DNA of 64,000 bases from NCBI GenBank assembly GCA_019739335.1, contig CP073261.1, positions 558,001-622,000 of the forward strand, written 5' to 3'. Shown here piece by piece: positions 1 to 64,000 of the stretch (position 1 is the stretch's first letter; each line of letters opens with the position of its first letter). The translations under genes were made by a program, and so were the position numbers. Origin of the DNA: Erythrobacter sp. GTDB taxonomy: Bacteria > Pseudomonadota > Alphaproteobacteria > Sphingomonadales > Sphingomonadaceae. The notes beneath the pieces were generated by a model that ran no database searches, was not told where the DNA came from, and was given only the letters and a program-made list of their open reading frames with translations.

Positions 1-21
1 AACGGAAATAGGGGAAGCGGG

Positions 22-43
22 ACCCCGGCTCGGAGGCCGGGGT
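22..43. terminator. GC-rich hairpin downstream of serC
   Basis: A perfect 8-bp stem (ACCCCGGC pairs with GCCGGGGT) with a 6-nt loop lies 25 bp past the serC stop codon. No T-tract follows on the reverse strand, so it may be an intergenic processing or attenuation hairpin before the next gene rather than a true intrinsic terminator. Confidence 0.4.
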
Positions 44-67
44 GACGCAACAGTTGGCGCGAGCGGC

Positions 68-1229
68 CTAAAGCCGTCCGGCCTTGAGCTCTTCGTAGGC
101 CCATTCGATCCACGGCAGCAGGCGCTTGATGTCCTCCTGCTCGAGGCTCCCGCCGCACCAGATGCGCAGGGACGGCGGGGCATCGCGGTAGCCGTTGAAA
201 TCGTAGCCGATGTCCATTTTCTCGAGCGTTCCGGCGATCTTCTTCGGCACCGCGGCCTGGTCCTCGGCAGAGAGGCTTTCGTACCAGTCACCCTGGAACA
301 CCATGCACACGCCGGTGTTGGTGCGCAGCGCCGGATCGGCAACCATGTTGCGCAACCACGGCGTGGACTCGATCCAGTCGGTCACGATCTTGGCATTGGC
401 GTCGGCACGCGCGAACATCGCGTGGCGACCGCCAATCGACTGCGCCCATTCGAGCGCCCAGATGTAATCCTCGGTCGCCAGCATCGAGGGCGTGTTGATC
501 GTCGCCCCTTCGAAGATCGCGCGATCCACCTTGCCGCCCTTCTTCAGGCGGAACAGCTTGGGCAGCGGCCACTCGGGATCGTAGCTTTCGATCCGCTCGA
601 CCGCCTTGGGGCTGAGGATCAGCATCCCGTGCTGCGCTTCCGAGCCGAGCACCTTCTGCCACGAGTAGGTGGTAGCATCGAGCTTCGCCCAGTCCATCTC
701 CTGCGCGAAGACGGCGCTGGTGGCATCGTTGATCGTCACCCCGGCGCGGCCCGGCGCGAGCCAATCGGTATTGGCGATCTTCGCGCCCGAAGTGGTACCG
801 TTCCAGGTGAAGACGACATCGTTTTCCTGCGGCACCTGCGTCAGGTCGGGAATGTCACCGTAATCGGCGTTGAGGACCTGCAGGTCCTTCAATTTCAACT
901 GCTTGACCGCATCCTGGATCCAGACGTTGCCGAAGCTTTCCCAGGCCGCGACGGTGGCAGGGCCTGCGCCGAGCATCGTCCACATCGCGCATTCGAGCGC
1001 GCCGGTATCCGAACCGGGCATGATGCCGACGAGGTAATCCTCGGGCACACCGAGCAATTCCTTGCTCAGGTCGATCGCGTATTTGAGGCGGCTCTTGGGG
1101 TAGCTGGCGCGGTGCGAGCGACCTAGGCTGCGGGTGTCGAGCTTGTCGAGAGCCCAGCCGGGAGGCTTGCAGGTAGGTCCGGATGAAAAAAAACGGCCGC
1201 TCCGGACGGAGGGCTGGTTGGTCAGTCAT
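68..1229 (-). CDS. serC: Phosphoserine aminotransferase SerC, reading frame broken by an 8-A homopolymer
   Basis: This is a PLP enzyme that converts 3-phosphohydroxypyruvate and glutamate to phosphoserine in serine biosynthesis; it may also act in pyridoxine synthesis. The ATG at 1227-1229 opens MTDQPALRPERPFF, the usual SerC N-terminus, but the frame is lost in the T8 run (A8 on the plus strand, 1186-1193). Past that run the +1 frame reads SGPTCKPPGWALDKLDTRSL and continues into a continuous 329-codon frame with TWNGTTSG and SYSWQKVLG-type motifs (TYSWQKVLGSEAQHG here). The PLP lysine is about K192 of the repaired protein. With seven T instead of eight the gene gives a normal 386-residue SerC. 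The cause could be an assembly or sequencing error, a recent mutation, or slippage at the run. The identity is certain; the break is seen directly. Confidence 0.9.
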
Positions 1230-1234
1230 GTATT

Positions 1235-1289
1235 CTCTCCTTGCAGAGAGCTCGCGCGGCGTTGGGACCGCGTGGCCCGCAGCGGCCCC
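1235..1289 (-). promoter_or_regulatory. serC 5' leader with two hairpins, the proximal one covering the ribosome binding site
   Basis: Read on the reverse strand, the leader has a distal stem (GGGGCCGC with GCGGTCCC, 1289-1282 and 1271-1264, 8 bp with one G-U pair). A proximal stem follows (CTCTC TGCAAG GAGAG, 1250-1235) that contains the AAGGAG Shine-Dalgarno sequence, 7 nt from the serC ATG. A two-hairpin 'serC' RNA motif is known from leaders of alphaproteobacterial serC genes; membership of this leader in that family is an inference from position and shape. Confidence 0.5.
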
Positions 1290-1361
1290 TAGAGACGTTC
1301 ATGCCTGAGTCAAAGGTTACTTGCGAAACGATCAACCGTTCCGGAAATGGTTTCAGCGATG

Positions 1362-1393
1362 TTAACCATAGCTACGGGAACGGCCTTAACCAT
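1362..1393 (+). promoter_or_regulatory. Two TTAACCAT CtrA-like boxes
   Basis: Identical TTAACCAT octamers lie at 1362-1369 and 1386-1393, 24 bp apart and just upstream of the ATG at 1415. TTAACCAT resembles the half-site form of the CtrA cell-cycle regulator box known in Alphaproteobacteria. Binding is inferred. Confidence 0.4.
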
Positions 1394-1414
1394 TGTAAGT
1401 GCAGGTAACGTGCC

Positions 1415-2137
1415 ATGAAACACGCCAGCTTCCTCGCTCTCATTAGCCTCGCCCTGACAGGCTGTTCGGTCCTGCCGCAAGGCAGCGGAGATCGTTCGGA
1501 CTATCGTTCGGCGCACCCGAATCGCAGCAGCGGCCCGGTAAGTTCCGGTCCTGCGGCGCCGCGAATGGCAGCAGCGGTCGTGCCGATGAACGCGAATGCG
1601 GTCCTATGCCTTTCGCAACTCGGATCGGCGGGGGCGCGATTCGATGCCCTGCCCGATCAATACCTCGATCAGGGGTGCAGCACGCTCAACACCGTCCAGA
1701 TGCACGCCTTGCAGGGCGATGGCGGGCCACTGAATGTGAGCAACCTCGGCCCGGTGACCTGCCCGGTCAGCACGGCGTTCGCCGCCTGGGCGCGCTATGG
1801 CGTGGACCGCGCGGCACGGCAGATCTTCGGCACCGGCCTCGCCAGCATCCAGACAATGGGCAGCTACTCCTGCCGCAATGTCGCGGGCACCAGCCGCCGA
1901 TCAGGTCACGCCAGCGCGGCAGCTATAGACATCGGTGGGTTCGTGCTGGAAGACGGACGCCGGATCAGCGTGCAAGCTGGGTGGAACGGCGACGAGCGAG
2001 AGCGCGAATTCCTGCGCACCGTGCAACGCAGCGCCTGCCGCCGCTTCGGAACCGTGCTCGGTCCGGACTACAACGCCGCGCACCGGGACCACTTTCATGT
2101 CGAAGGCGTGATCGAGGGCAATTCGTACTGTCGTTAG
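1415..2137 (+). CDS. Extensin-like C-terminal domain lipoprotein
   Basis: A 240-residue protein with a lipoprotein signal peptide (lipobox LTGC, Cys17) and a low-complexity Ser/Pro/Arg linker to about residue 55. The extensin-like C-terminal domain fills the rest. The domain carries an M15/VanY-like metal constellation: H165 and D172 in SGHASAAAIDIGG, and H223, H226 and H228 in HRDHFHVEG. Cysteines at about 65, 88, 116, 153, 208 and 239 suggest disulfides, fitting a periplasmic location. Proteins of this family are thought to act on peptidoglycan; the exact bond cut is not known from sequence. Two CtrA-like boxes stand just upstream, so cell-cycle control is possible. It converges on the regulator gene downstream with 3 bp between. 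Confidence 0.8.
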   Translation: MKHASFLALISLALTGCSVLPQGSGDRSDYRSAHPNRSSGPVSSGPAAPRMAAAVVPMNANAVLCLSQLGSAGARFDALPDQYLDQGCSTLNTVQMHALQGDGGPLNVSNLGPVTCPVSTAFAAWARYGVDRAARQIFGTGLASIQTMGSYSCRNVAGTSRRSGHASAAAIDIGGFVLEDGRRISVQAGWNGDEREREFLRTVQRSACRRFGTVLGPDYNAAHRDHFHVEGVIEGNSYCR

Positions 2138-2140
2138 CTT

Positions 2141-2857
2141 TCAGCCTGCGCGCAGTGAGGTGGAAAGAGTCACTTCCTCCGGAACAACTTGGCCGTTTTG
2201 AAATCGGCCCTGCGTGCCACTGCCCGCATCCCTCCCTTCCGAATCGGTGCTTTCGCGCAGGCCCGCCTCTAGTCGCATCCGCACTGCATCGGCGGCGTGC
2301 GTAGCACCCAGCTTGTCCATCATGTTGGCGCGATGGATTTCGACCGTGCGTGGACTGATAGCGAGTTCGCGAGCGATCGCCTTGTTAGAACATCCCTCGC
2401 TCAGCCAATCGAGCACCTCGCGTTCGCGGCGCGAGAGAACCGCAATCCGGCGGCGAGCATCGATCAGGCGGCGGCGCGCTTCGGCATGGCGTCCGGCATC
2501 GGAGTGATAATGCGCCACCATCCGCCGCAATTCGCTTTCGGTAAGCGGCAGCGTCAGGAAATCGAGCGCGCCGGACTGGATCGCCTGCACGACCTCCTCG
2601 ATCCCCGGCTCCTCACTGGCAGCCACCAGCGGGATCCAGATACCGTTATCCGCAAAGACCTCCAGCAATCCTGCAATGCCGTGTTCCACCACATCATCCG
2701 ACGCGATCACCACGCCTTCCTGCGGCGGCCGGTCGAGCAATTCGACCAGGTCGGAATAGACTTCCGCATGGTGCCCCATCGTTAAAACCAGCCGCGACTG
2801 GGAGGCCCGTGACCGGCTGTCGCCGCCCACGATATGCATGGTGATACGTTGTTCCAT
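2141..2857 (-). CDS. FixJ-family response regulator with degenerate receiver and LuxR-type HTH
   Basis: A 238-residue regulator. Residues 1-125 resemble a FixJ receiver: D54-D55 align with the phospho-acceptor region and QSGALDFLTLPL resembles the 'AGAVDFIEKPF' switch segment. The conserved Lys of that segment is Leu here and the N-terminal acidic pair is reduced, so phosphorylation control is doubtful. Residues about 138-200 form a clear LuxR/GerE HTH (LSRREREVLDWLSEGCSNKA, then SPRTVEIHRANMMDKLGA). The tail of about 35 residues looks disordered. No sensor kinase is adjacent. An 18-bp perfect palindrome lies about 36 bp upstream of the start and could be its own operator. Confidence 0.8.
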   Translation of the reverse strand: MEQRITMHIVGGDSRSRASQSRLVLTMGHHAEVYSDLVELLDRPPQEGVVIASDDVVEHGIAGLLEVFADNGIWIPLVAASEEPGIEEVVQAIQSGALDFLTLPLTESELRRMVAHYHSDAGRHAEARRRLIDARRRIAVLSRREREVLDWLSEGCSNKAIARELAISPRTVEIHRANMMDKLGATHAADAVRMRLEAGLRESTDSEGRDAGSGTQGRFQNGQVVPEEVTLSTSLRAG

Positions 2858-2892
2858 GCTGCTGATTCTGGAGGATAATTATGCGGATAGCA

Positions 2893-2910
2893 TTCCGTAG
2901 AACTACGGAA
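2893..2910. promoter_or_regulatory. Perfect palindrome TTCCGTAG-AA-CTACGGAA upstream of the LuxR-type regulator
   Basis: Two 8-bp arms separated by AA lie 36 bp upstream of the regulator's ATG. A further half-site CTACGG sits at 2944-2949. Size and symmetry fit a dimeric LuxR-family operator, suggesting autoregulation (inference). Confidence 0.45.
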
Positions 2911-3060
2911 ACCCACCTATAGCACGGGGAAAACCCCGCAAAACTACGGTTTTCAGGCGAAAATAAATCTCCGCATTGGACCTATCGCGCAAATATCGGG
3001 CTTCACGCCGGCCTTGCCGCCTGCATGTGCATGGAATCTCGGTGGTTTTACTGAGGGATT

Positions 3061-3819
3061 TTACGTAGCCTTCCGCGTCGCCTGAAAAAAGCTGTAATCC
3101 GGCAGCGAGTGGAAAGCGCGGCGCAAGGCGTCACCCCAGCTGCTCGAAATGGCGTCGAAATAGGGATCGCCATGCTCGATCCGCCGTTCATGTAACGGAG
3201 CGAAAGTGTCACGCTCCACCACCAGCAGATCCAGCGGCAGACCGACCGATAGATTGGCCTTCAGCGTAGAATCGAAGCTCACCATCAGCAGCTTCACAGC
3301 ATCTTCGAAGCTCATGGCCCGATCATATCCGCGAAGGATGATCGGGCGCCCGTACTTGGTTTCACCGATCTGGAAAAACGGCGTGTCGAAGCTGGCTTCG
3401 ATGAAATTGCCTTCAGGATAGACCATGAACAGGCGCGGCTCCATGCCCCTGATCTGGCCCGCAAGGATGATCGACGCGGTAAAGCGGCCCTTGCCCGCGG
3501 GCCCGTTATCCTCCTGCGTGCTGACCACCACTTCACGCAGCAGCTTGCCGGTCTCCACCGCTACCTGGAACATGCTGGGGAGTTCCAGCAGCCCATGCTG
3601 GCGTTCCTCCGGAGCCTTCGAACGTTCCTCCAGTTGGCTGATTACCGCCTGGGTGGTAGCCAGGTTGCCTGCCGTCATCACCGAGATGATCCGCTCCCCC
3701 GGCACCGTCCATGTGAACATCTTGCGAAATACGGATATGTTGTCGACGCCCGAATTTGTCCGGGTGTCGCTCATGAGGACGAGGCCCTTGTCGAGCACCA
3801 TGCCAACGCAATAGGTCAT
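3061..3819 (-). CDS. Anbu-type proteasome-like peptidase
   Basis: A 252-residue Ntn hydrolase of the proteasome superfamily, 'ancestral beta-subunit' (Anbu) type. The ATG at 3819 gives MTYCVGMVLDKGLVLMSDTR. Removal of Met exposes a Thr nucleophile at position 2; D18 (MSDTR) and K33 (VFRKMF) complete the usual Thr1/Asp17/Lys33 pattern, allowing one residue of offset. No propeptide is present, as is usual for Anbu. The open frame runs further upstream but that sequence overlaps the transglutaminase gene out of frame and is not homologous. It is the last gene of a four-gene reverse operon with ATP-grasp, alpha-E and transglutaminase proteins, a known conserved neighbourhood whose substrate is unknown. 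Confidence 0.9.
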   Translation of the reverse strand: MTYCVGMVLDKGLVLMSDTRTNSGVDNISVFRKMFTWTVPGERIISVMTAGNLATTQAVISQLEERSKAPEERQHGLLELPSMFQVAVETGKLLREVVVSTQEDNGPAGKGRFTASIILAGQIRGMEPRLFMVYPEGNFIEASFDTPFFQIGETKYGRPIILRGYDRAMSFEDAVKLLMVSFDSTLKANLSVGLPLDLLVVERDTFAPLHERRIEHGDPYFDAISSSWGDALRRAFHSLPDYSFFQATRKAT

Positions 3820-3862
3820 GGGATAAATCCTACAGCGGTCGCAGCACGGCGCAAGGCGCGCG

Positions 3863-4681
3863 CTACTGCTGGTCCACCATTTGTTGCTCAACCGCCAGAT
3901 CGACAGAGAGATCTTCCGCCTGCGCGCCGAAGCTGATGCCGGTGATCGGCGCCGCATCGCGATAGTCACGGCCCGTCGCCACGCGGACATAGCGCGGATC
4001 GGGACTGATGCCGTTGGAAATGTCGAACCCGACCCAGCCCAGCCCCTGCACATGCGCTTCGGCCCAGGCGTGGGTGGCTTCCTGATCGATCCGATCGTTC
4101 ATCATCAGATAGCCGCTTACATAGCGTGCCGGAACTTCGAGGCTGCGCGCTGCGGCGATGAAGATATGCGCATGATCCTGACAAACCCCGCTGCCCTTCG
4201 ACACCGCTTCTTCGGCCGTGGTGTTCACCCCGCTGGTGCCGGTGCGGTATTCGACCTGTTCGCGGATCAGGTTCGAAAGATTGTGCAGCGTGTCGACCAT
4301 TCCCGTTTCGCTACGCTCGACCTGCGCGATCAGCGCCCGGATTTTCGGCCCCGGTCGGGTCAAGGGTGTGCGGCCGAGGAAAGCCCAAAGCGGCAAATGC
4401 CCGGCATGATGGCCGATCACTCCGGCATTGTCCTCTGTATCCACCCGGCCGTGGCAGGTAACAACAACCTGCGTCGCCCCTTCCTCCACCGAAACCAGCG
4501 TGACATGGTTGAAATTCTGGTCGTCGTAGGAAAGCTCCTCGCGAGCGCCGGTGAATTCCATGGCCCAGTCGACGATTTTCTGACCCTGCGTTTCCTTGGG
4601 CGTCAGCCGCAGCCGCTGGACCCCGTGAGCAACGGGCTCGGCAAAGCGGTAGCTGGTGGTATGGCGGATGGCGAGGCGCAT
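3863..4681 (-). CDS. Transglutaminase-like cysteine protease of the Anbu operon
   Basis: A 272-residue cytoplasmic protein with an N-terminal beta-rich transglutaminase N domain (MRLAIRHTTSYRF, residues 1-110) and a transglutaminase core. The triad is visible: C167 in KGSGVCQDHAHIF, H204 in EATHAWAEAHV and D220 in GWVGFDIS. Such bacterial enzymes are usually peptidases or amidases rather than crosslinkers. The ATG at 4681 follows AAGGAG at good spacing; a longer open frame upstream lies over the alpha-E gene and is rejected. It starts 20 bp after alpha-E ends and ends 43 bp before anbu starts. Confidence 0.88.
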   Translation of the reverse strand: MRLAIRHTTSYRFAEPVAHGVQRLRLTPKETQGQKIVDWAMEFTGAREELSYDDQNFNHVTLVSVEEGATQVVVTCHGRVDTEDNAGVIGHHAGHLPLWAFLGRTPLTRPGPKIRALIAQVERSETGMVDTLHNLSNLIREQVEYRTGTSGVNTTAEEAVSKGSGVCQDHAHIFIAAARSLEVPARYVSGYLMMNDRIDQEATHAWAEAHVQGLGWVGFDISNGISPDPRYVRVATGRDYRDAAPITGISFGAQAEDLSVDLAVEQQMVDQQ

Positions 4682-4701
4682 GGTTCCTGTTCTCCTTCCG
4701 C

Positions 4702-5646
4702 TTAAGATACAAATCGGTAATCGGTGGCGATTGCGCCGGCCAATTCCTGATTGCCGGCGATGAATTGGATCAGGAACTCGTGCAGCCCCTGTTCGAACAC
4801 ATCCTCCACGGTCTTGTCGTTCAGGCGCAGGTCGGCCGCGCGCATGCATTCGTGCGCCTGTCCTTCCGCCCCGTGCAGCCGCGCCAGTTCAGTCAGGTTC
4901 TCGCGTGCGGCCGCATAGCAGAACACCAGGCTGCGCGGGAACCGTTTGTCGAGTATGAGAAAGTCGGCGATCGAGCGGGCGTCCATTCGCCCGGCATTGA
5001 GCCAGCGGTAGGCGCGTTCCGCCGATAGCGAGCGCAGCACGTTGTCCCATTGACCCGTGTCGAGCGGGGTGCCGACGTATGACAGCGATGGCAGCAGCAG
5101 ATAGTACTTCACATCGAGAATACGCGAGGTGTTGTCTGCCCGTTCCAGAAAGGTGCCGAGCCGGGCGAAGCAATAGGTCTCGTTGCGCAGCATCGATCCG
5201 TGTGTGGCCCCGCGCGCCAGCGTGCTTTCGCGCCGGATCGCGCCGAGCGCGAGGTTGAGATTGCTTTCGCGCACCGGGCGGGCGAGCAGATCGCGTAGCG
5301 TCATCCAGCCCTCGTTGATCGCTTCCCACACTTCCAGCGTGATCGCCGAGCGGCAGGCGCGGGCATTGATCCGCGCGCGTTCCACCATCGACAGCACGCT
5401 TTCGGGATTGTTCTTCGATCGCAGCACGAAATCGCACACATGCGCGCCAGCATAATCGTCGTAGGTCGCTTCGTAGGCGCGGCGCAAGCCCAGCGTGGTC
5501 AGCACCGAGCGCCATTCCTGCACTGCGGTGTCCGAACGGCGGGTCAACGTCATCCTGTGCCCCGCTTCGAGCAGGCGTGCAGTATTCTCCGCCCGTTCGA
5601 GATAGCGGTACATCCAGAAGATGCCGTTGGCGACGCGGCCTAGCAT
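4702..5646 (-). CDS. Alpha-E domain protein of the Anbu/ATP-grasp operon
   Basis: A 314-residue all-alpha protein that opens MLGRVANGIFWMYRYLERAE, the hallmark of the alpha-E family (DUF403). Family members travel with circularly permuted ATP-grasp proteins and transglutaminases, and are proposed to take part in peptide-bond formation or a peptide-tagging cycle; no activity is proven. The ATG at 5646 has GAGG at about 10 nt; a TTG at 5655 in the same frame would add MSP and is less likely. The start lies 12 bp past the ATP-grasp stop, so the two are almost certainly co-transcribed. Confidence 0.87.
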   Translation of the reverse strand: MLGRVANGIFWMYRYLERAENTARLLEAGHRMTLTRRSDTAVQEWRSVLTTLGLRRAYEATYDDYAGAHVCDFVLRSKNNPESVLSMVERARINARACRSAITLEVWEAINEGWMTLRDLLARPVRESNLNLALGAIRRESTLARGATHGSMLRNETYCFARLGTFLERADNTSRILDVKYYLLLPSLSYVGTPLDTGQWDNVLRSLSAERAYRWLNAGRMDARSIADFLILDKRFPRSLVFCYAAARENLTELARLHGAEGQAHECMRAADLRLNDKTVEDVFEQGLHEFLIQFIAGNQELAGAIATDYRFVS

Positions 5647-5658
5647 GGGCGACAAGCC

Positions 5659-7089
5659 TCAGTCATCGAGCACCCAGCTATCCTTGGTCCCGCCGCCCTG
5701 GCTCGAATTGACCACCAGCGAACCCTTCTTCAGCGCCACCCGCGTCAGCCCGCCGGGAGTGATGTCCACCCCGTCGGGCGAACACAGCACATAGGGGCGC
5801 AGGTCGACATGGCGGGGGGAGAGGCCGCTCTTGGTGAAGATCGGGCAGGTGGAGAGCGCCAGCGTCGGCTGGGCGATATAATTGTCAGGGTTGGCTTCCA
5901 GCTTGGCGCGAAAAGCCGCGATCTCCTTTTTCGACGATGTTGGCCCGATCAACATGCCGTAACCGCCCGACCCGTGGACTTCCTTCACCACCAGCTGTTC
6001 GAGATTGGCGAGCACATATTTCAGGCTGTCGGGATCGGCGCAGCGCCAGGTATCCACATTAGGCAACAGCGCCCTTTCGCCGGTATAGAACTCGACGATA
6101 TCGGGCATGAACGAATAGATCGCCTTGTCGTCCGCCACCCCGGTTCCCGGCGCATTGGCGATGGTGATCCTTCCCGCGCGGTAGACATCCATGATCCCCG
6201 GGATGCCGAGCACGCTGGCAGGATTGAAGGTGAGCGGATCGAGGAAATCGTCATCGACCCGACGGTACAGTACATGCACCGGGCGGAAGCCGACCGTGGT
6301 GCGCATCTGTACCTGCCCATCCACTACCCGCAGATCGCTGCCCTCCACCAGTTCGGCCCCCATCTGGTCGGCGAGGAAGGCGTGTTCGTAATAGGCCGAA
6401 TTGTAGATGCCGGGAGTGAGGACGGCGATATTCGGCTTGTCCGGTGCGCCTTCAGGAGCGCAGGCGGCAAGGCTTTTTGCAAGGCGGCGCGGGTAATCGG
6501 AGACCGGACGGACATTCACCGTGCTGAACAGTTCCGGGAACATCGCCATCATTGTTTCGCGGTTTTCCAGCATATAGGAAACGCCGCTGGGAGTGCGGGC
6601 ATTGTCTTCCAGCACCAGGAAGTCGTCCGGTCCGGTGCGCACCAGATCGATGCCGGTGATATGGGTATAGACCCCGCCCGGAGGCGTGAAGCCGACCATC
6701 TGCGGCAGCCACGCGGCATTGTTACGAAACAGCCTTTCGGGCAGGCGGCCCGAACGGATGATTTCCTGACGGTGGTAGAGATCGTGCATGAAAGCGTTGA
6801 GTGCCCGCACCCGCTGCTCGATCCCGCGCGAAAGCCGCCGCCATTCGGCTGCGGTGATGATGCGCGGCACCATGTCGAACGGGATCAGCCGCTCCTCGGC
6901 ATCATCCTCGCCATAGACGTTGAAGGTGATACCGGTCTTGCGGAAGAAGCTTTCGGCCTCGAAATTCTTGCGCCGCATCGCGCCGTCGTCCTGCTCGGAC
7001 AACCACTGGACATATCCGCGATAGGCCGGGCGCACGGACCCATCCGGCGCATGCATTTCATCGAATTTCGGCTCTTCCGGCGCGGCCAT
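5659..7089 (-). CDS. Circularly permuted ATP-grasp type 2 protein
   Basis: A 476-residue protein of the circularly permuted ATP-grasp family (former DUF404/DUF407). Typical stretches include FEAESFFRKTGITFNVYGED, RALNAFMHDLYHRQEIIRSG, LVLEDNARTPSGVSYMLENR (metal and ATP site) and VVKEVHGSGGYGMLIGP. Related enzymes form peptide bonds between a carboxylate and an amine with ATP. The first gene of the operon with alpha-E, transglutaminase and Anbu; 70 bp separates it from the alpha/beta hydrolase upstream on the same strand, so a longer transcript is possible. The substrate is unknown; an amidoligase making a small peptide product or tag is the leading family proposal. Confidence 0.9.
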   Translation of the reverse strand: MAAPEEPKFDEMHAPDGSVRPAYRGYVQWLSEQDDGAMRRKNFEAESFFRKTGITFNVYGEDDAEERLIPFDMVPRIITAAEWRRLSRGIEQRVRALNAFMHDLYHRQEIIRSGRLPERLFRNNAAWLPQMVGFTPPGGVYTHITGIDLVRTGPDDFLVLEDNARTPSGVSYMLENRETMMAMFPELFSTVNVRPVSDYPRRLAKSLAACAPEGAPDKPNIAVLTPGIYNSAYYEHAFLADQMGAELVEGSDLRVVDGQVQMRTTVGFRPVHVLYRRVDDDFLDPLTFNPASVLGIPGIMDVYRAGRITIANAPGTGVADDKAIYSFMPDIVEFYTGERALLPNVDTWRCADPDSLKYVLANLEQLVVKEVHGSGGYGMLIGPTSSKKEIAAFRAKLEANPDNYIAQPTLALSTCPIFTKSGLSPRHVDLRPYVLCSPDGVDITPGGLTRVALKKGSLVVNSSQGGGTKDSWVLDD

Positions 7090-7159
7090 GGATCCCCTTG
7101 TGCCGCCAGCGAGACAGAATCATTCCATTTCGCAGGTGCAGCAACACTGTAACAAAGGT

Positions 7160-7954
7160 TCAGCCGTCGTCTAGTTCCCTTGTGAGCGCCATGATGCAAT
7201 CGGGGGCAGTGGGGAAACCGAGGTGGGTGCAGCGCAGCGCCACTGCCCGGTCGCGCTCGTCTGGGCGGCCACAAGCGGCGCGGCGCGAGATCACCCCGTC
7301 GCGCGGGCTCCAGAATGCTATCGTCTCGACCGGCGGCTTGGCATTGAGCTGTGCGTCGATGGGGGGGCGCTCAACCGGATGTCCCGCCACCAGTTGGTAC
7401 GCACGCCAGGCATTGTTCGAATAAGGCGTGTGACTGAAGGGCGAACCCATGGTGATGACCTTGGCAATGCAACCGGGCTGCAACTTGGCGACTTCACGCG
7501 CCATTACCCCGCCCAGGCTCCAGCCGATCAGCACTACCTTCTGCCCGTAACGCTCGTGCACCGCACAAATACGCTGCGCGAGCAGTTCGAGCGTATCTTC
7601 ATTGGGACCAAGGTTATGGCCCAGCTTCCATTCCTTGACCTTATGCCCGGCGCGCTCGAGCTGGCTGGCCAGATATCGCAGGCGGCTGGGGCCGGTGGCG
7701 AAGCCGGGAAGCAGGATGACGACACGCGGATTGGCAGCACGCTGGATCGGGAGCGGCGGGCGCAGGCGGCGCTGCAACGGCTCGAGCACTGCGCCAAGTT
7801 CGGCGTAGAACAGCCGCAGCGGCGGGGCGTGGGCCTCGCTTGGCCTGGCTCCGCGCAACAGGCTTAGCCTCCGTAGCACGGTATCCCCGAGAGCGCCGAC
7901 ATTGCGGCGCAAGCGGTCCACCGGGTTGTGCAGTTCGGGTTGGAGCGACGACAT
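7160..7954 (-). CDS. Cytoplasmic alpha/beta-hydrolase (lipase/esterase-like)
   Basis: A 264-residue protein with no signal peptide. From residue 77 it has an alpha/beta-hydrolase core: strand and oxyanion loop VVILLPGFATG, nucleophile elbow GWSLGG (S146), probable acid D219 in WSPRDGVIS and probable base H244 in CTHLGF. The lid region after the elbow carries SPFSHTPYSNN. The substrate is unknown; the pattern fits a PGAP1/lipase-type esterase. It lies directly upstream of the Anbu operon on the same strand, but whether it belongs functionally is unclear. Confidence 0.75.
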   Translation of the reverse strand: MSSLQPELHNPVDRLRRNVGALGDTVLRRLSLLRGARPSEAHAPPLRLFYAELGAVLEPLQRRLRPPLPIQRAANPRVVILLPGFATGPSRLRYLASQLERAGHKVKEWKLGHNLGPNEDTLELLAQRICAVHERYGQKVVLIGWSLGGVMAREVAKLQPGCIAKVITMGSPFSHTPYSNNAWRAYQLVAGHPVERPPIDAQLNAKPPVETIAFWSPRDGVISRRAACGRPDERDRAVALRCTHLGFPTAPDCIMALTRELDDG

Positions 7955-8020
7955 AATGTGACAGTTAGATGAAAAGGGCTGACAATCAACTTAACGCAGG
8001 AGACTGTCATAGTTCCGTCA

Positions 8021-8581
8021 CTATTCCGCTTCGCCCGAACTTGGCTCTTCAGTATAGCATTCGCCGATCCGCTCGTTTTCGGTGAGCGTTTCAACTTCTT
8101 GCGTACCGCCGCGCACGGCGGGGCCGCTCTGGACTACCCTGGTTTCCAGCTGCGAGCCGGTGGCGCTGCCCGTGCCGATCATGGTGATCTGCGATGTGGT
8201 CCCTTGCGGATTCTCGCAGGTGAGGTCTGTGCCCATCCGGTTCCCCTCGACATCGAAGCGGGTGATTGCGCAGCCGCCCGCCGCCATCGCTTCCACCAGC
8301 GGGGCAAAACCGCGCGCGGCATCTTCAGGGGCGAGGCATGACTCGCTGATGCTGGGCGTTCCGGTGACCATGTTGGCCTCAGCCCAGGCAGTGTCGGCTG
8401 CGGCGGGTTCGGACATTTCAAAGCGCACCAGCGTGGTGGTGATGCGATAGAGACCGGGATCGGGCCTCGGCAGGCTCTGCGCGCGGGCGAGCACTTCTTC
8501 CGGTGAGAGTGGCTCGGCTTCGTTGCAGGCTGCAAGCGGTGCGAGCGCGAGAGCGGCGAAGGTGAAGTGGGAGGCCTTCAT
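8021..8581 (-). CDS. DUF3617 lipoprotein, copy 1 of the tandem array
   Basis: A 186-residue envelope protein with a lipoprotein signal peptide (MKASHFTFAALALAPLAACN, lipobox LAAC). The mature part follows the DUF3617 plan: DPGLYRITTTLVRFE, then ISESCLAPEDA, GGCAITRFDVEGN, a two-strand segment with DLTCENP, and a C-terminal GECY. Four conserved Cys probably form two disulfides. The ATG at 8581 overlaps the stop of copy 2 (ATGA), so the two are translationally coupled. No biochemical role is established for the family. Confidence 0.8.
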   Translation of the reverse strand: MKASHFTFAALALAPLAACNEAEPLSPEEVLARAQSLPRPDPGLYRITTTLVRFEMSEPAAADTAWAEANMVTGTPSISESCLAPEDAARGFAPLVEAMAAGGCAITRFDVEGNRMGTDLTCENPQGTTSQITMIGTGSATGSQLETRVVQSGPAVRGGTQEVETLTENERIGECYTEEPSSGEAE

Positions 8582-9129
8582 TCGCAATCGCCAACTCTTT
8601 CAACCGTCATGCGCATATCCATCGTCATTTTTCCCATTTCGGGGGCGCGCATGGTCATCGCCATTTGCATCTCCATACCCTGGTCGCTGGCAGACCCCGT
8701 CAACACGATCTCGTTGCGGCTGCCACCCGGCTCGACACACTGCACAGCGATCCGAAAATTTTCGTCGTCGCCAGTGGGACCGTCCGATGTGCACTCTCCC
8801 TCGCTGCGAAGCTCGGCAAGCCAGTCAACCCGCTCTACATCACCAGCAAGGCAGATGTAGCTGATATCGGGTGCCTGCGTGGTTTCATCCATCGGTGGAA
8901 CCTCCTTGCCGACTTCCAGACCCGCCAATCCGAAATTTTCGACAATCGCGGTGAGCCGATAGCGACCGGGCACCGGCGTGGCTTCGATGAAATCGGGCCA
9001 GGGAAAGCTCTCATCAGTCACGCGGGGATCGATCTGGACGGCTGGTCCGGGATCCTGCCCGCTCAGCGGCAACACTGGCAGCACCAGCGCCACGCCAAGC
9101 GGCACCGCCAACAAACCCGCGCGCTTCAC
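8578..9129 (-). CDS. DUF3617 protein, copy 2 of the tandem array
   Basis: A 183-residue secreted protein from a GTG start (MKRAGLLAVPLGVALVLPVL signal sequence). No lipobox Cys is evident, unlike its neighbours, so it may be periplasmic or anchored by an uncleaved segment. DUF3617 landmarks: VPGRYRLTAIVENFGLAG, SYICLAGD, SEGECTSD, AVQCVEPGG and a final VGDCE. It ends in a run of Met-rich residues (MEMQMAMTMRAPEMGKMTMD), unusual among the five copies. It overlaps copy 1 by 4 bp and follows copy 3 after 16 bp. Confidence 0.75.
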   Translation of the reverse strand: MKRAGLLAVPLGVALVLPVLPLSGQDPGPAVQIDPRVTDESFPWPDFIEATPVPGRYRLTAIVENFGLAGLEVGKEVPPMDETTQAPDISYICLAGDVERVDWLAELRSEGECTSDGPTGDDENFRIAVQCVEPGGSRNEIVLTGSASDQGMEMQMAMTMRAPEMGKMTMDMRMTVERVGDCE

Positions 9130-9145
9130 CGCGCGGCTCCGTTTA

Positions 9146-9703
9146 TCAGGAAGCGGTCGCGCAGTCGCCGATGCGGTCGGACACCACGTTCATACGCACC
9201 GTGCCTTCGCCCGCTGCGGTGGGCAGGGTGTAGGTCATGGTCAGGTTCGCGCCCTGCTCCGCCGTGCGGCCTTCCATTTCGACGCGGCCATTCAACCCTT
9301 CCTCGGCGGTGCAGGCCATCGCCCCGGACATTTCGTTGCCGTTCGCCGTAAATCGCGAGAGCGTACATTCCGCCTCCACCATTTCGGACAGCCACGCCTC
9401 GCGCGTGACATCCTCGCCGATGCAATACAGATGGGGCTGCGCCGCGCCAGCTTCGAATTCGGCGCGGGCTTCCGCAATCGTTGCATCTTGCAGCCCGGGC
9501 GCGTCGAATTCGATCAGCGAGACCTGCGTCGAGTATTCGCCAGGCTGTGGCATGGCCCCGTTGTCATCGATCACCGCTGCCACTTCGTCCGCCGACAGCG
9601 CCTCGTCGGTCAGTGCCTCGTCAGCCTCATCGGAGCAAGCAGACAGCGCGAGAACGGCAAGCAGCGGCAGGACCAACAGAGGGCGCAGGGTGGCTGGGCG
9701 CAT
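9146..9703 (-). CDS. DUF3617 lipoprotein, copy 3 of the tandem array
   Basis: A 185-residue lipoprotein (MRPATLRPLLVLPLLAVLAL, then SACS lipobox). The mature N-terminus is very acidic (DEADEALTDEALSADEVAAV). DUF3617 landmarks: MPQPGEYSTQVSLIEFDAPG, LYCIGEDVTREAW, EAECTLSRFTANG, GAMACTAEE and DRIGDC. The ATG at 9703 is preceded by GAGG; a Met seven codons upstream (9724) is a weaker choice. Confidence 0.8.
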   Translation of the reverse strand: MRPATLRPLLVLPLLAVLALSACSDEADEALTDEALSADEVAAVIDDNGAMPQPGEYSTQVSLIEFDAPGLQDATIAEARAEFEAGAAQPHLYCIGEDVTREAWLSEMVEAECTLSRFTANGNEMSGAMACTAEEGLNGRVEMEGRTAEQGANLTMTYTLPTAAGEGTVRMNVVSDRIGDCATAS

Positions 9704-9877
9704 AGGACTATCCTCGTTCAACATGGGTGACGGTACAGCCACCGGATCGAGGGTAATCCTATACTCGCCGGAATGGCCTGCCAATCGGAGGCAGCCCACT
9801 ACAGCAGGGTTTCGCGGCCGCGTCCCAATGTGGAGCAGGCCGCCGCAAAACCTCTAATCCGCCAAAGAACCGGTCCG

Positions 9878-10438
9878 TCACCCGGCCCCGGTCGTCGCCG
9901 AACACTCACCAACGCGCTCGGTCTGGTTGCGCAGCACCATCCGCATCGTCTGCCCCTCGGTGGCATTGGTCATATTCATCGTCACCGTCATGTCCTGGCT
10001 GGTTTCTGCGATAGTCCCGCCGAATTCGATAGTGCCGGTGCTGCCCGCGCCGTCATCGCAATTCATCGTCGCATCGAGCGTGTCGCCGTCAACGGAGAAA
10101 TTGGTGAAGGTACATTCATCCGAATTTTCCTGCATCGCGCCGAGGAATTCCTCGAATCCGGCATCGGCCTGCTCCTCTGTGATGCAGATGGTTTGCGTCT
10201 GCGCCGCGCCCATTTCCATAAAGCCGCGCATCATCGCCTGCTCTTCCTCGCTGGCGCCGGAGATTTCGAAGTCGATAAGTTCGCCGGTGGTCGTGTATTC
10301 GCCCGGCTGCGGCTTGGCGATGTCTGCCATTGCAGCGGCGACCTGATCGGGATCGCCTGGGTCCTCGACAGTGCCGGAATCACCGCAGGCGGTCAGGGCA
10401 AAGATCGAAGCGGCGGCGATTAGTGTCGAGATACGCAA
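9878..10438 (-). CDS. DUF3617 lipoprotein, copy 4 of the tandem array
   Basis: A 186-residue lipoprotein from a TTG start behind AGAGGGGG (signal MRISTLIAAASIFALTACG, lipobox LTAC). It follows the family consensus most closely: PQPGEYTTTGELIDFEISGA, QTICITEEQADAGF, SDECTFTNFSVDGD, ATMNCDDGAG and RVGECS. Acidic mature protein. A gap of 174 bp separates it from copy 3, so it may have its own promoter. Confidence 0.82.
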   Translation of the reverse strand: MRISTLIAAASIFALTACGDSGTVEDPGDPDQVAAAMADIAKPQPGEYTTTGELIDFEISGASEEEQAMMRGFMEMGAAQTQTICITEEQADAGFEEFLGAMQENSDECTFTNFSVDGDTLDATMNCDDGAGSTGTIEFGGTIAETSQDMTVTMNMTNATEGQTMRMVLRNQTERVGECSATTGAG

Positions 10439-10523
10439 GGCAGGTTCCCCCTCTGGTCGGATTCGGCGGGATGGTGAACTATCCGGGCACGGGGAACAAG
10501 TGCGGTGTTCTTCAGCTCTGTAA

Positions 10524-11027
10524 TCAGCAATCGCCGGTGCGACGCCCTTCCTGCACCGCGATGGCCTTTAGCGTATGCGGAGCGGGGTCGCCTTCCACGG
10601 CGAGGCTGCCCTCCATGACGATGACATCTCGCGTCGAAGTTTCGTCGAAGGTGGAATTTCCTCGCATTAGGGGAGTGTATTCCACGTCCGCAGTCGAAAG
10701 AGTGCACGACCCTTCGAGGGAAGCGTTGGTCGATGTATTGCTATAGATTTCAAGTTCGCACATGCCCTTGGTCCGTTCGCGGACGTCCTCTGCCTGCCAC
10801 GCGCGATCCGTATAAGTCGGCTCCCCGCAAATCGAGACAGTGCCCTCCATCTCGCGGAAGCTGGCAGGCAATTGATCGGGCGCAAAGGCCACGCCATCGA
10901 TCGTCACGCTGTCGAGCGTGCGCACCAATTCCCACCGGCCGTACTGCGGCCTGTTATCGGGATTGTCCCCGGCGCAAGCTCCCAGCGGCCCGAGGAACAA
11001 CAAGACGGTAACTACATCACGCGACAT
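10524..11027 (-). CDS. Divergent DUF3617-like lipoprotein, copy 5 of the tandem array
   Basis: A 167-residue lipoprotein (MSRDVVTVLLFLGPLGACAG, lipobox LGAC). The pattern is the family's but more diverged: YGRWELVRTLDSVTIDG in place of PGxY, VSICGEPTYTDRAW, GMCELEIYS, EGSCTLST and a final RTGDC. The four spaced Cys are retained. The ATG at 11027 follows AGAGGG. First gene of the array; it faces uvrB divergently over an 83-bp gap. Confidence 0.65.
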   Translation of the reverse strand: MSRDVVTVLLFLGPLGACAGDNPDNRPQYGRWELVRTLDSVTIDGVAFAPDQLPASFREMEGTVSICGEPTYTDRAWQAEDVRERTKGMCELEIYSNTSTNASLEGSCTLSTADVEYTPLMRGNSTFDETSTRDVIVMEGSLAVEGDPAPHTLKAIAVQEGRRTGDC

Positions 11028-11110
11028 GATTTTTCCCTCTGATCCGGCGAATGTTGCATCAGGTCGGTAAAGATTTGCCGAAAGCTGTATCCCGCCCCAT
11101 ATCCCCGCGA

Positions 11111-13300
<2,190 letters not shown>

Positions 13301-13368
13301 GCCGGGGCAGGACCGGGAATGAGACAGTCGAACTTGCTCCCGAAGCTGACTCGGGGCAAGCGCCTCGG

Positions 13369-13953
13369 GTGACCAGGAAATTCGCATCAGGCGCGATTGC
13401 CGCCACGGCCTTGCTCGCGGCTTGCGGGGAGCAGGCCCCTCCGGCGCCCGAACCGCAAACCATCGTGCTGGAAGACACCGGTCCGAATCTCCCGCAAGCC
13501 GAACTTTCGCCCGATACCTCGCGCGCAGGGTGGCAGGTGGCGGAGGATGGGCAGGCGATCCATTTTGCGGAGGCCGGGGAAGCGCCGTGGCTCACGCTGG
13601 CTTGCGAGCTCGACGAAACGCCCATCGGCTTCACCATCATCCGTCATGCCGAAGCGTTTCCGGGGGAGTCGGCGCTATTCCCGTTTGTCGGCAACGGCAT
13701 GATCAGCCGCTTCCTCGCCGATGCGACACTGCATCGCACGACGGAGGGCAACGAGTGGCGCTGGGAAGCCCATGTACCCGCCGCCGACCCGCAGCTCGAT
13801 ATCTTCGAGGGCACGCGCGACCTTACGGCAACCTTGCCGGGGCGCGGGATGCTGGAGATTGCGGGGAGCCGGATACCGGGCGAATTCGTCGCCTGGTGCC
13901 GCGCGGGCGGGCGCGTGCCGACTACAGAACCTACCGCCAGCGTCGAACCCTAG
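13369..13953 (+). CDS. Conserved lipoprotein of unknown function
   Basis: A 194-residue protein from a GTG start with lipoprotein signal MTRKFASGAIAATALLAACG (lipobox LAAC) and a Pro/Glu-rich stretch before a compact domain. Internal hallmarks are PWLTLACELDETPIGFTIIR, then GRGMLEIAGSR and a final FVAWCRAGG with two Cys that could pair. Not assigned to a family with confidence. It converges on dsbD, overlapping it by 4 bp at the 3' ends. Confidence 0.65.
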   Translation: MTRKFASGAIAATALLAACGEQAPPAPEPQTIVLEDTGPNLPQAELSPDTSRAGWQVAEDGQAIHFAEAGEAPWLTLACELDETPIGFTIIRHAEAFPGESALFPFVGNGMISRFLADATLHRTTEGNEWRWEAHVPAADPQLDIFEGTRDLTATLPGRGMLEIAGSRIPGEFVAWCRAGGRVPTTEPTASVEP

Positions 13954-15980
13954 CCTCCCGCCTTCTCGACAAGCATGTCGGGGGTCAGCACCTGCGGCAA
14001 TTGCTCGCCCTCGCCTCTTCCCGCCGGGTACCACACGTAGAGCGGCACCCCCGCCGCGCCCCAATGTTCAAGATAGCGCGAAATCGCCGGATCGGCGCGG
14101 GTCCAGTCGCCGCGCATCGCCACCACGCCAGTATTTTCAAACGCCGCGCGCGTCGCCTCGCGCTCGATTGCCACGCTTTCGTTGACCTTGCAGGTAACGC
14201 ACCAGTCGGCGGTGAACCAGACGAACACCGGCGAGCCTGAGGCCCGCGCCTCGGTGAGTGCGGCTTCAGAGTAGGGCACGGGATCGAGCAGGCTATCGGC
14301 GGCAGAGATGGATGGCTCCTCCGCCCGGAAAGGAAGCGAAGCCGCAAAATAGAGCGCCACGGCAATGCCTATGCCGCCGACCAACCTGTTCCCCCGCCGG
14401 AACGCTACCAGCGCAACAATTGCCAGAAGCGCCAATGCCAGAGCAGCGAAAGCGAAGTGCATCCCGCCCAGCCGCCACGCCAGCCACAGCAGCGCCAGCG
14501 CAGTCAGCCCCATCGGCACCGCCATCCAGCGCGGGAAAGTCTCCATCCACGCCCCCGGCTTCGGCAGACGAGAACGCAAGGCAGGCACATAACCCAGAAG
14601 GAGAAACGGCAGCGCCAGTCCCAGCCCCAGCACCGCGAACAGCAGCAGCGCTTGCGGCGCGGGAAGCAGCAGCGCGGCACCCAGAGCGGCGGCCATGAAC
14701 GGCCCGGTGCAGGGCGTCGCCACCACTGCCGCCAGCAGTCCGGTGGCAAAGGCGCTGCCGCGCCCGCCGGTGCGGATCGGGAGCGAGGGCAATTCGAACA
14801 GCCCCGCCAGATTGGCGGTAATCAGGACGGCCAGCACCAGCAGCGCGGCGACCACCAAGGGTTGCTGCAACTGGAAGGCCCAACCCACCTGCTCGCCCGC
14901 CGCGCGCAGCGCCAGCATCGCCGCGCCCAGTGCCACACAGGCGAGCACGACCCCGACGGTATAGGCGAGCCCCTCACGCCGGGCCTGCGCCTCGCTTTCG
15001 CCCGCGCGCGCCAGGGTCAGCGCTTTCAGGCTAAGGATCGGGAAGACGCAGGGCATCAGGTTGAGCAACAATCCGCCCAGCAGCGCTCCGCCCAGCAGCA
15101 GCCCCAGCGGTGTTTCGACAGCGGCGGTAGGCACCAGCCGCGTGCCGCCACTCGGCACATCCCCCGGTGCGACGGTGAAGCGCACCCCCTCGCCTTCTGC
15201 GCCAAACGCGAGGATGCCCGATATCTCGCCCGGCCTGCCACCCAGGCCGCCGAGCGGAATCTCCGCCACCAGCAGGTCGCCATCACGATAGAAGACCTGC
15301 GCCGCGCCGTAATCGACCACTTCGGTCTGCGCGATGAAGACATGCGGATCGGCAAGGTCCAGCGCGGCGGGCAAGGGAATCGCCAGCCGTAAGCTGTCCT
15401 GCGTGAAGGCAAAACTTCCCGCCCGGTCGATCAGCGGCGGGATCGCAGCGCGTGCGCTGTCGAAATCGGCGCGCATGGCATCGCTCGCCTGCGGGAAGCG
15501 CAGCGTCAGCGTGGCACCTTCAGGCACGCACAGTTCGTCCGAACAGGCGAGCCAGCGCGCGTCGAGAGTGATCGGCGCGAGGTTGGCCACCGCCGCGCCT
15601 TGGGGCACGTCGATCGGCACCAGCACCGTGTAATCGCGTTCATAGGCGTGGTTGACGATGTCGAACAGGATCAGCCGTTCGGGCACCGGGTAGAGCGGTT
15701 CACCCGCTTCCCAGCCCGCAGGCAGGTTCCAGTCCAGTTCCATCCCCAACCCCGCTTCGCCGGGATTGGACCAGTATCCGTGCCACCCCTCCTGCGGGCG
15801 GAAGCGCAGCGCCACTGTCAGCGTCTCGCCCGCCACCGGAGCGGTTTCCGCGACCAGATCGGCAGCAATGTAATTGCGCTGTTGCGCCTGTGCCGGAAAC
15901 GCCCACAGGCTCGCCAGCACGGCGAGCATTGCGATAAGATACCGTCGCCAACATGGGCGGAAGGATAGGCTTGCCTGCAT
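13950..15980 (-). CDS. Thiol:disulfide interchange protein DsbD family
   Basis: A 676-residue inner-membrane reductase that carries electrons from cytoplasmic thioredoxin to periplasmic partners. Signal peptide ends at AFPAQAQQ; residues about 25-270 form the periplasmic N-terminal domain with Cys pair CSDELC. The membrane core has eight or so segments with the electron-relay cysteines in LMPCVFPILSLKAL and VATPCTGPFM. The C-terminal thioredoxin domain has WFTADWCVTCKVNE. The start is taken at 15980 (MQASLSFRPCWRR) because the longer frame runs into the divergent gene. ScsB-type architecture is an alternative name. Confidence 0.88.
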   Translation of the reverse strand: MQASLSFRPCWRRYLIAMLAVLASLWAFPAQAQQRNYIAADLVAETAPVAGETLTVALRFRPQEGWHGYWSNPGEAGLGMELDWNLPAGWEAGEPLYPVPERLILFDIVNHAYERDYTVLVPIDVPQGAAVANLAPITLDARWLACSDELCVPEGATLTLRFPQASDAMRADFDSARAAIPPLIDRAGSFAFTQDSLRLAIPLPAALDLADPHVFIAQTEVVDYGAAQVFYRDGDLLVAEIPLGGLGGRPGEISGILAFGAEGEGVRFTVAPGDVPSGGTRLVPTAAVETPLGLLLGGALLGGLLLNLMPCVFPILSLKALTLARAGESEAQARREGLAYTVGVVLACVALGAAMLALRAAGEQVGWAFQLQQPLVVAALLVLAVLITANLAGLFELPSLPIRTGGRGSAFATGLLAAVVATPCTGPFMAAALGAALLLPAPQALLLFAVLGLGLALPFLLLGYVPALRSRLPKPGAWMETFPRWMAVPMGLTALALLWLAWRLGGMHFAFAALALALLAIVALVAFRRGNRLVGGIGIAVALYFAASLPFRAEEPSISAADSLLDPVPYSEAALTEARASGSPVFVWFTADWCVTCKVNESVAIEREATRAAFENTGVVAMRGDWTRADPAISRYLEHWGAAGVPLYVWYPAGRGEGEQLPQVLTPDMLVEKAGG

Positions 15981-16008
15981 GGTGTGAAGCGATCTAGGAG
16001 CGAGCGCG

Positions 16009-17223
16009 ATGGCGGACAAGCGCGAACTCCTGATCCTTGGCGGCGGACTCGTCGGCATGACGCTGGCACTGGCAGCGGCGCGCAAGGGCATTTCCTCTCA
16101 CGTGGTCGACCGCGCGGACCCGGCGGAACTGACGGCGGAAGGCTTTGACGGCCGCGCTTCGGCGATCTCCACCGCCAGCTGGAACCTGTTCCGCAACATC
16201 GGCCTCGCCGATACGCTCCAACCGCATGGCTGCCCGATTGAAAGCATCGCCGTCACCGACGCGATGAAGCCGGGCCGGATTGATTTCCAGCCCGAGCCGC
16301 ATGAAGGCACGCTGGGCCGGATGTTCGCCAACCGCACCTTACGCCTCGCGCTTTTCGATGCGGCGAAGGACGAGCCGCTGATCGCCTGGCACGCCAATGC
16401 GCAGGTGGTTGATCGCCAGCGCGGCGAGCACGGGGTTTCGGCAACGCTGGCCGATGGCACCGTGCTCGAAGCCAGCCTGCTGGTCGGCGCCGAAGGGCGC
16501 GGCTCGCCTACGCGCGACGATGCAGGTTTCACGATGGCGCAGTGGGATTACCGCCACCGCGCGATCATCGCCGGGCTGAACCATGAAAAGCCGCACAACG
16601 GCGTGGCGTGGGAAATCTTCTTCGCCGATGGTCCTTTCGCCCTCCTGCCACTGTTGGACGACGAACAAGGCCGCCACCGTTCTGCGCTGGTCTGGACTGT
16701 GGACGAGAAGGATGCCGCCGGCGTGCTGGCGCTCGGCCCCCGCGCGTTCCAGCATGAAGTCGAAAAGCGGATGCAGGGCATTTTCGGGGCAATCGAAATG
16801 ACCGGCGGGCGCTCCTCCTATCCACTCGGCTTCCAGCACACCGCCAAGATCGTCGAGCACCGGCTGGCGCTGGTGGGCGATGCCGCGCACGGGATGCACC
16901 CGATAGCGGGCCAGGGACTGAACCTTGGCCTGCGCGATGTCGGTGCGCTGGTGGAAGTGCTGGCGGAAGGCGCGCGGCTCGGCCTCGATCCCGGCGACGC
17001 TCAGATGCTGGCGCGCTACGAGAAATGGCGCGCGCTTGATACGCTGATGGTGATGGGCGCGACCGATACGCTAACCCGGCTGTTCGGAATTCCCGGCAAG
17101 GCGGCCAGCGCGGTGCGGCGGCTGGGCATGGCGGGCGTACAGCGGCTGCCGGTGATGAAGCGCTGGTTCATGGACGAAGCACGCGGCATGAGCGGGCAGT
17201 TACCCGAATTGCTTAGGGGCTAA
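16009..17223 (+). CDS. FAD-dependent UbiH/COQ6-family ubiquinone hydroxylase
   Basis: A 404-residue flavoprotein monooxygenase of ubiquinone biosynthesis. FAD site GGGLVGMTLALAAARKG at the N-terminus, and GDAAHGMHPIAGQGLNLGLR near residue 290, the UbiH/VisC signature. DGRASAIS at about 47 matches the arginine-bearing motif of the family. Which ring position it hydroxylates cannot be told from sequence. Divergent from dsbD across 28 bp, so the two promoters must overlap. Confidence 0.9.
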   Translation: MADKRELLILGGGLVGMTLALAAARKGISSHVVDRADPAELTAEGFDGRASAISTASWNLFRNIGLADTLQPHGCPIESIAVTDAMKPGRIDFQPEPHEGTLGRMFANRTLRLALFDAAKDEPLIAWHANAQVVDRQRGEHGVSATLADGTVLEASLLVGAEGRGSPTRDDAGFTMAQWDYRHRAIIAGLNHEKPHNGVAWEIFFADGPFALLPLLDDEQGRHRSALVWTVDEKDAAGVLALGPRAFQHEVEKRMQGIFGAIEMTGGRSSYPLGFQHTAKIVEHRLALVGDAAHGMHPIAGQGLNLGLRDVGALVEVLAEGARLGLDPGDAQMLARYEKWRALDTLMVMGATDTLTRLFGIPGKAASAVRRLGMAGVQRLPVMKRWFMDEARGMSGQLPELLRG

Positions 17224-17231
17224 GCCAAAAC

Positions 17232-18170
17232 TTACTCTCGCGAATTGCCCGCCGGGCTGCGCTGTTCCACGGGCGCGCCGGTGCCGTCACGCAGTTCGCG
17301 AGAATCGAGCACTGCGGCGGTTTCCAGCGTTTCGAGCGCGCGCTGCGCTGCGGCGAAGCGTTCGGCGTCTTCCATCCAGTCTTGTGCCACGGCGGCATTG
17401 GGGAGTTGGCGCACTTCGGACACCGCCGCTTCGATCCGTCCGCTTTCGAGGAATTGCCTTGCGCGAGCGAGCCGCCTGTCAGCCACCGGCGAGGCGGTAT
17501 CCTCCCGCCGGACGATGAACAGTTCGGACAGTTCCCGGCCGATGCGGGTGAACACGCCTTCGCCTGCAGGCGCATCGTTCAGTTGCGGTTCCAGCCCTTC
17601 GAGTTGCGCAAGCAACTGGTCGAGCGTCACCGGATCCTGCGCCGCGTCGATGATCGTCTGCACGGCATTGGGGCGATCCTCGCCGAACCGCAGGCGTAAT
17701 TGGTCCGCCAGATAGCCAAGCGGCGATCCACGTTCGATGGCGCGGCGACTGGCAAAGGCGATCAGCAGTGCTTCGGCGCGCGCGGCGTTTCCGGCGGCCG
17801 CCTGCGATTGCAGGTCCAGCCGGGTCAGCCGCTGCTCCATCGCGGCAATCCGGCTGTCGAGCCCGCCTTGCTGCACCACCACTCGATCAACCTGCTCAGC
17901 CGTTTCGCGCGCTTCTACTGCCACTTCCGAGGCACTCGGCGTGGGTGCAGGAGTCAGCTCTTCTGCAAGCAAGGGAGGCTCACCAGTCGTCGACGCCTCT
18001 TCGGATTCAGTGCGGATTTCGAACAGGCCCGCCAGCGTATCGTTCCCGCTTAACATCCACATCGCCAGTGCGCCGAGCAGGAAGGCCGCGCCCACTGCGA
18101 TAAGTACCGGGCGCAGCGAGGACTTTGGCCGCTCCGCTTCCGCCGGTCGAAAATCGTATCCCTGATCCAT
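17232..18170 (-). CDS. Mitofilin (Mic60)-like inner-membrane protein
   Basis: A 312-residue protein with a short cytoplasmic N-terminus, one membrane segment (RPVLIAVGAAFLLGALAMWM), a periplasmic Pro/Glu-rich linker and a coiled coil (VDRVVVQQGGLDSRIAAMEQ, then RLTRLDLQSQAAAGN). An alpha-helical C-terminal region follows that contains RLARARQFLESGRIEAAVSE, the mitofilin signature area. It is the third gene after hemC-hemD, the position reported for alphaproteobacterial Mic60 homologues (COG4223), which bend inner membrane. The ATG at 18170 lies 27 bp past hemD. Confidence 0.8.
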   Translation of the reverse strand: MDQGYDFRPAEAERPKSSLRPVLIAVGAAFLLGALAMWMLSGNDTLAGLFEIRTESEEASTTGEPPLLAEELTPAPTPSASEVAVEARETAEQVDRVVVQQGGLDSRIAAMEQRLTRLDLQSQAAAGNAARAEALLIAFASRRAIERGSPLGYLADQLRLRFGEDRPNAVQTIIDAAQDPVTLDQLLAQLEGLEPQLNDAPAGEGVFTRIGRELSELFIVRREDTASPVADRRLARARQFLESGRIEAAVSEVRQLPNAAVAQDWMEDAERFAAAQRALETLETAAVLDSRELRDGTGAPVEQRSPAGNSRE

Positions 18171-18196
18171 AGGGTCCTTCTGACTGTCGATGGTAC

Positions 18197-18868
18197 CTAT
18201 TGGCACATGTCGCGCGCCAAGGCCAACAGTGCGCTGTCGTTGGGTTTGGGCGGGCATTGGCTGTCGCGCCAGCCCGGCCCCGCCGCTGCCGCGACACGCG
18301 AACCGATGCAGGCGAGCGCGATGGTCGCCTTGTCGAGGCCGCAGCGCTCGCATTCGTCGGCAAAGTGCCGCGCGGCGGCGGCGGAGTGGAGCAGGACCAG
18401 CGGGCTGCCCGCGCCCAGCTTTTCCGCATCGTCAGCGGAGATCGGCATTGCGCGGACGTCGTAGACGACTACGGTGGTCACGCTGATACGTTCGGCCAGA
18501 ACGAGGGGGACATGTTCAGTTCCCGCAAGCCGCAGGAAACGGGCCTTGTCGTCGATAGTATCGGACAGCGCCTGCAACCCGCCCGATCCGGCAAACGCGA
18601 CGGTGAACCCGGCAGCGCGGGCGACTTCGGCGGTGGTTTCCCCCACGGCATAGGCGGGCAGGTGGCGGTACGCGGCCAGCGTCGGCCCGCCGTGGCGCAC
18701 GGCATTGGCGCTGCCGAGCAGCAACGCGTCGAACTGCGCCGGATCGGGCGCCTCCCACGGCAATGGCGAGACTTCGAACAGCGGCATGGCGGTGATGGCG
18801 AGGCCCATTTCCTCCCCCAGTAGCAGCGTCGATTGCAGGCCGGGTTCGGGTCGGATGGCGACAATCAT
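18197..18868 (-). CDS. hemD: Uroporphyrinogen-III synthase
   Basis: A 223-residue protein that closes hydroxymethylbilane to uroporphyrinogen III. Sequence is weakly conserved in this family; recognisable parts are MIVAIRPEPG, DALLLGSANAVRHGG, PAYAVGETTAEVARAAGF and PLVLLHSAAAARHFAD. The start ATG overlaps the hemC stop (ATGA), a translational coupling that supports the call. Confidence 0.87.
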   Translation of the reverse strand: MIVAIRPEPGLQSTLLLGEEMGLAITAMPLFEVSPLPWEAPDPAQFDALLLGSANAVRHGGPTLAAYRHLPAYAVGETTAEVARAAGFTVAFAGSGGLQALSDTIDDKARFLRLAGTEHVPLVLAERISVTTVVVYDVRAMPISADDAEKLGAGSPLVLLHSAAAARHFADECERCGLDKATIALACIGSRVAAAAGPGWRDSQCPPKPNDSALLALARDMCQ

Positions 18869-19806
18869 GCGGGTGGGTGTTCTGGCGGGTCGAAGGCTTC
18901 GGCGATGGCGGCGGGGGCGCGGGCGAGGAGATCGGCGGCCAGGTTTGCCGGAGCCTGTTCGTCACCCACTACGAAGCGCACCTTGCCCTCGATCCGCTCG
19001 CGCCCGTCAGGGCTGAAGAGAGCCACGCGCATCGCCAGCTCATCGCCTATGCAATCGCACAGCACGGCAATCGACGAATGGCAGTTCCCGCCCAGCGCCA
19101 GCAGCAGCGCGCGTTCAGCCAGCACTTCGGCGCGGCTCGGCGCATGGTCGAGTGGGGCGAGCAGTTCACGCACCCGCGCATCGTCGGCGCGGCATTCGAT
19201 GGCGATGGCCCCCTGCGAGGGCGCGGGAAGCCAGTTGGCGCTGTCCAGCGCCTGGCCCACGTCGTGCTGCCCCAGCCGCTCCAGCCCGGCAGCCGCGAGG
19301 AACGTCGCCTGCGCTTCGCCCGCCGCCAGCTTTCCCAGTCGTGTGGCGACGTTGCCGCGGAACAACACCACCCGGCAATCGGGCCGCAGGTTGAGCAATT
19401 GCGCTGCCCGGCGCGGAGCGCTTGTCCCCACCACCGCGCCCTGCGGCAGGTCGGCAATGCTGGACGCGCCGATCAGCCGGTCACGCTTGTCCTCGCGCGG
19501 CAGGATTGCGCCGAGCATGAAGGCTTCGGGCCGGAGCGTTTCCACGTCCTTGAGCGAATGCACCGAAGCATCGATCCGCCCTTCGGCAAGCCATGCGTCG
19601 AGTTCCTTGGTCCACAGCGCCTTGCCGCCGATCTCCGCCAGCGGGCGATCGAGGACCTTGTCGCCGCTCGCCACCACCGGCACCAGTTCGACCGCTTCGG
19701 GCGGCCAGCCATGGGCCGCGCAGAGGCGGGATCGGGTTTCTTCTGCCTGCACCATCGCCAAGGGCGACTGGCGGGTTCCGAGCTTGATATGCGGAGCGTC
19801 TGACAT
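18865..19806 (-). CDS. hemC: Porphobilinogen deaminase
   Basis: A 313-residue enzyme that assembles hydroxymethylbilane from four porphobilinogens. Opening LGTRQSPLAMVQAEETRSRL is diagnostic; KELDAWLAEGRIDASVHSLKD and FRGNVATRLGKLAAGEAQAT carry substrate-binding Arg and Lys residues. The dipyrromethane cofactor Cys sits in LGGNCHSSIA. The ATG at 19806 gives MSDAPHIKLGTRQS; a longer open frame overlaps the divergent tsaD and is rejected. Confidence 0.95.
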   Translation of the reverse strand: MSDAPHIKLGTRQSPLAMVQAEETRSRLCAAHGWPPEAVELVPVVASGDKVLDRPLAEIGGKALWTKELDAWLAEGRIDASVHSLKDVETLRPEAFMLGAILPREDKRDRLIGASSIADLPQGAVVGTSAPRRAAQLLNLRPDCRVVLFRGNVATRLGKLAAGEAQATFLAAAGLERLGQHDVGQALDSANWLPAPSQGAIAIECRADDARVRELLAPLDHAPSRAEVLAERALLLALGGNCHSSIAVLCDCIGDELAMRVALFSPDGRERIEGKVRFVVGDEQAPANLAADLLARAPAAIAEAFDPPEHPPA

Positions 19807-19850
19807 CGGTTTGCTTGCCCTAGCGGCCCCTTTCGCTAAGGGAAAGCGGG

Positions 19851-20888
19851 ATGACGCTGGTCCTCGGCATAGAAAGCTCCTGCGACGAGACCGCCGCCGC
19901 GCTGGTGGCGGGTGATCGCGTGATTCTGGCGCAGGCCATCGCCAGCCAGGAAGCCGAACACGCGCCTTATGGCGGCGTGGTGCCGGAAATCGCTGCGCGC
20001 GCCCATGCCGAACGGCTCGCCCCGCTGGTAGAGCGAGTGCTGCGCGAGGCGGGCGTGACGCTGGCCGATTGCGATGCGGTGGCGGCAACGGCCGGGCCGG
20101 GACTGATCGGCGGGGTAATCGTTGGCTTGGTCACGGCCAAGGCACTGGCAATGGCGAGCGACAAGCCAATGCTGGCAATCAATCACCTTGAAGGCCATGC
20201 GCTCTCCCCCCGGCTGGCCGATCCGGCATTGCAATTCCCCTATGCGCTGCTGCTGGTGAGTGGAGGGCATTGCCAGATCCTGCGGGTGGAAGGCGTGGGT
20301 CGTTATCAGCGTCTTTCGACGACTATCGATGATGCTTTGGGGGAGGCGTTCGACAAGAGCGCGAAGATCCTCGGCCTCGGCTATCCCGGCGGTCCGGCGG
20401 TGGAGCGGCTGGCGAAGGATGGCGATCCGGCGGCGGTGCCCCTGCCCCGCCCGCTCAAGGGCAGCAAGGAACCGCATTTCAGTTTTGCCGGGCTCAAGAG
20501 CGCGGTTTTGCGGGCGCATGAATCGGGGCAACATGCCGACGCCGATATCGCTGCCAGCTTCCAGCAAGCCGCACTCGATTGCATTCTTGACCGCACCCGC
20601 AAGGCACTGCGCGAGATGCAGCCCGTCACCGCGTTGGTCGTCGCAGGCGGAGTTGCCGCCAACCAGACGATCCGCAACGGCCTGGAGCAACTGGCAGACG
20701 AATTCGCCCTGCCCTTCACCGCGCCCCCGATGGCGCTGTGCACCGATAACGCAGCGATGATCGCCTGGGCCGGGATCGAACGGCTGATGGCAGGTTTCGC
20801 CCCCGATCCGCTCGATTACAAGGCGCGGCCGCGCTGGCCGCTCGATCCCGATGCCGCGCCCGCGCGCGGGGCAGGAGTGAAAGCATGA
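19851..20888 (+). CDS. tsaD: tRNA N6-adenosine threonylcarbamoyltransferase
   Basis: A 345-residue ASKHA-fold protein that transfers threonylcarbamoyl to A37 of ANN-decoding tRNAs. Opening [17 protein letters not shown] is the family signature. Metal ligands are in AARAHAERL and [11 protein letters not shown]-site segments are [26 protein letters not shown] and [10 protein letters not shown]. Divergent from hemC across 44 bp; gpsA overlaps its stop by 4 bp. Confidence 0.97.
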
Positions 20889-21880
20889 GTCAGGCGGCGA
20901 TAGGGGTGGTCGGCGCAGGGGCGTGGGGGACCGCACTGGCGCAGGCACTGGCGAGCGACGGACGCGCCGTTCTGCTTTGGGCGCTGGAGGATGGGCTGGC
21001 GGACGCGATCAACGCGACCCGCCGCAACGTGCTTTACCTGCCCTCCGCCGAACTTGCGCCGAGCATCGAAGCGACGGGCGATTTCGTCAGCATGGCCAAG
21101 TGCGACGTCCTGCTGATCGTCACCCCGGCGCAGCACACTGCCAGCACGCTCGCAAAACTGCCGCAATATCCGCGCGATCTCGTCCTGTGTTCAAAGGGAA
21201 TCGAGGCGAGCACCGGGCGGATGATGCATGTTGTCGCGCACGATGCCGCGCCCGCAAGCGACATCGCGGTCCTTTCCGGCCCCACCTTTGCGCACGAAGT
21301 CGCCGCCGGGCTGCCCTGCGCCGTCACCCTCGCCTGCGGTGGCGGCGAGGCGCAGTGGGAGCGGCTGGCCCCGGCCATCGCCCGCGCCAATTTCCGCCCC
21401 TACTATTCGGACGACGTGATCGGTGCCGAAGTCGGCGGCGCGGTGAAGAACGTGCTCGCCATCGCCTGCGGCGTGGTCGACGGGCTGGGCCTGGGCCAGA
21501 ACGCCCGCAATGCCCTCATCACCCGCGGCTTTGCGGAAATGCTGCGCTTTGGGGTGGCGCTGGGCGGGCAGGCGGAAACGCTCACCGGTCTGTGCGGACT
21601 TGGCGATCTGGTGCTGACCTGCTCCTCCACCTCCAGCCGCAATTTCTCGCTCGGCAAGGCACTGGGCGAAGGGATGAGCGCCGCCGAAGCCCTGGCCGAC
21701 AAGCGCACCGTCGCCGAAGGCGCGCATACCGCGCCGGTGCTGCGCCAGCTGGCGCACAGGCACGGCGTGCAGATGCCGATCACCGAAGCGGTCAACGACC
21801 TTCTCGAAGGGCGGCCCGCGCGGCGAGTGGTCGCCGACCTGCTCGCCCGCCCGCTCAAGGCCGAAGGCCTGCCGCGTTGA
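20885..21880 (+). CDS. gpsA: NAD(P)+-dependent glycerol-3-phosphate dehydrogenase
   Basis: A 331-residue enzyme that makes sn-glycerol-3-phosphate for phospholipids. Rossmann motif [20 protein letters not shown], the CSKGIE loop, the catalytic Lys in [14 protein letters not shown] and [20 protein letters not shown] are all present. Start overlaps tsaD (ATGA), and the next gene starts within its stop codon, so three genes form a tightly coupled operon. Confidence 0.96.
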
Positions 21881-23460
21881 GCCAAACGGTGCAGGACCCA
21901 GAGAAATCTGGCGAGAAATCCGGCGAGGATATCGAAGCGCTCGCCAAGGGCGGGCGGACCAACCTGCTCGGCTTCCTGCTGCGGCTGCTCGCCCGCCTGC
22001 CATTCCTGTTCATCGCTGGCCAGCTCTACGGTGCCGAAGCGGTGGGTATCTATGCCTATGCGCTGCTGATCGTCGAACTGACCGCGCTGGTCTGCTCGAT
22101 CGGCGAAAAGCGCGGGCTGGCGCAGCGGCTCGCCGAAGGCGGTGAGGCGGACGAGAAGCACGGCGGCCAGACCTGCCTGATCGCCGATTCGATGCTGGTG
22201 GCACTTGTGCTCTCGGCGGTCATGGCAGGGCTGCTGTTCGCTTTCCCCGCACCACTGTTCCCCAACGGCATGAGCCACGAGCTGGATCGCTGGATCGTGC
22301 TCGCGATTCCAGGCTATGCGCTGACCGAGATCGTGCTCGCAGCGCAGGCCTATCGCTACGATATCGCCACCACCGTCCGCGCTCGCGCGGTGGTGGAGCC
22401 GTGGACGATCTCGATCCTTGCGGGTGCGTTCTGGTTCGTCCCCGGCATCGGCGGTGCGGGGCTGGCGATGGCCTACCTTGCCTCGATCTATGCTGGCCTT
22501 GCCACCGCGCTGGTGCCGTTCTTCCGCTGCTATGGCGTGCCGCGCGGCTGGGTGCCGAACCCTTCGCGGATCGGGCGGATGGTGATGCGCGCCGCGCCTC
22601 TCGCCATGACCGATGCGCTCGAATGGGGCACGCGGCGGGTGGACCTGCTGATCCTCGGCATATTCGCCGGGTCGGTGGCCGTGGGCATCTATTACATGGC
22701 GCAGCAAGTGGCGAGCCTGCCGCAGAAGTTGAAGACCAGTTTCGAACCGATCCTCGGCCCGGTCATCACTGCCAAGCTCAAGGAAAGGGACTACGCGGCC
22801 ATCGCCCGGCAAGTGTGCCAGGTCGGCTTCTGGATCGTCGCCGCGCAGGCGGGGATCGGCCTTGCGCTGGGCATTCCGGGCGAAGCGCTGATGGGGCTGC
22901 TGGGTAGCGGCGGCGAATTCGTCCCTGGCACTGCTGCGCTGGCTTTCCTGCTCGCGGCGGAGGTTGTGGCGGCCACGGCGGTCGTATCCGAAGCGGCGTT
23001 GATCTATGTTGCGCGTCTGCGCAATCTGTATGTCTCGATCGGCACCATTGCCTTGCAGGCTTTGCTTACCGTTGGCGCGATGCTGGTGATTGACCGGATC
23101 GAATTTGCCAGCCCCGAACGCGCCGATGTGTACCGCGCCGCTGCGGCTGCGGCTGCGCTGATGCTGGCGCTGGGAGTGGCTTCGGTGATCAAGGCGAAGA
23201 TGCTCAGCCGCATTCTGGGCCATTCGATCAACAACTGGCGCTGGGCGCTGGTCTGGGCATCGGCAGCCGCAGTGCTGGTGGGCCAAGTGGCCATCCGCCT
23301 GCCCGAATGGATGGAACTGGCGCTCGGCGTCCCTGCCATCGTTGCAGTCTACGGCTGGATCATATGGACGCGCGGCTTCGGGCCGGAGGATCGCGTGCTG
23401 TTCCGGATGGGGAAGAAAGGTGGCGTGGAGAGCGGTGGGGATCAGCAGCGGGTCTCTTGA
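21877..23460 (+). CDS. Polysaccharide-type flippase/exporter (Wzx/MATE-like)
   Basis: A 527-residue membrane protein with about 12-14 hydrophobic segments and the lipopolysaccharide-flippase pattern FLLRLLARLPFLFIAGQLYG at the N-terminus. Later come GTRRVDLLILGIFAGSVAVG and YYMAQQVASLPQKLKTSFEP. Likely moves a lipid-linked glycan or similar cargo across the inner membrane. The start is taken as TTG at 21877 overlapping the gpsA stop; a GTG at 21889 is possible. No glycosyltransferases are adjacent, so the cargo is unknown. Confidence 0.75.
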   Translation: MSQTVQDPEKSGEKSGEDIEALAKGGRTNLLGFLLRLLARLPFLFIAGQLYGAEAVGIYAYALLIVELTALVCSIGEKRGLAQRLAEGGEADEKHGGQTCLIADSMLVALVLSAVMAGLLFAFPAPLFPNGMSHELDRWIVLAIPGYALTEIVLAAQAYRYDIATTVRARAVVEPWTISILAGAFWFVPGIGGAGLAMAYLASIYAGLATALVPFFRCYGVPRGWVPNPSRIGRMVMRAAPLAMTDALEWGTRRVDLLILGIFAGSVAVGIYYMAQQVASLPQKLKTSFEPILGPVITAKLKERDYAAIARQVCQVGFWIVAAQAGIGLALGIPGEALMGLLGSGGEFVPGTAALAFLLAAEVVAATAVVSEAALIYVARLRNLYVSIGTIALQALLTVGAMLVIDRIEFASPERADVYRAAAAAAALMLALGVASVIKAKMLSRILGHSINNWRWALVWASAAAVLVGQVAIRLPEWMELALGVPAIVAVYGWIIWTRGFGPEDRVLFRMGKKGGVESGGDQQRVS

Positions 23461-23547
23461 GCCGTTTTGGCGCTCCGGTTACTGGCTGAACTGGAACAAG
23501 GCCAACCTTCGCCGATTATCCCGACACACAAGAGAGAAGCTGAACAG

Positions 23548-24180
23548 ATGCCCGAAATGATGCAGGACAATCTCCTCTACATCCTCATCGCGCTGGTGAT
23601 CGCCGTGCTGCTGGCTTTCTGGCTGTTCCACGCCACCCGCCGCACGAGGGTGGAACGGGAAGACCGGCAGGACGATGTTTCCGCCCGTCGCAATCAGGCG
23701 CTAATCGATGCTGCCCCGGCGGCGCGAAAAGACGATCTCGACAAGCGCGCATCTGCCAATCTGGTGCACAGCACCGAGGATCAGGAGACCATGGCCAGTG
23801 CAGCATCACCGGGTCCGGTTTCCGGCTCGGCGAACACGCAGGGCGTAGCCGCTGCCACCGCCGGTGCGGACGCGGAAGCAGGTGCTGCTATTCCCGCCCG
23901 AGAGGCAATGCACGAAGTGCCGCAGGAGGTCGCAGTCTCGGGGACTGACGATCTCAGTCGTATCAAGGGCGTCGGCCCCAAACTCGTCGCCATCCTCCAC
24001 GATCAGGGCGTCACCAGCTTCGCCCAGATCGCGGCATGGGATGATGCCGCGATCGACCGGATCGACGCCCGGCTCGGTCGGTTCGAAGGCCGAATTCGGC
24101 GCGATGACTGGGTCGAACAGGCGCGCCTGCTCGCGGCCGAGGACCTGACCGGATATGAAGCACGTTTCGGCAAGGTATGA
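23548..24180 (+). CDS. Membrane-anchored helix-hairpin-helix protein (COG3743-like)
   Basis: A 210-residue protein with one N-terminal membrane segment (LLYILIALVIAVLLAFWLF) followed by a basic stop-transfer (RRTRVER), an Ala/Glu-rich disordered linker to about residue 140, and a C-terminal helix-hairpin-helix domain. That domain starts DDLSRIKGVGPKLVAILHDQ. The HhH fold usually binds DNA or ring-like nucleic acid structures; with a membrane anchor it could tether nucleic acid, or the fold may serve another role. The ATG at 23548 follows GAGAGAAG. Confidence 0.7.
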   Translation: MPEMMQDNLLYILIALVIAVLLAFWLFHATRRTRVEREDRQDDVSARRNQALIDAAPAARKDDLDKRASANLVHSTEDQETMASAASPGPVSGSANTQGVAAATAGADAEAGAAIPAREAMHEVPQEVAVSGTDDLSRIKGVGPKLVAILHDQGVTSFAQIAAWDDAAIDRIDARLGRFEGRIRRDDWVEQARLLAAEDLTGYEARFGKV

Positions 24181-24270
24181 ACACCGAGGCTACTTTTCCC
24201 GGAACCGTAAAGTCCTCCCTTTCGTAGTATGTCACGCGGACTGGACAGGCGGCGGACATCGGAAACCATA

Positions 24271-24651
24271 ATGGCAGCCCAAGTAAGACAGGATAAGCAA
24301 AGCATTCTGGTGGTGGAGGACGAATTCATCATCGCGCTCGACCTCAGTGAAACCGTGCGTGATCTCGGTTTCCGCGTAACCGGACCATTTGCGGACAAGG
24401 ACCACGCGATGATCGCCATCGCCGAGGAACTGCCCGATCTCGCCATTCTCGACGTGATGACCGCCAGCGGAGAAGTCTTCCCGCTTGCCGATGCCCTGGT
24501 CGCTTCTGGAGTGCCGATCATCTTCCATTCCGGGCATTGCACCAGCGCCGACATTGCCTCGCGCTATCCCGGTGCATTGGCAGCGTCCAAGCCGTGCCCG
24601 CCTGCTATCCTGATTGAGATGATCGAGAACGTGCGGGGCCGCGCACGCTAG
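24271..24651 (+). CDS. Single-domain response regulator
   Basis: A 126-residue CheY-like receiver with nothing attached. Acidic pair in ILVVEDEFIIALDL, phospho-acceptor Asp in LPDLAILDVMTASGE, Thr/Ser position in IIFHSGH and the conserved Lys in AASKPCPP. This type typically pairs with HWE or HisKA_2 kinases in Alphaproteobacteria; no kinase is nearby. The ATG at 24271 is chosen over an upstream one since MAAQVRQDKQSILVVEDE matches family length. Confidence 0.85.
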   Translation: MAAQVRQDKQSILVVEDEFIIALDLSETVRDLGFRVTGPFADKDHAMIAIAEELPDLAILDVMTASGEVFPLADALVASGVPIIFHSGHCTSADIASRYPGALAASKPCPPAILIEMIENVRGRAR

Positions 24652-24717
24652 GGCAAACAACACTCCTTGCCGCGCCTTATGCAAGAAACTAGGGGCGGTT
24701 TCAAAGGAGACTAGTTC

Positions 24718-25902
24718 ATGGCCGCTATGGTGCCTTTTGATTGGGCCGATCCCTTCGCGCTCGATGACCAGCTGACGGAAGATGAGCGCATGGTGCGCGA
24801 TGCCGCACACGGGTTTGCGCAATCCGTGCTGCAACCGCGCGTGATCGAAGCCTATGCCAACGAATTGGACGCGCCCGAACTGTTCCCGCTGATGGGCAAG
24901 GCAGGCCTGCTCGGCGTGACCATCCCCGAAGAATTCGGCGGCGCGGGAGCCAGCTATGTCGCTTACGGGCTGGTGGCGCGCGAAATCGAGCGAGTGGATA
25001 GCGGCTACCGCTCGATGGCGAGCGTGCAGTCGAGCTTGGTTATGTATCCTATCCACGCCTACGGTTCGGACGACCAGCGGGCCAAGTACCTCCCTGGCCT
25101 CGCGAGTGGCCGGTTGATCGGCTGCTTCGGCCTGACCGAGCCCGACGCCGGATCGGACCCGGCCGGGATGCGCACCGTGGCGAAGCGGGATGGCGAAGGT
25201 TATTCGATCTCCGGCTCGAAAACGTGGATTTCCAACGCACCGTTTGCCGATGTTTTCGTGGTCTGGGCAAAGAGCGAGGCGCACGGCGGCAAGGTTCGTG
25301 GCTTCGTGCTGGAGAAGGGCATGGCGGGCCTCAGCGCACCGAAGATCGGCGGCAAGCTGTCGCTGCGGGCCAGCACCACCGGAATGATCCAGATGGATGA
25401 GGTGAAGTTGCCGGCCGATGCGCTGTTACCCAATGTCGAAGGCATCAAGGGTCCGTTCGGTTGCCTCAACCGCGCACGCTACGGGATTTCATGGGGAAGT
25501 ATGGGTGCAGCCGAATTCTGCTACCATGCAGCCCGCCAATACGGACTCGACCGACGCCAGTTCGGTGTGCCGCTGGCGAGCAAACAACTTTACCAGCTCA
25601 AACTGGCCGACATGGTGAGCGAGATCGCGTTAGGCCTGCAAGCCTCGCTGCGAGTCGGACGACTGATCGACGATGGTCGTTTCGCGCCGGAAATGATCAG
25701 CGTGGTGAAGCGCAACAACGTCGGCAAGGCACTCGCCATCGCCCGCGCCGCGCGCGACATGCATGGTGGCAACGGAATCTCCGAGGAATATCAAGTCATG
25801 CGTCACATGGCTAACCTGGAAACGGTGAACACCTACGAGGGCACGCATGATGTCCATGCACTTATCCTAGGCCGCGCGATCACCGGCATCTCTGCATTTT
25901 GA
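24718..25902 (+). CDS. gcdH: Glutaryl-CoA dehydrogenase (acyl-CoA dehydrogenase family)
   Basis: A 394-residue FAD enzyme that oxidises and decarboxylates glutaryl-CoA to crotonyl-CoA in lysine/tryptophan breakdown. Acyl-CoA dehydrogenase motifs: [44 protein letters not shown] and the catalytic Glu in [20 protein letters not shown], which is typical of GcdH rather than straight-chain enzymes. Opening [18 protein letters not shown] also matches GcdH. Stands alone. Confidence 0.92.
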
Positions 25903-25944
25903 CGACATTTGCCTTCTCCAGCAGGTGGCGTATTTCTGCAACAC

Positions 25945-25959
25945 TACGGCCGTGCCGTA
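25945..25959. promoter_or_regulatory. Inverted repeat TACGGC-CGT-GCCGTA upstream of the OmpA gene
   Basis: A perfect 6-bp inverted repeat with a 3-nt spacer, about 100 bp before the ompA-family ATG. The left arm is preceded by C, giving CTACGG, the same hexamer as the palindrome at 2893-2910, though the arm order differs. A regulator site is possible; it could also be chance. Confidence 0.25.
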
Positions 25960-26055
25960 AAATTTTACTTCGCAGTTGCGGAACCTTGCGGCATTAGAGG
26001 GATTGCGAATGATGTTGCGGGGTGGATGGTGCCCGCGTGATCTGAAGGGAATAAA

Positions 26056-27276
26056 ATGAGAAAACTACTACTTTCCGCGTCCGTTGCGGCGCTTGCCATT
26101 CCGGGGGTCGCTCAGGCGGACCCCTATATCGCCATTAGCGGCGGTGTCGCCACGGCAGAAAATGCTGACAACACGGGCGTCATCGAATCTGAAATCCCCG
26201 CGATGCCTACTTCGAACAATTCGCGACCCGCGATTCCCGCCGGCACCGGCTATTCGTTCGAAACCAACGCGGATCTCGGCTGGAACGCCAACGCTCAGAT
26301 TGGCTATGCTTTCGACAACGGACTGCGCATCGAACTCGACGGCAGCTATGTCACTTACGATCTCGAATATCATCGCGATTTCGTGCTGGGTGGCACGCTG
26401 ATCGAAGATCCCGACGCCAATATCCTGACGCGCGGTGCGCCGACCGGTCTTTCCGTCGGTGAAGCGCTGGCCGATGCCCGCGGCGACGTGGAAAGCTACG
26501 GCGGTTTCCTCAACATCCTGTATGATTTCGATCTGGGTTCGGTGAAACCATACATCGGTGCCGGTGCCGGTATCTATGTGATCGACGTGGACTATGCCCC
26601 GTCGGGCGTGCTGATTGCCAACGATGCAGACACCACCTTTGCCTATCAGGGCATCGCCGGTGTCTCGGGCGAACTTTCGGATCGTGTGGAGCTGTTCGCG
26701 GAATACAAGTATCGCGGCCTGTTCGACGAAGCCGACATTGACAACCGACTGATCCCGGGCCAGTTCAGCGTGGACACCACGCAGCATATCGGTTCGCTGG
26801 GCCTGCGGTTCATGCTGGGTGGCGATGTGGCTCCGCCTCCTCCGCCTCCCCCGCCTCCTCCGCCCCCGCCGCCTCCGCCGCCTCCGCCTCCTCCGCCCCC
26901 GCCGCCTCCGCCGCCGCAGGCGCAGTGCAACACCGGGCCTTACATCGTGTTCTTCGACTGGGATCAGTCGGCGATCACGCCGGAAGCGGCTACCGTGCTC
27001 AACTCGGCCACCACTGCCTATCGCGACTGCGGCACCGCCCGCGTCATGCTGGCAGGCCACGCTGACCGTTCGGGTGCAGCCACCTACAACGTCGGCCTGT
27101 CCGAGCGTCGTAACGCTGCGGTGCGTGACTACCTCACCGGTCGTGGCATTCCTGCCGCGCGGATCAGCAGCGAAGCCTTCGGCGAATCGATGCCCCGCGT
27201 CGCCACTGCCGACGGTGTCCGCGAACTGCAGAACCGCCGCGTGGAAGTTACCTACGGCCCCGGCTCCGGTAACTAA
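26056..27276 (+). CDS. OmpA-family outer membrane protein with polyproline hinge
   Basis: A 406-residue protein: signal peptide (MRKLLLSASVAALAIPGVAQ, then A-DPYI), an eight-strand-type beta-barrel with alternating aromatic strands (about 23-258), an uninterrupted run of 28 prolines (260-287) and a peptidoglycan-binding OmpA domain. The last has VFFDWDQSAITPEA, AGHADRSGAATYNVGLSERR and SSEAFGESMPRVATADGVRE, then LQNRRVEV. It links outer membrane to cell wall. OmpA proteins often have a Pro-rich hinge, but a pure P28 is long. Followed by a strong terminator. Confidence 0.92.
   Translation: MRKLLLSASVAALAIPGVAQADPYIAISGGVATAENADNTGVIESEIPAMPTSNNSRPAIPAGTGYSFETNADLGWNANAQIGYAFDNGLRIELDGSYVTYDLEYHRDFVLGGTLIEDPDANILTRGAPTGLSVGEALADARGDVESYGGFLNILYDFDLGSVKPYIGAGAGIYVIDVDYAPSGVLIANDADTTFAYQGIAGVSGELSDRVELFAEYKYRGLFDEADIDNRLIPGQFSVDTTQHIGSLGLRFMLGGDVAPPPPPPPPPPPPPPPPPPPPPPPPPPPPQAQCNTGPYIVFFDWDQSAITPEAATVLNSATTAYRDCGTARVMLAGHADRSGAATYNVGLSERRNAAVRDYLTGRGIPAARISSEAFGESMPRVATADGVRELQNRRVEVTYGPGSGN
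26833..26916 (+). repeat. CCN repeat coding 28 consecutive prolines
   Basis: 84 bp of mixed CCG/CCT/CCC codons without interruption encode residues 260-287 of the OmpA-family protein. Units such as CCGCCTCCTCCG recur, so the length may vary by slippage between strains. Confidence 0.9.
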
Positions 27277-27324
27277 GGGCGTTCGGGCAACTGAGCCCTA
27301 ACCTGCCACAACGGCACACAAACG

Positions 27325-27354
27325 AAGGGCCGGGAGAGCAATCTCCCGGCCCTT
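27325..27354. terminator. Strong intrinsic terminator, shared by convergent genes
   Basis: A 13-bp perfect stem (AAGGGCCGGGAGA with TCTCCCGGCCCTT) closes a GCAA tetraloop and is followed by TGTGTTT. The stem ends in AA/TT on both sides, so it can serve both the OmpA gene and the convergent HTH gene. Confidence 0.85.
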
Positions 27355-27377
27355 TGTGTTTGCGGAGACGATCCGCT

Positions 27378-28163
27378 TTACCGAATGAAGTAGCCGACCA
27401 CTTCCCAACCCGAATCACCTTGCAACATGATGACGGTCTCGACCGATTCTCTGTTCCGCTCCGCGAAGTCGGTGGAGAATTGCAGAACTTCGTATTCGCC
27501 TTCAGGAACCCCCGGCAGGGTGGAAGCGCGTTGCACTGTCGCGACTTCGCGTGAATTTACGGTGCCGAGAGGAGCACGAACCGGCTCGACGATTGCTTCC
27601 CATTCCGCAGCGCTCGCCTGCGACTGGAAAAAGGGCCCGGCGGCTTGCCAACTGTCTTCCCACTGACCTGCATCGACAAGCGCCAGGAACCTGCGCGCAC
27701 GTTCCATCGATTCGGCCTCTGGTGCGTCGGCCTGCATGGCGGGTTCGGTACCAGTAGCTGACGGCGAAGCAGGCGGGTTCCCAGCGTAAACCAGCCCGAT
27801 GACTGCTGCGGCTATGAAGATCGACATGATGAGCATTCCTCCTGATAGCCATGCCGTCCGAGAAACGGCGGCACGGCGTGTTTGCGTGAGGTCTGTATTG
27901 TCGCCCTCAGTGAGCGGCTGTGATATCCTGAAAGCATTGCGCGCATGGTTTTGGGGTCCGTTCCCCTCAATCTCCCCCAAGATTCTTGCGGCCTCGCGGC
28001 TGCTCGACACACCCATCTTGCGGCGTGCGTTGCGGAGGCGATCGTTGACCGTGTGCACCGAGATATCGAGCTCGGTGGCGCTCGATTTGGCATCATGCCC
28101 CGCCAGCAGCAGCCGCAGCGCTTCCTTCTCCTTTTCGGTCAGCTCCTCACTAGAATCGGACAT
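27378..28163 (-). CDS. LuxR-type HTH protein with membrane segment and DUF4019-like domain
   Basis: A 261-residue protein. Residues 1-70 form a LuxR/GerE HTH (LTEKEKEALRLLLAGHDAKS, then DISVHTVNDRLRNARRKMGV) at the extreme N-terminus; one membrane segment lies at about 105-127 (LSGGMLIMSIFIAAAVIGLV). A periplasmic domain follows (SMERARRFLALVDAGQWEDS, then WQAAGPFFQSQ and GEYEVLQFSTDFAERNRESV) that matches the DUF4019 plan. This suggests a one-component, membrane-bound regulator that senses a periplasmic signal through DUF4019 and acts on DNA from the cytoplasm (inference). Lies 11 bp upstream of nothing on its strand; dnaE ends 12 bp before its start. Confidence 0.78.
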   Translation of the reverse strand: MSDSSEELTEKEKEALRLLLAGHDAKSSATELDISVHTVNDRLRNARRKMGVSSSREAARILGEIEGNGPQNHARNAFRISQPLTEGDNTDLTQTRRAAVSRTAWLSGGMLIMSIFIAAAVIGLVYAGNPPASPSATGTEPAMQADAPEAESMERARRFLALVDAGQWEDSWQAAGPFFQSQASAAEWEAIVEPVRAPLGTVNSREVATVQRASTLPGVPEGEYEVLQFSTDFAERNRESVETVIMLQGDSGWEVVGYFIR

Positions 28164-28174
28164 TTACCGTCCCT

Positions 28175-31100
28175 TCAAGCCACCAGCCGCAAATGCCCGA
28201 CACCCTTGATCGGGGTGAGCCGCACGTTGCCCAGGCCCTGCATCTCGGTCAGCCGCTCCAGCACATCGCTACCCAGCGCAAAGTCGCGGCCCAGCAGCAC
28301 TTCGGGCTCGTGCGCTTCGCCGATGCACAGCCGCACCAGCACTTCGCCGTGCCCTGCCCGCCCTATCGTGAGCACCTCCTGCAAGGAAGCCAATCCGGCG
28401 AGATCATGGACATCAAGGGTTAGCTGCAATCGCGCCGCGCTGGTCACGTCGGCCAGGGGCCGCGCCCCGCGCACGGTGACGCGCGGTGGATCGTCCGGAT
28501 TGGGCGAATCCAGCTCGACATTGAGCAGCACGCAGATGCCTTCCGCCGCCCATTGCACGAAGCTGTCGACCAGCCCCTCCTCAAAACACGCGGCACTGAA
28601 CTGGCCCGAGCTGTCGGAAAAGTCGGCGCGGATGAAGGCCGCCCCGCGCTTGGTGCGGCCCTTGTTCACGCTTTCCACCAGCGCCGCCATCACCGCCGGC
28701 TGCCGCCCGCCTTCGACCCCGCCTTCCATGATCGCGGCATAAGAACGCGCGCCGTTGGCCGAGGCGATCATGCGGAATTCCTCCACCGGATGCGCGGCGA
28801 AATAGAAGCCGAAGGTCTCGCGCTCCATTTCCATCTGCCTGGTGCGCGGCCAGGCCTCGGCTTCGACCAGCTTAAGCGAGGGCTCGGCATGGTCCTCCCC
28901 GCCGAACAGCCCCGCCTGCCCGCTCGCCTTCTCGCGATTGGCGGCCTCGGCCACGGCCAGCAGCATGTCGGCATTCGCCAGCACCTTCGCACGATTGGGT
29001 TCCAGCCCGTCGAACGCCCCTGCACCTGCCAGCCCTTCGAGTTGCTTACGGTTCATCGTCCCCGCCGGAAACCGCCGGAACGCATCGTCGAGATTCTCGA
29101 ACGGACCATGCGCCAGCCGCTCCGCCACAACCTGCTCCATCGCCTTCTCGCCGACATTGCGGATGCCCGCCAAGGCATATCGCACCGCCCAGCCATGCTC
29201 GGTCTGATCGACACAGAACTCGGCTTCGGAGGCATTGATACAGGGCGGCAGCAGCGCAATCCCGTTGCGCCGCGCATCGTCCACGAACACCGCCAGCTTT
29301 TCCGACTGGTGCATGTCGAAGCACATCGACGCGGCGTAGAATTCCTCGGGGTAATGGGTCTTCAGCCACGCGGTCTGGTAGCTGAGCAAGGCGTAAGCGG
29401 CGGCGTGAGACTTGTTGAAGCCGTATCCGGCGAACTTGTCGATCAGGTCGAACAGCGTGTTCGCCTCGTTCGCGGGAATGGCGGACACTTCCGCGCAACC
29501 GTCGATGAAGCGCTGACGCTGGGCGTCCATTTCCGCCTGCACCTTCTTGCCCATCGCGCGGCGCAGCAGGTCGGCATCGCCGAGCGAATAGCCCGCGAGG
29601 ATCTGCGCGGCCTGCATCACCTGTTCCTGATAGACGAAAATACCGTAGGTTTCGGCGAGGATTCCTTCCAGCTTGGGATGCGGGAACTGGATCGGCTCCT
29701 CCCCCGCCTTGCGCCGCCCGAACAGCGGGATATTGTCCATCGGGCCGGGGCGGTAGAGCGAGACGAGCGCGATAATGTCCTCGAACCGCGACGGCTTCAC
29801 CGCCGTCAGCGTGCGCCGCATCCCTTCGGATTCGAGCTGGAACACGCCCACAGTGTCGCCGCGCTTCATCAGCTCGTAAACCGCCGGATCGTCCCAGGCC
29901 AAGGTGTCGAGATCGACCGTGATCTCCCGCCGCGCCAGCAGTTCCACCGCCTTACGCAGCACCGAGAGCGTTTTCAGGCCGAGAAAGTCGAACTTCACCA
30001 GCCCCGAATCCTCGACATATTTCATGTCGAACTGGGTCACCGGCATATCCGAGCGCGGATCGCGATAGAGCGGCACCAGTTGCGAGAGCGGCCGGTCGCC
30101 GATCACCACGCCCGCCGCATGGGTTGAGGAATTGCGCGGGAAGCCTTCCAGCTTCATCGCCAGATCGACCAGCCGCTTGACCTCGTTGTCGTTTTCGTAG
30201 GCGCTGCGGAATTCGGCCACGCCGTTCAGCGTGCGCGGCAGCGTCCACGGATCGGTGGGATGGTTGGGCACCAGCTTGGTCAGCCGGTCCACCTGCATAT
30301 AGGGCATCTGCAAAATGCGCCCGGTATCGCGTAGCACGGCGCGCGCCTTCATCTTGCCGAAGGTGATGATCTGCGCGACCTTGTCGTGCCCGTAACGCTG
30401 CTGGACGTAGCGGATCACTTCGCCACGCCGCGTTTCGCAGAAGTCGATATCGAAGTCGGGCATGGAAACGCGCTCGGGATTGAGGAAGCGTTCGAACAGC
30501 AGCCCCAGCCGGATCGGATCGAGATCGGTGATGGTGAGCGCCCAGGCCACTAGCGAGCCCGCACCCGAACCGCGCCCCGGCCCGACCGGAATTCCCTCGC
30601 CCTTGGCCCACTTGATGAAGTCGGCCACGATGAGGAAGTAGCCGGGAAAGCCCATCCCGCGGATAACCCCGACTTCGAACTCGAGCCGGTCCACATAGAC
30701 CTTCAGCTCTTCGTCGGTGAGCGCCGGGTACTTTTCCAGCCGCGCCGCCAGCCCTGCCTTCGCGTCCTCCTCCAGCATCCGCGCCTCGCCTTCGAGGTCG
30801 CCCGCGAGGCTCGGCAGGATCGGCTTGCGGCGCGGCGGGGCGAAGGCGCAGCGCTGCGCGATCACCAGCGTGTTGGCCGTGGCTTCGGGCAGGTCGGCGA
30901 ACAGCTCCTCCATCGCGGCGGCGCTCTTGACCCAGGCCTGCGGGTTGGAGGTCAGCCGGTCGGCACTGTCGATCTGCCCGCCGCTGGCGATGCACAGCAT
31001 GGCATCGTGCGCGCTATGCATGTGCGGTTCGGCGAAGTTGGCGGGGTTGGTCGCCACCAGCGGCAGGTTCTGCGCATAGGCGAGATCGAGCAGCCCCGCC

Positions 31101-31642
31101 TCCGCCGCTTCCTCCAGCACTTCGCCACGCCGCGCCAGTTCGACATAGAGCCGCCCCGGAAACAGCGCCGCCAATTGCTGCGCCAGTTCGTGCGCGCGGC
31201 GTTCCTTGCCGTCCGCCAGCAACCGCGTGATCGCCCCCTCGCTTGCCCCGGTCAGCGCGATTAGGCCGTCAGTGTGACCCTGCAGCTGGCCAAGTGTGAC
31301 ATGCGGCTCAAGTTCCAGCGGGCGATCCAGGTGTGCTGCGGACACCAGATGGCACAGGTTGTGCCACCCCGCTTCATCCTGCGCGTAGAGCGGCAGGTAA
31401 TCGACCTGCTCGCCCTCTTCGCGCAGCACCCCCAGCAAGGTGCCGATAATCGGCTGCACGCCTTCCCCCAGCGCCGCGCCCGCGAACATCGAGGCAGCAT
31501 AGAGCCCGTTGCGATCGCAGATGGCAATCGCGGGAAAGCCGCGCTCCTTCGCCAGTTTGGCAATCGCCTTGGGATCGATCGCCCCTTCGAGCATCGAATA
31601 ACTGGAGACGACGCGCAGTGGGACGAAGGGAGCATGGGACAT
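28175..31642 (-). CDS. dnaE: DNA polymerase III subunit alpha
   Basis: The replicative polymerase, 1155 residues, full length from the ATG at 31642 (MSHAPFVPLRVVSSYSMLEG). Polymerase motifs: GPGRGSGAGSLVAWAL, the catalytic Asp pair in MPDFDIDFCETRRGEV, and NSSTHAAGVVIGDRPL; then tandem HhH and OB domains. The PHP domain has lost its first metal His (family HSxYSLLEGA is SSYSMLEGA here), so a proofreading or phosphoesterase role there is unlikely. The HTH/DUF4019 gene upstream is not co-oriented in function and probably independent. Confidence 0.97.
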   Translation of the reverse strand: MSHAPFVPLRVVSSYSMLEGAIDPKAIAKLAKERGFPAIAICDRNGLYAASMFAGAALGEGVQPIIGTLLGVLREEGEQVDYLPLYAQDEAGWHNLCHLVSAAHLDRPLELEPHVTLGQLQGHTDGLIALTGASEGAITRLLADGKERRAHELAQQLAALFPGRLYVELARRGEVLEEAAEAGLLDLAYAQNLPLVATNPANFAEPHMHSAHDAMLCIASGGQIDSADRLTSNPQAWVKSAAAMEELFADLPEATANTLVIAQRCAFAPPRRKPILPSLAGDLEGEARMLEEDAKAGLAARLEKYPALTDEELKVYVDRLEFEVGVIRGMGFPGYFLIVADFIKWAKGEGIPVGPGRGSGAGSLVAWALTITDLDPIRLGLLFERFLNPERVSMPDFDIDFCETRRGEVIRYVQQRYGHDKVAQIITFGKMKARAVLRDTGRILQMPYMQVDRLTKLVPNHPTDPWTLPRTLNGVAEFRSAYENDNEVKRLVDLAMKLEGFPRNSSTHAAGVVIGDRPLSQLVPLYRDPRSDMPVTQFDMKYVEDSGLVKFDFLGLKTLSVLRKAVELLARREITVDLDTLAWDDPAVYELMKRGDTVGVFQLESEGMRRTLTAVKPSRFEDIIALVSLYRPGPMDNIPLFGRRKAGEEPIQFPHPKLEGILAETYGIFVYQEQVMQAAQILAGYSLGDADLLRRAMGKKVQAEMDAQRQRFIDGCAEVSAIPANEANTLFDLIDKFAGYGFNKSHAAAYALLSYQTAWLKTHYPEEFYAASMCFDMHQSEKLAVFVDDARRNGIALLPPCINASEAEFCVDQTEHGWAVRYALAGIRNVGEKAMEQVVAERLAHGPFENLDDAFRRFPAGTMNRKQLEGLAGAGAFDGLEPNRAKVLANADMLLAVAEAANREKASGQAGLFGGEDHAEPSLKLVEAEAWPRTRQMEMERETFGFYFAAHPVEEFRMIASANGARSYAAIMEGGVEGGRQPAVMAALVESVNKGRTKRGAAFIRADFSDSSGQFSAACFEEGLVDSFVQWAAEGICVLLNVELDSPNPDDPPRVTVRGARPLADVTSAARLQLTLDVHDLAGLASLQEVLTIGRAGHGEVLVRLCIGEAHEPEVLLGRDFALGSDVLERLTEMQGLGNVRLTPIKGVGHLRLVA

Positions 31643-31715
31643 GGCGCGAATGTGCAGGCGCGCGCTGCTCCAATCAAGCCCGCGATCCCCCAGCATGGGG
31701 GAAATCGGGAAGCTG

Positions 31716-31744
31716 TTCGCCAAACCGCCGGATTGGTGTATACT
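31716..31744 (+). promoter_or_regulatory. Candidate sigma-70 promoter for the Yip1-family gene
   Basis: TTCGCC (31716-31721), a 17-bp spacer and TATACT (31739-31744). It lies about 38 bp before the GTG start at 31782 and within the divergent gap to dnaE. Confidence 0.4.
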
Positions 31745-31781
31745 GACTTTTGGATACCAGGGTTTTCAGGGGGAAACGAAA

Positions 31782-32531
31782 GTGGAAAAACTGTCAGGTA
31801 ATATCGATTCGACTGCGCTTGTTTCGCGCGCCAAGGGAATCCTGCTCAATCCAACCACCGAATGGGCGCAGATCGCTACCGAACGCGATCAACCCAAAGA
31901 CGTGTTCCTGCGCTATGCTCTGCCGCTGGCTCTGATTTCACCGATTGCCAGCTTCATTGGTGGCCAGGTGTTTGGCCTCGGCGGGTTCGGCATCAGCATC
32001 AGTATCGGCCTGATGACCGGGCTGACCATTGCTATTACCAGCTTCGTGCTATCGCTGGTGGGGCTATTTATCGTCGCCTTTGCTGCCAACTTCCTCAGCC
32101 CCAAGTTCGGCGGGCGGGATGATTTTCCGGCAGCCTTCCGCTTGGTCGCCTACAGCTGGACCGCCGCATGGCTGGCAGGGATTTTCGGCCTACTTCCGGC
32201 GCTGAGTATTCTCGGTATCCTCGGCCTTTACAGCCTGTACCTCCTCTACAAGGGCTCAGGTCCGGTAATGGGCGTGCCCGAAGACAAAGCGGTCGGCTAT
32301 ACGGTGGTGACCATCGTTGCGGCCATCGTGGCGCAGATCATTATCGGCGTATTGGTGACGGCCATAACCGGCCCGATGCTGATGGCCAACGCCGGAATGG
32401 GCAGCGGCGCGATCGATATCGACATGGGCGAAGCCGGGAGCATGGAAAGCAACGGTGACGGCACCATGACCATCACCGGACCGGACGGTGAGGAAGTGAC
32501 CATCACTGTGGACAGCAACAAGAGCGAATAG
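31782..32531 (+). CDS. Yip1-domain inner-membrane protein
   Basis: A 249-residue protein from a GTG start (MEKLSGNIDSTALVSRAKGI) behind CAGGGGG. After RAKGILLNPTTEWAQIATER, the usual bacterial Yip1 opening, it has five hydrophobic segments between about residues 45 and 200. It ends with an acidic, Gly/Thr-rich tail (DIDMGEAGSMESNGDGTMTI). Function of bacterial Yip1 proteins is not known. The acidic repeat-like tail may bind cations (inference). Confidence 0.8.
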   Translation: MEKLSGNIDSTALVSRAKGILLNPTTEWAQIATERDQPKDVFLRYALPLALISPIASFIGGQVFGLGGFGISISIGLMTGLTIAITSFVLSLVGLFIVAFAANFLSPKFGGRDDFPAAFRLVAYSWTAAWLAGIFGLLPALSILGILGLYSLYLLYKGSGPVMGVPEDKAVGYTVVTIVAAIVAQIIIGVLVTAITGPMLMANAGMGSGAIDIDMGEAGSMESNGDGTMTITGPDGEEVTITVDSNKSE

Positions 32532-32541
32532 CGCGCTGCGC

Positions 32542-32877
32542 CTATTCCGTCTCCGCAGCGGCAGCCGCGATCTTGCGTCGCGTCTGCCGCACCTGCGATA
32601 CCGCGCCGTAAACCACCAGCACGGCGAGGAAAATCCACACCCAGGCCGGGATATTGCGCCCAACCACGGCAAGGTAGAGATAGGCTGAGACGAAGCAGAA
32701 TCCGGCCAGCATCGTCGGCAAGACGGTGCTCTTTCCCGCCCGCGCGTTCTTCACGATCCAGCCGACGCTGGCGAGGAAGAACGGGATCGCGCCGACATAG
32801 ATCGCGCCGAAAATCCACGGATTCACCCCGTAGTTCTCGCCCAGCGAGAAGAACCAGTCGGACAGGGCTTCGATCAT
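32542..32877 (-). CDS. Small three-helix membrane protein of unknown function
   Basis: A 111-residue protein with hydrophobic segments at about 20-40 (WIFGAIYVGAIPFFLASVGW), 52-73 and 76-95, then a basic, Ala-rich tail. The ATG at 32877 follows AAGGAG. Family not recognised; the pattern is that of small conserved sphingomonad membrane proteins. Confidence 0.6.
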   Translation of the reverse strand: MIEALSDWFFSLGENYGVNPWIFGAIYVGAIPFFLASVGWIVKNARAGKSTVLPTMLAGFCFVSAYLYLAVVGRNIPAWVWIFLAVLVVYGAVSQVRQTRRKIAAAAAETE

Positions 32878-32965
32878 GCGGGTATTCTCCTTGCGCGGTG
32901 TATTACGCTGAACCGCGGCGAAAGGTTACCCGGCAAATGGCTGGTAGCCGCACCCGTCCCTCGCA

Positions 32966-33244
32966 TTACCCTCCCGGATAGTCGCTCCGACCCGCCAGTT
33001 CGGCGATCTCCTCGGCGTGATAATCGCGGTCTCCGGCTTTCTCGATGTAGTACTCGGCGCGGTTTTCCGGCGGCATCGCCATCATCTGTCCGATCAATTC
33101 GGCGAATGTCCCCCGCCGCAAGCCCTTCGCGGCATCGAAAACGCCGTCACCATCTCCAGTGCGGTGAAGCGTGGCGCGGTCGTCCCATTGGACGCCGGGG
33201 CGGTGGGTGTCCTCGGCGCGATAGGTGCTGGGATGGTCGGTCAT
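32966..33244 (-). CDS. Small conserved hypothetical protein
   Basis: A 92-residue soluble protein (MTDHPSTYRAEDTHRPGVQW) with an AKGLRRGTFAELIGQMMAMP segment and an acidic C-terminal half (NRAEYYIEKAGDRDYHAEEI). The ATG at 33244 follows AAGGAG at 7 nt; a longer open frame upstream is the antisense of a lolD region and is rejected. Lies 46 bp downstream of lolD on the same strand. No function is inferred. Confidence 0.65.
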   Translation of the reverse strand: MTDHPSTYRAEDTHRPGVQWDDRATLHRTGDGDGVFDAAKGLRRGTFAELIGQMMAMPPENRAEYYIEKAGDRDYHAEEIAELAGRSDYPGG

Positions 33245-33290
33245 GGCAATCTCCTTTGCCTTGCCAACGCACCAGCCCGCCATCGGGTTT

Positions 33291-33977
33291 CTATTCGATC
33301 CGGCCTTCGTGAAGGCGGACCAGACGGTCCATCCGCGCAGCCAGCCGCTCGTTGTGCGTCGCCACCAGCGCGGCACTGCCCTGCCCGCGCACCAGTTCGA
33401 GAAATTCACCGAGCACCCGTTCGGAGGTCTTCTCGTCGAGATTGCCGGTGGGCTCGTCCGCCAGCACCAGTTGCGGCTTGTTCGCGAGCGCACGGGCGAC
33501 GGCAACCCGCTGCTGCTCCCCGCCCGACAGCTTGCTGGGCCGGTGATCGAGCCGGTGTTCCAGCCCCAGCGCGCCGAGCAATTGCTGCGCCCGCACCGTA
33601 GCCTCGGCGCGGGTCTTGCCTACCAGCAATTGCGGTAGCACCACGTTCTCGACGGCAGTGAAATCAGGCAGCAGGTGGTGGAACTGGTACACGAAACCCA
33701 GATGATCGCGCCGCAACGTGGTCCGCTCGGCAGAGTTGAGCGCACTGGCATCCTGCCCGGCGATCTCGATCTTGCCCGAGAACCCCCCCTCAAGCAGCCC
33801 TACCGCCTGCAACATCGTCGATTTGCCCGAACCCGAGGGGCCGAGCAGCGCAACGATCTCGCCCGGCGCAATGGTAAGGTTCACTCCGTTCAGCACGTCG
33901 ATCCGCACTCCGCCCTGCTCGAAGCTGCGGGCAAGGTTGGTCAGCCGGACAACCGGGGTGTAGGTATCATCATTCAT
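33291..33977 (-). CDS. lolD: Lipoprotein-releasing ABC transporter ATPase LolD
   Basis: A 228-residue ATPase that powers extraction of lipoproteins from the inner membrane to LolA. Walker [12 protein letters not shown], LolD-specific [16 protein letters not shown], signature [15 protein letters not shown] and Walker [13 protein letters not shown]. Its start overlaps the permease gene end by 8 bp, supporting one complex. The many lipoproteins in this window are its likely clients. Confidence 0.94.
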
Positions 33978-35211
33978 AGCGGAGCACCTCGACCGGATCG
34001 GTGTTGGAGGCGCGATAGGCCGGGTAGAGCGTGGCGAGGAAGCTCAGCCCCATCGCCATGCCCGCGATCATCAGGATCTCCGTCGGGTCGGTCTTGGACG
34101 GCAACTCAGTGAGGAACCGCACTTCGGGGTTCCACACTTCCAACCCGAAAGCAGTGCTCAATCCGGTGACAATCCCGTTGCGGAAGAACAGCACCAGGAA
34201 GCCCAAAGCCAGCCCCGCACAGGTGCCGAGGACCCCGATTACCGAGCCGGTGGTGACGAAGATCTTCATCAGGCTGCGCCGCGTTGCCCCCATCGTGCGG
34301 ATGATGGCGATGTCGCGGGTCTTGCTTCGCACCAGCATAACGAGCGAGGAGAGGATGTTGAACGCCGCCACCAACACGATGATCGACAGGGCGAAGAACA
34401 TCGCCACCCTTTCCACCTGCAAGGCCTCGAACAGCGAAGAGTTCATGGTCTGCCAGGTTGCGATCTGCGCGGTGCCCTGCAGTTGCGCCTGCACCGGAGC
34501 GAGGATTTCCTCCACCCGGTCGGCATCCTCGGTCTGCACTTCGATCATGCCGATCGAATCGCCGGTCATCAGCAGCGTCTGCGCGACCGGGATCGGCATG
34601 ACCACGAACCGCTTGTCGAATTCATAGACCCCCACTTCGAACACGGCTGTGACGGTATAGCCGACCTGCCGGGGCACGGTGCCGAACGGGGTGGTGCGGC
34701 CCTGCGGGTTGATGATCGTCAGCGTATCGCCGAGCCGCAAGCCTAGGTTTTCCTGTAACCGCGCACCAATGGCGACATTGCGCTCGCCGTCCTGCAAGCT
34801 GGCCAGATCGCCCGCCAGCAGGTGCTGGTTCATCTGGCCGATGTCTTCCATCGTGTTGCCACGCACGAAGATCGCTTCGGCCCGCCCGTTGAAACTGGCG
34901 AGCAGCGGCTGTTCGATCAGCGGGCTGGCGCTGACTACGCCGGGAGTCGCCTCGATGTCCTCAAGCAGCCCTTCCCAGTTCTCCAGCCTTCCGCCGAAGC
35001 TCTGCACCACGGCATGGCCGTTCAGGTTGGTGATCCTATCGAGCAGCTCGGCGCGGAAGCCGTTCATCACGCTCATCACGATCACCAGCATGGCGACCGA
35101 GAGCATGACGACGGTGATGGAAATCCCCGCCACCAGCGCAATCACGGCCTCGCTGCGGCCCGGCAGCATGTAGCGCTTGGCGATGGACCATTCGAAAGGG
35201 GAAAGGATCAC
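33970..35211 (-). CDS. Lipoprotein-releasing permease LolC/LolE
   Basis: A 413-residue membrane permease: [20 protein letters not shown] and the first segment at about 20-46, a large periplasmic domain (about 47-265) and three C-terminal segments with [20 protein letters not shown]. Alphaproteobacteria often have a single LolC/E-type permease that works as a homodimer (LolF), so one gene here is not a deficit; the symbol is left blank for that reason. The start codon is GTG at 35211. Confidence 0.88.
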
Positions 35212-35452
35212 TGGAAAGTCGTTCCTGCTTGGCTGGCGCTTCCTCTAGGGCGGCCAGCCTTTCGCTGCAATGAAGAACAGGGCTCTCCCCGCCCTTCCTC
35301 GGCCCGTATCGACGGGTAATTATGGAGCACATGGAGCACTGTTCTGGGAGGAAAAACAGCCACTGAATTCATTGGCAAATCCTGGGACGGGCGGCGGACT
35401 GGCTGTTGGAATTGCATTCCGTCGTTCTGACACTTTTCCCGCCTGTAGGAAA

Positions 35453-37222
35453 TCACTCCGCCAGTTGCGCCGCGATCCACCCGTCCACATGCGCTTCGAG
35501 CACATCCAACGGCACCGAGCCGTTTTCCAGCACCGTATCGTGGAAGGCGCGCAGGTCGAACCGCTCTCCCAGCGCCGCCTCCGCCCGCGTCCGCAGTTCA
35601 CGGATTTTCAGTTCGCCCAGCTTGTAGGCCAGCGCCTGTCCCGGCCAGGTGATATAGCGGTTGACCTCGGCGTTGATATTGCCTTCGGACAGCGCGGTGT
35701 TGTCCAGCATGTAATCGACCGCCTGCTGCCGGGTCCAGCCAAGCGCGTGGAGGCCGGTATCGACCACCAGCCGGTTTGCCCGCCACATCTCGTAACTCAG
35801 CCGCCCCATCTGCTTGGCGGGCGTATCGTACAGCCCCATCTCGATGCCGAGCCGCTCCGAATAGAGCCCCCAGCCCTCGACGAACACGGTGAAGAAGGTG
35901 CCGTTCTGCCGCAGCGGATGGACATCGAGTTCCTGTTGTAGTGCGATCTGGTGGTGATGCCCCGGCACGGCCTCATGCACGCCGAGCGCGGGCAGTTCCC
36001 ACAGAGGCCGCTGGTCCAGCTCGGTCAGGTTGAGGCGATAGATGCCTGGCTGCCCGGTCGCCACCGATCCGCTTTCGTAATAGGCAGTGGTATTGCCGGG
36101 AGCATTGGCGGCGGGGATCGGCTGCACCGTATAAGGCAGGCGCGGCAGGCGGCCGAACAAGCGCGGCATCCACCCGTCGATCTCCTTCGCCAGTGCGGCG
36201 GTATATTGCAGGTAGCTCTCCGCATCGGTGGGGTAATACTGCGGATCGGTGCGCAGGTGCTCGATAAACGCCTCGCGGCTGGCGAACCCGGCTTCCGCCG
36301 CCACTGCTTCCATTTCCGCCCGGATCCGCGCGACTTCGCTGAGGCCGAGATCGTGGACCTGCTGCGGCGTCATGTCGGTGGTGGTGAAGCTGCGCACGCG
36401 GTAGGCGTAGTAGTCCTGCCCATTGGGCGTGCCGCCAACCCCCGGCGCGGCGTCGGCGCGGCAGGCGGGGGCATAGTCCTGCGTATAGAAATCGGCAAAG
36501 CTGCGCAGGCCCGCGAACGCCCCTTCGCTGATCGCGCTGCGCCCGCGCGCTTGCAAGGCCCCCCAGTCGGCTTCGGAAATCGTTGCCGGGCGGGTGGCGA
36601 AGGCGCTCCACCACACCGATTCCTCCGGGCTGGCGGCGATCAGGCCGGTGATCGAATTTTCGTAACCCTGCATCGGCTCGCACGGCTGGGTGAGGCCGAG
36701 TTCGATGGCGGTCTCGCTGCGGTCAATGATGTGGGCAACATATTCGGGAAAGGCTTCCAGCCGCCCGAGATAGCTCTCATAATCCTGCGCGGTGAACAGC
36801 GGCGAACCATAAGGCAGCCCCGCAATCGCCCCCTGCGGCCCGCCGCGATTGGTGAAGACGATGTAACGGCTGTGATCGAACGTAGCCGCCTCCAGCGTAT
36901 CGCGGAAGTCCCGCGCCATGATCGCGTAGTCGATCCGCAGGGGTTCGGGCAGGTCGCCCGCGTCGATGGCTTCCAGCCGCGCGAGGAACGCCCGCGTCTG
37001 CTCCACCTGCGCGTCATACCCGGCAAGCGAGGCGTCCCCCAGCAGCCCGTCCCCGCGCCGGTCGCCGATCGAAGTGGCGAGGTTGGGCGAATTGTCGAGC
37101 GTCCACTGCCACACTTCCTCGCGCAAGGTCGCGAAATCTTCCTCGGCGGACTGGGCGAGCGCGGACTGCGCGAAGGCGAGCGTGAGCGCGAGGGCGGAGG
37201 CGGCGAGGAAGCGGCGGGTCAT
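35453..37222 (-). CDS. DUF885-family secreted metallopeptidase-like protein
   Basis: A 589-residue protein with a signal peptide (MTRRFLAASALALTLAFAQS, then ALAQ). DUF885 hallmarks: PRLPYTVQPIPA, YESGS, and the zinc-type site GVHEAVPGHHHQIALQQEL with downstream FVEGWGLYSERLG, resembling the HExxH plus Glu of gluzincins. HEAVPGHHH is the accepted family variant. Probably a periplasmic peptidase; substrate unknown. The 241-bp gap before the lol permease start holds no recognisable feature. Confidence 0.82.
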   Translation of the reverse strand: MTRRFLAASALALTLAFAQSALAQSAEEDFATLREEVWQWTLDNSPNLATSIGDRRGDGLLGDASLAGYDAQVEQTRAFLARLEAIDAGDLPEPLRIDYAIMARDFRDTLEAATFDHSRYIVFTNRGGPQGAIAGLPYGSPLFTAQDYESYLGRLEAFPEYVAHIIDRSETAIELGLTQPCEPMQGYENSITGLIAASPEESVWWSAFATRPATISEADWGALQARGRSAISEGAFAGLRSFADFYTQDYAPACRADAAPGVGGTPNGQDYYAYRVRSFTTTDMTPQQVHDLGLSEVARIRAEMEAVAAEAGFASREAFIEHLRTDPQYYPTDAESYLQYTAALAKEIDGWMPRLFGRLPRLPYTVQPIPAANAPGNTTAYYESGSVATGQPGIYRLNLTELDQRPLWELPALGVHEAVPGHHHQIALQQELDVHPLRQNGTFFTVFVEGWGLYSERLGIEMGLYDTPAKQMGRLSYEMWRANRLVVDTGLHALGWTRQQAVDYMLDNTALSEGNINAEVNRYITWPGQALAYKLGELKIRELRTRAEAALGERFDLRAFHDTVLENGSVPLDVLEAHVDGWIAAQLAE

Positions 37223-37278
37223 GTCGGGGGACTCCAATAAGTAGTTTCGGACGAGACTAGGCAATCGACAGGGGATGT

Positions 37279-39351
37279 CTACCCACCCCGCAAAGTCTGC
37301 ACACCCCAGTCCCGCTCCAGCAGATAGAGCACCAGCCGCGCCGCTTCCCCCCTCGGCGAGCCGTCCAGGCCACCCTCGTTCTCGACGAGCAGCTTTGCAT
37401 CGTCGGAGGCCATGCCGATCAGCCGCGCGACCTGTTCCAGCGAGGCTATCGAGAACCCCTCCTCGCCACTCTGCCGCGTGCCGAGCAGTTCGCCGCCGCC
37501 GCGCAGGCGTAGGTCTTCCTCGGCCAGTTCGAAGCCGTCCTGCGAGGTCTTCATCAGTTCGAGCCGCTTCTTGCCCGTTTCCGAAAGCTCCCCGCCGCGC
37601 AGCAGCAGGCAGGTGCTCTTGGCGCTCCCCCGCCCCACCCGCCCGCGCAGCTGGTGCAATTGCGCGAGGCCGAAGCGTTCGGCCTGTTCGATCACCATCA
37701 GCGTGGCATTGGGTACGTCCACCCCGACTTCGATCACCGTGGTCGCCACCAGCAGCTTGGCCCCGCCGCTGGCGAAGCGCGCCATGCCCGCGTCCTTCAG
37801 CTCGGGCGCGAGCTGGCCGTGGACCAGCACCACATCATCGCCGAACCGTGCCTTCAGCGCCGCATAGCGCGCCTCTGCCGCTGCCAGATCGTCGGTCTCG
37901 CTCTCGGTACCGCGCACCATCGGGCAGACCCAGTAGGCCTGCTGTCCGCTTTCGACATGGCGACCGACGGCAGCGGCGATCTCCTCCAGCCGGTCGAGCG
38001 GCAGCACGCGGGTGTCGATCGCCTGCCGGCCGGGGGGCATTTCGTCGAGGCGGCTGACTTCCATCTCGCCATATTGCGCCAGCACCAGCGTGCGCGGGAT
38101 CGGGGTGGCGGTCATCGCCAGCGTGTGCGGGGTGACGCGGCCTTTCTGCGTGAGCAACAACCGCTGCGAAACGCCGAAGCGGTGCTGTTCGTCGATCACC
38201 ACGAGGCCCAGATTGCGATAGTTCACCGTCTGCTGGAAGATCGCATGGGTGCCGATAACGATGTCGATGGAGCCGTCGAGCAGGCCCATCAGAATGCTCT
38301 CGCGCGCGCGGCCCTTGTCCCGCCCCGTCAGCAGCGCGATCTCGACGCCGGTGGGGGCGGCCAGCTTGCGCAGCGTTTCGTAGTGCTGGCGGGCCAGCAG
38401 TTCGGTCGGCGCGAGCAGCGCGGCTTGCGCGCCTGCCTCCACCGCCACCAGCATCGCCTCCAGCGCCACCACCGTCTTGCCCGCGCCGACATCGCCCTGG
38501 AGCAGCCGCAACATCGGGCTGGCCTGCGCCATGTCATGCGCGATTTCGGCAATCGAACGCGTCTGCGCGCCGGTGAGCGGGAACGGCATTTGCAGCTTGC
38601 CGCGCAGCGATCCGTCGCCTTGCAGCGGCTGGCCCCGCCGCGCGCGGTTCGATTGCCGCACCAGCATCAAGGCCAACGCATTGGCGAACAGTTCGTCGTA
38701 GGCGAGCCGGTCACGCGCCTTGGCATTCTCGCCTCGGTGCGCGAGGCTGAGCGCGTCGCGCCAGTCGAGCCAGCCTTCGCGTGCAAGCACCGAGGGCTGG
38801 ATCCATTCGGACAGCGCGGGCACACGGTCGAGCGATTGCGTGACCAGCGATCCGATCCTCGGCTGGGTCAGCCCCTCGGCCAGCCGGTACACCGGCTCCA
38901 CCATCCGCCCCATCGCTTCGCCGCTTTCGTCGGAGATGTGGTCCGGATGGACGATCTGGAGCATCTGGTCGTACTGGTCGAGCCGCCCCGCCACCCAGCG
39001 CAGCTCGCCCACCGGCAGCGCCTTCTTTGCCGAGAAACTCGCGCGCCCGAAATAGGTCAGCGCACAGATATTGCCCTTCGCGTCCTGCGCCAGCACCCGA
39101 TAGGGGCCTCTGCCGGGGTTGCGCGGCGCGCGGTGCTCGACCGGGGTAAGCGCCACCACCACCTGCTCGCCGACCTGCGCATCATCCAGATCGCGCACCG
39201 CACGGCGCAGCACGAAGCGATCGGGCAGGTGATAGAGCACGTCCCGCACCCGCGCGAGGCCGAGCCGTTCGAGCGGCTTCTTCAGCTTGGGGCCGACTCC
39301 GTCGAGGCTTTCGATCTCGGCGAACAGCGGGTTGAGAGCTTCGGGGCGCAT
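37279..39351 (-). CDS. recG: ATP-dependent DNA helicase RecG
   Basis: A 690-residue branch-migration helicase, full length. N-terminal wedge and OB part, then Walker A LLQGDVGAGKTVVALEAML, ALLAPTELLARQHYE, GTHAIFQQ, DEQHRFGVSQRLLL, TATPIPRTLVLAQYG and the C-terminal HQLRGRVGRG block and GTRQSGEEGF end motif. The opening GVGPKLKKPLERLGLARVRD is typical. Divergent from sdhE across 47 bp. Confidence 0.96.
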   Translation of the reverse strand: MRPEALNPLFAEIESLDGVGPKLKKPLERLGLARVRDVLYHLPDRFVLRRAVRDLDDAQVGEQVVVALTPVEHRAPRNPGRGPYRVLAQDAKGNICALTYFGRASFSAKKALPVGELRWVAGRLDQYDQMLQIVHPDHISDESGEAMGRMVEPVYRLAEGLTQPRIGSLVTQSLDRVPALSEWIQPSVLAREGWLDWRDALSLAHRGENAKARDRLAYDELFANALALMLVRQSNRARRGQPLQGDGSLRGKLQMPFPLTGAQTRSIAEIAHDMAQASPMLRLLQGDVGAGKTVVALEAMLVAVEAGAQAALLAPTELLARQHYETLRKLAAPTGVEIALLTGRDKGRARESILMGLLDGSIDIVIGTHAIFQQTVNYRNLGLVVIDEQHRFGVSQRLLLTQKGRVTPHTLAMTATPIPRTLVLAQYGEMEVSRLDEMPPGRQAIDTRVLPLDRLEEIAAAVGRHVESGQQAYWVCPMVRGTESETDDLAAAEARYAALKARFGDDVVLVHGQLAPELKDAGMARFASGGAKLLVATTVIEVGVDVPNATLMVIEQAERFGLAQLHQLRGRVGRGSAKSTCLLLRGGELSETGKKRLELMKTSQDGFELAEEDLRLRGGGELLGTRQSGEEGFSIASLEQVARLIGMASDDAKLLVENEGGLDGSPRGEAARLVLYLLERDWGVQTLRGG

Positions 39352-39398
39352 CGGAAGGCTCTAGCCGATTGCAGCAAGCATCGGTAGGAGGCCCGCAC

Positions 39399-39686
39399 AT
39401 GCCCTCCCCCGATCTCCCCACCCGCCTCGCGCCAAGACTGGCAAGGGCCAAGTTCCGCGCCTGGCATCGCGGCACGCGGGAAGCCGACTACATGTTCGGC
39501 TGTTTTTTCGACACCTTCCACGCCGAATGGGACGAGGAGAGCCTTGTATGGTTCGAAGCCCTGCTGGACGAAGACGATGTCGATGTCATGGCCTGGGCCC
39601 TCGGCGCGCAGCCGGTTCCGCCCGTCTATGCCGGCCCGCTGATGGCGCGGATGCAGCGGCTCGATTACGTCGATATTCCGCGCTGA
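39399..39686 (+). CDS. sdhE: Succinate dehydrogenase assembly factor SdhE
   Basis: A 95-residue protein that helps attach FAD to SdhA. The RGTREADYMFGCFFDTF motif (R-G-x-x-E-x-D) is the FAD-linked assembly signature, and ESLVWFEALLDEDDVDVMAW matches the helical bundle. The ATG at 39399 follows TAGGAGG; an upstream ATG at 39369 lacks a binding site. Divergence from recG is a common alphaproteobacterial arrangement. Confidence 0.92.
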   Translation: MPSPDLPTRLAPRLARAKFRAWHRGTREADYMFGCFFDTFHAEWDEESLVWFEALLDEDDVDVMAWALGAQPVPPVYAGPLMARMQRLDYVDIPR

Positions 39687-39995
39687 TCAGGTCGTCAGAT
39701 CGTAGACCAGCACCCGTTCCCACAGGTGTTCGCAGGCCGCAATAAAGGCCAGATGGATCGGGTGGGTCTGGTATGTGTCCTCGTCGGCGAGACTGTCGAA
39801 AGTCATCAGTTCGGACAGGCTCCACGTGGCATCCACGACATCGCGCTGCGCCGTATCGGCGGGAGTGCCTACCTCCAGCGAACGCACCTGCGGGATCGCG
39901 CGCAATGTCTCCAGCCCCGCTGCCAGAGCCGCGCGGTCTTCCGCCGAATCGGGATTGCGCAGCCAGAACAGCGCCAGATGAGTGAGTTTCTGCAT
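39687..39995 (-). CDS. Dabb-family stress-responsive alpha/beta-barrel protein
   Basis: A 102-residue protein of the Dabb ferredoxin-like dimer fold: LTHLALFWLRNPDSAEDRAA, then VRSLEVGTPAD, WSLSELMTFDSLADEDTYQT and HPIHLAFIAACEHLWERVLV. Members include small enzymes and stress proteins; no activity can be assigned. Its stop adjoins that of sdhE with no gap. Confidence 0.8.
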   Translation of the reverse strand: MQKLTHLALFWLRNPDSAEDRAALAAGLETLRAIPQVRSLEVGTPADTAQRDVVDATWSLSELMTFDSLADEDTYQTHPIHLAFIAACEHLWERVLVYDLTT

Positions 39996-40113
39996 GTTTT
40001 CTCCCTACGGCCAAGGGGCGGGGGAGACAACGGCAGTCCGTATCGCTAGGGCACCGCCACAATCATCACCGGCAGCCGGAACGGCGCGCCGGGTTTTGCC
40101 GTTGCGGAAAACC

Positions 40114-43100
40114 ATGCCCGATCTCTCGCTCATCCTCAAAGCTGCCGATCCGCTCACCCTCGCCGCCCTCCCGCGCGGGGCGCAGCCGCTGGTGCTGGCC
40201 GATCTGGCGCGGGCGGCGAAGGCGCGCGCGGTGTTCGTCGCGGCGGACGACGCGGCGATGCGGGCCACGGTCGATGCGGCGCAATTCTTCGCGCCCGAAT
40301 TGCAGGTGATCGAATTTCCCGCCTGGGACTGCCTGCCTTACGATCGCGCCAGCCCGGCGATGTCGGTCAGCGCGCAGCGATTGGCGGCCTTGCACCAGTT
40401 GCAGGGCAAGCCATCGGGCAAGCAGCTGGTCGTCACCACGGTCAATGCCCTGCTCCAGCGCGTCCTCACCCCGTTCCGTATCCGCGAGGCGGTGCGCGAT
40501 TTCCGGGTCGGGACCGAGATCGGCCACCAGAGCCTCGTCGCGCTGCTGCGGCGGCAGGGCTACAGCCGCGTCGATACGGTGGTGGACACGGGCGAATTCG
40601 CCATGCGCGGCTCGATCGTCGATATTTTCCCCAGCGGGCTCGATGCGGGGCTGCGGCTCGATTTCTTCGGGGATGAACTCGAATCCCTCCGCCTGTTCGA
40701 TCCCGCCACCCAGCGCACCACGCAGGTTATCGACGAGCACTTGCTGCTCCCCGCCAGCGAGGCCCTGCTCGACGAGGACAGCATCAAGCGATTCCGCAGC
40801 GGCTATCGCGAGAAGTTCGGCGCTCACGCCACGCAGGATCCGCTCTACGAAGCGGTGAGCGATGGCCGGCGGCTGGCGGGGATGGAACACTGGCTGCCGC
40901 TGTTTGAGGAACGGCTGGCCACGCTGTTCGACCATCTTGGCAAGGACGACACGGTTGTCATTGATTCAGGAGCGCTTTCGGCGGCCGAGGAGCGGCTCGG
41001 CGATATTGCCGATTACCGCCGCCAACGCAGCGAAACCGCCGGGCAGCGCAAGGGCAGCTATCGTCCGCTCGATCCCGCTGAACTCTACCTGACGGATGAC
41101 GAATTCCGGCAGGCGCTGGCCGCATGGCCGATCCACCGCGCCTCGATCTTCGCCGAACCGGCAAGCCCCAAGGTGGTCGATTTCGGCTTCCGCTCCGCCC
41201 GCGATTTCACGCCCGAACGCTCGCAGGGCGCCAACGTCTATGACGCGGCAGCAAAGCACCTCGCCAGTCTGGGCAAATCAGGCAAGCGCCCGCTGCTCGC
41301 GGCTTATACCAAAGGTTCGCTCAGCCGCATCGCCTCGATCATTGGCGAGGCAGGCACACCGGTGCAGGTGGTGGAGAGCTGGCAGGAAGCGCTGGGGGCT
41401 TCCGCCAAGGGCAAGACCACCGCGATGGTCCTGCCGCTCGACACCGGCTTCGCCAATGACGAGCTGGAACTGATTACCGAGCAGGACCTGCTGGGCGACC
41501 GCCTGGTGCGCCGCAAGAAGCGCAAGAAGGATGCCGATGCCTTCCTCGCCGAATTGCAGGCGCTGGCGCGGGGCGACCTGGTGGTTCATCTCGATCACGG
41601 GATCGGCAAATATATCGGACTCGAGCCGATCACTGTCGGCAAGAGCCAGCACGATTGCGTGCGGCTGGAATATGCCGGCGGGGACAAGCTGTATATCCCG
41701 GTCGAGAACATCGAAGTGCTCAGCCGCTACGGCTCGTCGGAAGAAAGCGTCCCGCTCGACAAGCTCGGTGGCGAGGCATGGCAGCGCCGCCGCGCCAGGT
41801 TGAAGGAGCGCATCACCGCCATCGCGGGCGAGCTGATGAAAGTCGCCGCCGCCCGCGCGCTGCGCCACGCCCCGGTGCTGGCGGCGGACGAAAGCAGCTA
41901 CGGCCAGTTCCTCGACCGCTTCCAGTACGAAGAGACCGAGGACCAGGAAATGGCCATCGCCGATGTGCTGCGCGATCTGGAAAGCGGGCGGCCGATGGAC
42001 CGGCTGGTCTGCGGCGATGTCGGCTTCGGCAAGACCGAGGTGGCGCTGCGCGCGGCCTTCGTCGCGGCGATGGCCGGGCAGCAGGTAGCGATGGTCGCCC
42101 CGACCACATTGCTGGCGCGGCAGCATTTCCAGAACTTCACCGATCGCTTCGCCGGTTTCCCGCTGAATGTCGGTCGCCTCAGCCGCCTCGTCCCCGCCGC
42201 CGAGATGAAGGACACCCGCGAACGGTTGGCGAGCGGCGACATGGATATCGTCATCGGCACCCACGCCATCCTCAGCAAGACCACCCAGTTCAAGAACCTC
42301 GGGCTGGTGATCGTGGACGAGGAGCAGCGCTTCGGCGTCACCCACAAGGAAAAGCTCAAGCAATTGCGCGCCGACGTGCACGTGCTCACGCTCACCGCCA
42401 CGCCGATCCCGCGCACGCTGCAAATGGCGATGTCCGGCCTGCGCGAACTCAGCACCATCAAGACTCCGCCGGTCGACCGGCTGGCGGTGCGCACCTATGT
42501 GATGGAGTGGGACGACATGGTGGTGCGCGAGGCGCTGCTGCGCGAACACCACCGCGGCGGACAGAGCTTCATCGTCGTGCCGCGCATTTCGGACATGGAG
42601 CAGGTCGAGCGTTGGCTGCACGACACGGTGCCCGAAGTGAAGGCCGTCTCCGCGCACGGGCAGATGAGCGCGGGCGAGATCGAGGAGCGGATGAGCGCCT
42701 TTTACGAAGGCAAGTACGAAGTGCTGCTCTCCACCACCATCATCGAAAGCGGGCTCGACCTGCCCACCGCCAATACGATGATCATCCACCGCGCCGACCG
42801 TTTCGGCCTTGCCCAGCTTTACCAGTTGCGCGGGCGCGTGGGCCGCGCGAAAACCCGCGCCTACGCTTATCTCACCACCCCGCCCGACACGCAGCTTTCC
42901 GAAGTGGCGGAGAAACGGCTCAAGGTATTGGGCGATCTCGACAGCCTTGGTGCGGGCTTCCAGCTTGCGAGCCACGATCTCGACATTCGCGGCGCGGGCA
43001 ACCTGCTGGGGGACGAGCAGAGCGGGCATATCCGCGAAGTCGGCTTCGAACTTTACCAGTCGATGCTGGAGGACGCGATCCTCGCCGCCAAGGCGGGCGA

Positions 43101-43596
43101 TGCCGGACTGCCGAGCGAGCGCAACACCCTTTCCCCGCAGATCACCGTCGATGCGCCGATTATGATCCCCGAGGAATATGTCCCCGATCTCGCGGTGCGA
43201 ATGGCGCTCTATCGCCGCCTCAACGACGCGCAGGACCCGGCGGAAGTGGAAGGCATGGCCGCCGAAATGATCGACCGCTTCGGAGAATTGCCGCAGCCGA
43301 CCAAGAACCTGATCCGCCTTATCGCGATCAAGCAGCAGGCCATAGGCGCGAACATTGCCAAGATAGATGTCGGCGCGCGGGGCACGCTGGTGACTTTCCA
43401 CCAGGACGACTTCCCCGATCCCGCCGGGCTGCTCGCCTATGTCGAACGGCTTGGGGAGACGGCCAAACTGCGCCCGGATATGAAGCTCGTCATCAACCGC
43501 GCTTGGGGCGATCCGGAAAGCCGGTTGAACGGGCTGTTCCAGTTGACCAAGGGCTTGGGCGCAATTGTGAAGCGGGCGGCGAAGAAGGCGGCATAG
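40114..43596 (+). CDS. mfd: Transcription-repair coupling factor Mfd
   Basis: A 1160-residue translocase that removes stalled RNA polymerase and recruits UvrA. UvrB-homology module at the N-terminus (EFPAWDCLPYDRASPAMSVS), RNA polymerase interaction domain with YLVHLDHGIGKY-like RGDLVVHLDHGIGKYIGLEP, RecG-like motor (VCGDVGFGKTEVALRAAFVA, DEEQRFGVTHKEK, TATPIPRTLQMAMSGLRELS) and the TRCF C-terminal domain. The ATG at 40114 (MPDLSLILKAADPL) is chosen; the open frame upstream overlaps the Dabb gene. Confidence 0.96.
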   Translation: MPDLSLILKAADPLTLAALPRGAQPLVLADLARAAKARAVFVAADDAAMRATVDAAQFFAPELQVIEFPAWDCLPYDRASPAMSVSAQRLAALHQLQGKPSGKQLVVTTVNALLQRVLTPFRIREAVRDFRVGTEIGHQSLVALLRRQGYSRVDTVVDTGEFAMRGSIVDIFPSGLDAGLRLDFFGDELESLRLFDPATQRTTQVIDEHLLLPASEALLDEDSIKRFRSGYREKFGAHATQDPLYEAVSDGRRLAGMEHWLPLFEERLATLFDHLGKDDTVVIDSGALSAAEERLGDIADYRRQRSETAGQRKGSYRPLDPAELYLTDDEFRQALAAWPIHRASIFAEPASPKVVDFGFRSARDFTPERSQGANVYDAAAKHLASLGKSGKRPLLAAYTKGSLSRIASIIGEAGTPVQVVESWQEALGASAKGKTTAMVLPLDTGFANDELELITEQDLLGDRLVRRKKRKKDADAFLAELQALARGDLVVHLDHGIGKYIGLEPITVGKSQHDCVRLEYAGGDKLYIPVENIEVLSRYGSSEESVPLDKLGGEAWQRRRARLKERITAIAGELMKVAAARALRHAPVLAADESSYGQFLDRFQYEETEDQEMAIADVLRDLESGRPMDRLVCGDVGFGKTEVALRAAFVAAMAGQQVAMVAPTTLLARQHFQNFTDRFAGFPLNVGRLSRLVPAAEMKDTRERLASGDMDIVIGTHAILSKTTQFKNLGLVIVDEEQRFGVTHKEKLKQLRADVHVLTLTATPIPRTLQMAMSGLRELSTIKTPPVDRLAVRTYVMEWDDMVVREALLREHHRGGQSFIVVPRISDMEQVERWLHDTVPEVKAVSAHGQMSAGEIEERMSAFYEGKYEVLLSTTIIESGLDLPTANTMIIHRADRFGLAQLYQLRGRVGRAKTRAYAYLTTPPDTQLSEVAEKRLKVLGDLDSLGAGFQLASHDLDIRGAGNLLGDEQSGHIREVGFELYQSMLEDAILAAKAGDAGLPSERNTLSPQITVDAPIMIPEEYVPDLAVRMALYRRLNDAQDPAEVEGMAAEMIDRFGELPQPTKNLIRLIAIKQQAIGANIAKIDVGARGTLVTFHQDDFPDPAGLLAYVERLGETAKLRPDMKLVINRAWGDPESRLNGLFQLTKGLGAIVKRAAKKAA

Positions 43597-43667
43597 CGAC
43601 CGAATGCCGGGTTGCCATTGTTGGCGCAGCACGGTTTAGTGCGCGGCAACAGGAGGATATTCCCGTC

Positions 43668-46079
43668 ATGCGTTACCTGCTTTCCACCGCCCTCGGCCTT
43701 GCCCTCGCCGCGCCGCTTGCTGCTCCCGCTGCCGCGCAGGAGGAGGGCTATCGCCTGCCGCCCGCAGATGTGGCGGACATTGTGCTGCGCGCGCCGTCGC
43801 CCACCGTCTCGGTCTCTCCCGATGGCGAAACGCTGCTGCTGCTCGAACGCGAGAGCCTGCCGCCGGTCGCAGAACTGGCGCGGCCGATGGAAAAGCTCGC
43901 CGGGCTGCGGCTCGACGTGGCGATCAACGACAGCCACGGCCCGCGCACATTCGTGGGGATGAGCCTGCGCGATCTGGCGGGCAATGCCGAACGCCGCGTG
44001 GCCCTTCCGCCCGAAGCAGATATTTCCGATGTCAGCTGGTCTCCCGATGGTACCCGCGTGGCTTTCACCAATACCCATGCCGACGGAATGGCGCTGATGG
44101 TGCTCGATACCGCCAGCGGCACCACGACCACCGTGATGGAGCGCGGGATCAATCCGATCTTCCAGGGGCCGCGCTGGCTGCCCGATGGTCGGTTGCTGGC
44201 GTTGGTGATTCCCGAGAACCGTGGGCCGATGCCCGAGGAATCGCTGACCCCGGCAGGCCCGGCAATCCAGAACGCTGCGGGCGGCGAGGAAGCGCAGACG
44301 CGCACCTATCAGGACCTGCTCGAAAACCCGCATGACGAGGCGCTGTTCGCCTGGCTCGGCACCAGCCAGCCGGTCGCTATTGCGCTCGACAGCGGGGAAC
44401 GCGAAGTCCTGGGCGAACCACGCCTCTACACTTACGCCGCAGCTTCTCCCGATGGCGAATACATGTTGATGGAATGGCTCGAACGCCCGTTCAGCTATCA
44501 GGTGCCCTACAGCGATTTCCCGCTCACCTCGGTCGTCACCGATGCCACCGGAGCCCATGTCGCTACCATCGCGCAGCAGCCGCTGGCGGACAACCTGCCG
44601 GTGCAGGGCGTGCCGACGGGCCGCCGCAGCATCATCTGGCACCCGACCGAACCCGCGCTGGTGATGTGGGCCGAAGCGCAGGACGGCGGCGATCCGCGTA
44701 TCGAGGCCGATGTTCGCGACGCGATGTTCGCCCTGCCCGCGCCGTTCGACGGCACGCCGCGCGAAGTGGCACGGTTCGAAGATCGTTTCTCCGGCTTCAT
44801 GGGGATCGAGGATACCGACGACGTGATCGCCTACGATTACGACCGTGACAGCCGCGAAATCCGCCTGTCGCTGGTGGATGTGACCGGAAGCGATGCAACG
44901 CGGGTGCTCAGCCTGCGCAATGCACAGGACGCCTATGCCGATCCCGGCTCGCCGGTTTCGGTGACCACCCCGGCGGGCTTCAACGTCGCGCGCCACAGCG
45001 ACGGTGCTCTGCTGCTCTCCGGTGCGGGCGCCACACCGGAAGGTCTGCGCCCGTTCCTGCGCCGCTTCGATCTGGCCACGCTGGAGGTGCAGGAGATCTG
45101 GCGCAATTCAGGCGAAGAGCTGGAGCGGGTGGTGGACGTGCTGGATGACAGCGGCTCGGCCTTCATCACGTCCTACGAAAGCCCCACCGATCCGGGGAAT
45201 TTCCGCCTGCGCCGGGACGACAGCGTGACCGCGCTGACGCAATTCCCCGATCCGCATCCGGAACTGACCGGCATCAGCCGCGAATTGGTCACCTATACCC
45301 GTGCCGACGGTACCGAACTGACCGCCACGCTCTACCTGCCGCCCGATTACCAGCCTGGGCAGCAGCTTCCGCTGGTCGTCTGGGCCTACCCGCAGGAATT
45401 CAACAACGCCGCCACCGCTTCGCAGAACCGAGATTCCCCTTATCGCTTCACCCGCATCGGCAGCTATTCGCACCTGTTCTTCCTGACCCAGGGCTATGCC
45501 GTGCTGGACAATGCGGCGATGCCGGTGATCGGTGCTGACCCCGAGACGGTGAACGACAGCTTTATCGAGCAGGTCGTTTCCAGCGCCCAGGCGGCGGTCG
45601 ATTTCTCGGTCGAACGCGGCTTTGGCGATGGCTACCGCGTCGGCGTGGGCGGGCACAGCTACGGCGCCTTCATGACCGCGCACCTGCTGGCACAGAGCGA
45701 TATCTTCCGCGCCGGAATTGCCCGGTCCGGGGCCTACAACCGCACGCTGACCCCGTTCGGCTTCCAGTCCGAGCGGCGGGTGTTCTGGGAAACGCCGGAA
45801 ACCTATTACGAATTGTCGCCCTTCATGGCCGCCAACCGGATCAACGAGCCGATGCTGCTGATACACGGCACCAACGACAACAATTCGGGCACCTTCCCCG
45901 AACAGTCTGAGCGGATGTTCGCTGCGATCCGGGGCACCGGCGGCACCGCGCGGCTGGTGATGCTGCCGTACGAAAGCCACGGCTATCGAGGACGCGAGTC
46001 GGTGCTGCACACGCTGGCAGAAATGATAGACTGGTTCGATGTGCACGTGAAGGCGGCCACTCCGCCTGCCGCCGAATAG
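43668..46079 (+). CDS. Secreted S9-family serine peptidase (prolyl oligopeptidase type)
   Basis: An 803-residue protein with a signal peptide (MRYLLSTALGLALAAPLAAP, then AAAQ), an N-terminal beta-propeller with TolB-like SWSPDGTRVAFTNTHADGMA blades and an alpha/beta-hydrolase catalytic domain. The triad is visible: Ser in GVGGHSYGAFMT, Asp in LIHGTNDNN and His in YESHGYRGRES. The layout matches the S9D/glutamyl-type exopeptidases often found in sphingomonads. AGGAGGA precedes the ATG. It lies 71 bp after mfd. Confidence 0.9.
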   Translation: MRYLLSTALGLALAAPLAAPAAAQEEGYRLPPADVADIVLRAPSPTVSVSPDGETLLLLERESLPPVAELARPMEKLAGLRLDVAINDSHGPRTFVGMSLRDLAGNAERRVALPPEADISDVSWSPDGTRVAFTNTHADGMALMVLDTASGTTTTVMERGINPIFQGPRWLPDGRLLALVIPENRGPMPEESLTPAGPAIQNAAGGEEAQTRTYQDLLENPHDEALFAWLGTSQPVAIALDSGEREVLGEPRLYTYAAASPDGEYMLMEWLERPFSYQVPYSDFPLTSVVTDATGAHVATIAQQPLADNLPVQGVPTGRRSIIWHPTEPALVMWAEAQDGGDPRIEADVRDAMFALPAPFDGTPREVARFEDRFSGFMGIEDTDDVIAYDYDRDSREIRLSLVDVTGSDATRVLSLRNAQDAYADPGSPVSVTTPAGFNVARHSDGALLLSGAGATPEGLRPFLRRFDLATLEVQEIWRNSGEELERVVDVLDDSGSAFITSYESPTDPGNFRLRRDDSVTALTQFPDPHPELTGISRELVTYTRADGTELTATLYLPPDYQPGQQLPLVVWAYPQEFNNAATASQNRDSPYRFTRIGSYSHLFFLTQGYAVLDNAAMPVIGADPETVNDSFIEQVVSSAQAAVDFSVERGFGDGYRVGVGGHSYGAFMTAHLLAQSDIFRAGIARSGAYNRTLTPFGFQSERRVFWETPETYYELSPFMAANRINEPMLLIHGTNDNNSGTFPEQSERMFAAIRGTGGTARLVMLPYESHGYRGRESVLHTLAEMIDWFDVHVKAATPPAAE

Positions 46080-46085
46080 CAAAGG

Positions 46086-46901
46086 TCAAACGGCGGTCTC
46101 GGTTTCCCTGAGGAACTGCGCCGCCGCCACAGGCCTGCCACCAAGGTAGCCCTGCCATACGTGGCAGCCTTCGCGGACTATCGCGGCGCGCTGCGCCTCG
46201 GTCTCGATCCCCTCGGCGATCACCTGCAAATCGAGCGCCTTGGCCATCGCGATGATCCCGCGCAGCACCGCCAGATCGCGCCCTTCCTCAGCCACGCCTT
46301 CGATCATCGAACGGTCGAGCTTCAGCGCGTGCAGCGGCAGAACCTTGAGATAGCGGAAGTTGCAGAAACCCGCGCCGAAATCGTCGAGCGCGATGCGGAT
46401 GCCCGCCTGCGCCAGCATTTCCAGCCGTTCGGCAGAACGGTCGAGGTCCGCCACCAGCGCCTGTTCGGTAATCTCGAGCGTCAGCCGCTCCGCCGGAAAG
46501 CCGGTCTCCTCCAGCATGGCCAGCAGCCCTTCGCCAAAGCTGCGGTCGAACAGGTCCATCGCCGTGACGTTGAGCGACAGCCGCATCTGCGCAGGCCAGC
46601 CCAGCGCCGCGCGCATCGCCGCGCGTGCAATGTGGCGCGAAAGCCGCCGTGCGATTCCGCCGCTCTGCGCAATTGCCACCAGCGCATCGCCTGCCAGCGA
46701 GCCGTGGTCGGGATGCTCCCAGCGCACCAGCGCTTCGGCCCCCGCCAGCGCTGCGTCCGCGCTGCGCCACTGCGACTGGAACAGCAGGTCTACCCCATCC
46801 GCCGTCAGCGCCTCTGCCAGATCCTCGATGATCGGATGCGGTTCACTGGCGCGGCGATCGTTGCGGGCGCGGCGATCGATGGTCTGGGCTGGGATCGACA
46901 T
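46086..46901 (-). CDS. EAL-domain c-di-GMP phosphodiesterase
   Basis: A 271-residue protein made almost only of an EAL domain, without sensor or GGDEF. Catalytic set: AEALVRW (EAL motif), LNVTAMDL, LEITEQAL (Glu), IALDDFGAGF (DDFGxG), LKLDRSMI (Lys), VIAEGIETEAQ, and GYLGGRP. All metal ligands are present, so an active phosphodiesterase is likely. Converges on the S9 gene; divergent from nadK across 92 bp. Confidence 0.88.
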   Translation of the reverse strand: MSIPAQTIDRRARNDRRASEPHPIIEDLAEALTADGVDLLFQSQWRSADAALAGAEALVRWEHPDHGSLAGDALVAIAQSGGIARRLSRHIARAAMRAALGWPAQMRLSLNVTAMDLFDRSFGEGLLAMLEETGFPAERLTLEITEQALVADLDRSAERLEMLAQAGIRIALDDFGAGFCNFRYLKVLPLHALKLDRSMIEGVAEEGRDLAVLRGIIAMAKALDLQVIAEGIETEAQRAAIVREGCHVWQGYLGGRPVAAAQFLRETETAV

Positions 46902-46993
46902 GGTGCTGCGGCCATGCCGGATCGGTGCGGGAATGGAACCCCCGCGGAATGGCGCGTTGCAAATCGGGACGCGTCTCCATAGGGTTGCCGCCC

Positions 46994-47803
46994 ATGGGAG
47001 AGGCGATATCAAATGGCGGCGAAAGCGGGGGCGAAAAGCGCCTCGCCCTGCTCCATTCGGCGACCGAAAAGGCGGAAGCCGCCGCGCTGGCGATGCGTGA
47101 TCACACCCAGTTCGTAGCGCTGGAAGAAGCCGATATCGTCGTGGTGGTCGGCGGTGATGGCTTCATGCTCGATACGCTGCACGGAATGCTTGATAGCGGC
47201 CGGATGCTGCCGGTGTTCGGCCTGAACCTTGGCACCGTCGGCTTCCTGATGAACCGCTATCCGCGCGCCGGAAGCCTCGCCCAGCGGGTGGCAAAGGCCA
47301 AGCCGCACACCGTCGCCCCGCTGCGAATGGAAGCGGTGACGCAGACCGGCGCGCGCGTCACGTCCTGCGCGATCAACGAAGTCAGCCTGCTGCGTGAAAC
47401 CCGGCAGACCGCCAAGATCGAGATTTCAGTCAACAACCGCGTGCGGATATCCGAACTGGCAGGCGATGGCGTATTGCTGAGCACGCCGGTGGGCTCCACC
47501 GCCTACAACCTTTCCGCCAACGGACCGATCCTGCCGCTCGATTCGCGGCTGCTGGCGCTCACCCCGATCAGCCCGTTCCGCCCGCGGCGCTGGCCGGGCG
47601 CGATCCTGCCCGAAAGCAGCCGCGTCTCCTTCCGCGTGCACGAACCCGCCAAGCGTCCGGTGGCCGTGGTGGCGGACCAGAAGGAAGTGCGCGACGTGGC
47701 CGAAGTCCACGTGGAAATCGCCCGTGACATGGAAATGACCCTGCTGTTCGATCCCGGCCACGCGCTGGACGAACGGATCGTGGCGGAACAGTTCATTACT
47801 TGA
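46994..47803 (+). CDS. nadK: NAD kinase
   Basis: A 269-residue enzyme that phosphorylates NAD to NADP. Motifs: VVVVGGDGFMLDTLH (GGDG), FGLNLGTVGFLMN, INEVSLLRE (NE) and GDGVLLSTPVGSTAYNLSAN, followed by GPILPLDSRLL. The ATG at 46994 is chosen over 46925, whose extra residues overlap the divergent gene. Length is normal. Confidence 0.95.
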   Translation: MGEAISNGGESGGEKRLALLHSATEKAEAAALAMRDHTQFVALEEADIVVVVGGDGFMLDTLHGMLDSGRMLPVFGLNLGTVGFLMNRYPRAGSLAQRVAKAKPHTVAPLRMEAVTQTGARVTSCAINEVSLLRETRQTAKIEISVNNRVRISELAGDGVLLSTPVGSTAYNLSANGPILPLDSRLLALTPISPFRPRRWPGAILPESSRVSFRVHEPAKRPVAVVADQKEVRDVAEVHVEIARDMEMTLLFDPGHALDERIVAEQFIT

Positions 47804-47837
47804 AATAGCAGCAAGACGGATTGGTTGAATCGAGGGC

Positions 47838-47866
47838 TTGTCAAAGCCCGACACCGCCAATATAGG
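47838..47866 (+). promoter_or_regulatory. Candidate promoter of tRNA-Asn
   Basis: TTGTCA (47838-47843), a 17-bp spacer and TATAGG (47861-47866), 38 bp before the tRNA. The -35 overlaps a small hairpin (GGGCTT-GTCA-AAGCCC, 47834-47849) that could end nadK transcription. Confidence 0.45.
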
Positions 47867-47904
47867 CGCACTCCTGCCCCCCTCCATACCGCTTGGGGGG
47901 CTGC

Positions 47905-47979
47905 TCCCCGATAGCTCAGCGGTAGAGTAGGTGACTGTTAATCACTTGGCCGTAGGTTCGAATCCTACTCGGGGAGCCA
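47905..47979 (+). tRNA. tRNA-Asn (GTT)
   Basis: 75 nt including CCA. Acceptor stem TCCCCGA pairs with TCGGGGA, with G73 and encoded CCA; D-loop AGCGGTAGA; anticodon stem GTGAC/GTCAC-type around CTGTTAA (anticodon GTT); T-loop GGTTCGAATCC. Its 3' end is the left end of the island direct repeat. Confidence 0.96.
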
Positions 47980-47984
47980 TTTTC
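47955..47984. repeat. Left attachment-site repeat (attL), 3' end of tRNA-Asn
   Basis: The 30 nt from the T-loop through CCA and TTTTC recur at 62421-62448 in the same orientation, with one 2-nt difference (CGGGGAG here, CGGAG there). This is the usual position of integrase crossover sites in tRNA genes. Confidence 0.8.
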
Positions 47985-48160
47985 CTGAAAATTATTACTA
48001 ATTATCAGGTCTTTGCGCCAAGACCGGCCCCAACCTCCCCACACTCTTCCCCACATCACTCAGTTTTTACGGGGTTATGCCGTTCGATGTTCGCAAATCA
48101 TCTGTCCTTATCCGAATGACGGCTTCTGGGGAAAATCAGCGCGAATGCGAATGGCGACAA

Positions 48161-48178
48161 TGAGGGTGGAAAGCGGTC
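48161..48178 (+). repeat. Intergenic repeat, partial copy A
   Basis: TGAGGGTGGAAAGCGGTC, identical to the 3' end of the full copy at 59800-59914. Sequence upstream (from 48150) is related but diverged. Confidence 0.6.
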
Positions 48179-48194
48179 ACGATGCAGAAATCGC

Positions 48195-49745
48195 TTACTC
48201 GGCTTCAAGTTCGCGCAAGCTGCGGCCCTGTGTCTCGCGCCCGGCCCATGCGATCATGCCTGCCGATGCTGCTGTAGGCAGCAGCAGAGCCAATGCCGCC
48301 CCTACCAGCGTTGGCGCAAATCCCGCCAAGGCGGCGACTTGCACCGCCACCCCGCCGAACTTGCTGCTCCCCGCCACCAATCCTGTTGCCCTTCCGCGCG
48401 TGCCGAGCGGGTAGTTCTCTGCCGTATAGGGCAGCAACACAGCAATAGTTCCATTCGTGCCCACGATCAGGATAGCGATGACCGACACCAGCATCGGCTC
48501 CCAGCTCAACAGTTCGGCGGGCAGCAAAGCACCGAGCAAGCCAATGAGCGTCAGGCTGACCGTGCCGACGAGTGTCCACTTGCTGCTGTGCCAAGCGTAG
48601 AAGAAAGCCGCGAGCAGGATGGTCGGGAAAGCCAAGAGCGAGGACTTGGCGAGAATGCCGCTTGCGATCTCTGCGCTGTAACCGCGCGTTTGCAAGTCTG
48701 ACGGTAGCCATAACAGCAGGCCGAAATTGACGAAGCTCCAACAAAGTGCAGTGATGGTGAGCGCCACGGTGATCTGGCGATGTCCTGCGGGGGACGGGGC
48801 ATCGGTGGGCGGCTGGACGGGCCGGGGCTTGGGCTGGAGACCGAACTTGCGTTGCATTTCCGCTAGTTCCACCGTCCTGCCTCGCTCTGCCAGAAAGCGC
48901 GGCGTTTCCGGGATGAACCGCGCAAGCGCGAGTAGCAACAAGCCGCTGGGAAAGCCCTGCAACCACAGCGCCCGCCACCCGAAGATCGGTTCCAGCACAT
49001 AGGCCGCACCGCTGGCTGCCAGATAGCCGCCGACCAGTCCCGTCCCGCCTACCAATACCAGCACCCAGCTGCGGTGCCGCGGTGGCATCACTTCAGCCAG
49101 CAGGGTATAAATCACCGGCAACATACCGCCTGCCGAAATACCCATCAGGAAGCACATCAGCAGGTTCCACGCGAATTCCGGCATCGCGCCGCAAATCGAT
49201 GTGGAAACGAACAGGATCGTGGAAAGAAGGATAGATACCCGGCGACCGTAGATATCCGCGAGCCAGCCCCATAGAAACGAACCGATTGTCGTCCCGGTCA
49301 GGGCGACCAGCGGCAGCAGCGCCACCTGTGAGCGGTCGATGCCGTATTCCGTCGCCATTCCTGGCAGCACGAACCCAAGCGTTGCGGGCTTCATCACGTC
49401 GATGATGAGGCCAAGAGTCAGCACCAGCAGGGTCGCAGCGTGCCAGCGGTTGAGCGGCGTAGAATCGGGGGCTTCGAAACTTGTCCCGGCGTGATCGCCA
49501 TGAGGGGCGCGCTTCTTCGGTAGAGCACCGAAGCAGGCCAGCGCGGCACCGACGGCAATCAGCGCCATACCCGCGTGCATACCCATATCCATCGGCATCC
49601 CGGCGAGATGGTTGCCCATCTCGTGCGCCATTGCCAGCATCGGCAAATGCAGCAGCACCCCAATGCTGATCGCAGCGCAGCCCGCCCAGAAGTAGAGCGC
49701 ACGCTCACCGACAATGGATGCTCTCGGCTCCGCCCTCTTTCTCAT
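48195..49745 (-). CDS. MFS transporter with Met/His-rich N-terminal two-helix extension
   Basis: A 516-residue transporter. Residues 1-80 hold two extra membrane segments around a periplasmic-type loop rich in Met and His (about 33-58, with HEMGNH and MPMDMGMH). Residues about 100-510 form a 12-helix MFS core with GWLADIYGRRVSIL (motif A), VLVGGTGLVGGYLAASGA, FIPETPRFLAERGR and RGRATGLVAGSSKFGG. This resembles metabolite:H+ symporters of the AAHS/MHS groups. Substrate unknown. The Met/His cluster could bind Cu or another soft metal (inference). First gene of the island, reading towards the tRNA. Confidence 0.75.
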   Translation of the reverse strand: MRKRAEPRASIVGERALYFWAGCAAISIGVLLHLPMLAMAHEMGNHLAGMPMDMGMHAGMALIAVGAALACFGALPKKRAPHGDHAGTSFEAPDSTPLNRWHAATLLVLTLGLIIDVMKPATLGFVLPGMATEYGIDRSQVALLPLVALTGTTIGSFLWGWLADIYGRRVSILLSTILFVSTSICGAMPEFAWNLLMCFLMGISAGGMLPVIYTLLAEVMPPRHRSWVLVLVGGTGLVGGYLAASGAAYVLEPIFGWRALWLQGFPSGLLLLALARFIPETPRFLAERGRTVELAEMQRKFGLQPKPRPVQPPTDAPSPAGHRQITVALTITALCWSFVNFGLLLWLPSDLQTRGYSAEIASGILAKSSLLAFPTILLAAFFYAWHSSKWTLVGTVSLTLIGLLGALLPAELLSWEPMLVSVIAILIVGTNGTIAVLLPYTAENYPLGTRGRATGLVAGSSKFGGVAVQVAALAGFAPTLVGAALALLLPTAASAGMIAWAGRETQGRSLRELEAE

Positions 49746-49812
49746 CAGCGGCGATTAAGGAAAACCCTGTTCAAGAGCAAGTGGGCGCACTTGCTTGAGA
49801 ATGTCAGAAACG

Positions 49813-49927
49813 GGGTCGTTTGCAGAAAGGCAGCTTTTGGTCTCGATCTTACGATAGCTGCCATGTCCGGTTTCGGGTAATGCTGAGTGGTGGCGCTATG
49901 TCTGGAATGAGGGTGGGAAACGGACAT
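49813..49927 (+). repeat. Intergenic repeat, full copy B (115 bp)
   Basis: Begins GGGTCGTTTGC, contains TTTCGGGTAATGCTGAG and ends GGAATGAGGGTGGGAAACGG. Aligns end to end with 59800-59914 with scattered changes and equal length. It fills most of the 222-bp gap between the MFS and autotransporter genes. Confidence 0.8.
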
Positions 49928-49967
49928 GTAGCCTTCGCCCCGAAGTCCGTTTCCCAACAGTGCAATC

Positions 49968-52274
49968 TTAGAATCCGAAATCAACCCCAACCCGGGCCCC
50001 CCAGTCGTCGCCGCCGGTATTGCCGCTGACACCCGCCGAGACGTAGACCATCTCCCCCACGCGGCCCGCCAGCGATCCGGCAAAGCCCTGCTCACCGCCG
50101 TAGTTCGCCGCGTGGAGAGAAACCGAGATGTTGCTGCCGGGCACGATATTCGCCGCCCCCATCGCCATTGCCGCCGCAATCCCGCCGCTCAATTGCTCAT
50201 TCATCTCGTCCAGCCGGAAATTGGTGGCAACAAGCCCGCTTTCCAGTCCGCCGACACGGCCCGACAGCGCCGAGAACTGCGCATCTGTCACCGCGGCGAG
50301 GTAATCGACGCTGACCCGGACATTGGCGACGCTAGCTGCGCTGGCCACGTTCGAGACACCCAGCGTTCCGGCGCTGTCGATGGTGACGACCTGTTCCTCG
50401 CCCACCTGCACAGCGTCCGAAGCCATGATGTCGCCGATGGCAACGCTCGACCCGGCCCCGCCGATCATCACCTGGTTGGCGGCGGTGGTATTGGCGAGGT
50501 AGCCCACTGCGGTCGATTGGACCTGGTCCGCCACCGCGCTGTCGCCTACCGCGGTGCCGCGGGTGGCGGAGGCACTGGCGCCTGCACCCACCGCCGTGCC
50601 GCGGGTGCCGGAAACGGTGGAAGAAAAGCCCACCGCCGTGCCGCTGATGCCGGTGACATCGGTCGAACGGCCAACGGCCGTCGCATTCTGGGCATCGGCC
50701 CGCGCCAGCGCGCCAAAGGCCGAGCCGGACAGGCCGGTGGCCCCGGCAGAGGCGCCGACGGCAGTGGCATTGTTGTTGGTCACTTCCACCGCATTGCCCA
50801 GCGCCACGCTGCGCAGTCCCGAAACGAGCGTATCGCGCCCGATCGCGGTGGCGTCCTCTGCCAGTGCCTCGGCATCGACGCCAAGGGCGATGGATTGCGC
50901 CCCGGTGGCCTGTGCGCCCAGCGCCAGATCATCCGCCCCGTCACCGCCGATTGCAATGGCGCCTGCCTGGTTGGCGGTGGCAAAACCGCCAATGGCCACC
51001 GTGTAATCCCCCTGTGCGCTGGAATTGGCGGTGAGCGCGGCGGCGGCGGTTCCCGATGACTGCGCATTGAAGCCCAGCGAGACGGAGGCCGTGCCGCTGG
51101 CCAGACTATCCGCCCCGATGGCAGTGGAGGCAAGGCCGGTCGCCCGCGCGCCGATGCCGTCGGTCAGAATGCCTTCGCCGCCGATGGCGATCGCCCCGGT
51201 GGGGTTGGCCGTGCTTGCCAGACCGATTGCGATACCGCGCGTGCCGGCAGATGTCTGCGCGCCAATGGCTATCGCGTCTGCCGAACTGGAGGCGGCATTG
51301 CTGCCGATCACGATGGAGCGGACGCCACCTGCCGCGCTGCCCGCCCCGGCAGCAAAGGCATCGGTGGCGGAAGCCACGGCATCTGCGCCGATGGCGATGG
51401 CAGAAGTGCCGGTCGCTTGCGCGCCCAAAGCATCGCCATCCCCGCCATCCCCGCCGATAGCGATGGCTCCTGCCATACTTGCGTCGGAAAACGCGCCAAG
51501 CGCAGTTGAATTCTCCCCGGATGCAAATGCTTCTAAACCCAGTGCCGTGGCCCAGATCTGATTGGCGACAGCAAAGGCTCCAATGCTGGTCGACCCAGAA
51601 GCCGTAGAGCTGGCGCTACGACCGATGGCCGTCGACGATGACCCCGTTGCATTGGCCACGTTTCCCAATGCAATTGCGCTTCCCCCGGTTGCGTTTGAGG
51701 CGGCCCCGATACTGACGGAATTCGATCCCGTCGCATCGGCGCGCGATCCAACGGCGACTGAGGCTACGGCCGCTGTAGACTCAACCCCGATGCTGGTGCC
51801 ATCGAAGCCGGTCGTCTGGGCCAGGTATCCTACTGCGGTGCCGAAATCCACCGCGCTCGAACTGCCCCCGATGCTGGTGGCTTGAGACCCGACAGCTTGT
51901 GCGAAATAGCCAAAGGCACTGGCATTCAACACGGTTGCGTCTGAAAATGACCCGATGCTGGTGGTGTTGTCAGCAGTCGCCTGCGCACCGGAGCCGAGGG
52001 CGACAGATGAGGAACCGGTCGCGTCTGAGTTCGCGCCGATGCTGGTGGAGTTGGGGCCGGTGGCCCCGGCATTAGAGCCGCAAGCAAGGCGGGTATTCAA
52101 ACCGCCCGAATCCGCACCAAGATCGGTATCGACATTGCTGTCGGCATTGCCGTCATTGTTGGTATCGAGCAGGCAATCGTCGGCCATGGCTTCTTGTGGT
52201 GCGAGCAACAGCGTGACTGCCGCGGTTCCGGCGAGCAGGGTTGCGGCGAACAGGGTGCGATTGGTAGTAAGCAT
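49968..52274 (-). CDS. YadA-like trimeric autotransporter adhesin
   Basis: A 768-residue protein: signal peptide (about 1-31, ending AMADD), a Ca-binding-like DTNNDGNADSNVDTDLGADS stretch, and about 580 residues of 14-residue YadA head repeats of the xxxAIGxxAxAxG type (for example GSSSVALGSGAQATADNTTS and TAIGRSASSTASGSTSIGAF). A neck and short stalk follow (LAAVTDAQFSALSGRVGGLE), then a YadA anchor (GGIAAAMAMGAANIVPGSNI) ending in aromatic GVDFGF. It trimerises in the outer membrane and probably mediates adhesion or aggregation. No passenger ligand can be named. Downstream on the strand are repeat B and the MFS gene. Confidence 0.9.
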   Translation of the reverse strand: MLTTNRTLFAATLLAGTAAVTLLLAPQEAMADDCLLDTNNDGNADSNVDTDLGADSGGLNTRLACGSNAGATGPNSTSIGANSDATGSSSVALGSGAQATADNTTSIGSFSDATVLNASAFGYFAQAVGSQATSIGGSSSAVDFGTAVGYLAQTTGFDGTSIGVESTAAVASVAVGSRADATGSNSVSIGAASNATGGSAIALGNVANATGSSSTAIGRSASSTASGSTSIGAFAVANQIWATALGLEAFASGENSTALGAFSDASMAGAIAIGGDGGDGDALGAQATGTSAIAIGADAVASATDAFAAGAGSAAGGVRSIVIGSNAASSSADAIAIGAQTSAGTRGIAIGLASTANPTGAIAIGGEGILTDGIGARATGLASTAIGADSLASGTASVSLGFNAQSSGTAAAALTANSSAQGDYTVAIGGFATANQAGAIAIGGDGADDLALGAQATGAQSIALGVDAEALAEDATAIGRDTLVSGLRSVALGNAVEVTNNNATAVGASAGATGLSGSAFGALARADAQNATAVGRSTDVTGISGTAVGFSSTVSGTRGTAVGAGASASATRGTAVGDSAVADQVQSTAVGYLANTTAANQVMIGGAGSSVAIGDIMASDAVQVGEEQVVTIDSAGTLGVSNVASAASVANVRVSVDYLAAVTDAQFSALSGRVGGLESGLVATNFRLDEMNEQLSGGIAAAMAMGAANIVPGSNISVSLHAANYGGEQGFAGSLAGRVGEMVYVSAGVSGNTGGDDWGARVGVDFGF

Positions 52275-52708
52275 CGGTAGTCCTCCAGTGGAATAAATCC
52301 CCGCCGGAAAGACGCACGCTACGCCTGCCCGCTAAGGGACATGGAAATACGGTGCGACCCGAATGCTATAGTGTTGGTATCAAATGCTAGGGACGGGAGA
52401 AACCCGGCCATCCAGTGTGGCTAGTTCACTGCGTCAAGCCCCGTCAATCGCTTATGATGAGGTGGTACAAAGCTGCTCGGGTAGTCAGGATATCCCCTGG
52501 CTGACAATAACATCTTTGGGGTCGCTACCAGAAAGTCTGGTTTTGATAGCCACCGCAGGGAACTGCCAGTCCGGTATCGGGAGGGCGCTGGATCACCGGG
52601 AATGTCGCAAATGAGGGTGGATAGCTGAAGGGCAACCTCGGATCGATAAATTGACTTTCCAGTTGAAGCTCACGGCCATGCAAGAACAATCCCCAGCCGC
52701 GCATTTGC
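52275..52708. other. 434-bp intergenic region without a gene
   Basis: No open frame with coding character is seen on either strand. Its only recognised content is the partial repeat copy at 52599-52630. Upstream elements of the autotransporter must lie in 52275-52400, which includes the AT-rich stretch near 52365-52385 (GCTATAGTGTTGGTATCAAA). Confidence 0.5.
52599..52630 (+). repeat. Intergenic repeat, partial copy C
   Basis: GGGAATGTCGCAAATGAGGG followed by TGGATAGCTGAAG resembles the 3' third of copies B and D. Confidence 0.5.
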
Positions 52709-54046
52709 TTACCCATGCGAAAACCACACGAATTCGGACACCGGATCGAAGACATGCGGATTGATCGCCTCGGCATCGCTGCGCACTGCACGCGCTTCGT
52801 CTCTGCGGCCAAGTGCTTCGAGCGCGTTGACCTCGGCGCGTAAGTGGGGAGCGCTCAGCCAGCCATCGCGCCTGGCCCGACGCATTTGCGCCAAGGCTCC
52901 TGCGGGATCGCCCGTTGCCAGCAAAGCCTCGGCCAGCAGCAGTCGCGCTTCGCCATAGGGCCGTTCGGCCAAATTGCGCCGCGCCAATTCGAGCGCCCGG
53001 TCTGCGGAGCCAAACTTGAAATGATGTTCGATTGCATGGCCGTATGCCGCTTCGGGCATTGCCTCCAGCCGCTCGTCCCAGATCGCTGTGGCGCGCGCCG
53101 ACCAGCGCCTGCTTTCGGCGTCGCGACCCTCGCTTTGCAGCAGCAGCGCATAGAGTTCGGTGACTTCAACGGGTTGTTCGCCCTGCGCCAACATGGCTTC
53201 GAGCCGCACCAGCGCTTCGCTCTCGCGCCCCGTGAGATAGTCCACCTGCGCCACATGGGATTCGTACAGCCAGAAGCCGGGAAACAGCCGGTCCGCCTCG
53301 ATAAAATGCGCGCGTGCAGCGGAATAATCGCCCTGCGCCTGATCCAGCGCGCCGAGCTGAACCGCAATATCGGCCACGGTGCGCGGCGTCGGGCTGGCGT
53401 CGGCTGCCAGTGCTTCGCGAAACAACCCCTCGGCCCGTTCGAATTCCCCGCGTGCCTTGGCCAGCAAGGCCTGGCGATAGACGGTTCCGGGGCTCGGATT
53501 GAGAATGCGCGCCTCGGCGTAAAGGCGTGTCGCGGCTTGCAGGTCACCTTGGTAGAATGCCAAGTCTCCGCGCAGGCCGAGGACCTCTGCCTGTTCGTCA
53601 GCGGCGGCAGGAACGACTTTCAAGGCGAAGCGGTCAAGTGCTTCCTTCACGGCGTCCAGCCGGTGTGCACCCATGGCCGTATAGGCGGCCACCAGCATAT
53701 GCCCGCTTTGCTCGGGTGCCAAGTCGTTCGCCAATGCTGCAACGCGCTGCGCTTCCTCCAGCATCGCATAGCCGCCGGTGAGCGAAGATTGCGCCATAAG
53801 CGCCCGCGCTAGCGAGGCCTGCACCAGCCAATCGTCCGGGCGGCGCGCCGCGCGCTCGCGTGCCAGCGAAAGCTGCGCTGCTACATCGCGCTGCGCCTCG
53901 GCGAAGTTTGCCGGGCCGAAGCCCGGTTTGGGCAATGATGCCGCCGCGACGGGCGCGCCGCCGTTCTCGCTGCCGAAGAATTCGATTCCGCCCAGCAGCA
54001 ACACCGCGCCGAGCGGCAGCATCAGAAGTCTCAGGGTCGTGCGCAT
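52709..54046 (-). CDS. Tetratricopeptide repeat protein
   Basis: A 445-residue protein with an N-terminal membrane/signal segment (MRTTLRLLMLPLGAVLLLGG) and a solenoid of about ten TPR-like helical pairs, for example GDYSAARAHFIEADRLFPGF, ALVRLEAMLAQGEQPVEVTE and AEALLATGDPAGALAQMRRA. Exported or anchored facing the periplasm. It lies in one reverse operon with two DUF4331 genes (86 bp after the second), a pairing seen elsewhere with ECF sigma/anti-sigma genes. Probably scaffolds or processes the DUF4331 proteins (inference). Confidence 0.82.
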   Translation of the reverse strand: MRTTLRLLMLPLGAVLLLGGIEFFGSENGGAPVAAASLPKPGFGPANFAEAQRDVAAQLSLARERAARRPDDWLVQASLARALMAQSSLTGGYAMLEEAQRVAALANDLAPEQSGHMLVAAYTAMGAHRLDAVKEALDRFALKVVPAAADEQAEVLGLRGDLAFYQGDLQAATRLYAEARILNPSPGTVYRQALLAKARGEFERAEGLFREALAADASPTPRTVADIAVQLGALDQAQGDYSAARAHFIEADRLFPGFWLYESHVAQVDYLTGRESEALVRLEAMLAQGEQPVEVTELYALLLQSEGRDAESRRWSARATAIWDERLEAMPEAAYGHAIEHHFKFGSADRALELARRNLAERPYGEARLLLAEALLATGDPAGALAQMRRARRDGWLSAPHLRAEVNALEALGRRDEARAVRSDAEAINPHVFDPVSEFVWFSHG

Positions 54047-54132
54047 GGGCAATCTCCGCGTCGCAGATCGTGAAGGAAAGATATCGGCGGGCTACCCGAA
54101 GGCGGGCCCGCCGATACCCCGGGGAGAGCCTG

Positions 54133-54861
54133 TCAGGCGGGAACGGCGCAGGGGGTCAGCCCCGCCCTTACAAGATCGTCCGCAAGTGCATTGGTCAGCC
54201 CGGTCAGTTGCGCTGCCAGTTCCGGCACGAAGGTACCAGCGGCATCGTCCGATGGGTTGGCGTCGTTGTAGGCCACCTTCATATTGGTGCCGATCAGCGC
54301 GGTCGCCACGGCGGGCATACCCATTCGGTCCACCCGCACGTACTGGTTGCGGGTGTTGGTGCGGAAGGTGAAGCTCGATCCGTTGCTGGAAGCCAGCGGC
54401 GGCGAACCATGCGGCGCGGCCAGGAAGGGAAAGCCACTGCCGAAGCTCTTGTCGTTTGCCGCAGGATTGAGTGGCAATCCGGCAAGGATCCCCGGACTTT
54501 GGGTATCGAGATCGAGGAAGATCACCGCCAGCGTCACGTCGATCACCGGATCGGGCAGTCTGCGCCCGTTGGGAAACCCTGAGGCCGCCGCCAGATTGAG
54601 CTTGAGGGTATCAGGCACAACTGCGCCCGCCACGGTCAGGCCGGTGCCGGGAATGTCCTGCTGCAGGCACGGCGTGACGTTGAACCCGGCACTGCTCGGA
54701 GTTGGCGTTGGCGTGGGGGTAGGGGTCATGGTCGGCGTGGGAGTTGGGATACTGCCCATGTCGTCATTGTCGTCGCCGCCGCAGGCGCCCAAGCCTAAGA
54801 CAAGCGCTAGGGGAGCGATCATGGCGGCGCTGCGCCGCAAGTGAGTGCGAACAGGGGTCAT
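54133..54861 (-). CDS. DUF4331-related lipoprotein with Thr-Pro linker
   Basis: A 242-residue lipoprotein (signal MTPVRTHLRRSAAMIAPLAL, lipobox LGAC), an acidic patch (GGDDNDDMGSI), then a (TP)n linker (PTPTPTMTPTPTPTPTPSS, about 47-65) and a C-terminal domain. That domain contains NPAANDKSFGSGFPFLAAPH and a RVDRMGMPAVATALIGTNMK segment, a DUF4331 hallmark (NRxGMPxxNxxL). It overlaps the stop of the gene before it by 1 bp (TGATG). Confidence 0.72.
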   Translation of the reverse strand: MTPVRTHLRRSAAMIAPLALVLGLGACGGDDNDDMGSIPTPTPTMTPTPTPTPTPSSAGFNVTPCLQQDIPGTGLTVAGAVVPDTLKLNLAAASGFPNGRRLPDPVIDVTLAVIFLDLDTQSPGILAGLPLNPAANDKSFGSGFPFLAAPHGSPPLASSNGSSFTFRTNTRNQYVRVDRMGMPAVATALIGTNMKVAYNDANPSDDAAGTFVPELAAQLTGLTNALADDLVRAGLTPCAVPA

Positions 54862-55526
54862 CACAACTGCCCTCCGAAACGGGCGCTGGTGGCCCATGCG
54901 TTGATGGGATTGGTGCCGTTCTCGATGCGATCACGCGGGATGCTGATCACCACGGCGGTCAGGTTCTGCCCGGCAAAGAAATCGCGGGTAGAACTGAAGC
55001 TCAGCGCCCCCGTATCGCGGGTCTGACGGAAACCTTGGAGGTCGAAGAAGAACGGATCGTCGAACAGCCCGGCACGTACCATCACGCCTTCCTGCGTGAT
55101 ATTGCTTTCAACCGAGCCTTCGATCGGTCCACCGGTGCCCGGCACATCGTTCACCTGGACGCCGAACTGGTTGGCCCCGGCTCCGCGCCCAAAGCGGATA
55201 TCGATCCGCTGTTCGGCAGAGGTGGCGGCCCCGGCGTTGGAGATGTTGATCGAATAGAGCACGTCGGGGTCGTAAGTGGCTGGCTGATCGGTCGCTTGAG
55301 GTCCGCTAAACGTCAGCACGAAATTGATTTTGTCGTCAGTGTGCCAGGCGTAGAAATCGGCGATATCCGCCGCCCGGTCGGGGGTCTGGTCGACCGATGG
55401 GTCGGTGCGTTGCGGCGGATCGAGGTGGTCGGCGGCGATCAGGCCGATGCCCGGTGCCCACAGCGCTGCGGCAGCGGCAAGCATGATGCCCCCGCTTCCC
55501 GCAACCAGCTTGACGGAGGTACTCAT
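54861..55526 (-). CDS. DUF4331-family secreted protein
   Basis: A 221-residue protein with signal segment MSTSVKLVAGSGGIMLAAAA. It starts the mature part with ADHLDPPQRTDPSVDQTPDR, AADIADFYAW, the DUF4331 N-terminal signature. Later come INFVLTFSGPQATDQPATYD, YSINISNAGAATSAEQRIDI, GRGAGANQFGVQVNDVP and VISIPRDRIENG. The family is of unknown function; the (H/S)SDHxD-type opening suggests metal binding (inference). First gene of the reverse operon, divergent from the sigma gene across 219 bp. Confidence 0.82.
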   Translation of the reverse strand: MSTSVKLVAGSGGIMLAAAAALWAPGIGLIAADHLDPPQRTDPSVDQTPDRAADIADFYAWHTDDKINFVLTFSGPQATDQPATYDPDVLYSINISNAGAATSAEQRIDIRFGRGAGANQFGVQVNDVPGTGGPIEGSVESNITQEGVMVRAGLFDDPFFFDLQGFRQTRDTGALSFSSTRDFFAGQNLTAVVISIPRDRIENGTNPINAWATSARFGGQL

Positions 55527-55745
55527 GCGTTTTCTCCCAGATTGCGACGGAGCGACCGCCACGTACGGACGGCCTGGAGCGGCCATCAGGGAGAGCTACG
55601 TCCGCGAGTAGCGAGTGGATGCAGGTAGCGAAGAATTCTTTGGCTAAGGGGGCAGGCAGAAGTAGGTAGGCTCGGACGGGTCGAAGCAGGATGTTGAGAA
55701 TGTTGGTCTTCTCACTGTCGCCAATCGGTGTTACCTGACCCCGCC

Positions 55746-56321
55746 ATGGGCGATACGGCCAATCTTTCCCTCTCCGAACGCAGGGCCGAGCTGGAGACGG
55801 CGCTGGTTCTGGTCGCCGACGGGGAACGCCACGCGCTGCGCCGCGTGTACGATCTGACCTCGGCCAAGCTGATGGGCGTTATTCTGCACATCGTGCGCGA
55901 TCGTGAAGCGGCCGAAGACGTGCTGCAGGAAGTCTATCTCAAAGTGTGGGACCGCGCCGGGCGGTTCGATGCCACCCGCGCCAGCCCTATCACCTGGCTC
56001 TGCGCCATCGCCCGCAACAGTGCCATCGATGCCGTGCGCCGAAGTGGCAGGCGCAGCGAAGTCTCTGTCGAATTCCTGCCCGAAGTGGCAGACGATGCAC
56101 CCCTCGCCGAAGCCATGCTGTGCGAGGCGCAGGATAGCGAGCGGCTGGAGCATTGCCTGAAGGGTTTGCAGGACGATCACCGTCGCTGCATCCGCCTCGC
56201 CTTCTTCCGCGGCTACACCCACAGCGAGCTTTCGGAGAAACTGGAAGTTCCGCTGGGGACGATGAAAAGCTGGATTCGTCGCGGTCTTGCCAGTCTGAGG
56301 GGGTGCCTTGGCGATGGCTGA
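55746..56321 (+). CDS. ECF sigma factor (SigK-like)
   Basis: A 191-residue sigma-70 of the ECF class. Region 2 has RVYDLTSAKLMGVILHIVRD, REAAEDVLQEVYLKVWDRAG and RASPITWLCAIARNSAIDAV; region 4 has LKGLQDDHRRCIRLAFFRGY and HSELSEKLEVPLGTMKSWIR. ITWLCAIARNSAIDAVRR is typical of SigK-type ECF factors whose anti-sigma is RskA. The ATG at 55746 is used. Overlaps the anti-sigma start by 8 bp. Confidence 0.9.
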   Translation: MGDTANLSLSERRAELETALVLVADGERHALRRVYDLTSAKLMGVILHIVRDREAAEDVLQEVYLKVWDRAGRFDATRASPITWLCAIARNSAIDAVRRSGRRSEVSVEFLPEVADDAPLAEAMLCEAQDSERLEHCLKGLQDDHRRCIRLAFFRGYTHSELSEKLEVPLGTMKSWIRRGLASLRGCLGDG

Positions 56322-57075
56322 CCCGATCGACACCAATCTCTTTGGCCCCGACATCATGGCGGGTGAATATGCGCTGGGCGTGCTCGAAGGCGCGGACCTG
56401 GCAATTGCGCAGCGCCGCTACCTGTCGGACCGGGAATTTGCGGCACGGGTGGAATGGTGGCGGCATCGGCTTGGCTGCATGGCCGAAGCGGCAGGCGAAT
56501 TCGACCCCTCTGAGCAGGTCTGGCCCGCCATCGAACGCCGGTTGTTCAGCGACCGCGAAGGGGGTGGCGCGATGGAAGACCCGCGCGTCCGTCCCTCGAC
56601 CAGAGGCCTGCCCGGCTGGAGTCTCGGTCTGGGCATGGCGATCTCGGCAGCGGCCGCTGCGGCGCTGACTTTCGTGTTCGTCCAGCCTGCCGGACAGCCT
56701 CCGGTGGCTCCGGTCGAAACTGCCGCTCCGGTCGCTGGGGAACGGCTGGTGGCGCAACTGGCGAGCGAGGACGGGGCTCTGACGCTGGCAGGTCTGGTTG
56801 ACGGGCAGACCGGGCAATTGTCACTCAACATCGGCGGCTTCGCACCAGCGGAAGGGCAGGCGACAGAATTGTGGGTGGTGCCTGAAGGCGGCGCTCCGCA
56901 GTCGCTCGGCTTGATACCCGCCAGCGGGACGTTTGCGCGCGATCTGACCGACGCCGAGCGCGCGGCCTTGGTGGCCGGGGCATCGCTCGCGGTAACCTAT
57001 GAAGATGCAGTCAGCGCTCCCCACGCGGCTCCAACTACGGACATCCTGATTATAGGCGGCCTGACGCAGGTTTGA
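56314..57075 (+). CDS. RskA-like anti-sigma factor
   Basis: A 253-residue membrane anti-sigma: cytoplasmic N-terminal part (MAGEYALGVLEGADLAIAQR, the RskA opening) to about residue 105, one membrane segment (GLGMAISAAAAAALTFVFVQ), a Pro-rich hinge and a periplasmic domain (SLNIGGFAPAEGQATELWVV, PEGGAPQSLGLI). The genes' overlap shows translational coupling. It presumably holds the sigma factor until a periplasmic signal triggers proteolysis; the signal is unknown. A TTG at 56308 is an alternative start. Confidence 0.88.
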   Translation: MADPIDTNLFGPDIMAGEYALGVLEGADLAIAQRRYLSDREFAARVEWWRHRLGCMAEAAGEFDPSEQVWPAIERRLFSDREGGGAMEDPRVRPSTRGLPGWSLGLGMAISAAAAAALTFVFVQPAGQPPVAPVETAAPVAGERLVAQLASEDGALTLAGLVDGQTGQLSLNIGGFAPAEGQATELWVVPEGGAPQSLGLIPASGTFARDLTDAERAALVAGASLAVTYEDAVSAPHAAPTTDILIIGGLTQV

Positions 57076-57312
57076 TCCACTTTCCTCGAATTTGGTTCCC
57101 GCTACTCACTGAAAAATAATTCTTTATTCCACTGCATCCAAAATTGGGTCCGGTTCGTATGTCTTGTGCCTCCCGCATCGGGAGGTGCCACGCAACCGGG
57201 GTTGCCGAGCTTGGGGAAGCATCGCAGGGGGCATTATCCTGCGCTGGATTTCTTCGAATTCCGACGCCTTCGCTTGTCGTGGCCTGGTCCACACATGCGA
57301 GAGGAAACAAAC

Positions 57313-58794
57313 ATGTCCCATAGAATTGCAAACCGTTTGGCCATCACTTTACTGAGCGGCACTGCCGCCATTGGCCTCGCTACCACTCCCGCAGCGGCGC
57401 AGGAAATCCCGTTTGATGGCGGCTACGAATGCGTGCTCAACAACGATCTGCTGCTGGTCGATACCACTGCCAACGCCACGGCGCTGGGCGAAGATGCGTT
57501 GGCCTGCGGTGAAGATGCCAATGCCACCGGCCCCTCGACCACAGCGGTCGGTGGCGAGGCCGATGCCACCGGACCTGGCACCACCGCAATCGGCTGGCGT
57601 GCGGAAGCGACCGCTGAACGTGCGACGGCGCTGGGCCACCTCGCCACTGCACAGGGCGTCCGCTCGTTGGCAGTGGGCGAGAACGCCGATGCCCAGTCCG
57701 ACTTCTCCACCGCAATCGGCAATGAATCGATTGCCAACGGCATTGACGCGCTGGCGCTGGGTGACACCGCAATGGCGATGGGGAATTCAACCACTGCGGT
57801 TGGTGGCGAAAGTATCGCCACCGGTCCGGGAGCAACAGCGTTTGGCTGGCGTGCCGAAGCCAACTCCGAACGTGCCACCGCACTCGGCCATCTTGCCACG
57901 GCGCAAGGCGTTCGCTCGATTGCGGTGGGCGAGAACGCCGACGCGCAGACCGATTTCGCTACCGCGATAGGGAACGAATCTGTCGCCAACGGAGTGGATG
58001 CACTCGCGATCGGCGACACTTCTTTTGCAATGGGCAATTCGACTACTGCCGTTGGTGGTGAGAGCGTTGCCATGGGTCCGGGCGCTACGGCATACGGTTG
58101 GCGCTCGGTTGCTGATGGTGAACGCGCGACAGCGCTGGGCCATCTCGCAGATGCTGGCGGCGTGCGTTCAGTCGCGGTAGGTGAAGCTGCCAATGCCTCA
58201 GGTGCGGGAGCCATCGCGCTGGGCAACCAGTCGGTTGCCTCCGGGGTCAACTCGGTCGCTATCGGCAATGGCGCGGTGGCTGCCAATGACGGGCAGGTGG
58301 TGATCGCGGGGCTGGATACCAGCACCGCCTCTCAGGTCGGCCCGGTCTTCGTGCTGACCGCTGACGGCAGCGGCACGCTGGGTCGATCGGCGAGCTTCGC
58401 TACCACCGAACAGGTGGCGGCCAACACCTCGTCGATCAATGTCAATTCCGGACTGATTTCTGCCAATACTGCCAATATCGCCGCCAATTCGGCAGCGATC
58501 GGGGCATTGCAGGGGCAGACCGCGACCTTGTTCGATCTTGCCAATGCTAATGCCCAAGGGCTGCGTGAGGCAAATGAGGGTGTGGCACTGGCGCTGGCGA
58601 TGGAATCGCCGGTCCTCATGCCTAGCGACAGCTTCGGCGTGGCGGGCGGTTTCGGTTACTTCAACAACCGGGTCGCCGGTTCGGCCAGCGTCGCCGCTCG
58701 CGTGAGCGAAAACGCCTATGTTACCGGCGGGGTCGGAGTGGGCTTTGAAGAAGGCGAGATCGGCGCGCGAGCGGGGTTCCAGGCCGCTTGGTAA
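57313..58794 (+). CDS. Second YadA-like trimeric autotransporter, short, with 84-residue repeats
   Basis: A 493-residue protein: signal peptide (ends TPAAAQ), a short Cys-bearing start (YECVLNNDLLLVDTTANATA), then a head made of three 84-residue units of YadA repeats (STTAVGGEADATGPGTTAIG to DALALGDTAMAMGN). A stalk follows (SINVNSGLISANTANIAANS) and an anchor with alternating strands (FGVAGGFGYFNNRVAGSASV), ending GARAGFQAAW. Two copies of the repeat are nearly identical. The region upstream is 237 bp of gene-free DNA. Confidence 0.88.
   Translation: MSHRIANRLAITLLSGTAAIGLATTPAAAQEIPFDGGYECVLNNDLLLVDTTANATALGEDALACGEDANATGPSTTAVGGEADATGPGTTAIGWRAEATAERATALGHLATAQGVRSLAVGENADAQSDFSTAIGNESIANGIDALALGDTAMAMGNSTTAVGGESIATGPGATAFGWRAEANSERATALGHLATAQGVRSIAVGENADAQTDFATAIGNESVANGVDALAIGDTSFAMGNSTTAVGGESVAMGPGATAYGWRSVADGERATALGHLADAGGVRSVAVGEAANASGAGAIALGNQSVASGVNSVAIGNGAVAANDGQVVIAGLDTSTASQVGPVFVLTADGSGTLGRSASFATTEQVAANTSSINVNSGLISANTANIAANSAAIGALQGQTATLFDLANANAQGLREANEGVALALAMESPVLMPSDSFGVAGGFGYFNNRVAGSASVAARVSENAYVTGGVGVGFEEGEIGARAGFQAAW
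57535..58290 (+). repeat. Tandem 252-bp coding repeats, three units
   Basis: Units at 57535-57786, 57787-58038 and 58039-58290 encode 84-residue YadA head blocks. Units 1 and 2 are closely similar; unit 3 is degenerate after LGHLADAGGVRSVAVGE. A collapse or expansion by recombination is likely between strains. Confidence 0.85.
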
Positions 58795-58836
58795 ACCAAA
58801 GCGTCTGACTAAGGGTTCCTCCCGTGGACCGGGAGC

Positions 58837-58865
58837 GGGGGTCGAAGCCAAAAGCTTCGGCCCCC
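58837..58865 (+). terminator. Hairpin downstream of the second autotransporter
   Basis: A 12-bp stem (GGGGGTCGAAGC with GCTTCGGCCCCC, one G-T pair) with a 5-nt CAAAA loop, 43 bp after the stop. No U-tract follows, so termination strength is uncertain. Confidence 0.5.
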
Positions 58866-59106
58866 CAGCGCCCGGTTTCACGCCAACTCGGCGGATGGAC
58901 AAAATCTTCGAGAATCAGTGGACCTTTACAACTTCCCCTGCGCCAAAATCGTGGTGCAAAGTGAACAGGGTGCGAGGCTGTAGTCTAGCGTTACATCAGT
59001 CAAATATCTGAAGCTACATCAGTCGAATGTCTGGACTCGGGTCGGTTGGAGAATTTCCGCTCCTGGCGAAAAGCCCATCGAAGCTGCCAGGCAGGTTCTG
59101 GTGCCG

Positions 59107-59152
59107 CTCACAAGTCCCGCTCATGGCCGGAAAGAGGGTGGGTTGCGGACAG
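59107..59152 (+). repeat. Intergenic repeat, diverged copy F
   Basis: Resembles the 3' half of copy B (ATGTCTGGAATGAGGGTGGG against CATGGCCGGAAAGAGGGTGG, then TTGCGGACAG against AAACGGACAT). Weakest of the set. Confidence 0.35.
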
Positions 59153-59279
59153 TTCCAACACAAATGTTTGATTTGTGAGATGCTGCGCCTTCGAGTAGCA
59201 TTTGCTGGCGTATAGGAAGCTCCAATACCGCTCCATTCACAGAATTGTAGCGAAATTCCAAACACTCATCTGGTGATCT

Positions 59280-59711
59280 ATGCAGAAATTGACAACTTTA
59301 GTTATTTTTCCGTTCTATATGTTGATTACTTCTTCGTGTATAACCGACGAGGTGCAAGATAGGATGCGCTTTTGCGAACAAATCGCATCTCAAAATATGC
59401 TGAGATACGAATTAAATAATCTATTCTTGATATCTAGCTTTCATGGGGCCTTCATTCAGGTTCCCGATTGTAGCAACGTTACGCTAGATTTGAATTTATC
59501 ACTGCTAGATAATGATATCGAAGTGAATAGAAGATTGAGGGAATTGATAATGATAAGCCAAGTGCAAGACAATTTTCCGATAGAAGTTCATTCTGAGGGA
59601 TATCTTGAAACTGTTCATGAACTTAACAATTCTAGGCGGACTCTTTTCATCGAAAAAGTTTATGGCTTTAGACGGCTAGATCGGTCGTTTGTTGATCAGG
59701 CAGGCGAGTGA
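59280..59711 (+). CDS. AT-rich small lipoprotein of unknown function
   Basis: A 143-residue protein with an N-terminal signal (MQKLTTLVIFPFYMLITSSC); the lipobox is ITSSC, so a lipid anchor at about Cys20 is likely. The body has FCEQIASQNMLRYELNNLFL and IEVHSEGYLETVHELNNSRR. Composition and codon use (many AAT, ATA, TTA) are unlike the GC-rich neighbours, indicating recent transfer. No clear ribosome binding site. No family recognised. Confidence 0.5.
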   Translation: MQKLTTLVIFPFYMLITSSCITDEVQDRMRFCEQIASQNMLRYELNNLFLISSFHGAFIQVPDCSNVTLDLNLSLLDNDIEVNRRLRELIMISQVQDNFPIEVHSEGYLETVHELNNSRRTLFIEKVYGFRRLDRSFVDQAGE

Positions 59712-59799
59712 AATTAATGATGAGGTCTGAATCGTTTCTCCTTATCTAGCGCTGTGGTATCAACGCGATCCTCTACTGGCTAAGGGGATTTTCCGCTAA

Positions 59800-59914
59800 G
59801 GGTCGTTTGTTGGCAGGCTGCTTTTGTCTGAATCCGGGCGATAGCAACCATGTTCGGTTTCGGGTAATGCTGAGCGGTGCCGCAATGTCTGGAATGAGGG
59901 TGGAAAGCGGTCGT
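59800..59914 (+). repeat. Intergenic repeat, full copy D (115 bp)
   Basis: Best intact copy: GGGTCGTTTG, then ATCCGGGCGATAG, TTCGGTTTCGGGTAATGCTG and AATGAGGGTGGAAAGCGGTC. Same orientation and length as copy B. Confidence 0.8.
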
Positions 59915-59954
59915 TCGATTGCGCTAGGCATTCTTGTGCTGGTAGACTGGTCGA

Positions 59955-60326
59955 ATGTCGCGCAACTTGGCTGTCGCTGTCCTCGCACTCTCGCTGTCTA
60001 GTTGCGGCCCGCCTTTGGTTTGGGGCGGCGACGAAGCCACGAAAGGCAGGCTGCTGGAGATTGTTCCTCTCGGTTCTACTGTTGGCGATTTAGAAGCAGA
60101 GGCCGAAAATCGCGACTGGCTAATATCAAATCGCGATGATCGATCCTTTCTCAAAGGCGAACCACACCACTTATCCGAAGGGTGCGAACATCAAGGCGGC
60201 GTTAGCCGAAAGATCATCGTCGCAGAGTATGGACTGCTCACCACCTCAGTAGAGACCTCGTGGCTGTTCGATGCGAATGGGAAGCTTGGCAGCTTGTGTA
60301 TCCGCAGGACAACGGACGCGCTCTAG
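59955..60326 (+). CDS. Small lipoprotein of unknown function
   Basis: A 123-residue protein with signal MSRNLAVAVLALSLSSCGPP (lipobox SLSSC). The mature part has TKGRLLEIVPLGSTVGDLEA and ENRDWLISNRDDRSF, a shape seen in small envelope lipoproteins with a BamE-like start (EIVPLGSTVGDLEA), but this match is not strong enough to name it. It lies between repeat copies D and E. Confidence 0.55.
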   Translation: MSRNLAVAVLALSLSSCGPPLVWGGDEATKGRLLEIVPLGSTVGDLEAEAENRDWLISNRDDRSFLKGEPHHLSEGCEHQGGVSRKIIVAEYGLLTTSVETSWLFDANGKLGSLCIRRTTDAL

Positions 60327-60342
60327 TCGCGATGTCAGCATT

Positions 60343-60391
60343 GGGTCGTTTGCTGAAAGGCCGCTTTTGTCTCAATCAGGGCGATAGCTGC
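60343..60391 (+). repeat. Intergenic repeat, copy E truncated by the IS
   Basis: The first 49 nt of the 115-bp repeat, ending exactly where the IS3 element begins. The remaining 66 nt are not found on the other side of the IS. Confidence 0.75.
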
Positions 60392-60457
60392 TGACATGAC
60401 CCCCTGATTTTCCTCCAGTCTCGATTAGAGTCCGGCCCTGACAGAAGGACGGACGAG

Positions 60458-60724
60458 ATGAAGAGAACGAGGTTTACAGAAGAGCAGATTATCGGGGTGC
60501 TGAAGGAGGCGGAGGCGGGCGCGAAGACCGCTGATCTGGCCCGGCGGCTCGGTATATCGGAAGCGACGATCTACAACTGGAAGTCGAAGTATGGCGGACT
60601 GGAGGTTTCCGAGGCCCGGCGGCTGAGGGAGCTTGAGAGCGAGAACGCGAAGCTCAAGCGGCTGCTGGCCGACACGATGCTGGACAACGTGGCGTTGAAG
60701 GATCTCCTGGCAAAAAAGTTCTGA
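60458..60724 (+). CDS. IS3-family transposase OrfA
   Basis: An 88-residue protein with an HTH ([20 protein letters not shown], then [16 protein letters not shown]) followed by a leucine-zipper ([20 protein letters not shown]). Ends after AKKF just past the slippery sequence. Binds the IS ends and regulates transposition; OrfA alone is a repressor in related elements. Confidence 0.9.
60712..60718 (+). promoter_or_regulatory. Programmed -1 frameshift site A AAA AAG
   Basis: In the orfA frame the heptamer is read A-AAA-AAG. A one-base back-slip enters the orfB frame (VLTPAAMRE). OrfB's frame is -1 to OrfA's, as expected for IS3 fusion transposase OrfAB. Confidence 0.8.
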
Positions 60725-60735
60725 CGCCCGCCGCC

Positions 60736-61629
60736 ATGCGGGAAGCTGTAGCTCATCTCCGTGCCTGCCACGGGATGAGCGAACGGCGGGCGTGCCGTGT
60801 CATCGATGCTGATCGCAAGAGCGTGCGCTACCGTTCCACCCGGGACGATGATGCCGGTCTGCGTGAGAAGCTGCGCGAGCTGGCCAACCAGCGTCGCCGG
60901 TTCGGCTATCGCCGTCTGCACATCCTGCTGCGCCGGGAGGGCGTGATGATCAACCGCAAGAAGACCCAACGCATCTACCAGGAGGAAGGGCTGGCAGTCA
61001 GGCGGCGACGCAGCCGCAGGCGTGCTGTCGGCACGAGGGCACCGGCTCCGGTGCTGGCACTGCCGAACCAGCGCTGGAGCCTCGACTTCGTGCATGACCA
61101 GATGGCCTCGGGCCGAAGGTTCCGCGTGCTCAACGTAGTCGATGACGTGACCCGGGAGTGCCTGGCAGCGGTGCCGGACACGTCGATCTCCGGCCGCCGT
61201 GTCGTGCGCGAGTTGACCGAGCTGATCGCAAAGCGAGGCAAGCCGGGGATGATCGTCAGCGACAATGGCACCGAGCTTACCAGCAACGCCGTGCTCGCAT
61301 GGTGCGGCGAGATCGGCGTCGAGTGGCATTACATCGCGCCGGGACGGCCAATGCAGAACGGCTATGTCGAGAGCTTCAATGGCCGCATGCGCGACGAGCT
61401 GCTGAACGAGACGCTGTTCATGAGCATGGTCCATGCCCGTGTCGAGATCGCCGCCTGGGTGGATGACTACAACCGGGAGAGACCGCACTCATCCCTTGGA
61501 TACGCAACCCCGGCGGCGTTCGCCGCTGAACTGGATAAGCAATGGCCTGCTCCGCTACGCCCTACGGGCTCCGCTACGCAGCCCATTGCTTCAACCGCGC
61601 TCATGCGCAACAAAGCGGCTCGGCTCTAA
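60736..61629 (+). CDS. IS3-family transposase OrfB (DDE integrase core)
   Basis: A 297-residue protein: N-terminal HTH_21-type region ([20 protein letters not shown]) and DDE core with D in [14 protein letters not shown] in [11 protein letters not shown] and E in [17 protein letters not shown]. All three catalytic residues are present. Probably made as an OrfAB fusion. Intact, so the element may still be active. Confidence 0.92.
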
Positions 61630-61655
61630 TCCCAGCTGGAGGAAAGCTGGGGGTC

Positions 61656-62240
61656 ATGTCACGTTACTTCAAACCCCTGCCCGCTAATGAAACGCCTTAT
61701 GGCCACGACCAAATCGCGCCACCAAGCATGTCTGAGGAGCAAATTCGTGTGTTGGCCGTCGAAGTTGTGCAATCATCTGGTAAAAAATATTTTGTTAGCC
61801 ATGAAAAATTCGAGCAATGTCGACAAAATATCGAGACACCTTTGACTTTTATAAGAGGACTAATGGTTGCAAAGGAGGCTAAAATTGAGCTCGATATGCT
61901 GGAGAAAGCCAAATTACCAAGATTGCTTTCTCAGCCAGAGAATCACAAGCAAGCTTGGGCCATAGAAGAGGAATTCACGACAGATCGAAGGCGCTATGAG
62001 ATAGACTACTTCATACAGAATACTGGCATGAAATTTGGAGACAAATTTCGATTCATTGACGAGGCTAAACGAAATAACATTCAAAATTACGTGATCAAAG
62101 ATTCTGAAAAGAGCGTCTGGCCTGATGAAAATATGAAACTTAAATGGATCATTAGAGATGCGCAAATTAGATTAGTTCATGACGAGGTAAAGAAGAGGAA
62201 GGAACACCTCCGGCTTATAATCAACCAGAACAAATTATAG
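61656..62240 (+). CDS. AT-rich orphan gene joined to the IS end
   Basis: A 194-residue protein with its ATG inside the IS right inverted repeat (GGGGGTCATGTC), so its original N-terminus may be lost. The body is charged and helical: QNIETPLTFIRGLMVAKEAK, YEIDYFIQNTGMKFGDKFRF and RDAQIRLVHDEVKKRKEHLR. Low GC. An in-frame extension runs back to 61542 within the IS. No family recognised. Confidence 0.45.
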   Translation: MSRYFKPLPANETPYGHDQIAPPSMSEEQIRVLAVEVVQSSGKKYFVSHEKFEQCRQNIETPLTFIRGLMVAKEAKIELDMLEKAKLPRLLSQPENHKQAWAIEEEFTTDRRRYEIDYFIQNTGMKFGDKFRFIDEAKRNNIQNYVIKDSEKSVWPDENMKLKWIIRDAQIRLVHDEVKKRKEHLRLIINQNKL

Positions 62241-62420
62241 ATCTAAGATACCCTATAAATGCAGATTCATTGTAACCCATGCCCAAGGCCGCTGGGTGGC
62301 ATTTGAACCAACTAGCGCCGCCTATCCAGTTCCAGTGGGGGAATGAATGGGGGAAAGATAAGTTTGCGTGTTATCATTTCACCATTTTTATCGTTTTAAG
62401 TCATAAGGATAGATGAAAAT

Positions 62421-62448
62421 GGTTCGAATCCTACTCGGAGCCATTTTC
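62421..62448. repeat. Right attachment-site repeat (attR)
   Basis: GGTTCGAATCCTACTCGG followed by AGCCATTTTC, a 28-nt copy of the tRNA-Asn 3' end and following bases, lacking two G. Marks the right edge of the island, 66 bp from the end of secA. Confidence 0.8.
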
Positions 62449-62465
62449 TTTCACACATTCCGGTA

Positions 62466-62492
62466 GCGCGCGCCGCCCTGGGCAGCGCGCGC
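62466..62492 (-). terminator. GC hairpin downstream of secA
   Basis: Arms GCGCGCGCCGCCC (62466-62478) and GGGCAGCGCGCGC (62480-62492), 12 pairs plus one wobble, with a minimal loop. Lies 21 bp after the secA stop. No T-run follows on the reverse strand. Confidence 0.45.
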
Positions 62493-62513
62493 CGATGTAT
62501 CGCCTACCAGCCG

Positions 62514-64000
62514 CTACGCCTGTGCGCCGTGGCAGTGCTTGTACTTGCTGCCCGATCCGCAGGGGCACGGCGCGTTTCGGCTTACGTTCATCCCTGCATA
62601 AGGATCGGCAGTCTGCGACCCGCCTGAGCCGGTGGAGGCCACGGGTGAGGCGGCCAGCGTACCGAACAGCGGCGCGCGGGCTGCCGATCCGTCGCCATCG
62701 TTCGAATTGTCCTCGCCGGTAAAGGGATCGATGTGTCCGGTAAGGAAATCGGGGAGGTCAGGAAGCGCGCGAGGCGGCGGCGGGGCGGCTGCGCGGAATT
62801 CCGCCGTCAGCAGCACCTTGGTAACATCCTCGCGCACGCTTTCCAGCATCGTTTCGAAAAGGCCGAAGGCTTCGCGCTTGTATTCATTGAGCGGCTGCTT
62901 CTGGGCATAGGCGCGCAGGAACACCACCTGCCTTAGCGCATCGAGCGTGGCGAGGTGTTCCTTCCAGTGGTAATCCAGCCGTTCGAGCAGAATGCTCTTC
63001 TCGACCCGCCGCCAGCTGTCTTCCGGAATATCGGCGGTGCGTGCTGCCATCCGCTGCTCGGAAAGATCCTGCAACCGCTCCTCGATCAGTTCGGGCTCGA
63101 CCTGCTCTTCCTGCATCCATTCATCGAACGGCACGTCGAGACCGAGCACGCTTGTGGCCTTTTCCCGCAGCGCCTCGATATCCCACTGTTCGGGGTAGGA
63201 ACCCGGCGGGCAGGCGGCAAACACGATGCCGTTGATCGCATCGCGGCGCATGTCGTCCACCACATCGTCCACGCTCGCGGAATCCATGATTTCGGCGCGC
63301 TGCTCGTAGATCACCTTGCGCTGGTCGTTCATCACGTCATCGTACTGGACGACCTGCTTGCGCATTTCGTAATTGCGCGCTTCCACCTTCTTCTGCGCGG
63401 TCTCGATGGCCTTGCTCAGCCACTTGGAACCGATCGCCTCGCCATCTTCCAGATTGGCGTTCATCATCTTGGCGAACAGCGTGTCCGGCCCGAAAATGCG
63501 CAGCAGATCGTCTTCCAGGCAAAGGTAGAAGCGTGACAGGCCCGGATCGCCCTGACGGCCCGAACGACCGCGCAGCTGGTTGTCGATGCGGCGGCTTTCG
63601 TGGCGTTCGGTACCGAGCACGAACAGCCCGCCCGCTGCCAGCACGCGCGCCTTTTCTTCCGCCACTTCGGCCTTGATCTTCTCGATGGCGGCGTCCTTCT
63701 CGGGTCCGTCCTCCATCTCGCTCAATTCATCCTCGATGCGGAATTCGACATTGCCGCCAAGCTGGATGTCGGTGCCACGACCGGCCATGTTGGTGGCGAT
63801 CGTCACCGCACCGATGCGCCCCGCCTGCGCCACGATATGCGCTTCCTGCTCGTGCATCCGGGCGTTGAGCACCGCGTGCTTGACGCCTTCCTGATCGAGG
63901 AACTTGCTCAGCAGTTCGCTTTTCTCGATCGAGACCGTACCCACCAGCGTGGGCTGTCCACTTTCGCTCTTTTCGGCGATGGCCTTGGCGATGGCCTGGA
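62514..64000 (-). CDS. secA: Preprotein translocase ATPase SecA, 3' part
   Basis: At least 495 residues of the C-terminal half; the gene begins beyond the window. SecA motifs: [70 protein letters not shown] and DDLLRIFG (NBD2). The helical wing and scaffold follow ([20 protein letters not shown]). The tail is Pro/Ser-rich and ends with the SecB/zinc motif [17 protein letters not shown]. Core gene downstream of the island. Confidence 0.96.

Follow-up and report, generated by a model that had tools for sequence, protein, structure and literature searches.

Which genes does an ECF sigma factor control when its gene faces a DUF4331 operon, and why does that operon hold two DUF4331 genes? The question is raised by a locus in the window (the whole 64,000-nucleotide stretch of Erythrobacter sp. 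DNA that was analysed). A literature search found no paper naming DUF4331, and therefore the regulon, the partner genes and the split form of the protein are first handles on its function. Our preferred reading, to which we give a probability of roughly 0.7, is that an envelope switch of the SigK/RskA type drives dufA-dufB-TPR together with a YadA-head gene, and that DufA and DufB rebuild one DUF4331. The genes at the centre of the locus are:

52709–54046, minus strand: gene for a TPR protein, last of the three in the operon (18 of the 19 pair loci in the family sample and 74 of the 78 named loci have a homologue)
54133–54861, minus strand: dufB, lipoprotein (LGAC lipobox), C-terminal half of DUF4331 with two segments swapped
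54861–55526, minus strand: dufA, encoding an exported protein that is the beta-rich, N-terminal half of DUF4331 (profile match)
55746–56321, plus strand: ECF sigma factor gene, SigK-like, with C137 and C187 equivalent to C133 and C183 of SigK
56314–57075, plus strand: anti-sigma gene, RskA-type, with one predicted transmembrane segment at about residues 104–124

Two halves of one DUF4331

The preliminary description counted two DUF4331 genes in the operon. Both proteins do pass the Pfam model (PF14224, cut-off 27), with 48.8 and 60.3 bits, but they are complementary halves of one DUF4331, which rules out two copies or homologues. Each spans half of the model and neither the whole of it in order; DufB aligns to positions 362–421 and then to 246–316. 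Jointly, they span one full-length DUF4331. The proposed split into a soluble and a lipid-anchored form agrees with the N-termini: DufA has a hydrophobic N-terminus ahead of AADH and no lipobox, and DufB has the LGAC lipobox. The two genes overlap by one base (TGATG), as does the pair in 58 of 78 loci, with ATGA in 5 of the 78.

If our preferred reading is right, exported DufA and the lipoprotein DufB would be made by coupled synthesis and pair as a heterodimer into a single DUF4331 unit. The unit would lie at a membrane, on its periplasmic face, with the TPR protein as one partner. One could also argue that the two proteins are independent and no longer meet, DufB being permuted as it acts alone. 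The lipid anchor on DufB, with none on DufA, would suit such independence, and so would the additional dufB copies that adjoin the pair in L038/L217 and L051. However, the genes are adjacent, mostly with the one-base overlap, and only together do they make up one full-length DUF4331. Hence, we regard independence as unlikely.

Structural comparison supports no biochemical role for either half through a fold match. The DufA model (pLDDT 82.0) has no PDB fold match at E ≤ 0.001; its best VIA Z score, 6.4, is to antibody domains and falls within the common range. The DufB model (pLDDT 74.3) has zero fold matches. A PDB sequence search with DufA and DufB yielded nothing useful, nor did a PHROGs search.

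A SigK/RskA-type pair

The SigK/RskA identity proposed earlier holds up well. The closest PDB match of the sigma factor is the solved SigK structure 4nqw chain A (9.4e-31), followed by 2q1z (2.2e-18). It scores 154 bits against the NCBIfam SigK model, below that model's cut-off of 226. Of 61 sigma rows, 39 have the equivalents of both SigK C133 and C183, and no row has just one of them. The anti-sigma protein matches RskA_C at 47.2 bits, the cut-off being 29.4, and has a single predicted membrane segment; its gene overlaps the sigma gene by 8 bases. Its N-terminal sequence DIMAGEYALGVL is similar to the AS19-1 helix HTLAGAYALDAL given in PMC7406223; a PDB sequence search with the anti-sigma protein gave nothing useful. 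Judged by these features, the pair at 55746–57075 is a SigK/RskA-type switch that probably belongs with the SigK group (ECF18/ECF19). The source genome carries a second sigma-RskA pair, with another SigK-like sigma factor (locus G000:C1:2161179).

The closest known system is SigK-RskA of the Mycobacterium tuberculosis complex (ECF18/ECF19; PMC7509140 and PMC10540498), whose regulon includes a secreted and a lipid-anchored protein of fasciclin type, MPB70 and MPB83 (PMC10540498). The window's pair is like it in its nearest sigma sequence, its paired cysteines, its RskA-type membrane anti-sigma and, by prediction, in controlling only a few genes, which encode surface or secreted proteins. It differs in its Gram-negative envelope, in its predicted targets (the operon of the split DUF4331 and a YadA-head gene) and in its −35 (GCATCC) and −10 (CGTA) elements, which are known from comparison only. 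A fasciclin-type target is absent behind the window's rskA; the gene there encodes a YadA-head protein.

The sigma/anti-sigma genes (plus strand) do face a DUF4331-DUF4331-TPR operon (minus strand), and this layout recurs in other bacteria, both as previously described; the recurrence exceeds chance. A sigma factor and an RskA match are present at 27 of 78 named pair loci, and at 25 the genes count as adjacent under a strict filter (18 divergent, 7 same-strand). In the window's own family sample, just 3 of 19 pair loci are linked to sigma/RskA. The co-occurrence check suggested at the time also came out positive, with RskA in 20 of 22 DUF4331 genomes vs 51 of 127 others.

The island

The operon and the sigma pair sit in a 14.5-kb segment behind a tRNA-Asn gene:

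47905–47979, plus strand: tRNA-Asn (gtt), at the island's left end (ARAGORN; the conserved flank of relatives stops at 47985)
47955–47972, plus strand: 18-bp direct repeat, left copy, within tRNA-Asn, likely att site
49968–52274, minus strand: YadA-head repeat protein, 768 aa (profile search)
57313–58794, plus strand: protein of 493 aa with YadA-head repeats, whose gene is the predicted second target (profile search, element upstream)
60736–61629, plus strand: transposase (rve) belonging to an IS-like element that is present in several copies and here extends from about 60389 to 61663
62421–62438, plus strand: 18-bp direct repeat, right copy, likely att site

The segment is an island, as the preliminary description had assumed, and a tRNA-borne genomic one. 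It has a tRNA edge and a direct repeat, and the site is empty in relatives: window positions 44500–47985 adjoin 62515–64000 in genomes of the same genus, at a distance of 163 bp in one (G543) and about 1.9 kb in another (G535). Each of the two flanking YadA-head proteins has 16 YadA-head repeats, and in such repeats they resemble the trimeric autotransporters of the YadA type. The YadA anchor domain of that class was undetected at 57313 and scored 16.8 against a cut-off of 22.7 at 49968.

A candidate promoter element shared with the YadA-head gene

The window contains exactly two GCATCC-N16-CGTA sites, one ahead of dufA and one ahead of the YadA-head gene behind rskA:

55597–55622, minus strand: candidate ECF promoter GCATCC-N16-CGTA of dufA-dufB-TPR (sequence pattern)
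57134–57159, plus strand: candidate ECF promoter with the same pattern, ahead of the YadA-head gene (sequence pattern)

CGTA resembles the −10 elements of ECF promoters. The motif search proposed for 55527–55745 gave a split result, with the element on the dufA side and none for the sigma gene; autoregulation of the sigma factor through this element was dropped, there being no match ahead of its gene. A pattern search of the window did not find the exact element before the YadA-head gene at 49968. With two mismatches allowed, the window holds 69 matches vs 72 expected. The extended form TGCATCC...CGTAGCT, derived from sites including the one at 55597–55622, occurs in the genome only there.

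Genome-wide, GCATCC-N15..17-CGTA has 13 matches, the same as in the reversed control, and a wider regulon defined by this pattern was rejected. Six of the 13 have N16; two of these are the window's sites, and among the others only one, before a DUF2147 gene, looks like a promoter. Since the pattern is not enriched and there is one further promoter-like site, we claim no wider regulon.

Relatives tell us more. Among 75 non-redundant regions upstream of dufA, 13 have the element, while shuffled regions give a mean of 0.02 and a maximum of 1 in 500, and the reverse strand gives 0. In a control on real sequence, 2.8 million nt outside these regions contained 8 occurrences, of which 4 are promoters of fasciclin or YadA genes; the expectation on this basis is 0.06. 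Genomes with DUF4331 have 19 RskA loci, and in 8 of these the element lies directly behind rskA. It stands there before one YadA-head gene and seven fasciclin genes, one of the seven being confirmed as fasciclin by Pfam. Positions that were not selected for are kept as well: a T precedes GCATCC in 24 of 32 sites, and the C and T after CGTA are kept in 26 and 27 of 32. In one relative (L114) a peroxiredoxin lies under the same element. At 36 of 71 dufAB loci none of the recognised elements is found, and these include the loci from Altererythrobacter and the Citromicrobium-like ones with which the window groups.

The earlier guess that the DUF4331 operon is the regulon of the sigma factor thereby gains comparative support, as the element is common to the YadA-head gene and to the fasciclin genes of relatives. 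A further likely member of the regulon is the YadA-head gene at 57313, which lies beyond the region first described. In the mechanism we propose, RskA in the inner membrane would hold the sigma factor until an envelope signal frees or activates it, with the C137–C187 pair as a possible redox input. The freed sigma factor would then read the element at 55597–55622, giving leftward transcription of dufA-dufB-TPR, and the element at 57134–57159, giving the YadA-head surface protein.

A possible change of master

Other dufA upstream regions carry AAATCC, AAAACC or GCATCG, variants that were derived from the same regions in which they were later counted. These −35 variants follow sigma clades. On the sigma tree AAAACC has one origin and GCATCG-CGTC has one origin, whereas GCATCC is scattered, with 11 changes vs a shuffled mean of 15.1 (six rows were labelled by hand and the remainder by a preference rule; 22 of 61 rows are unlabelled). 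The window is placed with middling support in the DufAB tree (90/84 and 86/87) and in the sigma tree (91/72), its dufAB grouping with Aurantiacibacter dufAB that bear AAATCC (86/87). The window operon seems to have changed masters, because A. zhengii, of the same genus, has AAATCC before dufA next to one sigma gene and GCATCC before yadA next to another.

These trees also bear on a reading in which the sigma factor controls the YadA-head gene and came to lie beside dufA merely by island assembly, dufA being under the sigma factor of the second pair or some other factor. Such a second pair does exist, the window's dufAB has AAATCC-bearing relatives, and A. zhengii and G544 have YadA-sigma-RskA without adjoining dufAB. 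We nevertheless find this improbable: the window's dufA has GCATCC, as does the YadA gene of the adjacent sigma factor, not AAATCC, and the locus of the second pair (L097) has no such element directly behind rskA. There is still less to be said for GCATCC-N16-CGTA being another regulator's binding site kept beside these genes. GCATCC is a short word, and the element was defined from sequence alone. Two blocks at a fixed 16-nt spacing, a CGTA like ECF −10 elements, a site behind rskA before a known type of SigK target and the co-variation with sigma clade leave that idea little chance.

If the preferred reading is correct, sigma clades with differing −35 elements before the same operon would offer ready-made orthogonal sigma-promoter pairs and a way to examine how a regulon passes from one master to another.

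Origin of the permuted half

By profile alignment, DufB is the C-terminal half of DUF4331 in circularly permuted order. Of 81 listed DufB rows 64 entered the test and 58 could be scored; the segment order is swapped in 51 and collinear in 7, from Myxococcota, Eisenbacteria, one gammaproteobacterium and one further bacterium. hhalign gives two non-collinear matches for DufB (6.9e-9 and 1.3e-6), and the motifs GFPNGRR...FPYL and VDRMGMP... each match their own full-length counterpart (E about 1e-5 to 1e-8). An artefact of weak profile matches among internal repeats is very hard to credit: a third, weak hhalign match (0.0097) does pair other parts, but two distinct motifs find their own counterparts, most rows are swapped and the same model reads the fused proteins in a single order.

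Fused DUF4331 proteins (14 of 15 genomes were sampled, G283 being left out) occur in other Pseudomonadota (L138–L149) and resemble the window in family and in SigK/RskA regulator type. They differ in being a single gene in canonical order without a lipoprotein half. At their loci a same-strand sigma-RskA pair is found in 10 of 14 and a HupE-like gene in 10 of 14, with TPR-like matches in 6 of 6 tested, three above cut-off. The window operon has no HupE gene. The genome has two genes resembling HupE in other places, with about 31% identity to operonic HupE over most of their length; both lack the element, and HupE was discarded as an operon partner here.

Split but unpermuted pairs (L228, L230–L235) have adjacent genes with one half each, like the window; their second gene keeps the fused order, and the window's is swapped. 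In our preferred reading, a fused DUF4331 underwent gene fission, and circular permutation of its C-terminal half then gave DufB. The coexistence of fused, split-collinear and split-permuted forms is a rare chance to follow the origin of circular permutations. A fuller scenario, which we offer tentatively and consider doubtful as a whole, places fission and permutation in the Alphaproteobacteria, has a disulfide between C65 and C238 tie the new ends, lets the operon be handed over between SigK clades with exchange of the −35 element, and sees an envelope-redox regulon in the result. The redox part is suggested by the cysteine pair of the sigma factor and by the peroxiredoxin found under the same element; C65 and C238 are invariant in DufB.

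Gene layout and genomic island

Our reading of the window bears out every gene that the preliminary description had named, namely a sigma/anti-sigma pair facing two DUF4331 genes (dufA and dufB) and a TPR gene:

49968-52274, minus strand, YadA-head repeat protein (one flank)
52709-54046, minus strand, TPR protein
54133-54861, minus strand, dufB
54861-55526, minus strand, dufA
55746-56321, plus strand, ECF sigma factor
56314-57075, plus strand, RskA-type anti-sigma factor
57313-58794, plus strand, YadA-head repeat protein (other flank)

All of these genes lie inside a genomic island: its two flanks adjoin in same-genus genomes. Its left edge is a tRNA-Asn, 18 bases of which are repeated at 62421. 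In our family sample, DUF4331 and RskA are both absent from the same-genus genomes G014 and G103. The window probably belongs to the genus Aurantiacibacter: genomes G542 and G545, assigned to its genus, have sequence in common with named A. zhengii and A. odishensis records. Positions 60389-61663 are a multicopy IS-like element with an rve transposase; a second, identical copy lies at G000:C1:3123917 in the window's own genome, and genome G547 has about ten. Repeats of the YadA-head gene at 49968-52274 match several other places in the own genome (C1:1889520-1929260, 1192255 and 2094213).

A SigK-like switch and its predicted targets

The closest solved relative of the sigma factor is SigK of M. 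tuberculosis, with C137 and C187 aligned to SigK C133 and C183. According to PMC7509140, 94% of ECF18 and 56% of ECF19 members conserve these SigK cysteines; both occur in 39 of 61 related sigma factors, and a single one alone in none. The anti-sigma factor has an RskA_C domain and one membrane segment. Judged by sequence, the switch is of a known kind, and its predicted target set is newly recognised.

The DUF4331 genes had been proposed as the likely regulon, and GCATCC-N16-CGTA, a candidate ECF promoter, stands before dufA. We first spotted this element by eye, there and before the YadA-head gene at 57313-58794; a scan of the window found no further exact copy. Among 19 RskA loci from DUF4331-bearing genomes, 8 carry it directly behind rskA, followed by a fasciclin-type gene (7) or a YadA-head gene (1). 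Known SigK targets include the fasciclin-type proteins MPB70 and MPB83 (PMC10540498).

Of 75 non-redundant regions upstream of dufA, 13 contain the element and none has it on the reverse strand; shuffled sequences gave a mean of 0.02 and a maximum of 1 in 500. Across the 78 named loci, 13 copies stand before dufA and 8 in all remaining sequence, 4 of the latter preceding fasciclin or YadA genes. Element neighbors outside the search pattern are likewise conserved. With later-recognised variants, read from the same 75 regions in which they were counted, 28 regions are positive (shuffled mean 0.74, maximum 5). Two results weigh against the promoter reading: no recognised element is present in 36 of 71 dufAB loci, and genome-wide the plain GCATCC/CGTA pattern is not commoner than its reversed control.

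Single loci add further sites. In G027 (L114, 8064-8089) the element stands in front of an AhpC/TSA-type gene that lies immediately upstream of a sigma-RskA pair, which hints at a redox role. In the own genome (L059, G000:C1:1122403) an exact copy lies 34 bases ahead of a DUF2147 gene, which may be a third target. At L177 GCAACC-N16-CGTA occurs twice, in front of the sigma gene and again downstream of RskA, where it precedes dufA; this is a further variant matched within a single locus.

Among 149 family genomes, RskA is found in 20 of the 22 that have DUF4331 and in 51 of the 127 that lack it (6.4e-6 by a one-sided Fisher test, relatedness ignored). Sigma and RskA matches accompany 27 of the 78 named pair loci (loci with both dufA and dufB); TPR is present in 74 of the 78 and HupE in 42. 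Same-strand sigma-RskA accompanies single-gene (fused) DUF4331 in 10 of 14 loci of other families; of the rest, L150 and L151 have convergent sigma/RskA and two have neither.

Element variants and sigma clades

By sequence comparison, the -35 element and the sigma clade move together: all element labels require 19 changes on the sigma tree versus 33.8 when shuffled. AAAACC and GCATCG-CGTC are each confined to one clade, AAATCC requires two changes, and GCATCC is more widely spread. In A. zhengii, dufA is divergent to one sigma and carries AAATCC-N16-CGTA; behind a second sigma-RskA pair, closely related to that of the window, comes a YadA-head gene that carries GCATCC-N16-CGTA. The window's dufA has GCATCC and adjoins a sigma of this second kind. 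The window's DufAB clusters with Aurantiacibacter DufAB (86/87), and its sigma falls among those of the Croceicoccus kind (91/72), both with middling support. Sigma and element at dufAB seem to have been exchanged, in one direction or the other.

A split and permuted DUF4331

DufA and DufB are halves of one DUF4331. Along the 421 positions of the Pfam model, DufA matches 10-79 and 159-235, and DufB aligns first to 362-421 and then to 246-316. In other bacteria, fused proteins have a single order (beta-rich N-terminal part, QVSRLG-PLVNE, MLRLNT-GFPNGRR-FPYL); in DufB, GFPNGRR-FPYL comes before VDRMGMP. A model built from 15 fused proteins detected two segments in 58 of 64 DufB rows, 51 swapped and 7 collinear. 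Besides the window, the swapped rows are from records whose titles give members of Sphingomonadales or Caulobacteraceae (for L201, Proteobacteria only). The collinear rows (L228, L230-L235) come from Sandaracinaceae, Polyangia, Granulosicoccaceae, Eisenbacteria and one further bacterium. The 22 DUF4331 genomes of the family sample hold 18 split pairs, 3 fused forms and 1 fragment only; outside the family, 15 of 19 DUF4331 genomes in a Pseudomonadota sample have the fused form. This distribution of swapped, collinear and fused forms is consistent with gene fission and then circular permutation, an order of events that we infer.

AlphaFold2 predicts DufA to be beta-rich (pLDDT 82.0) and DufB mainly helical (74.3). 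In the DufB model, short strands around residues 60-61 and 240-241 suggest that the ends meet; the DufB cysteines C65 and C238 do not vary in any of the 21 family-sample sequences. The split and permuted DUF4331 is a new form of an unstudied family: DUF4331, PF14224 and IPR025566 are named nowhere in the literature searched, most subscription journals lying outside it.

Three loci (L038, L217, L051) have an additional dufB copy directly before dufA (dufB-dufA-dufB-TPR). DUF4394-autotransporter proteins lie near DUF4331 genes in L043 and L053; DUF4331 is a split pair at one of these loci and a single fused gene at the other. A small Big_9 (bacterial-Ig) gene separates fused DUF4331 from the TPR gene in L139 (8857-9375) and L138 (6869-7411).
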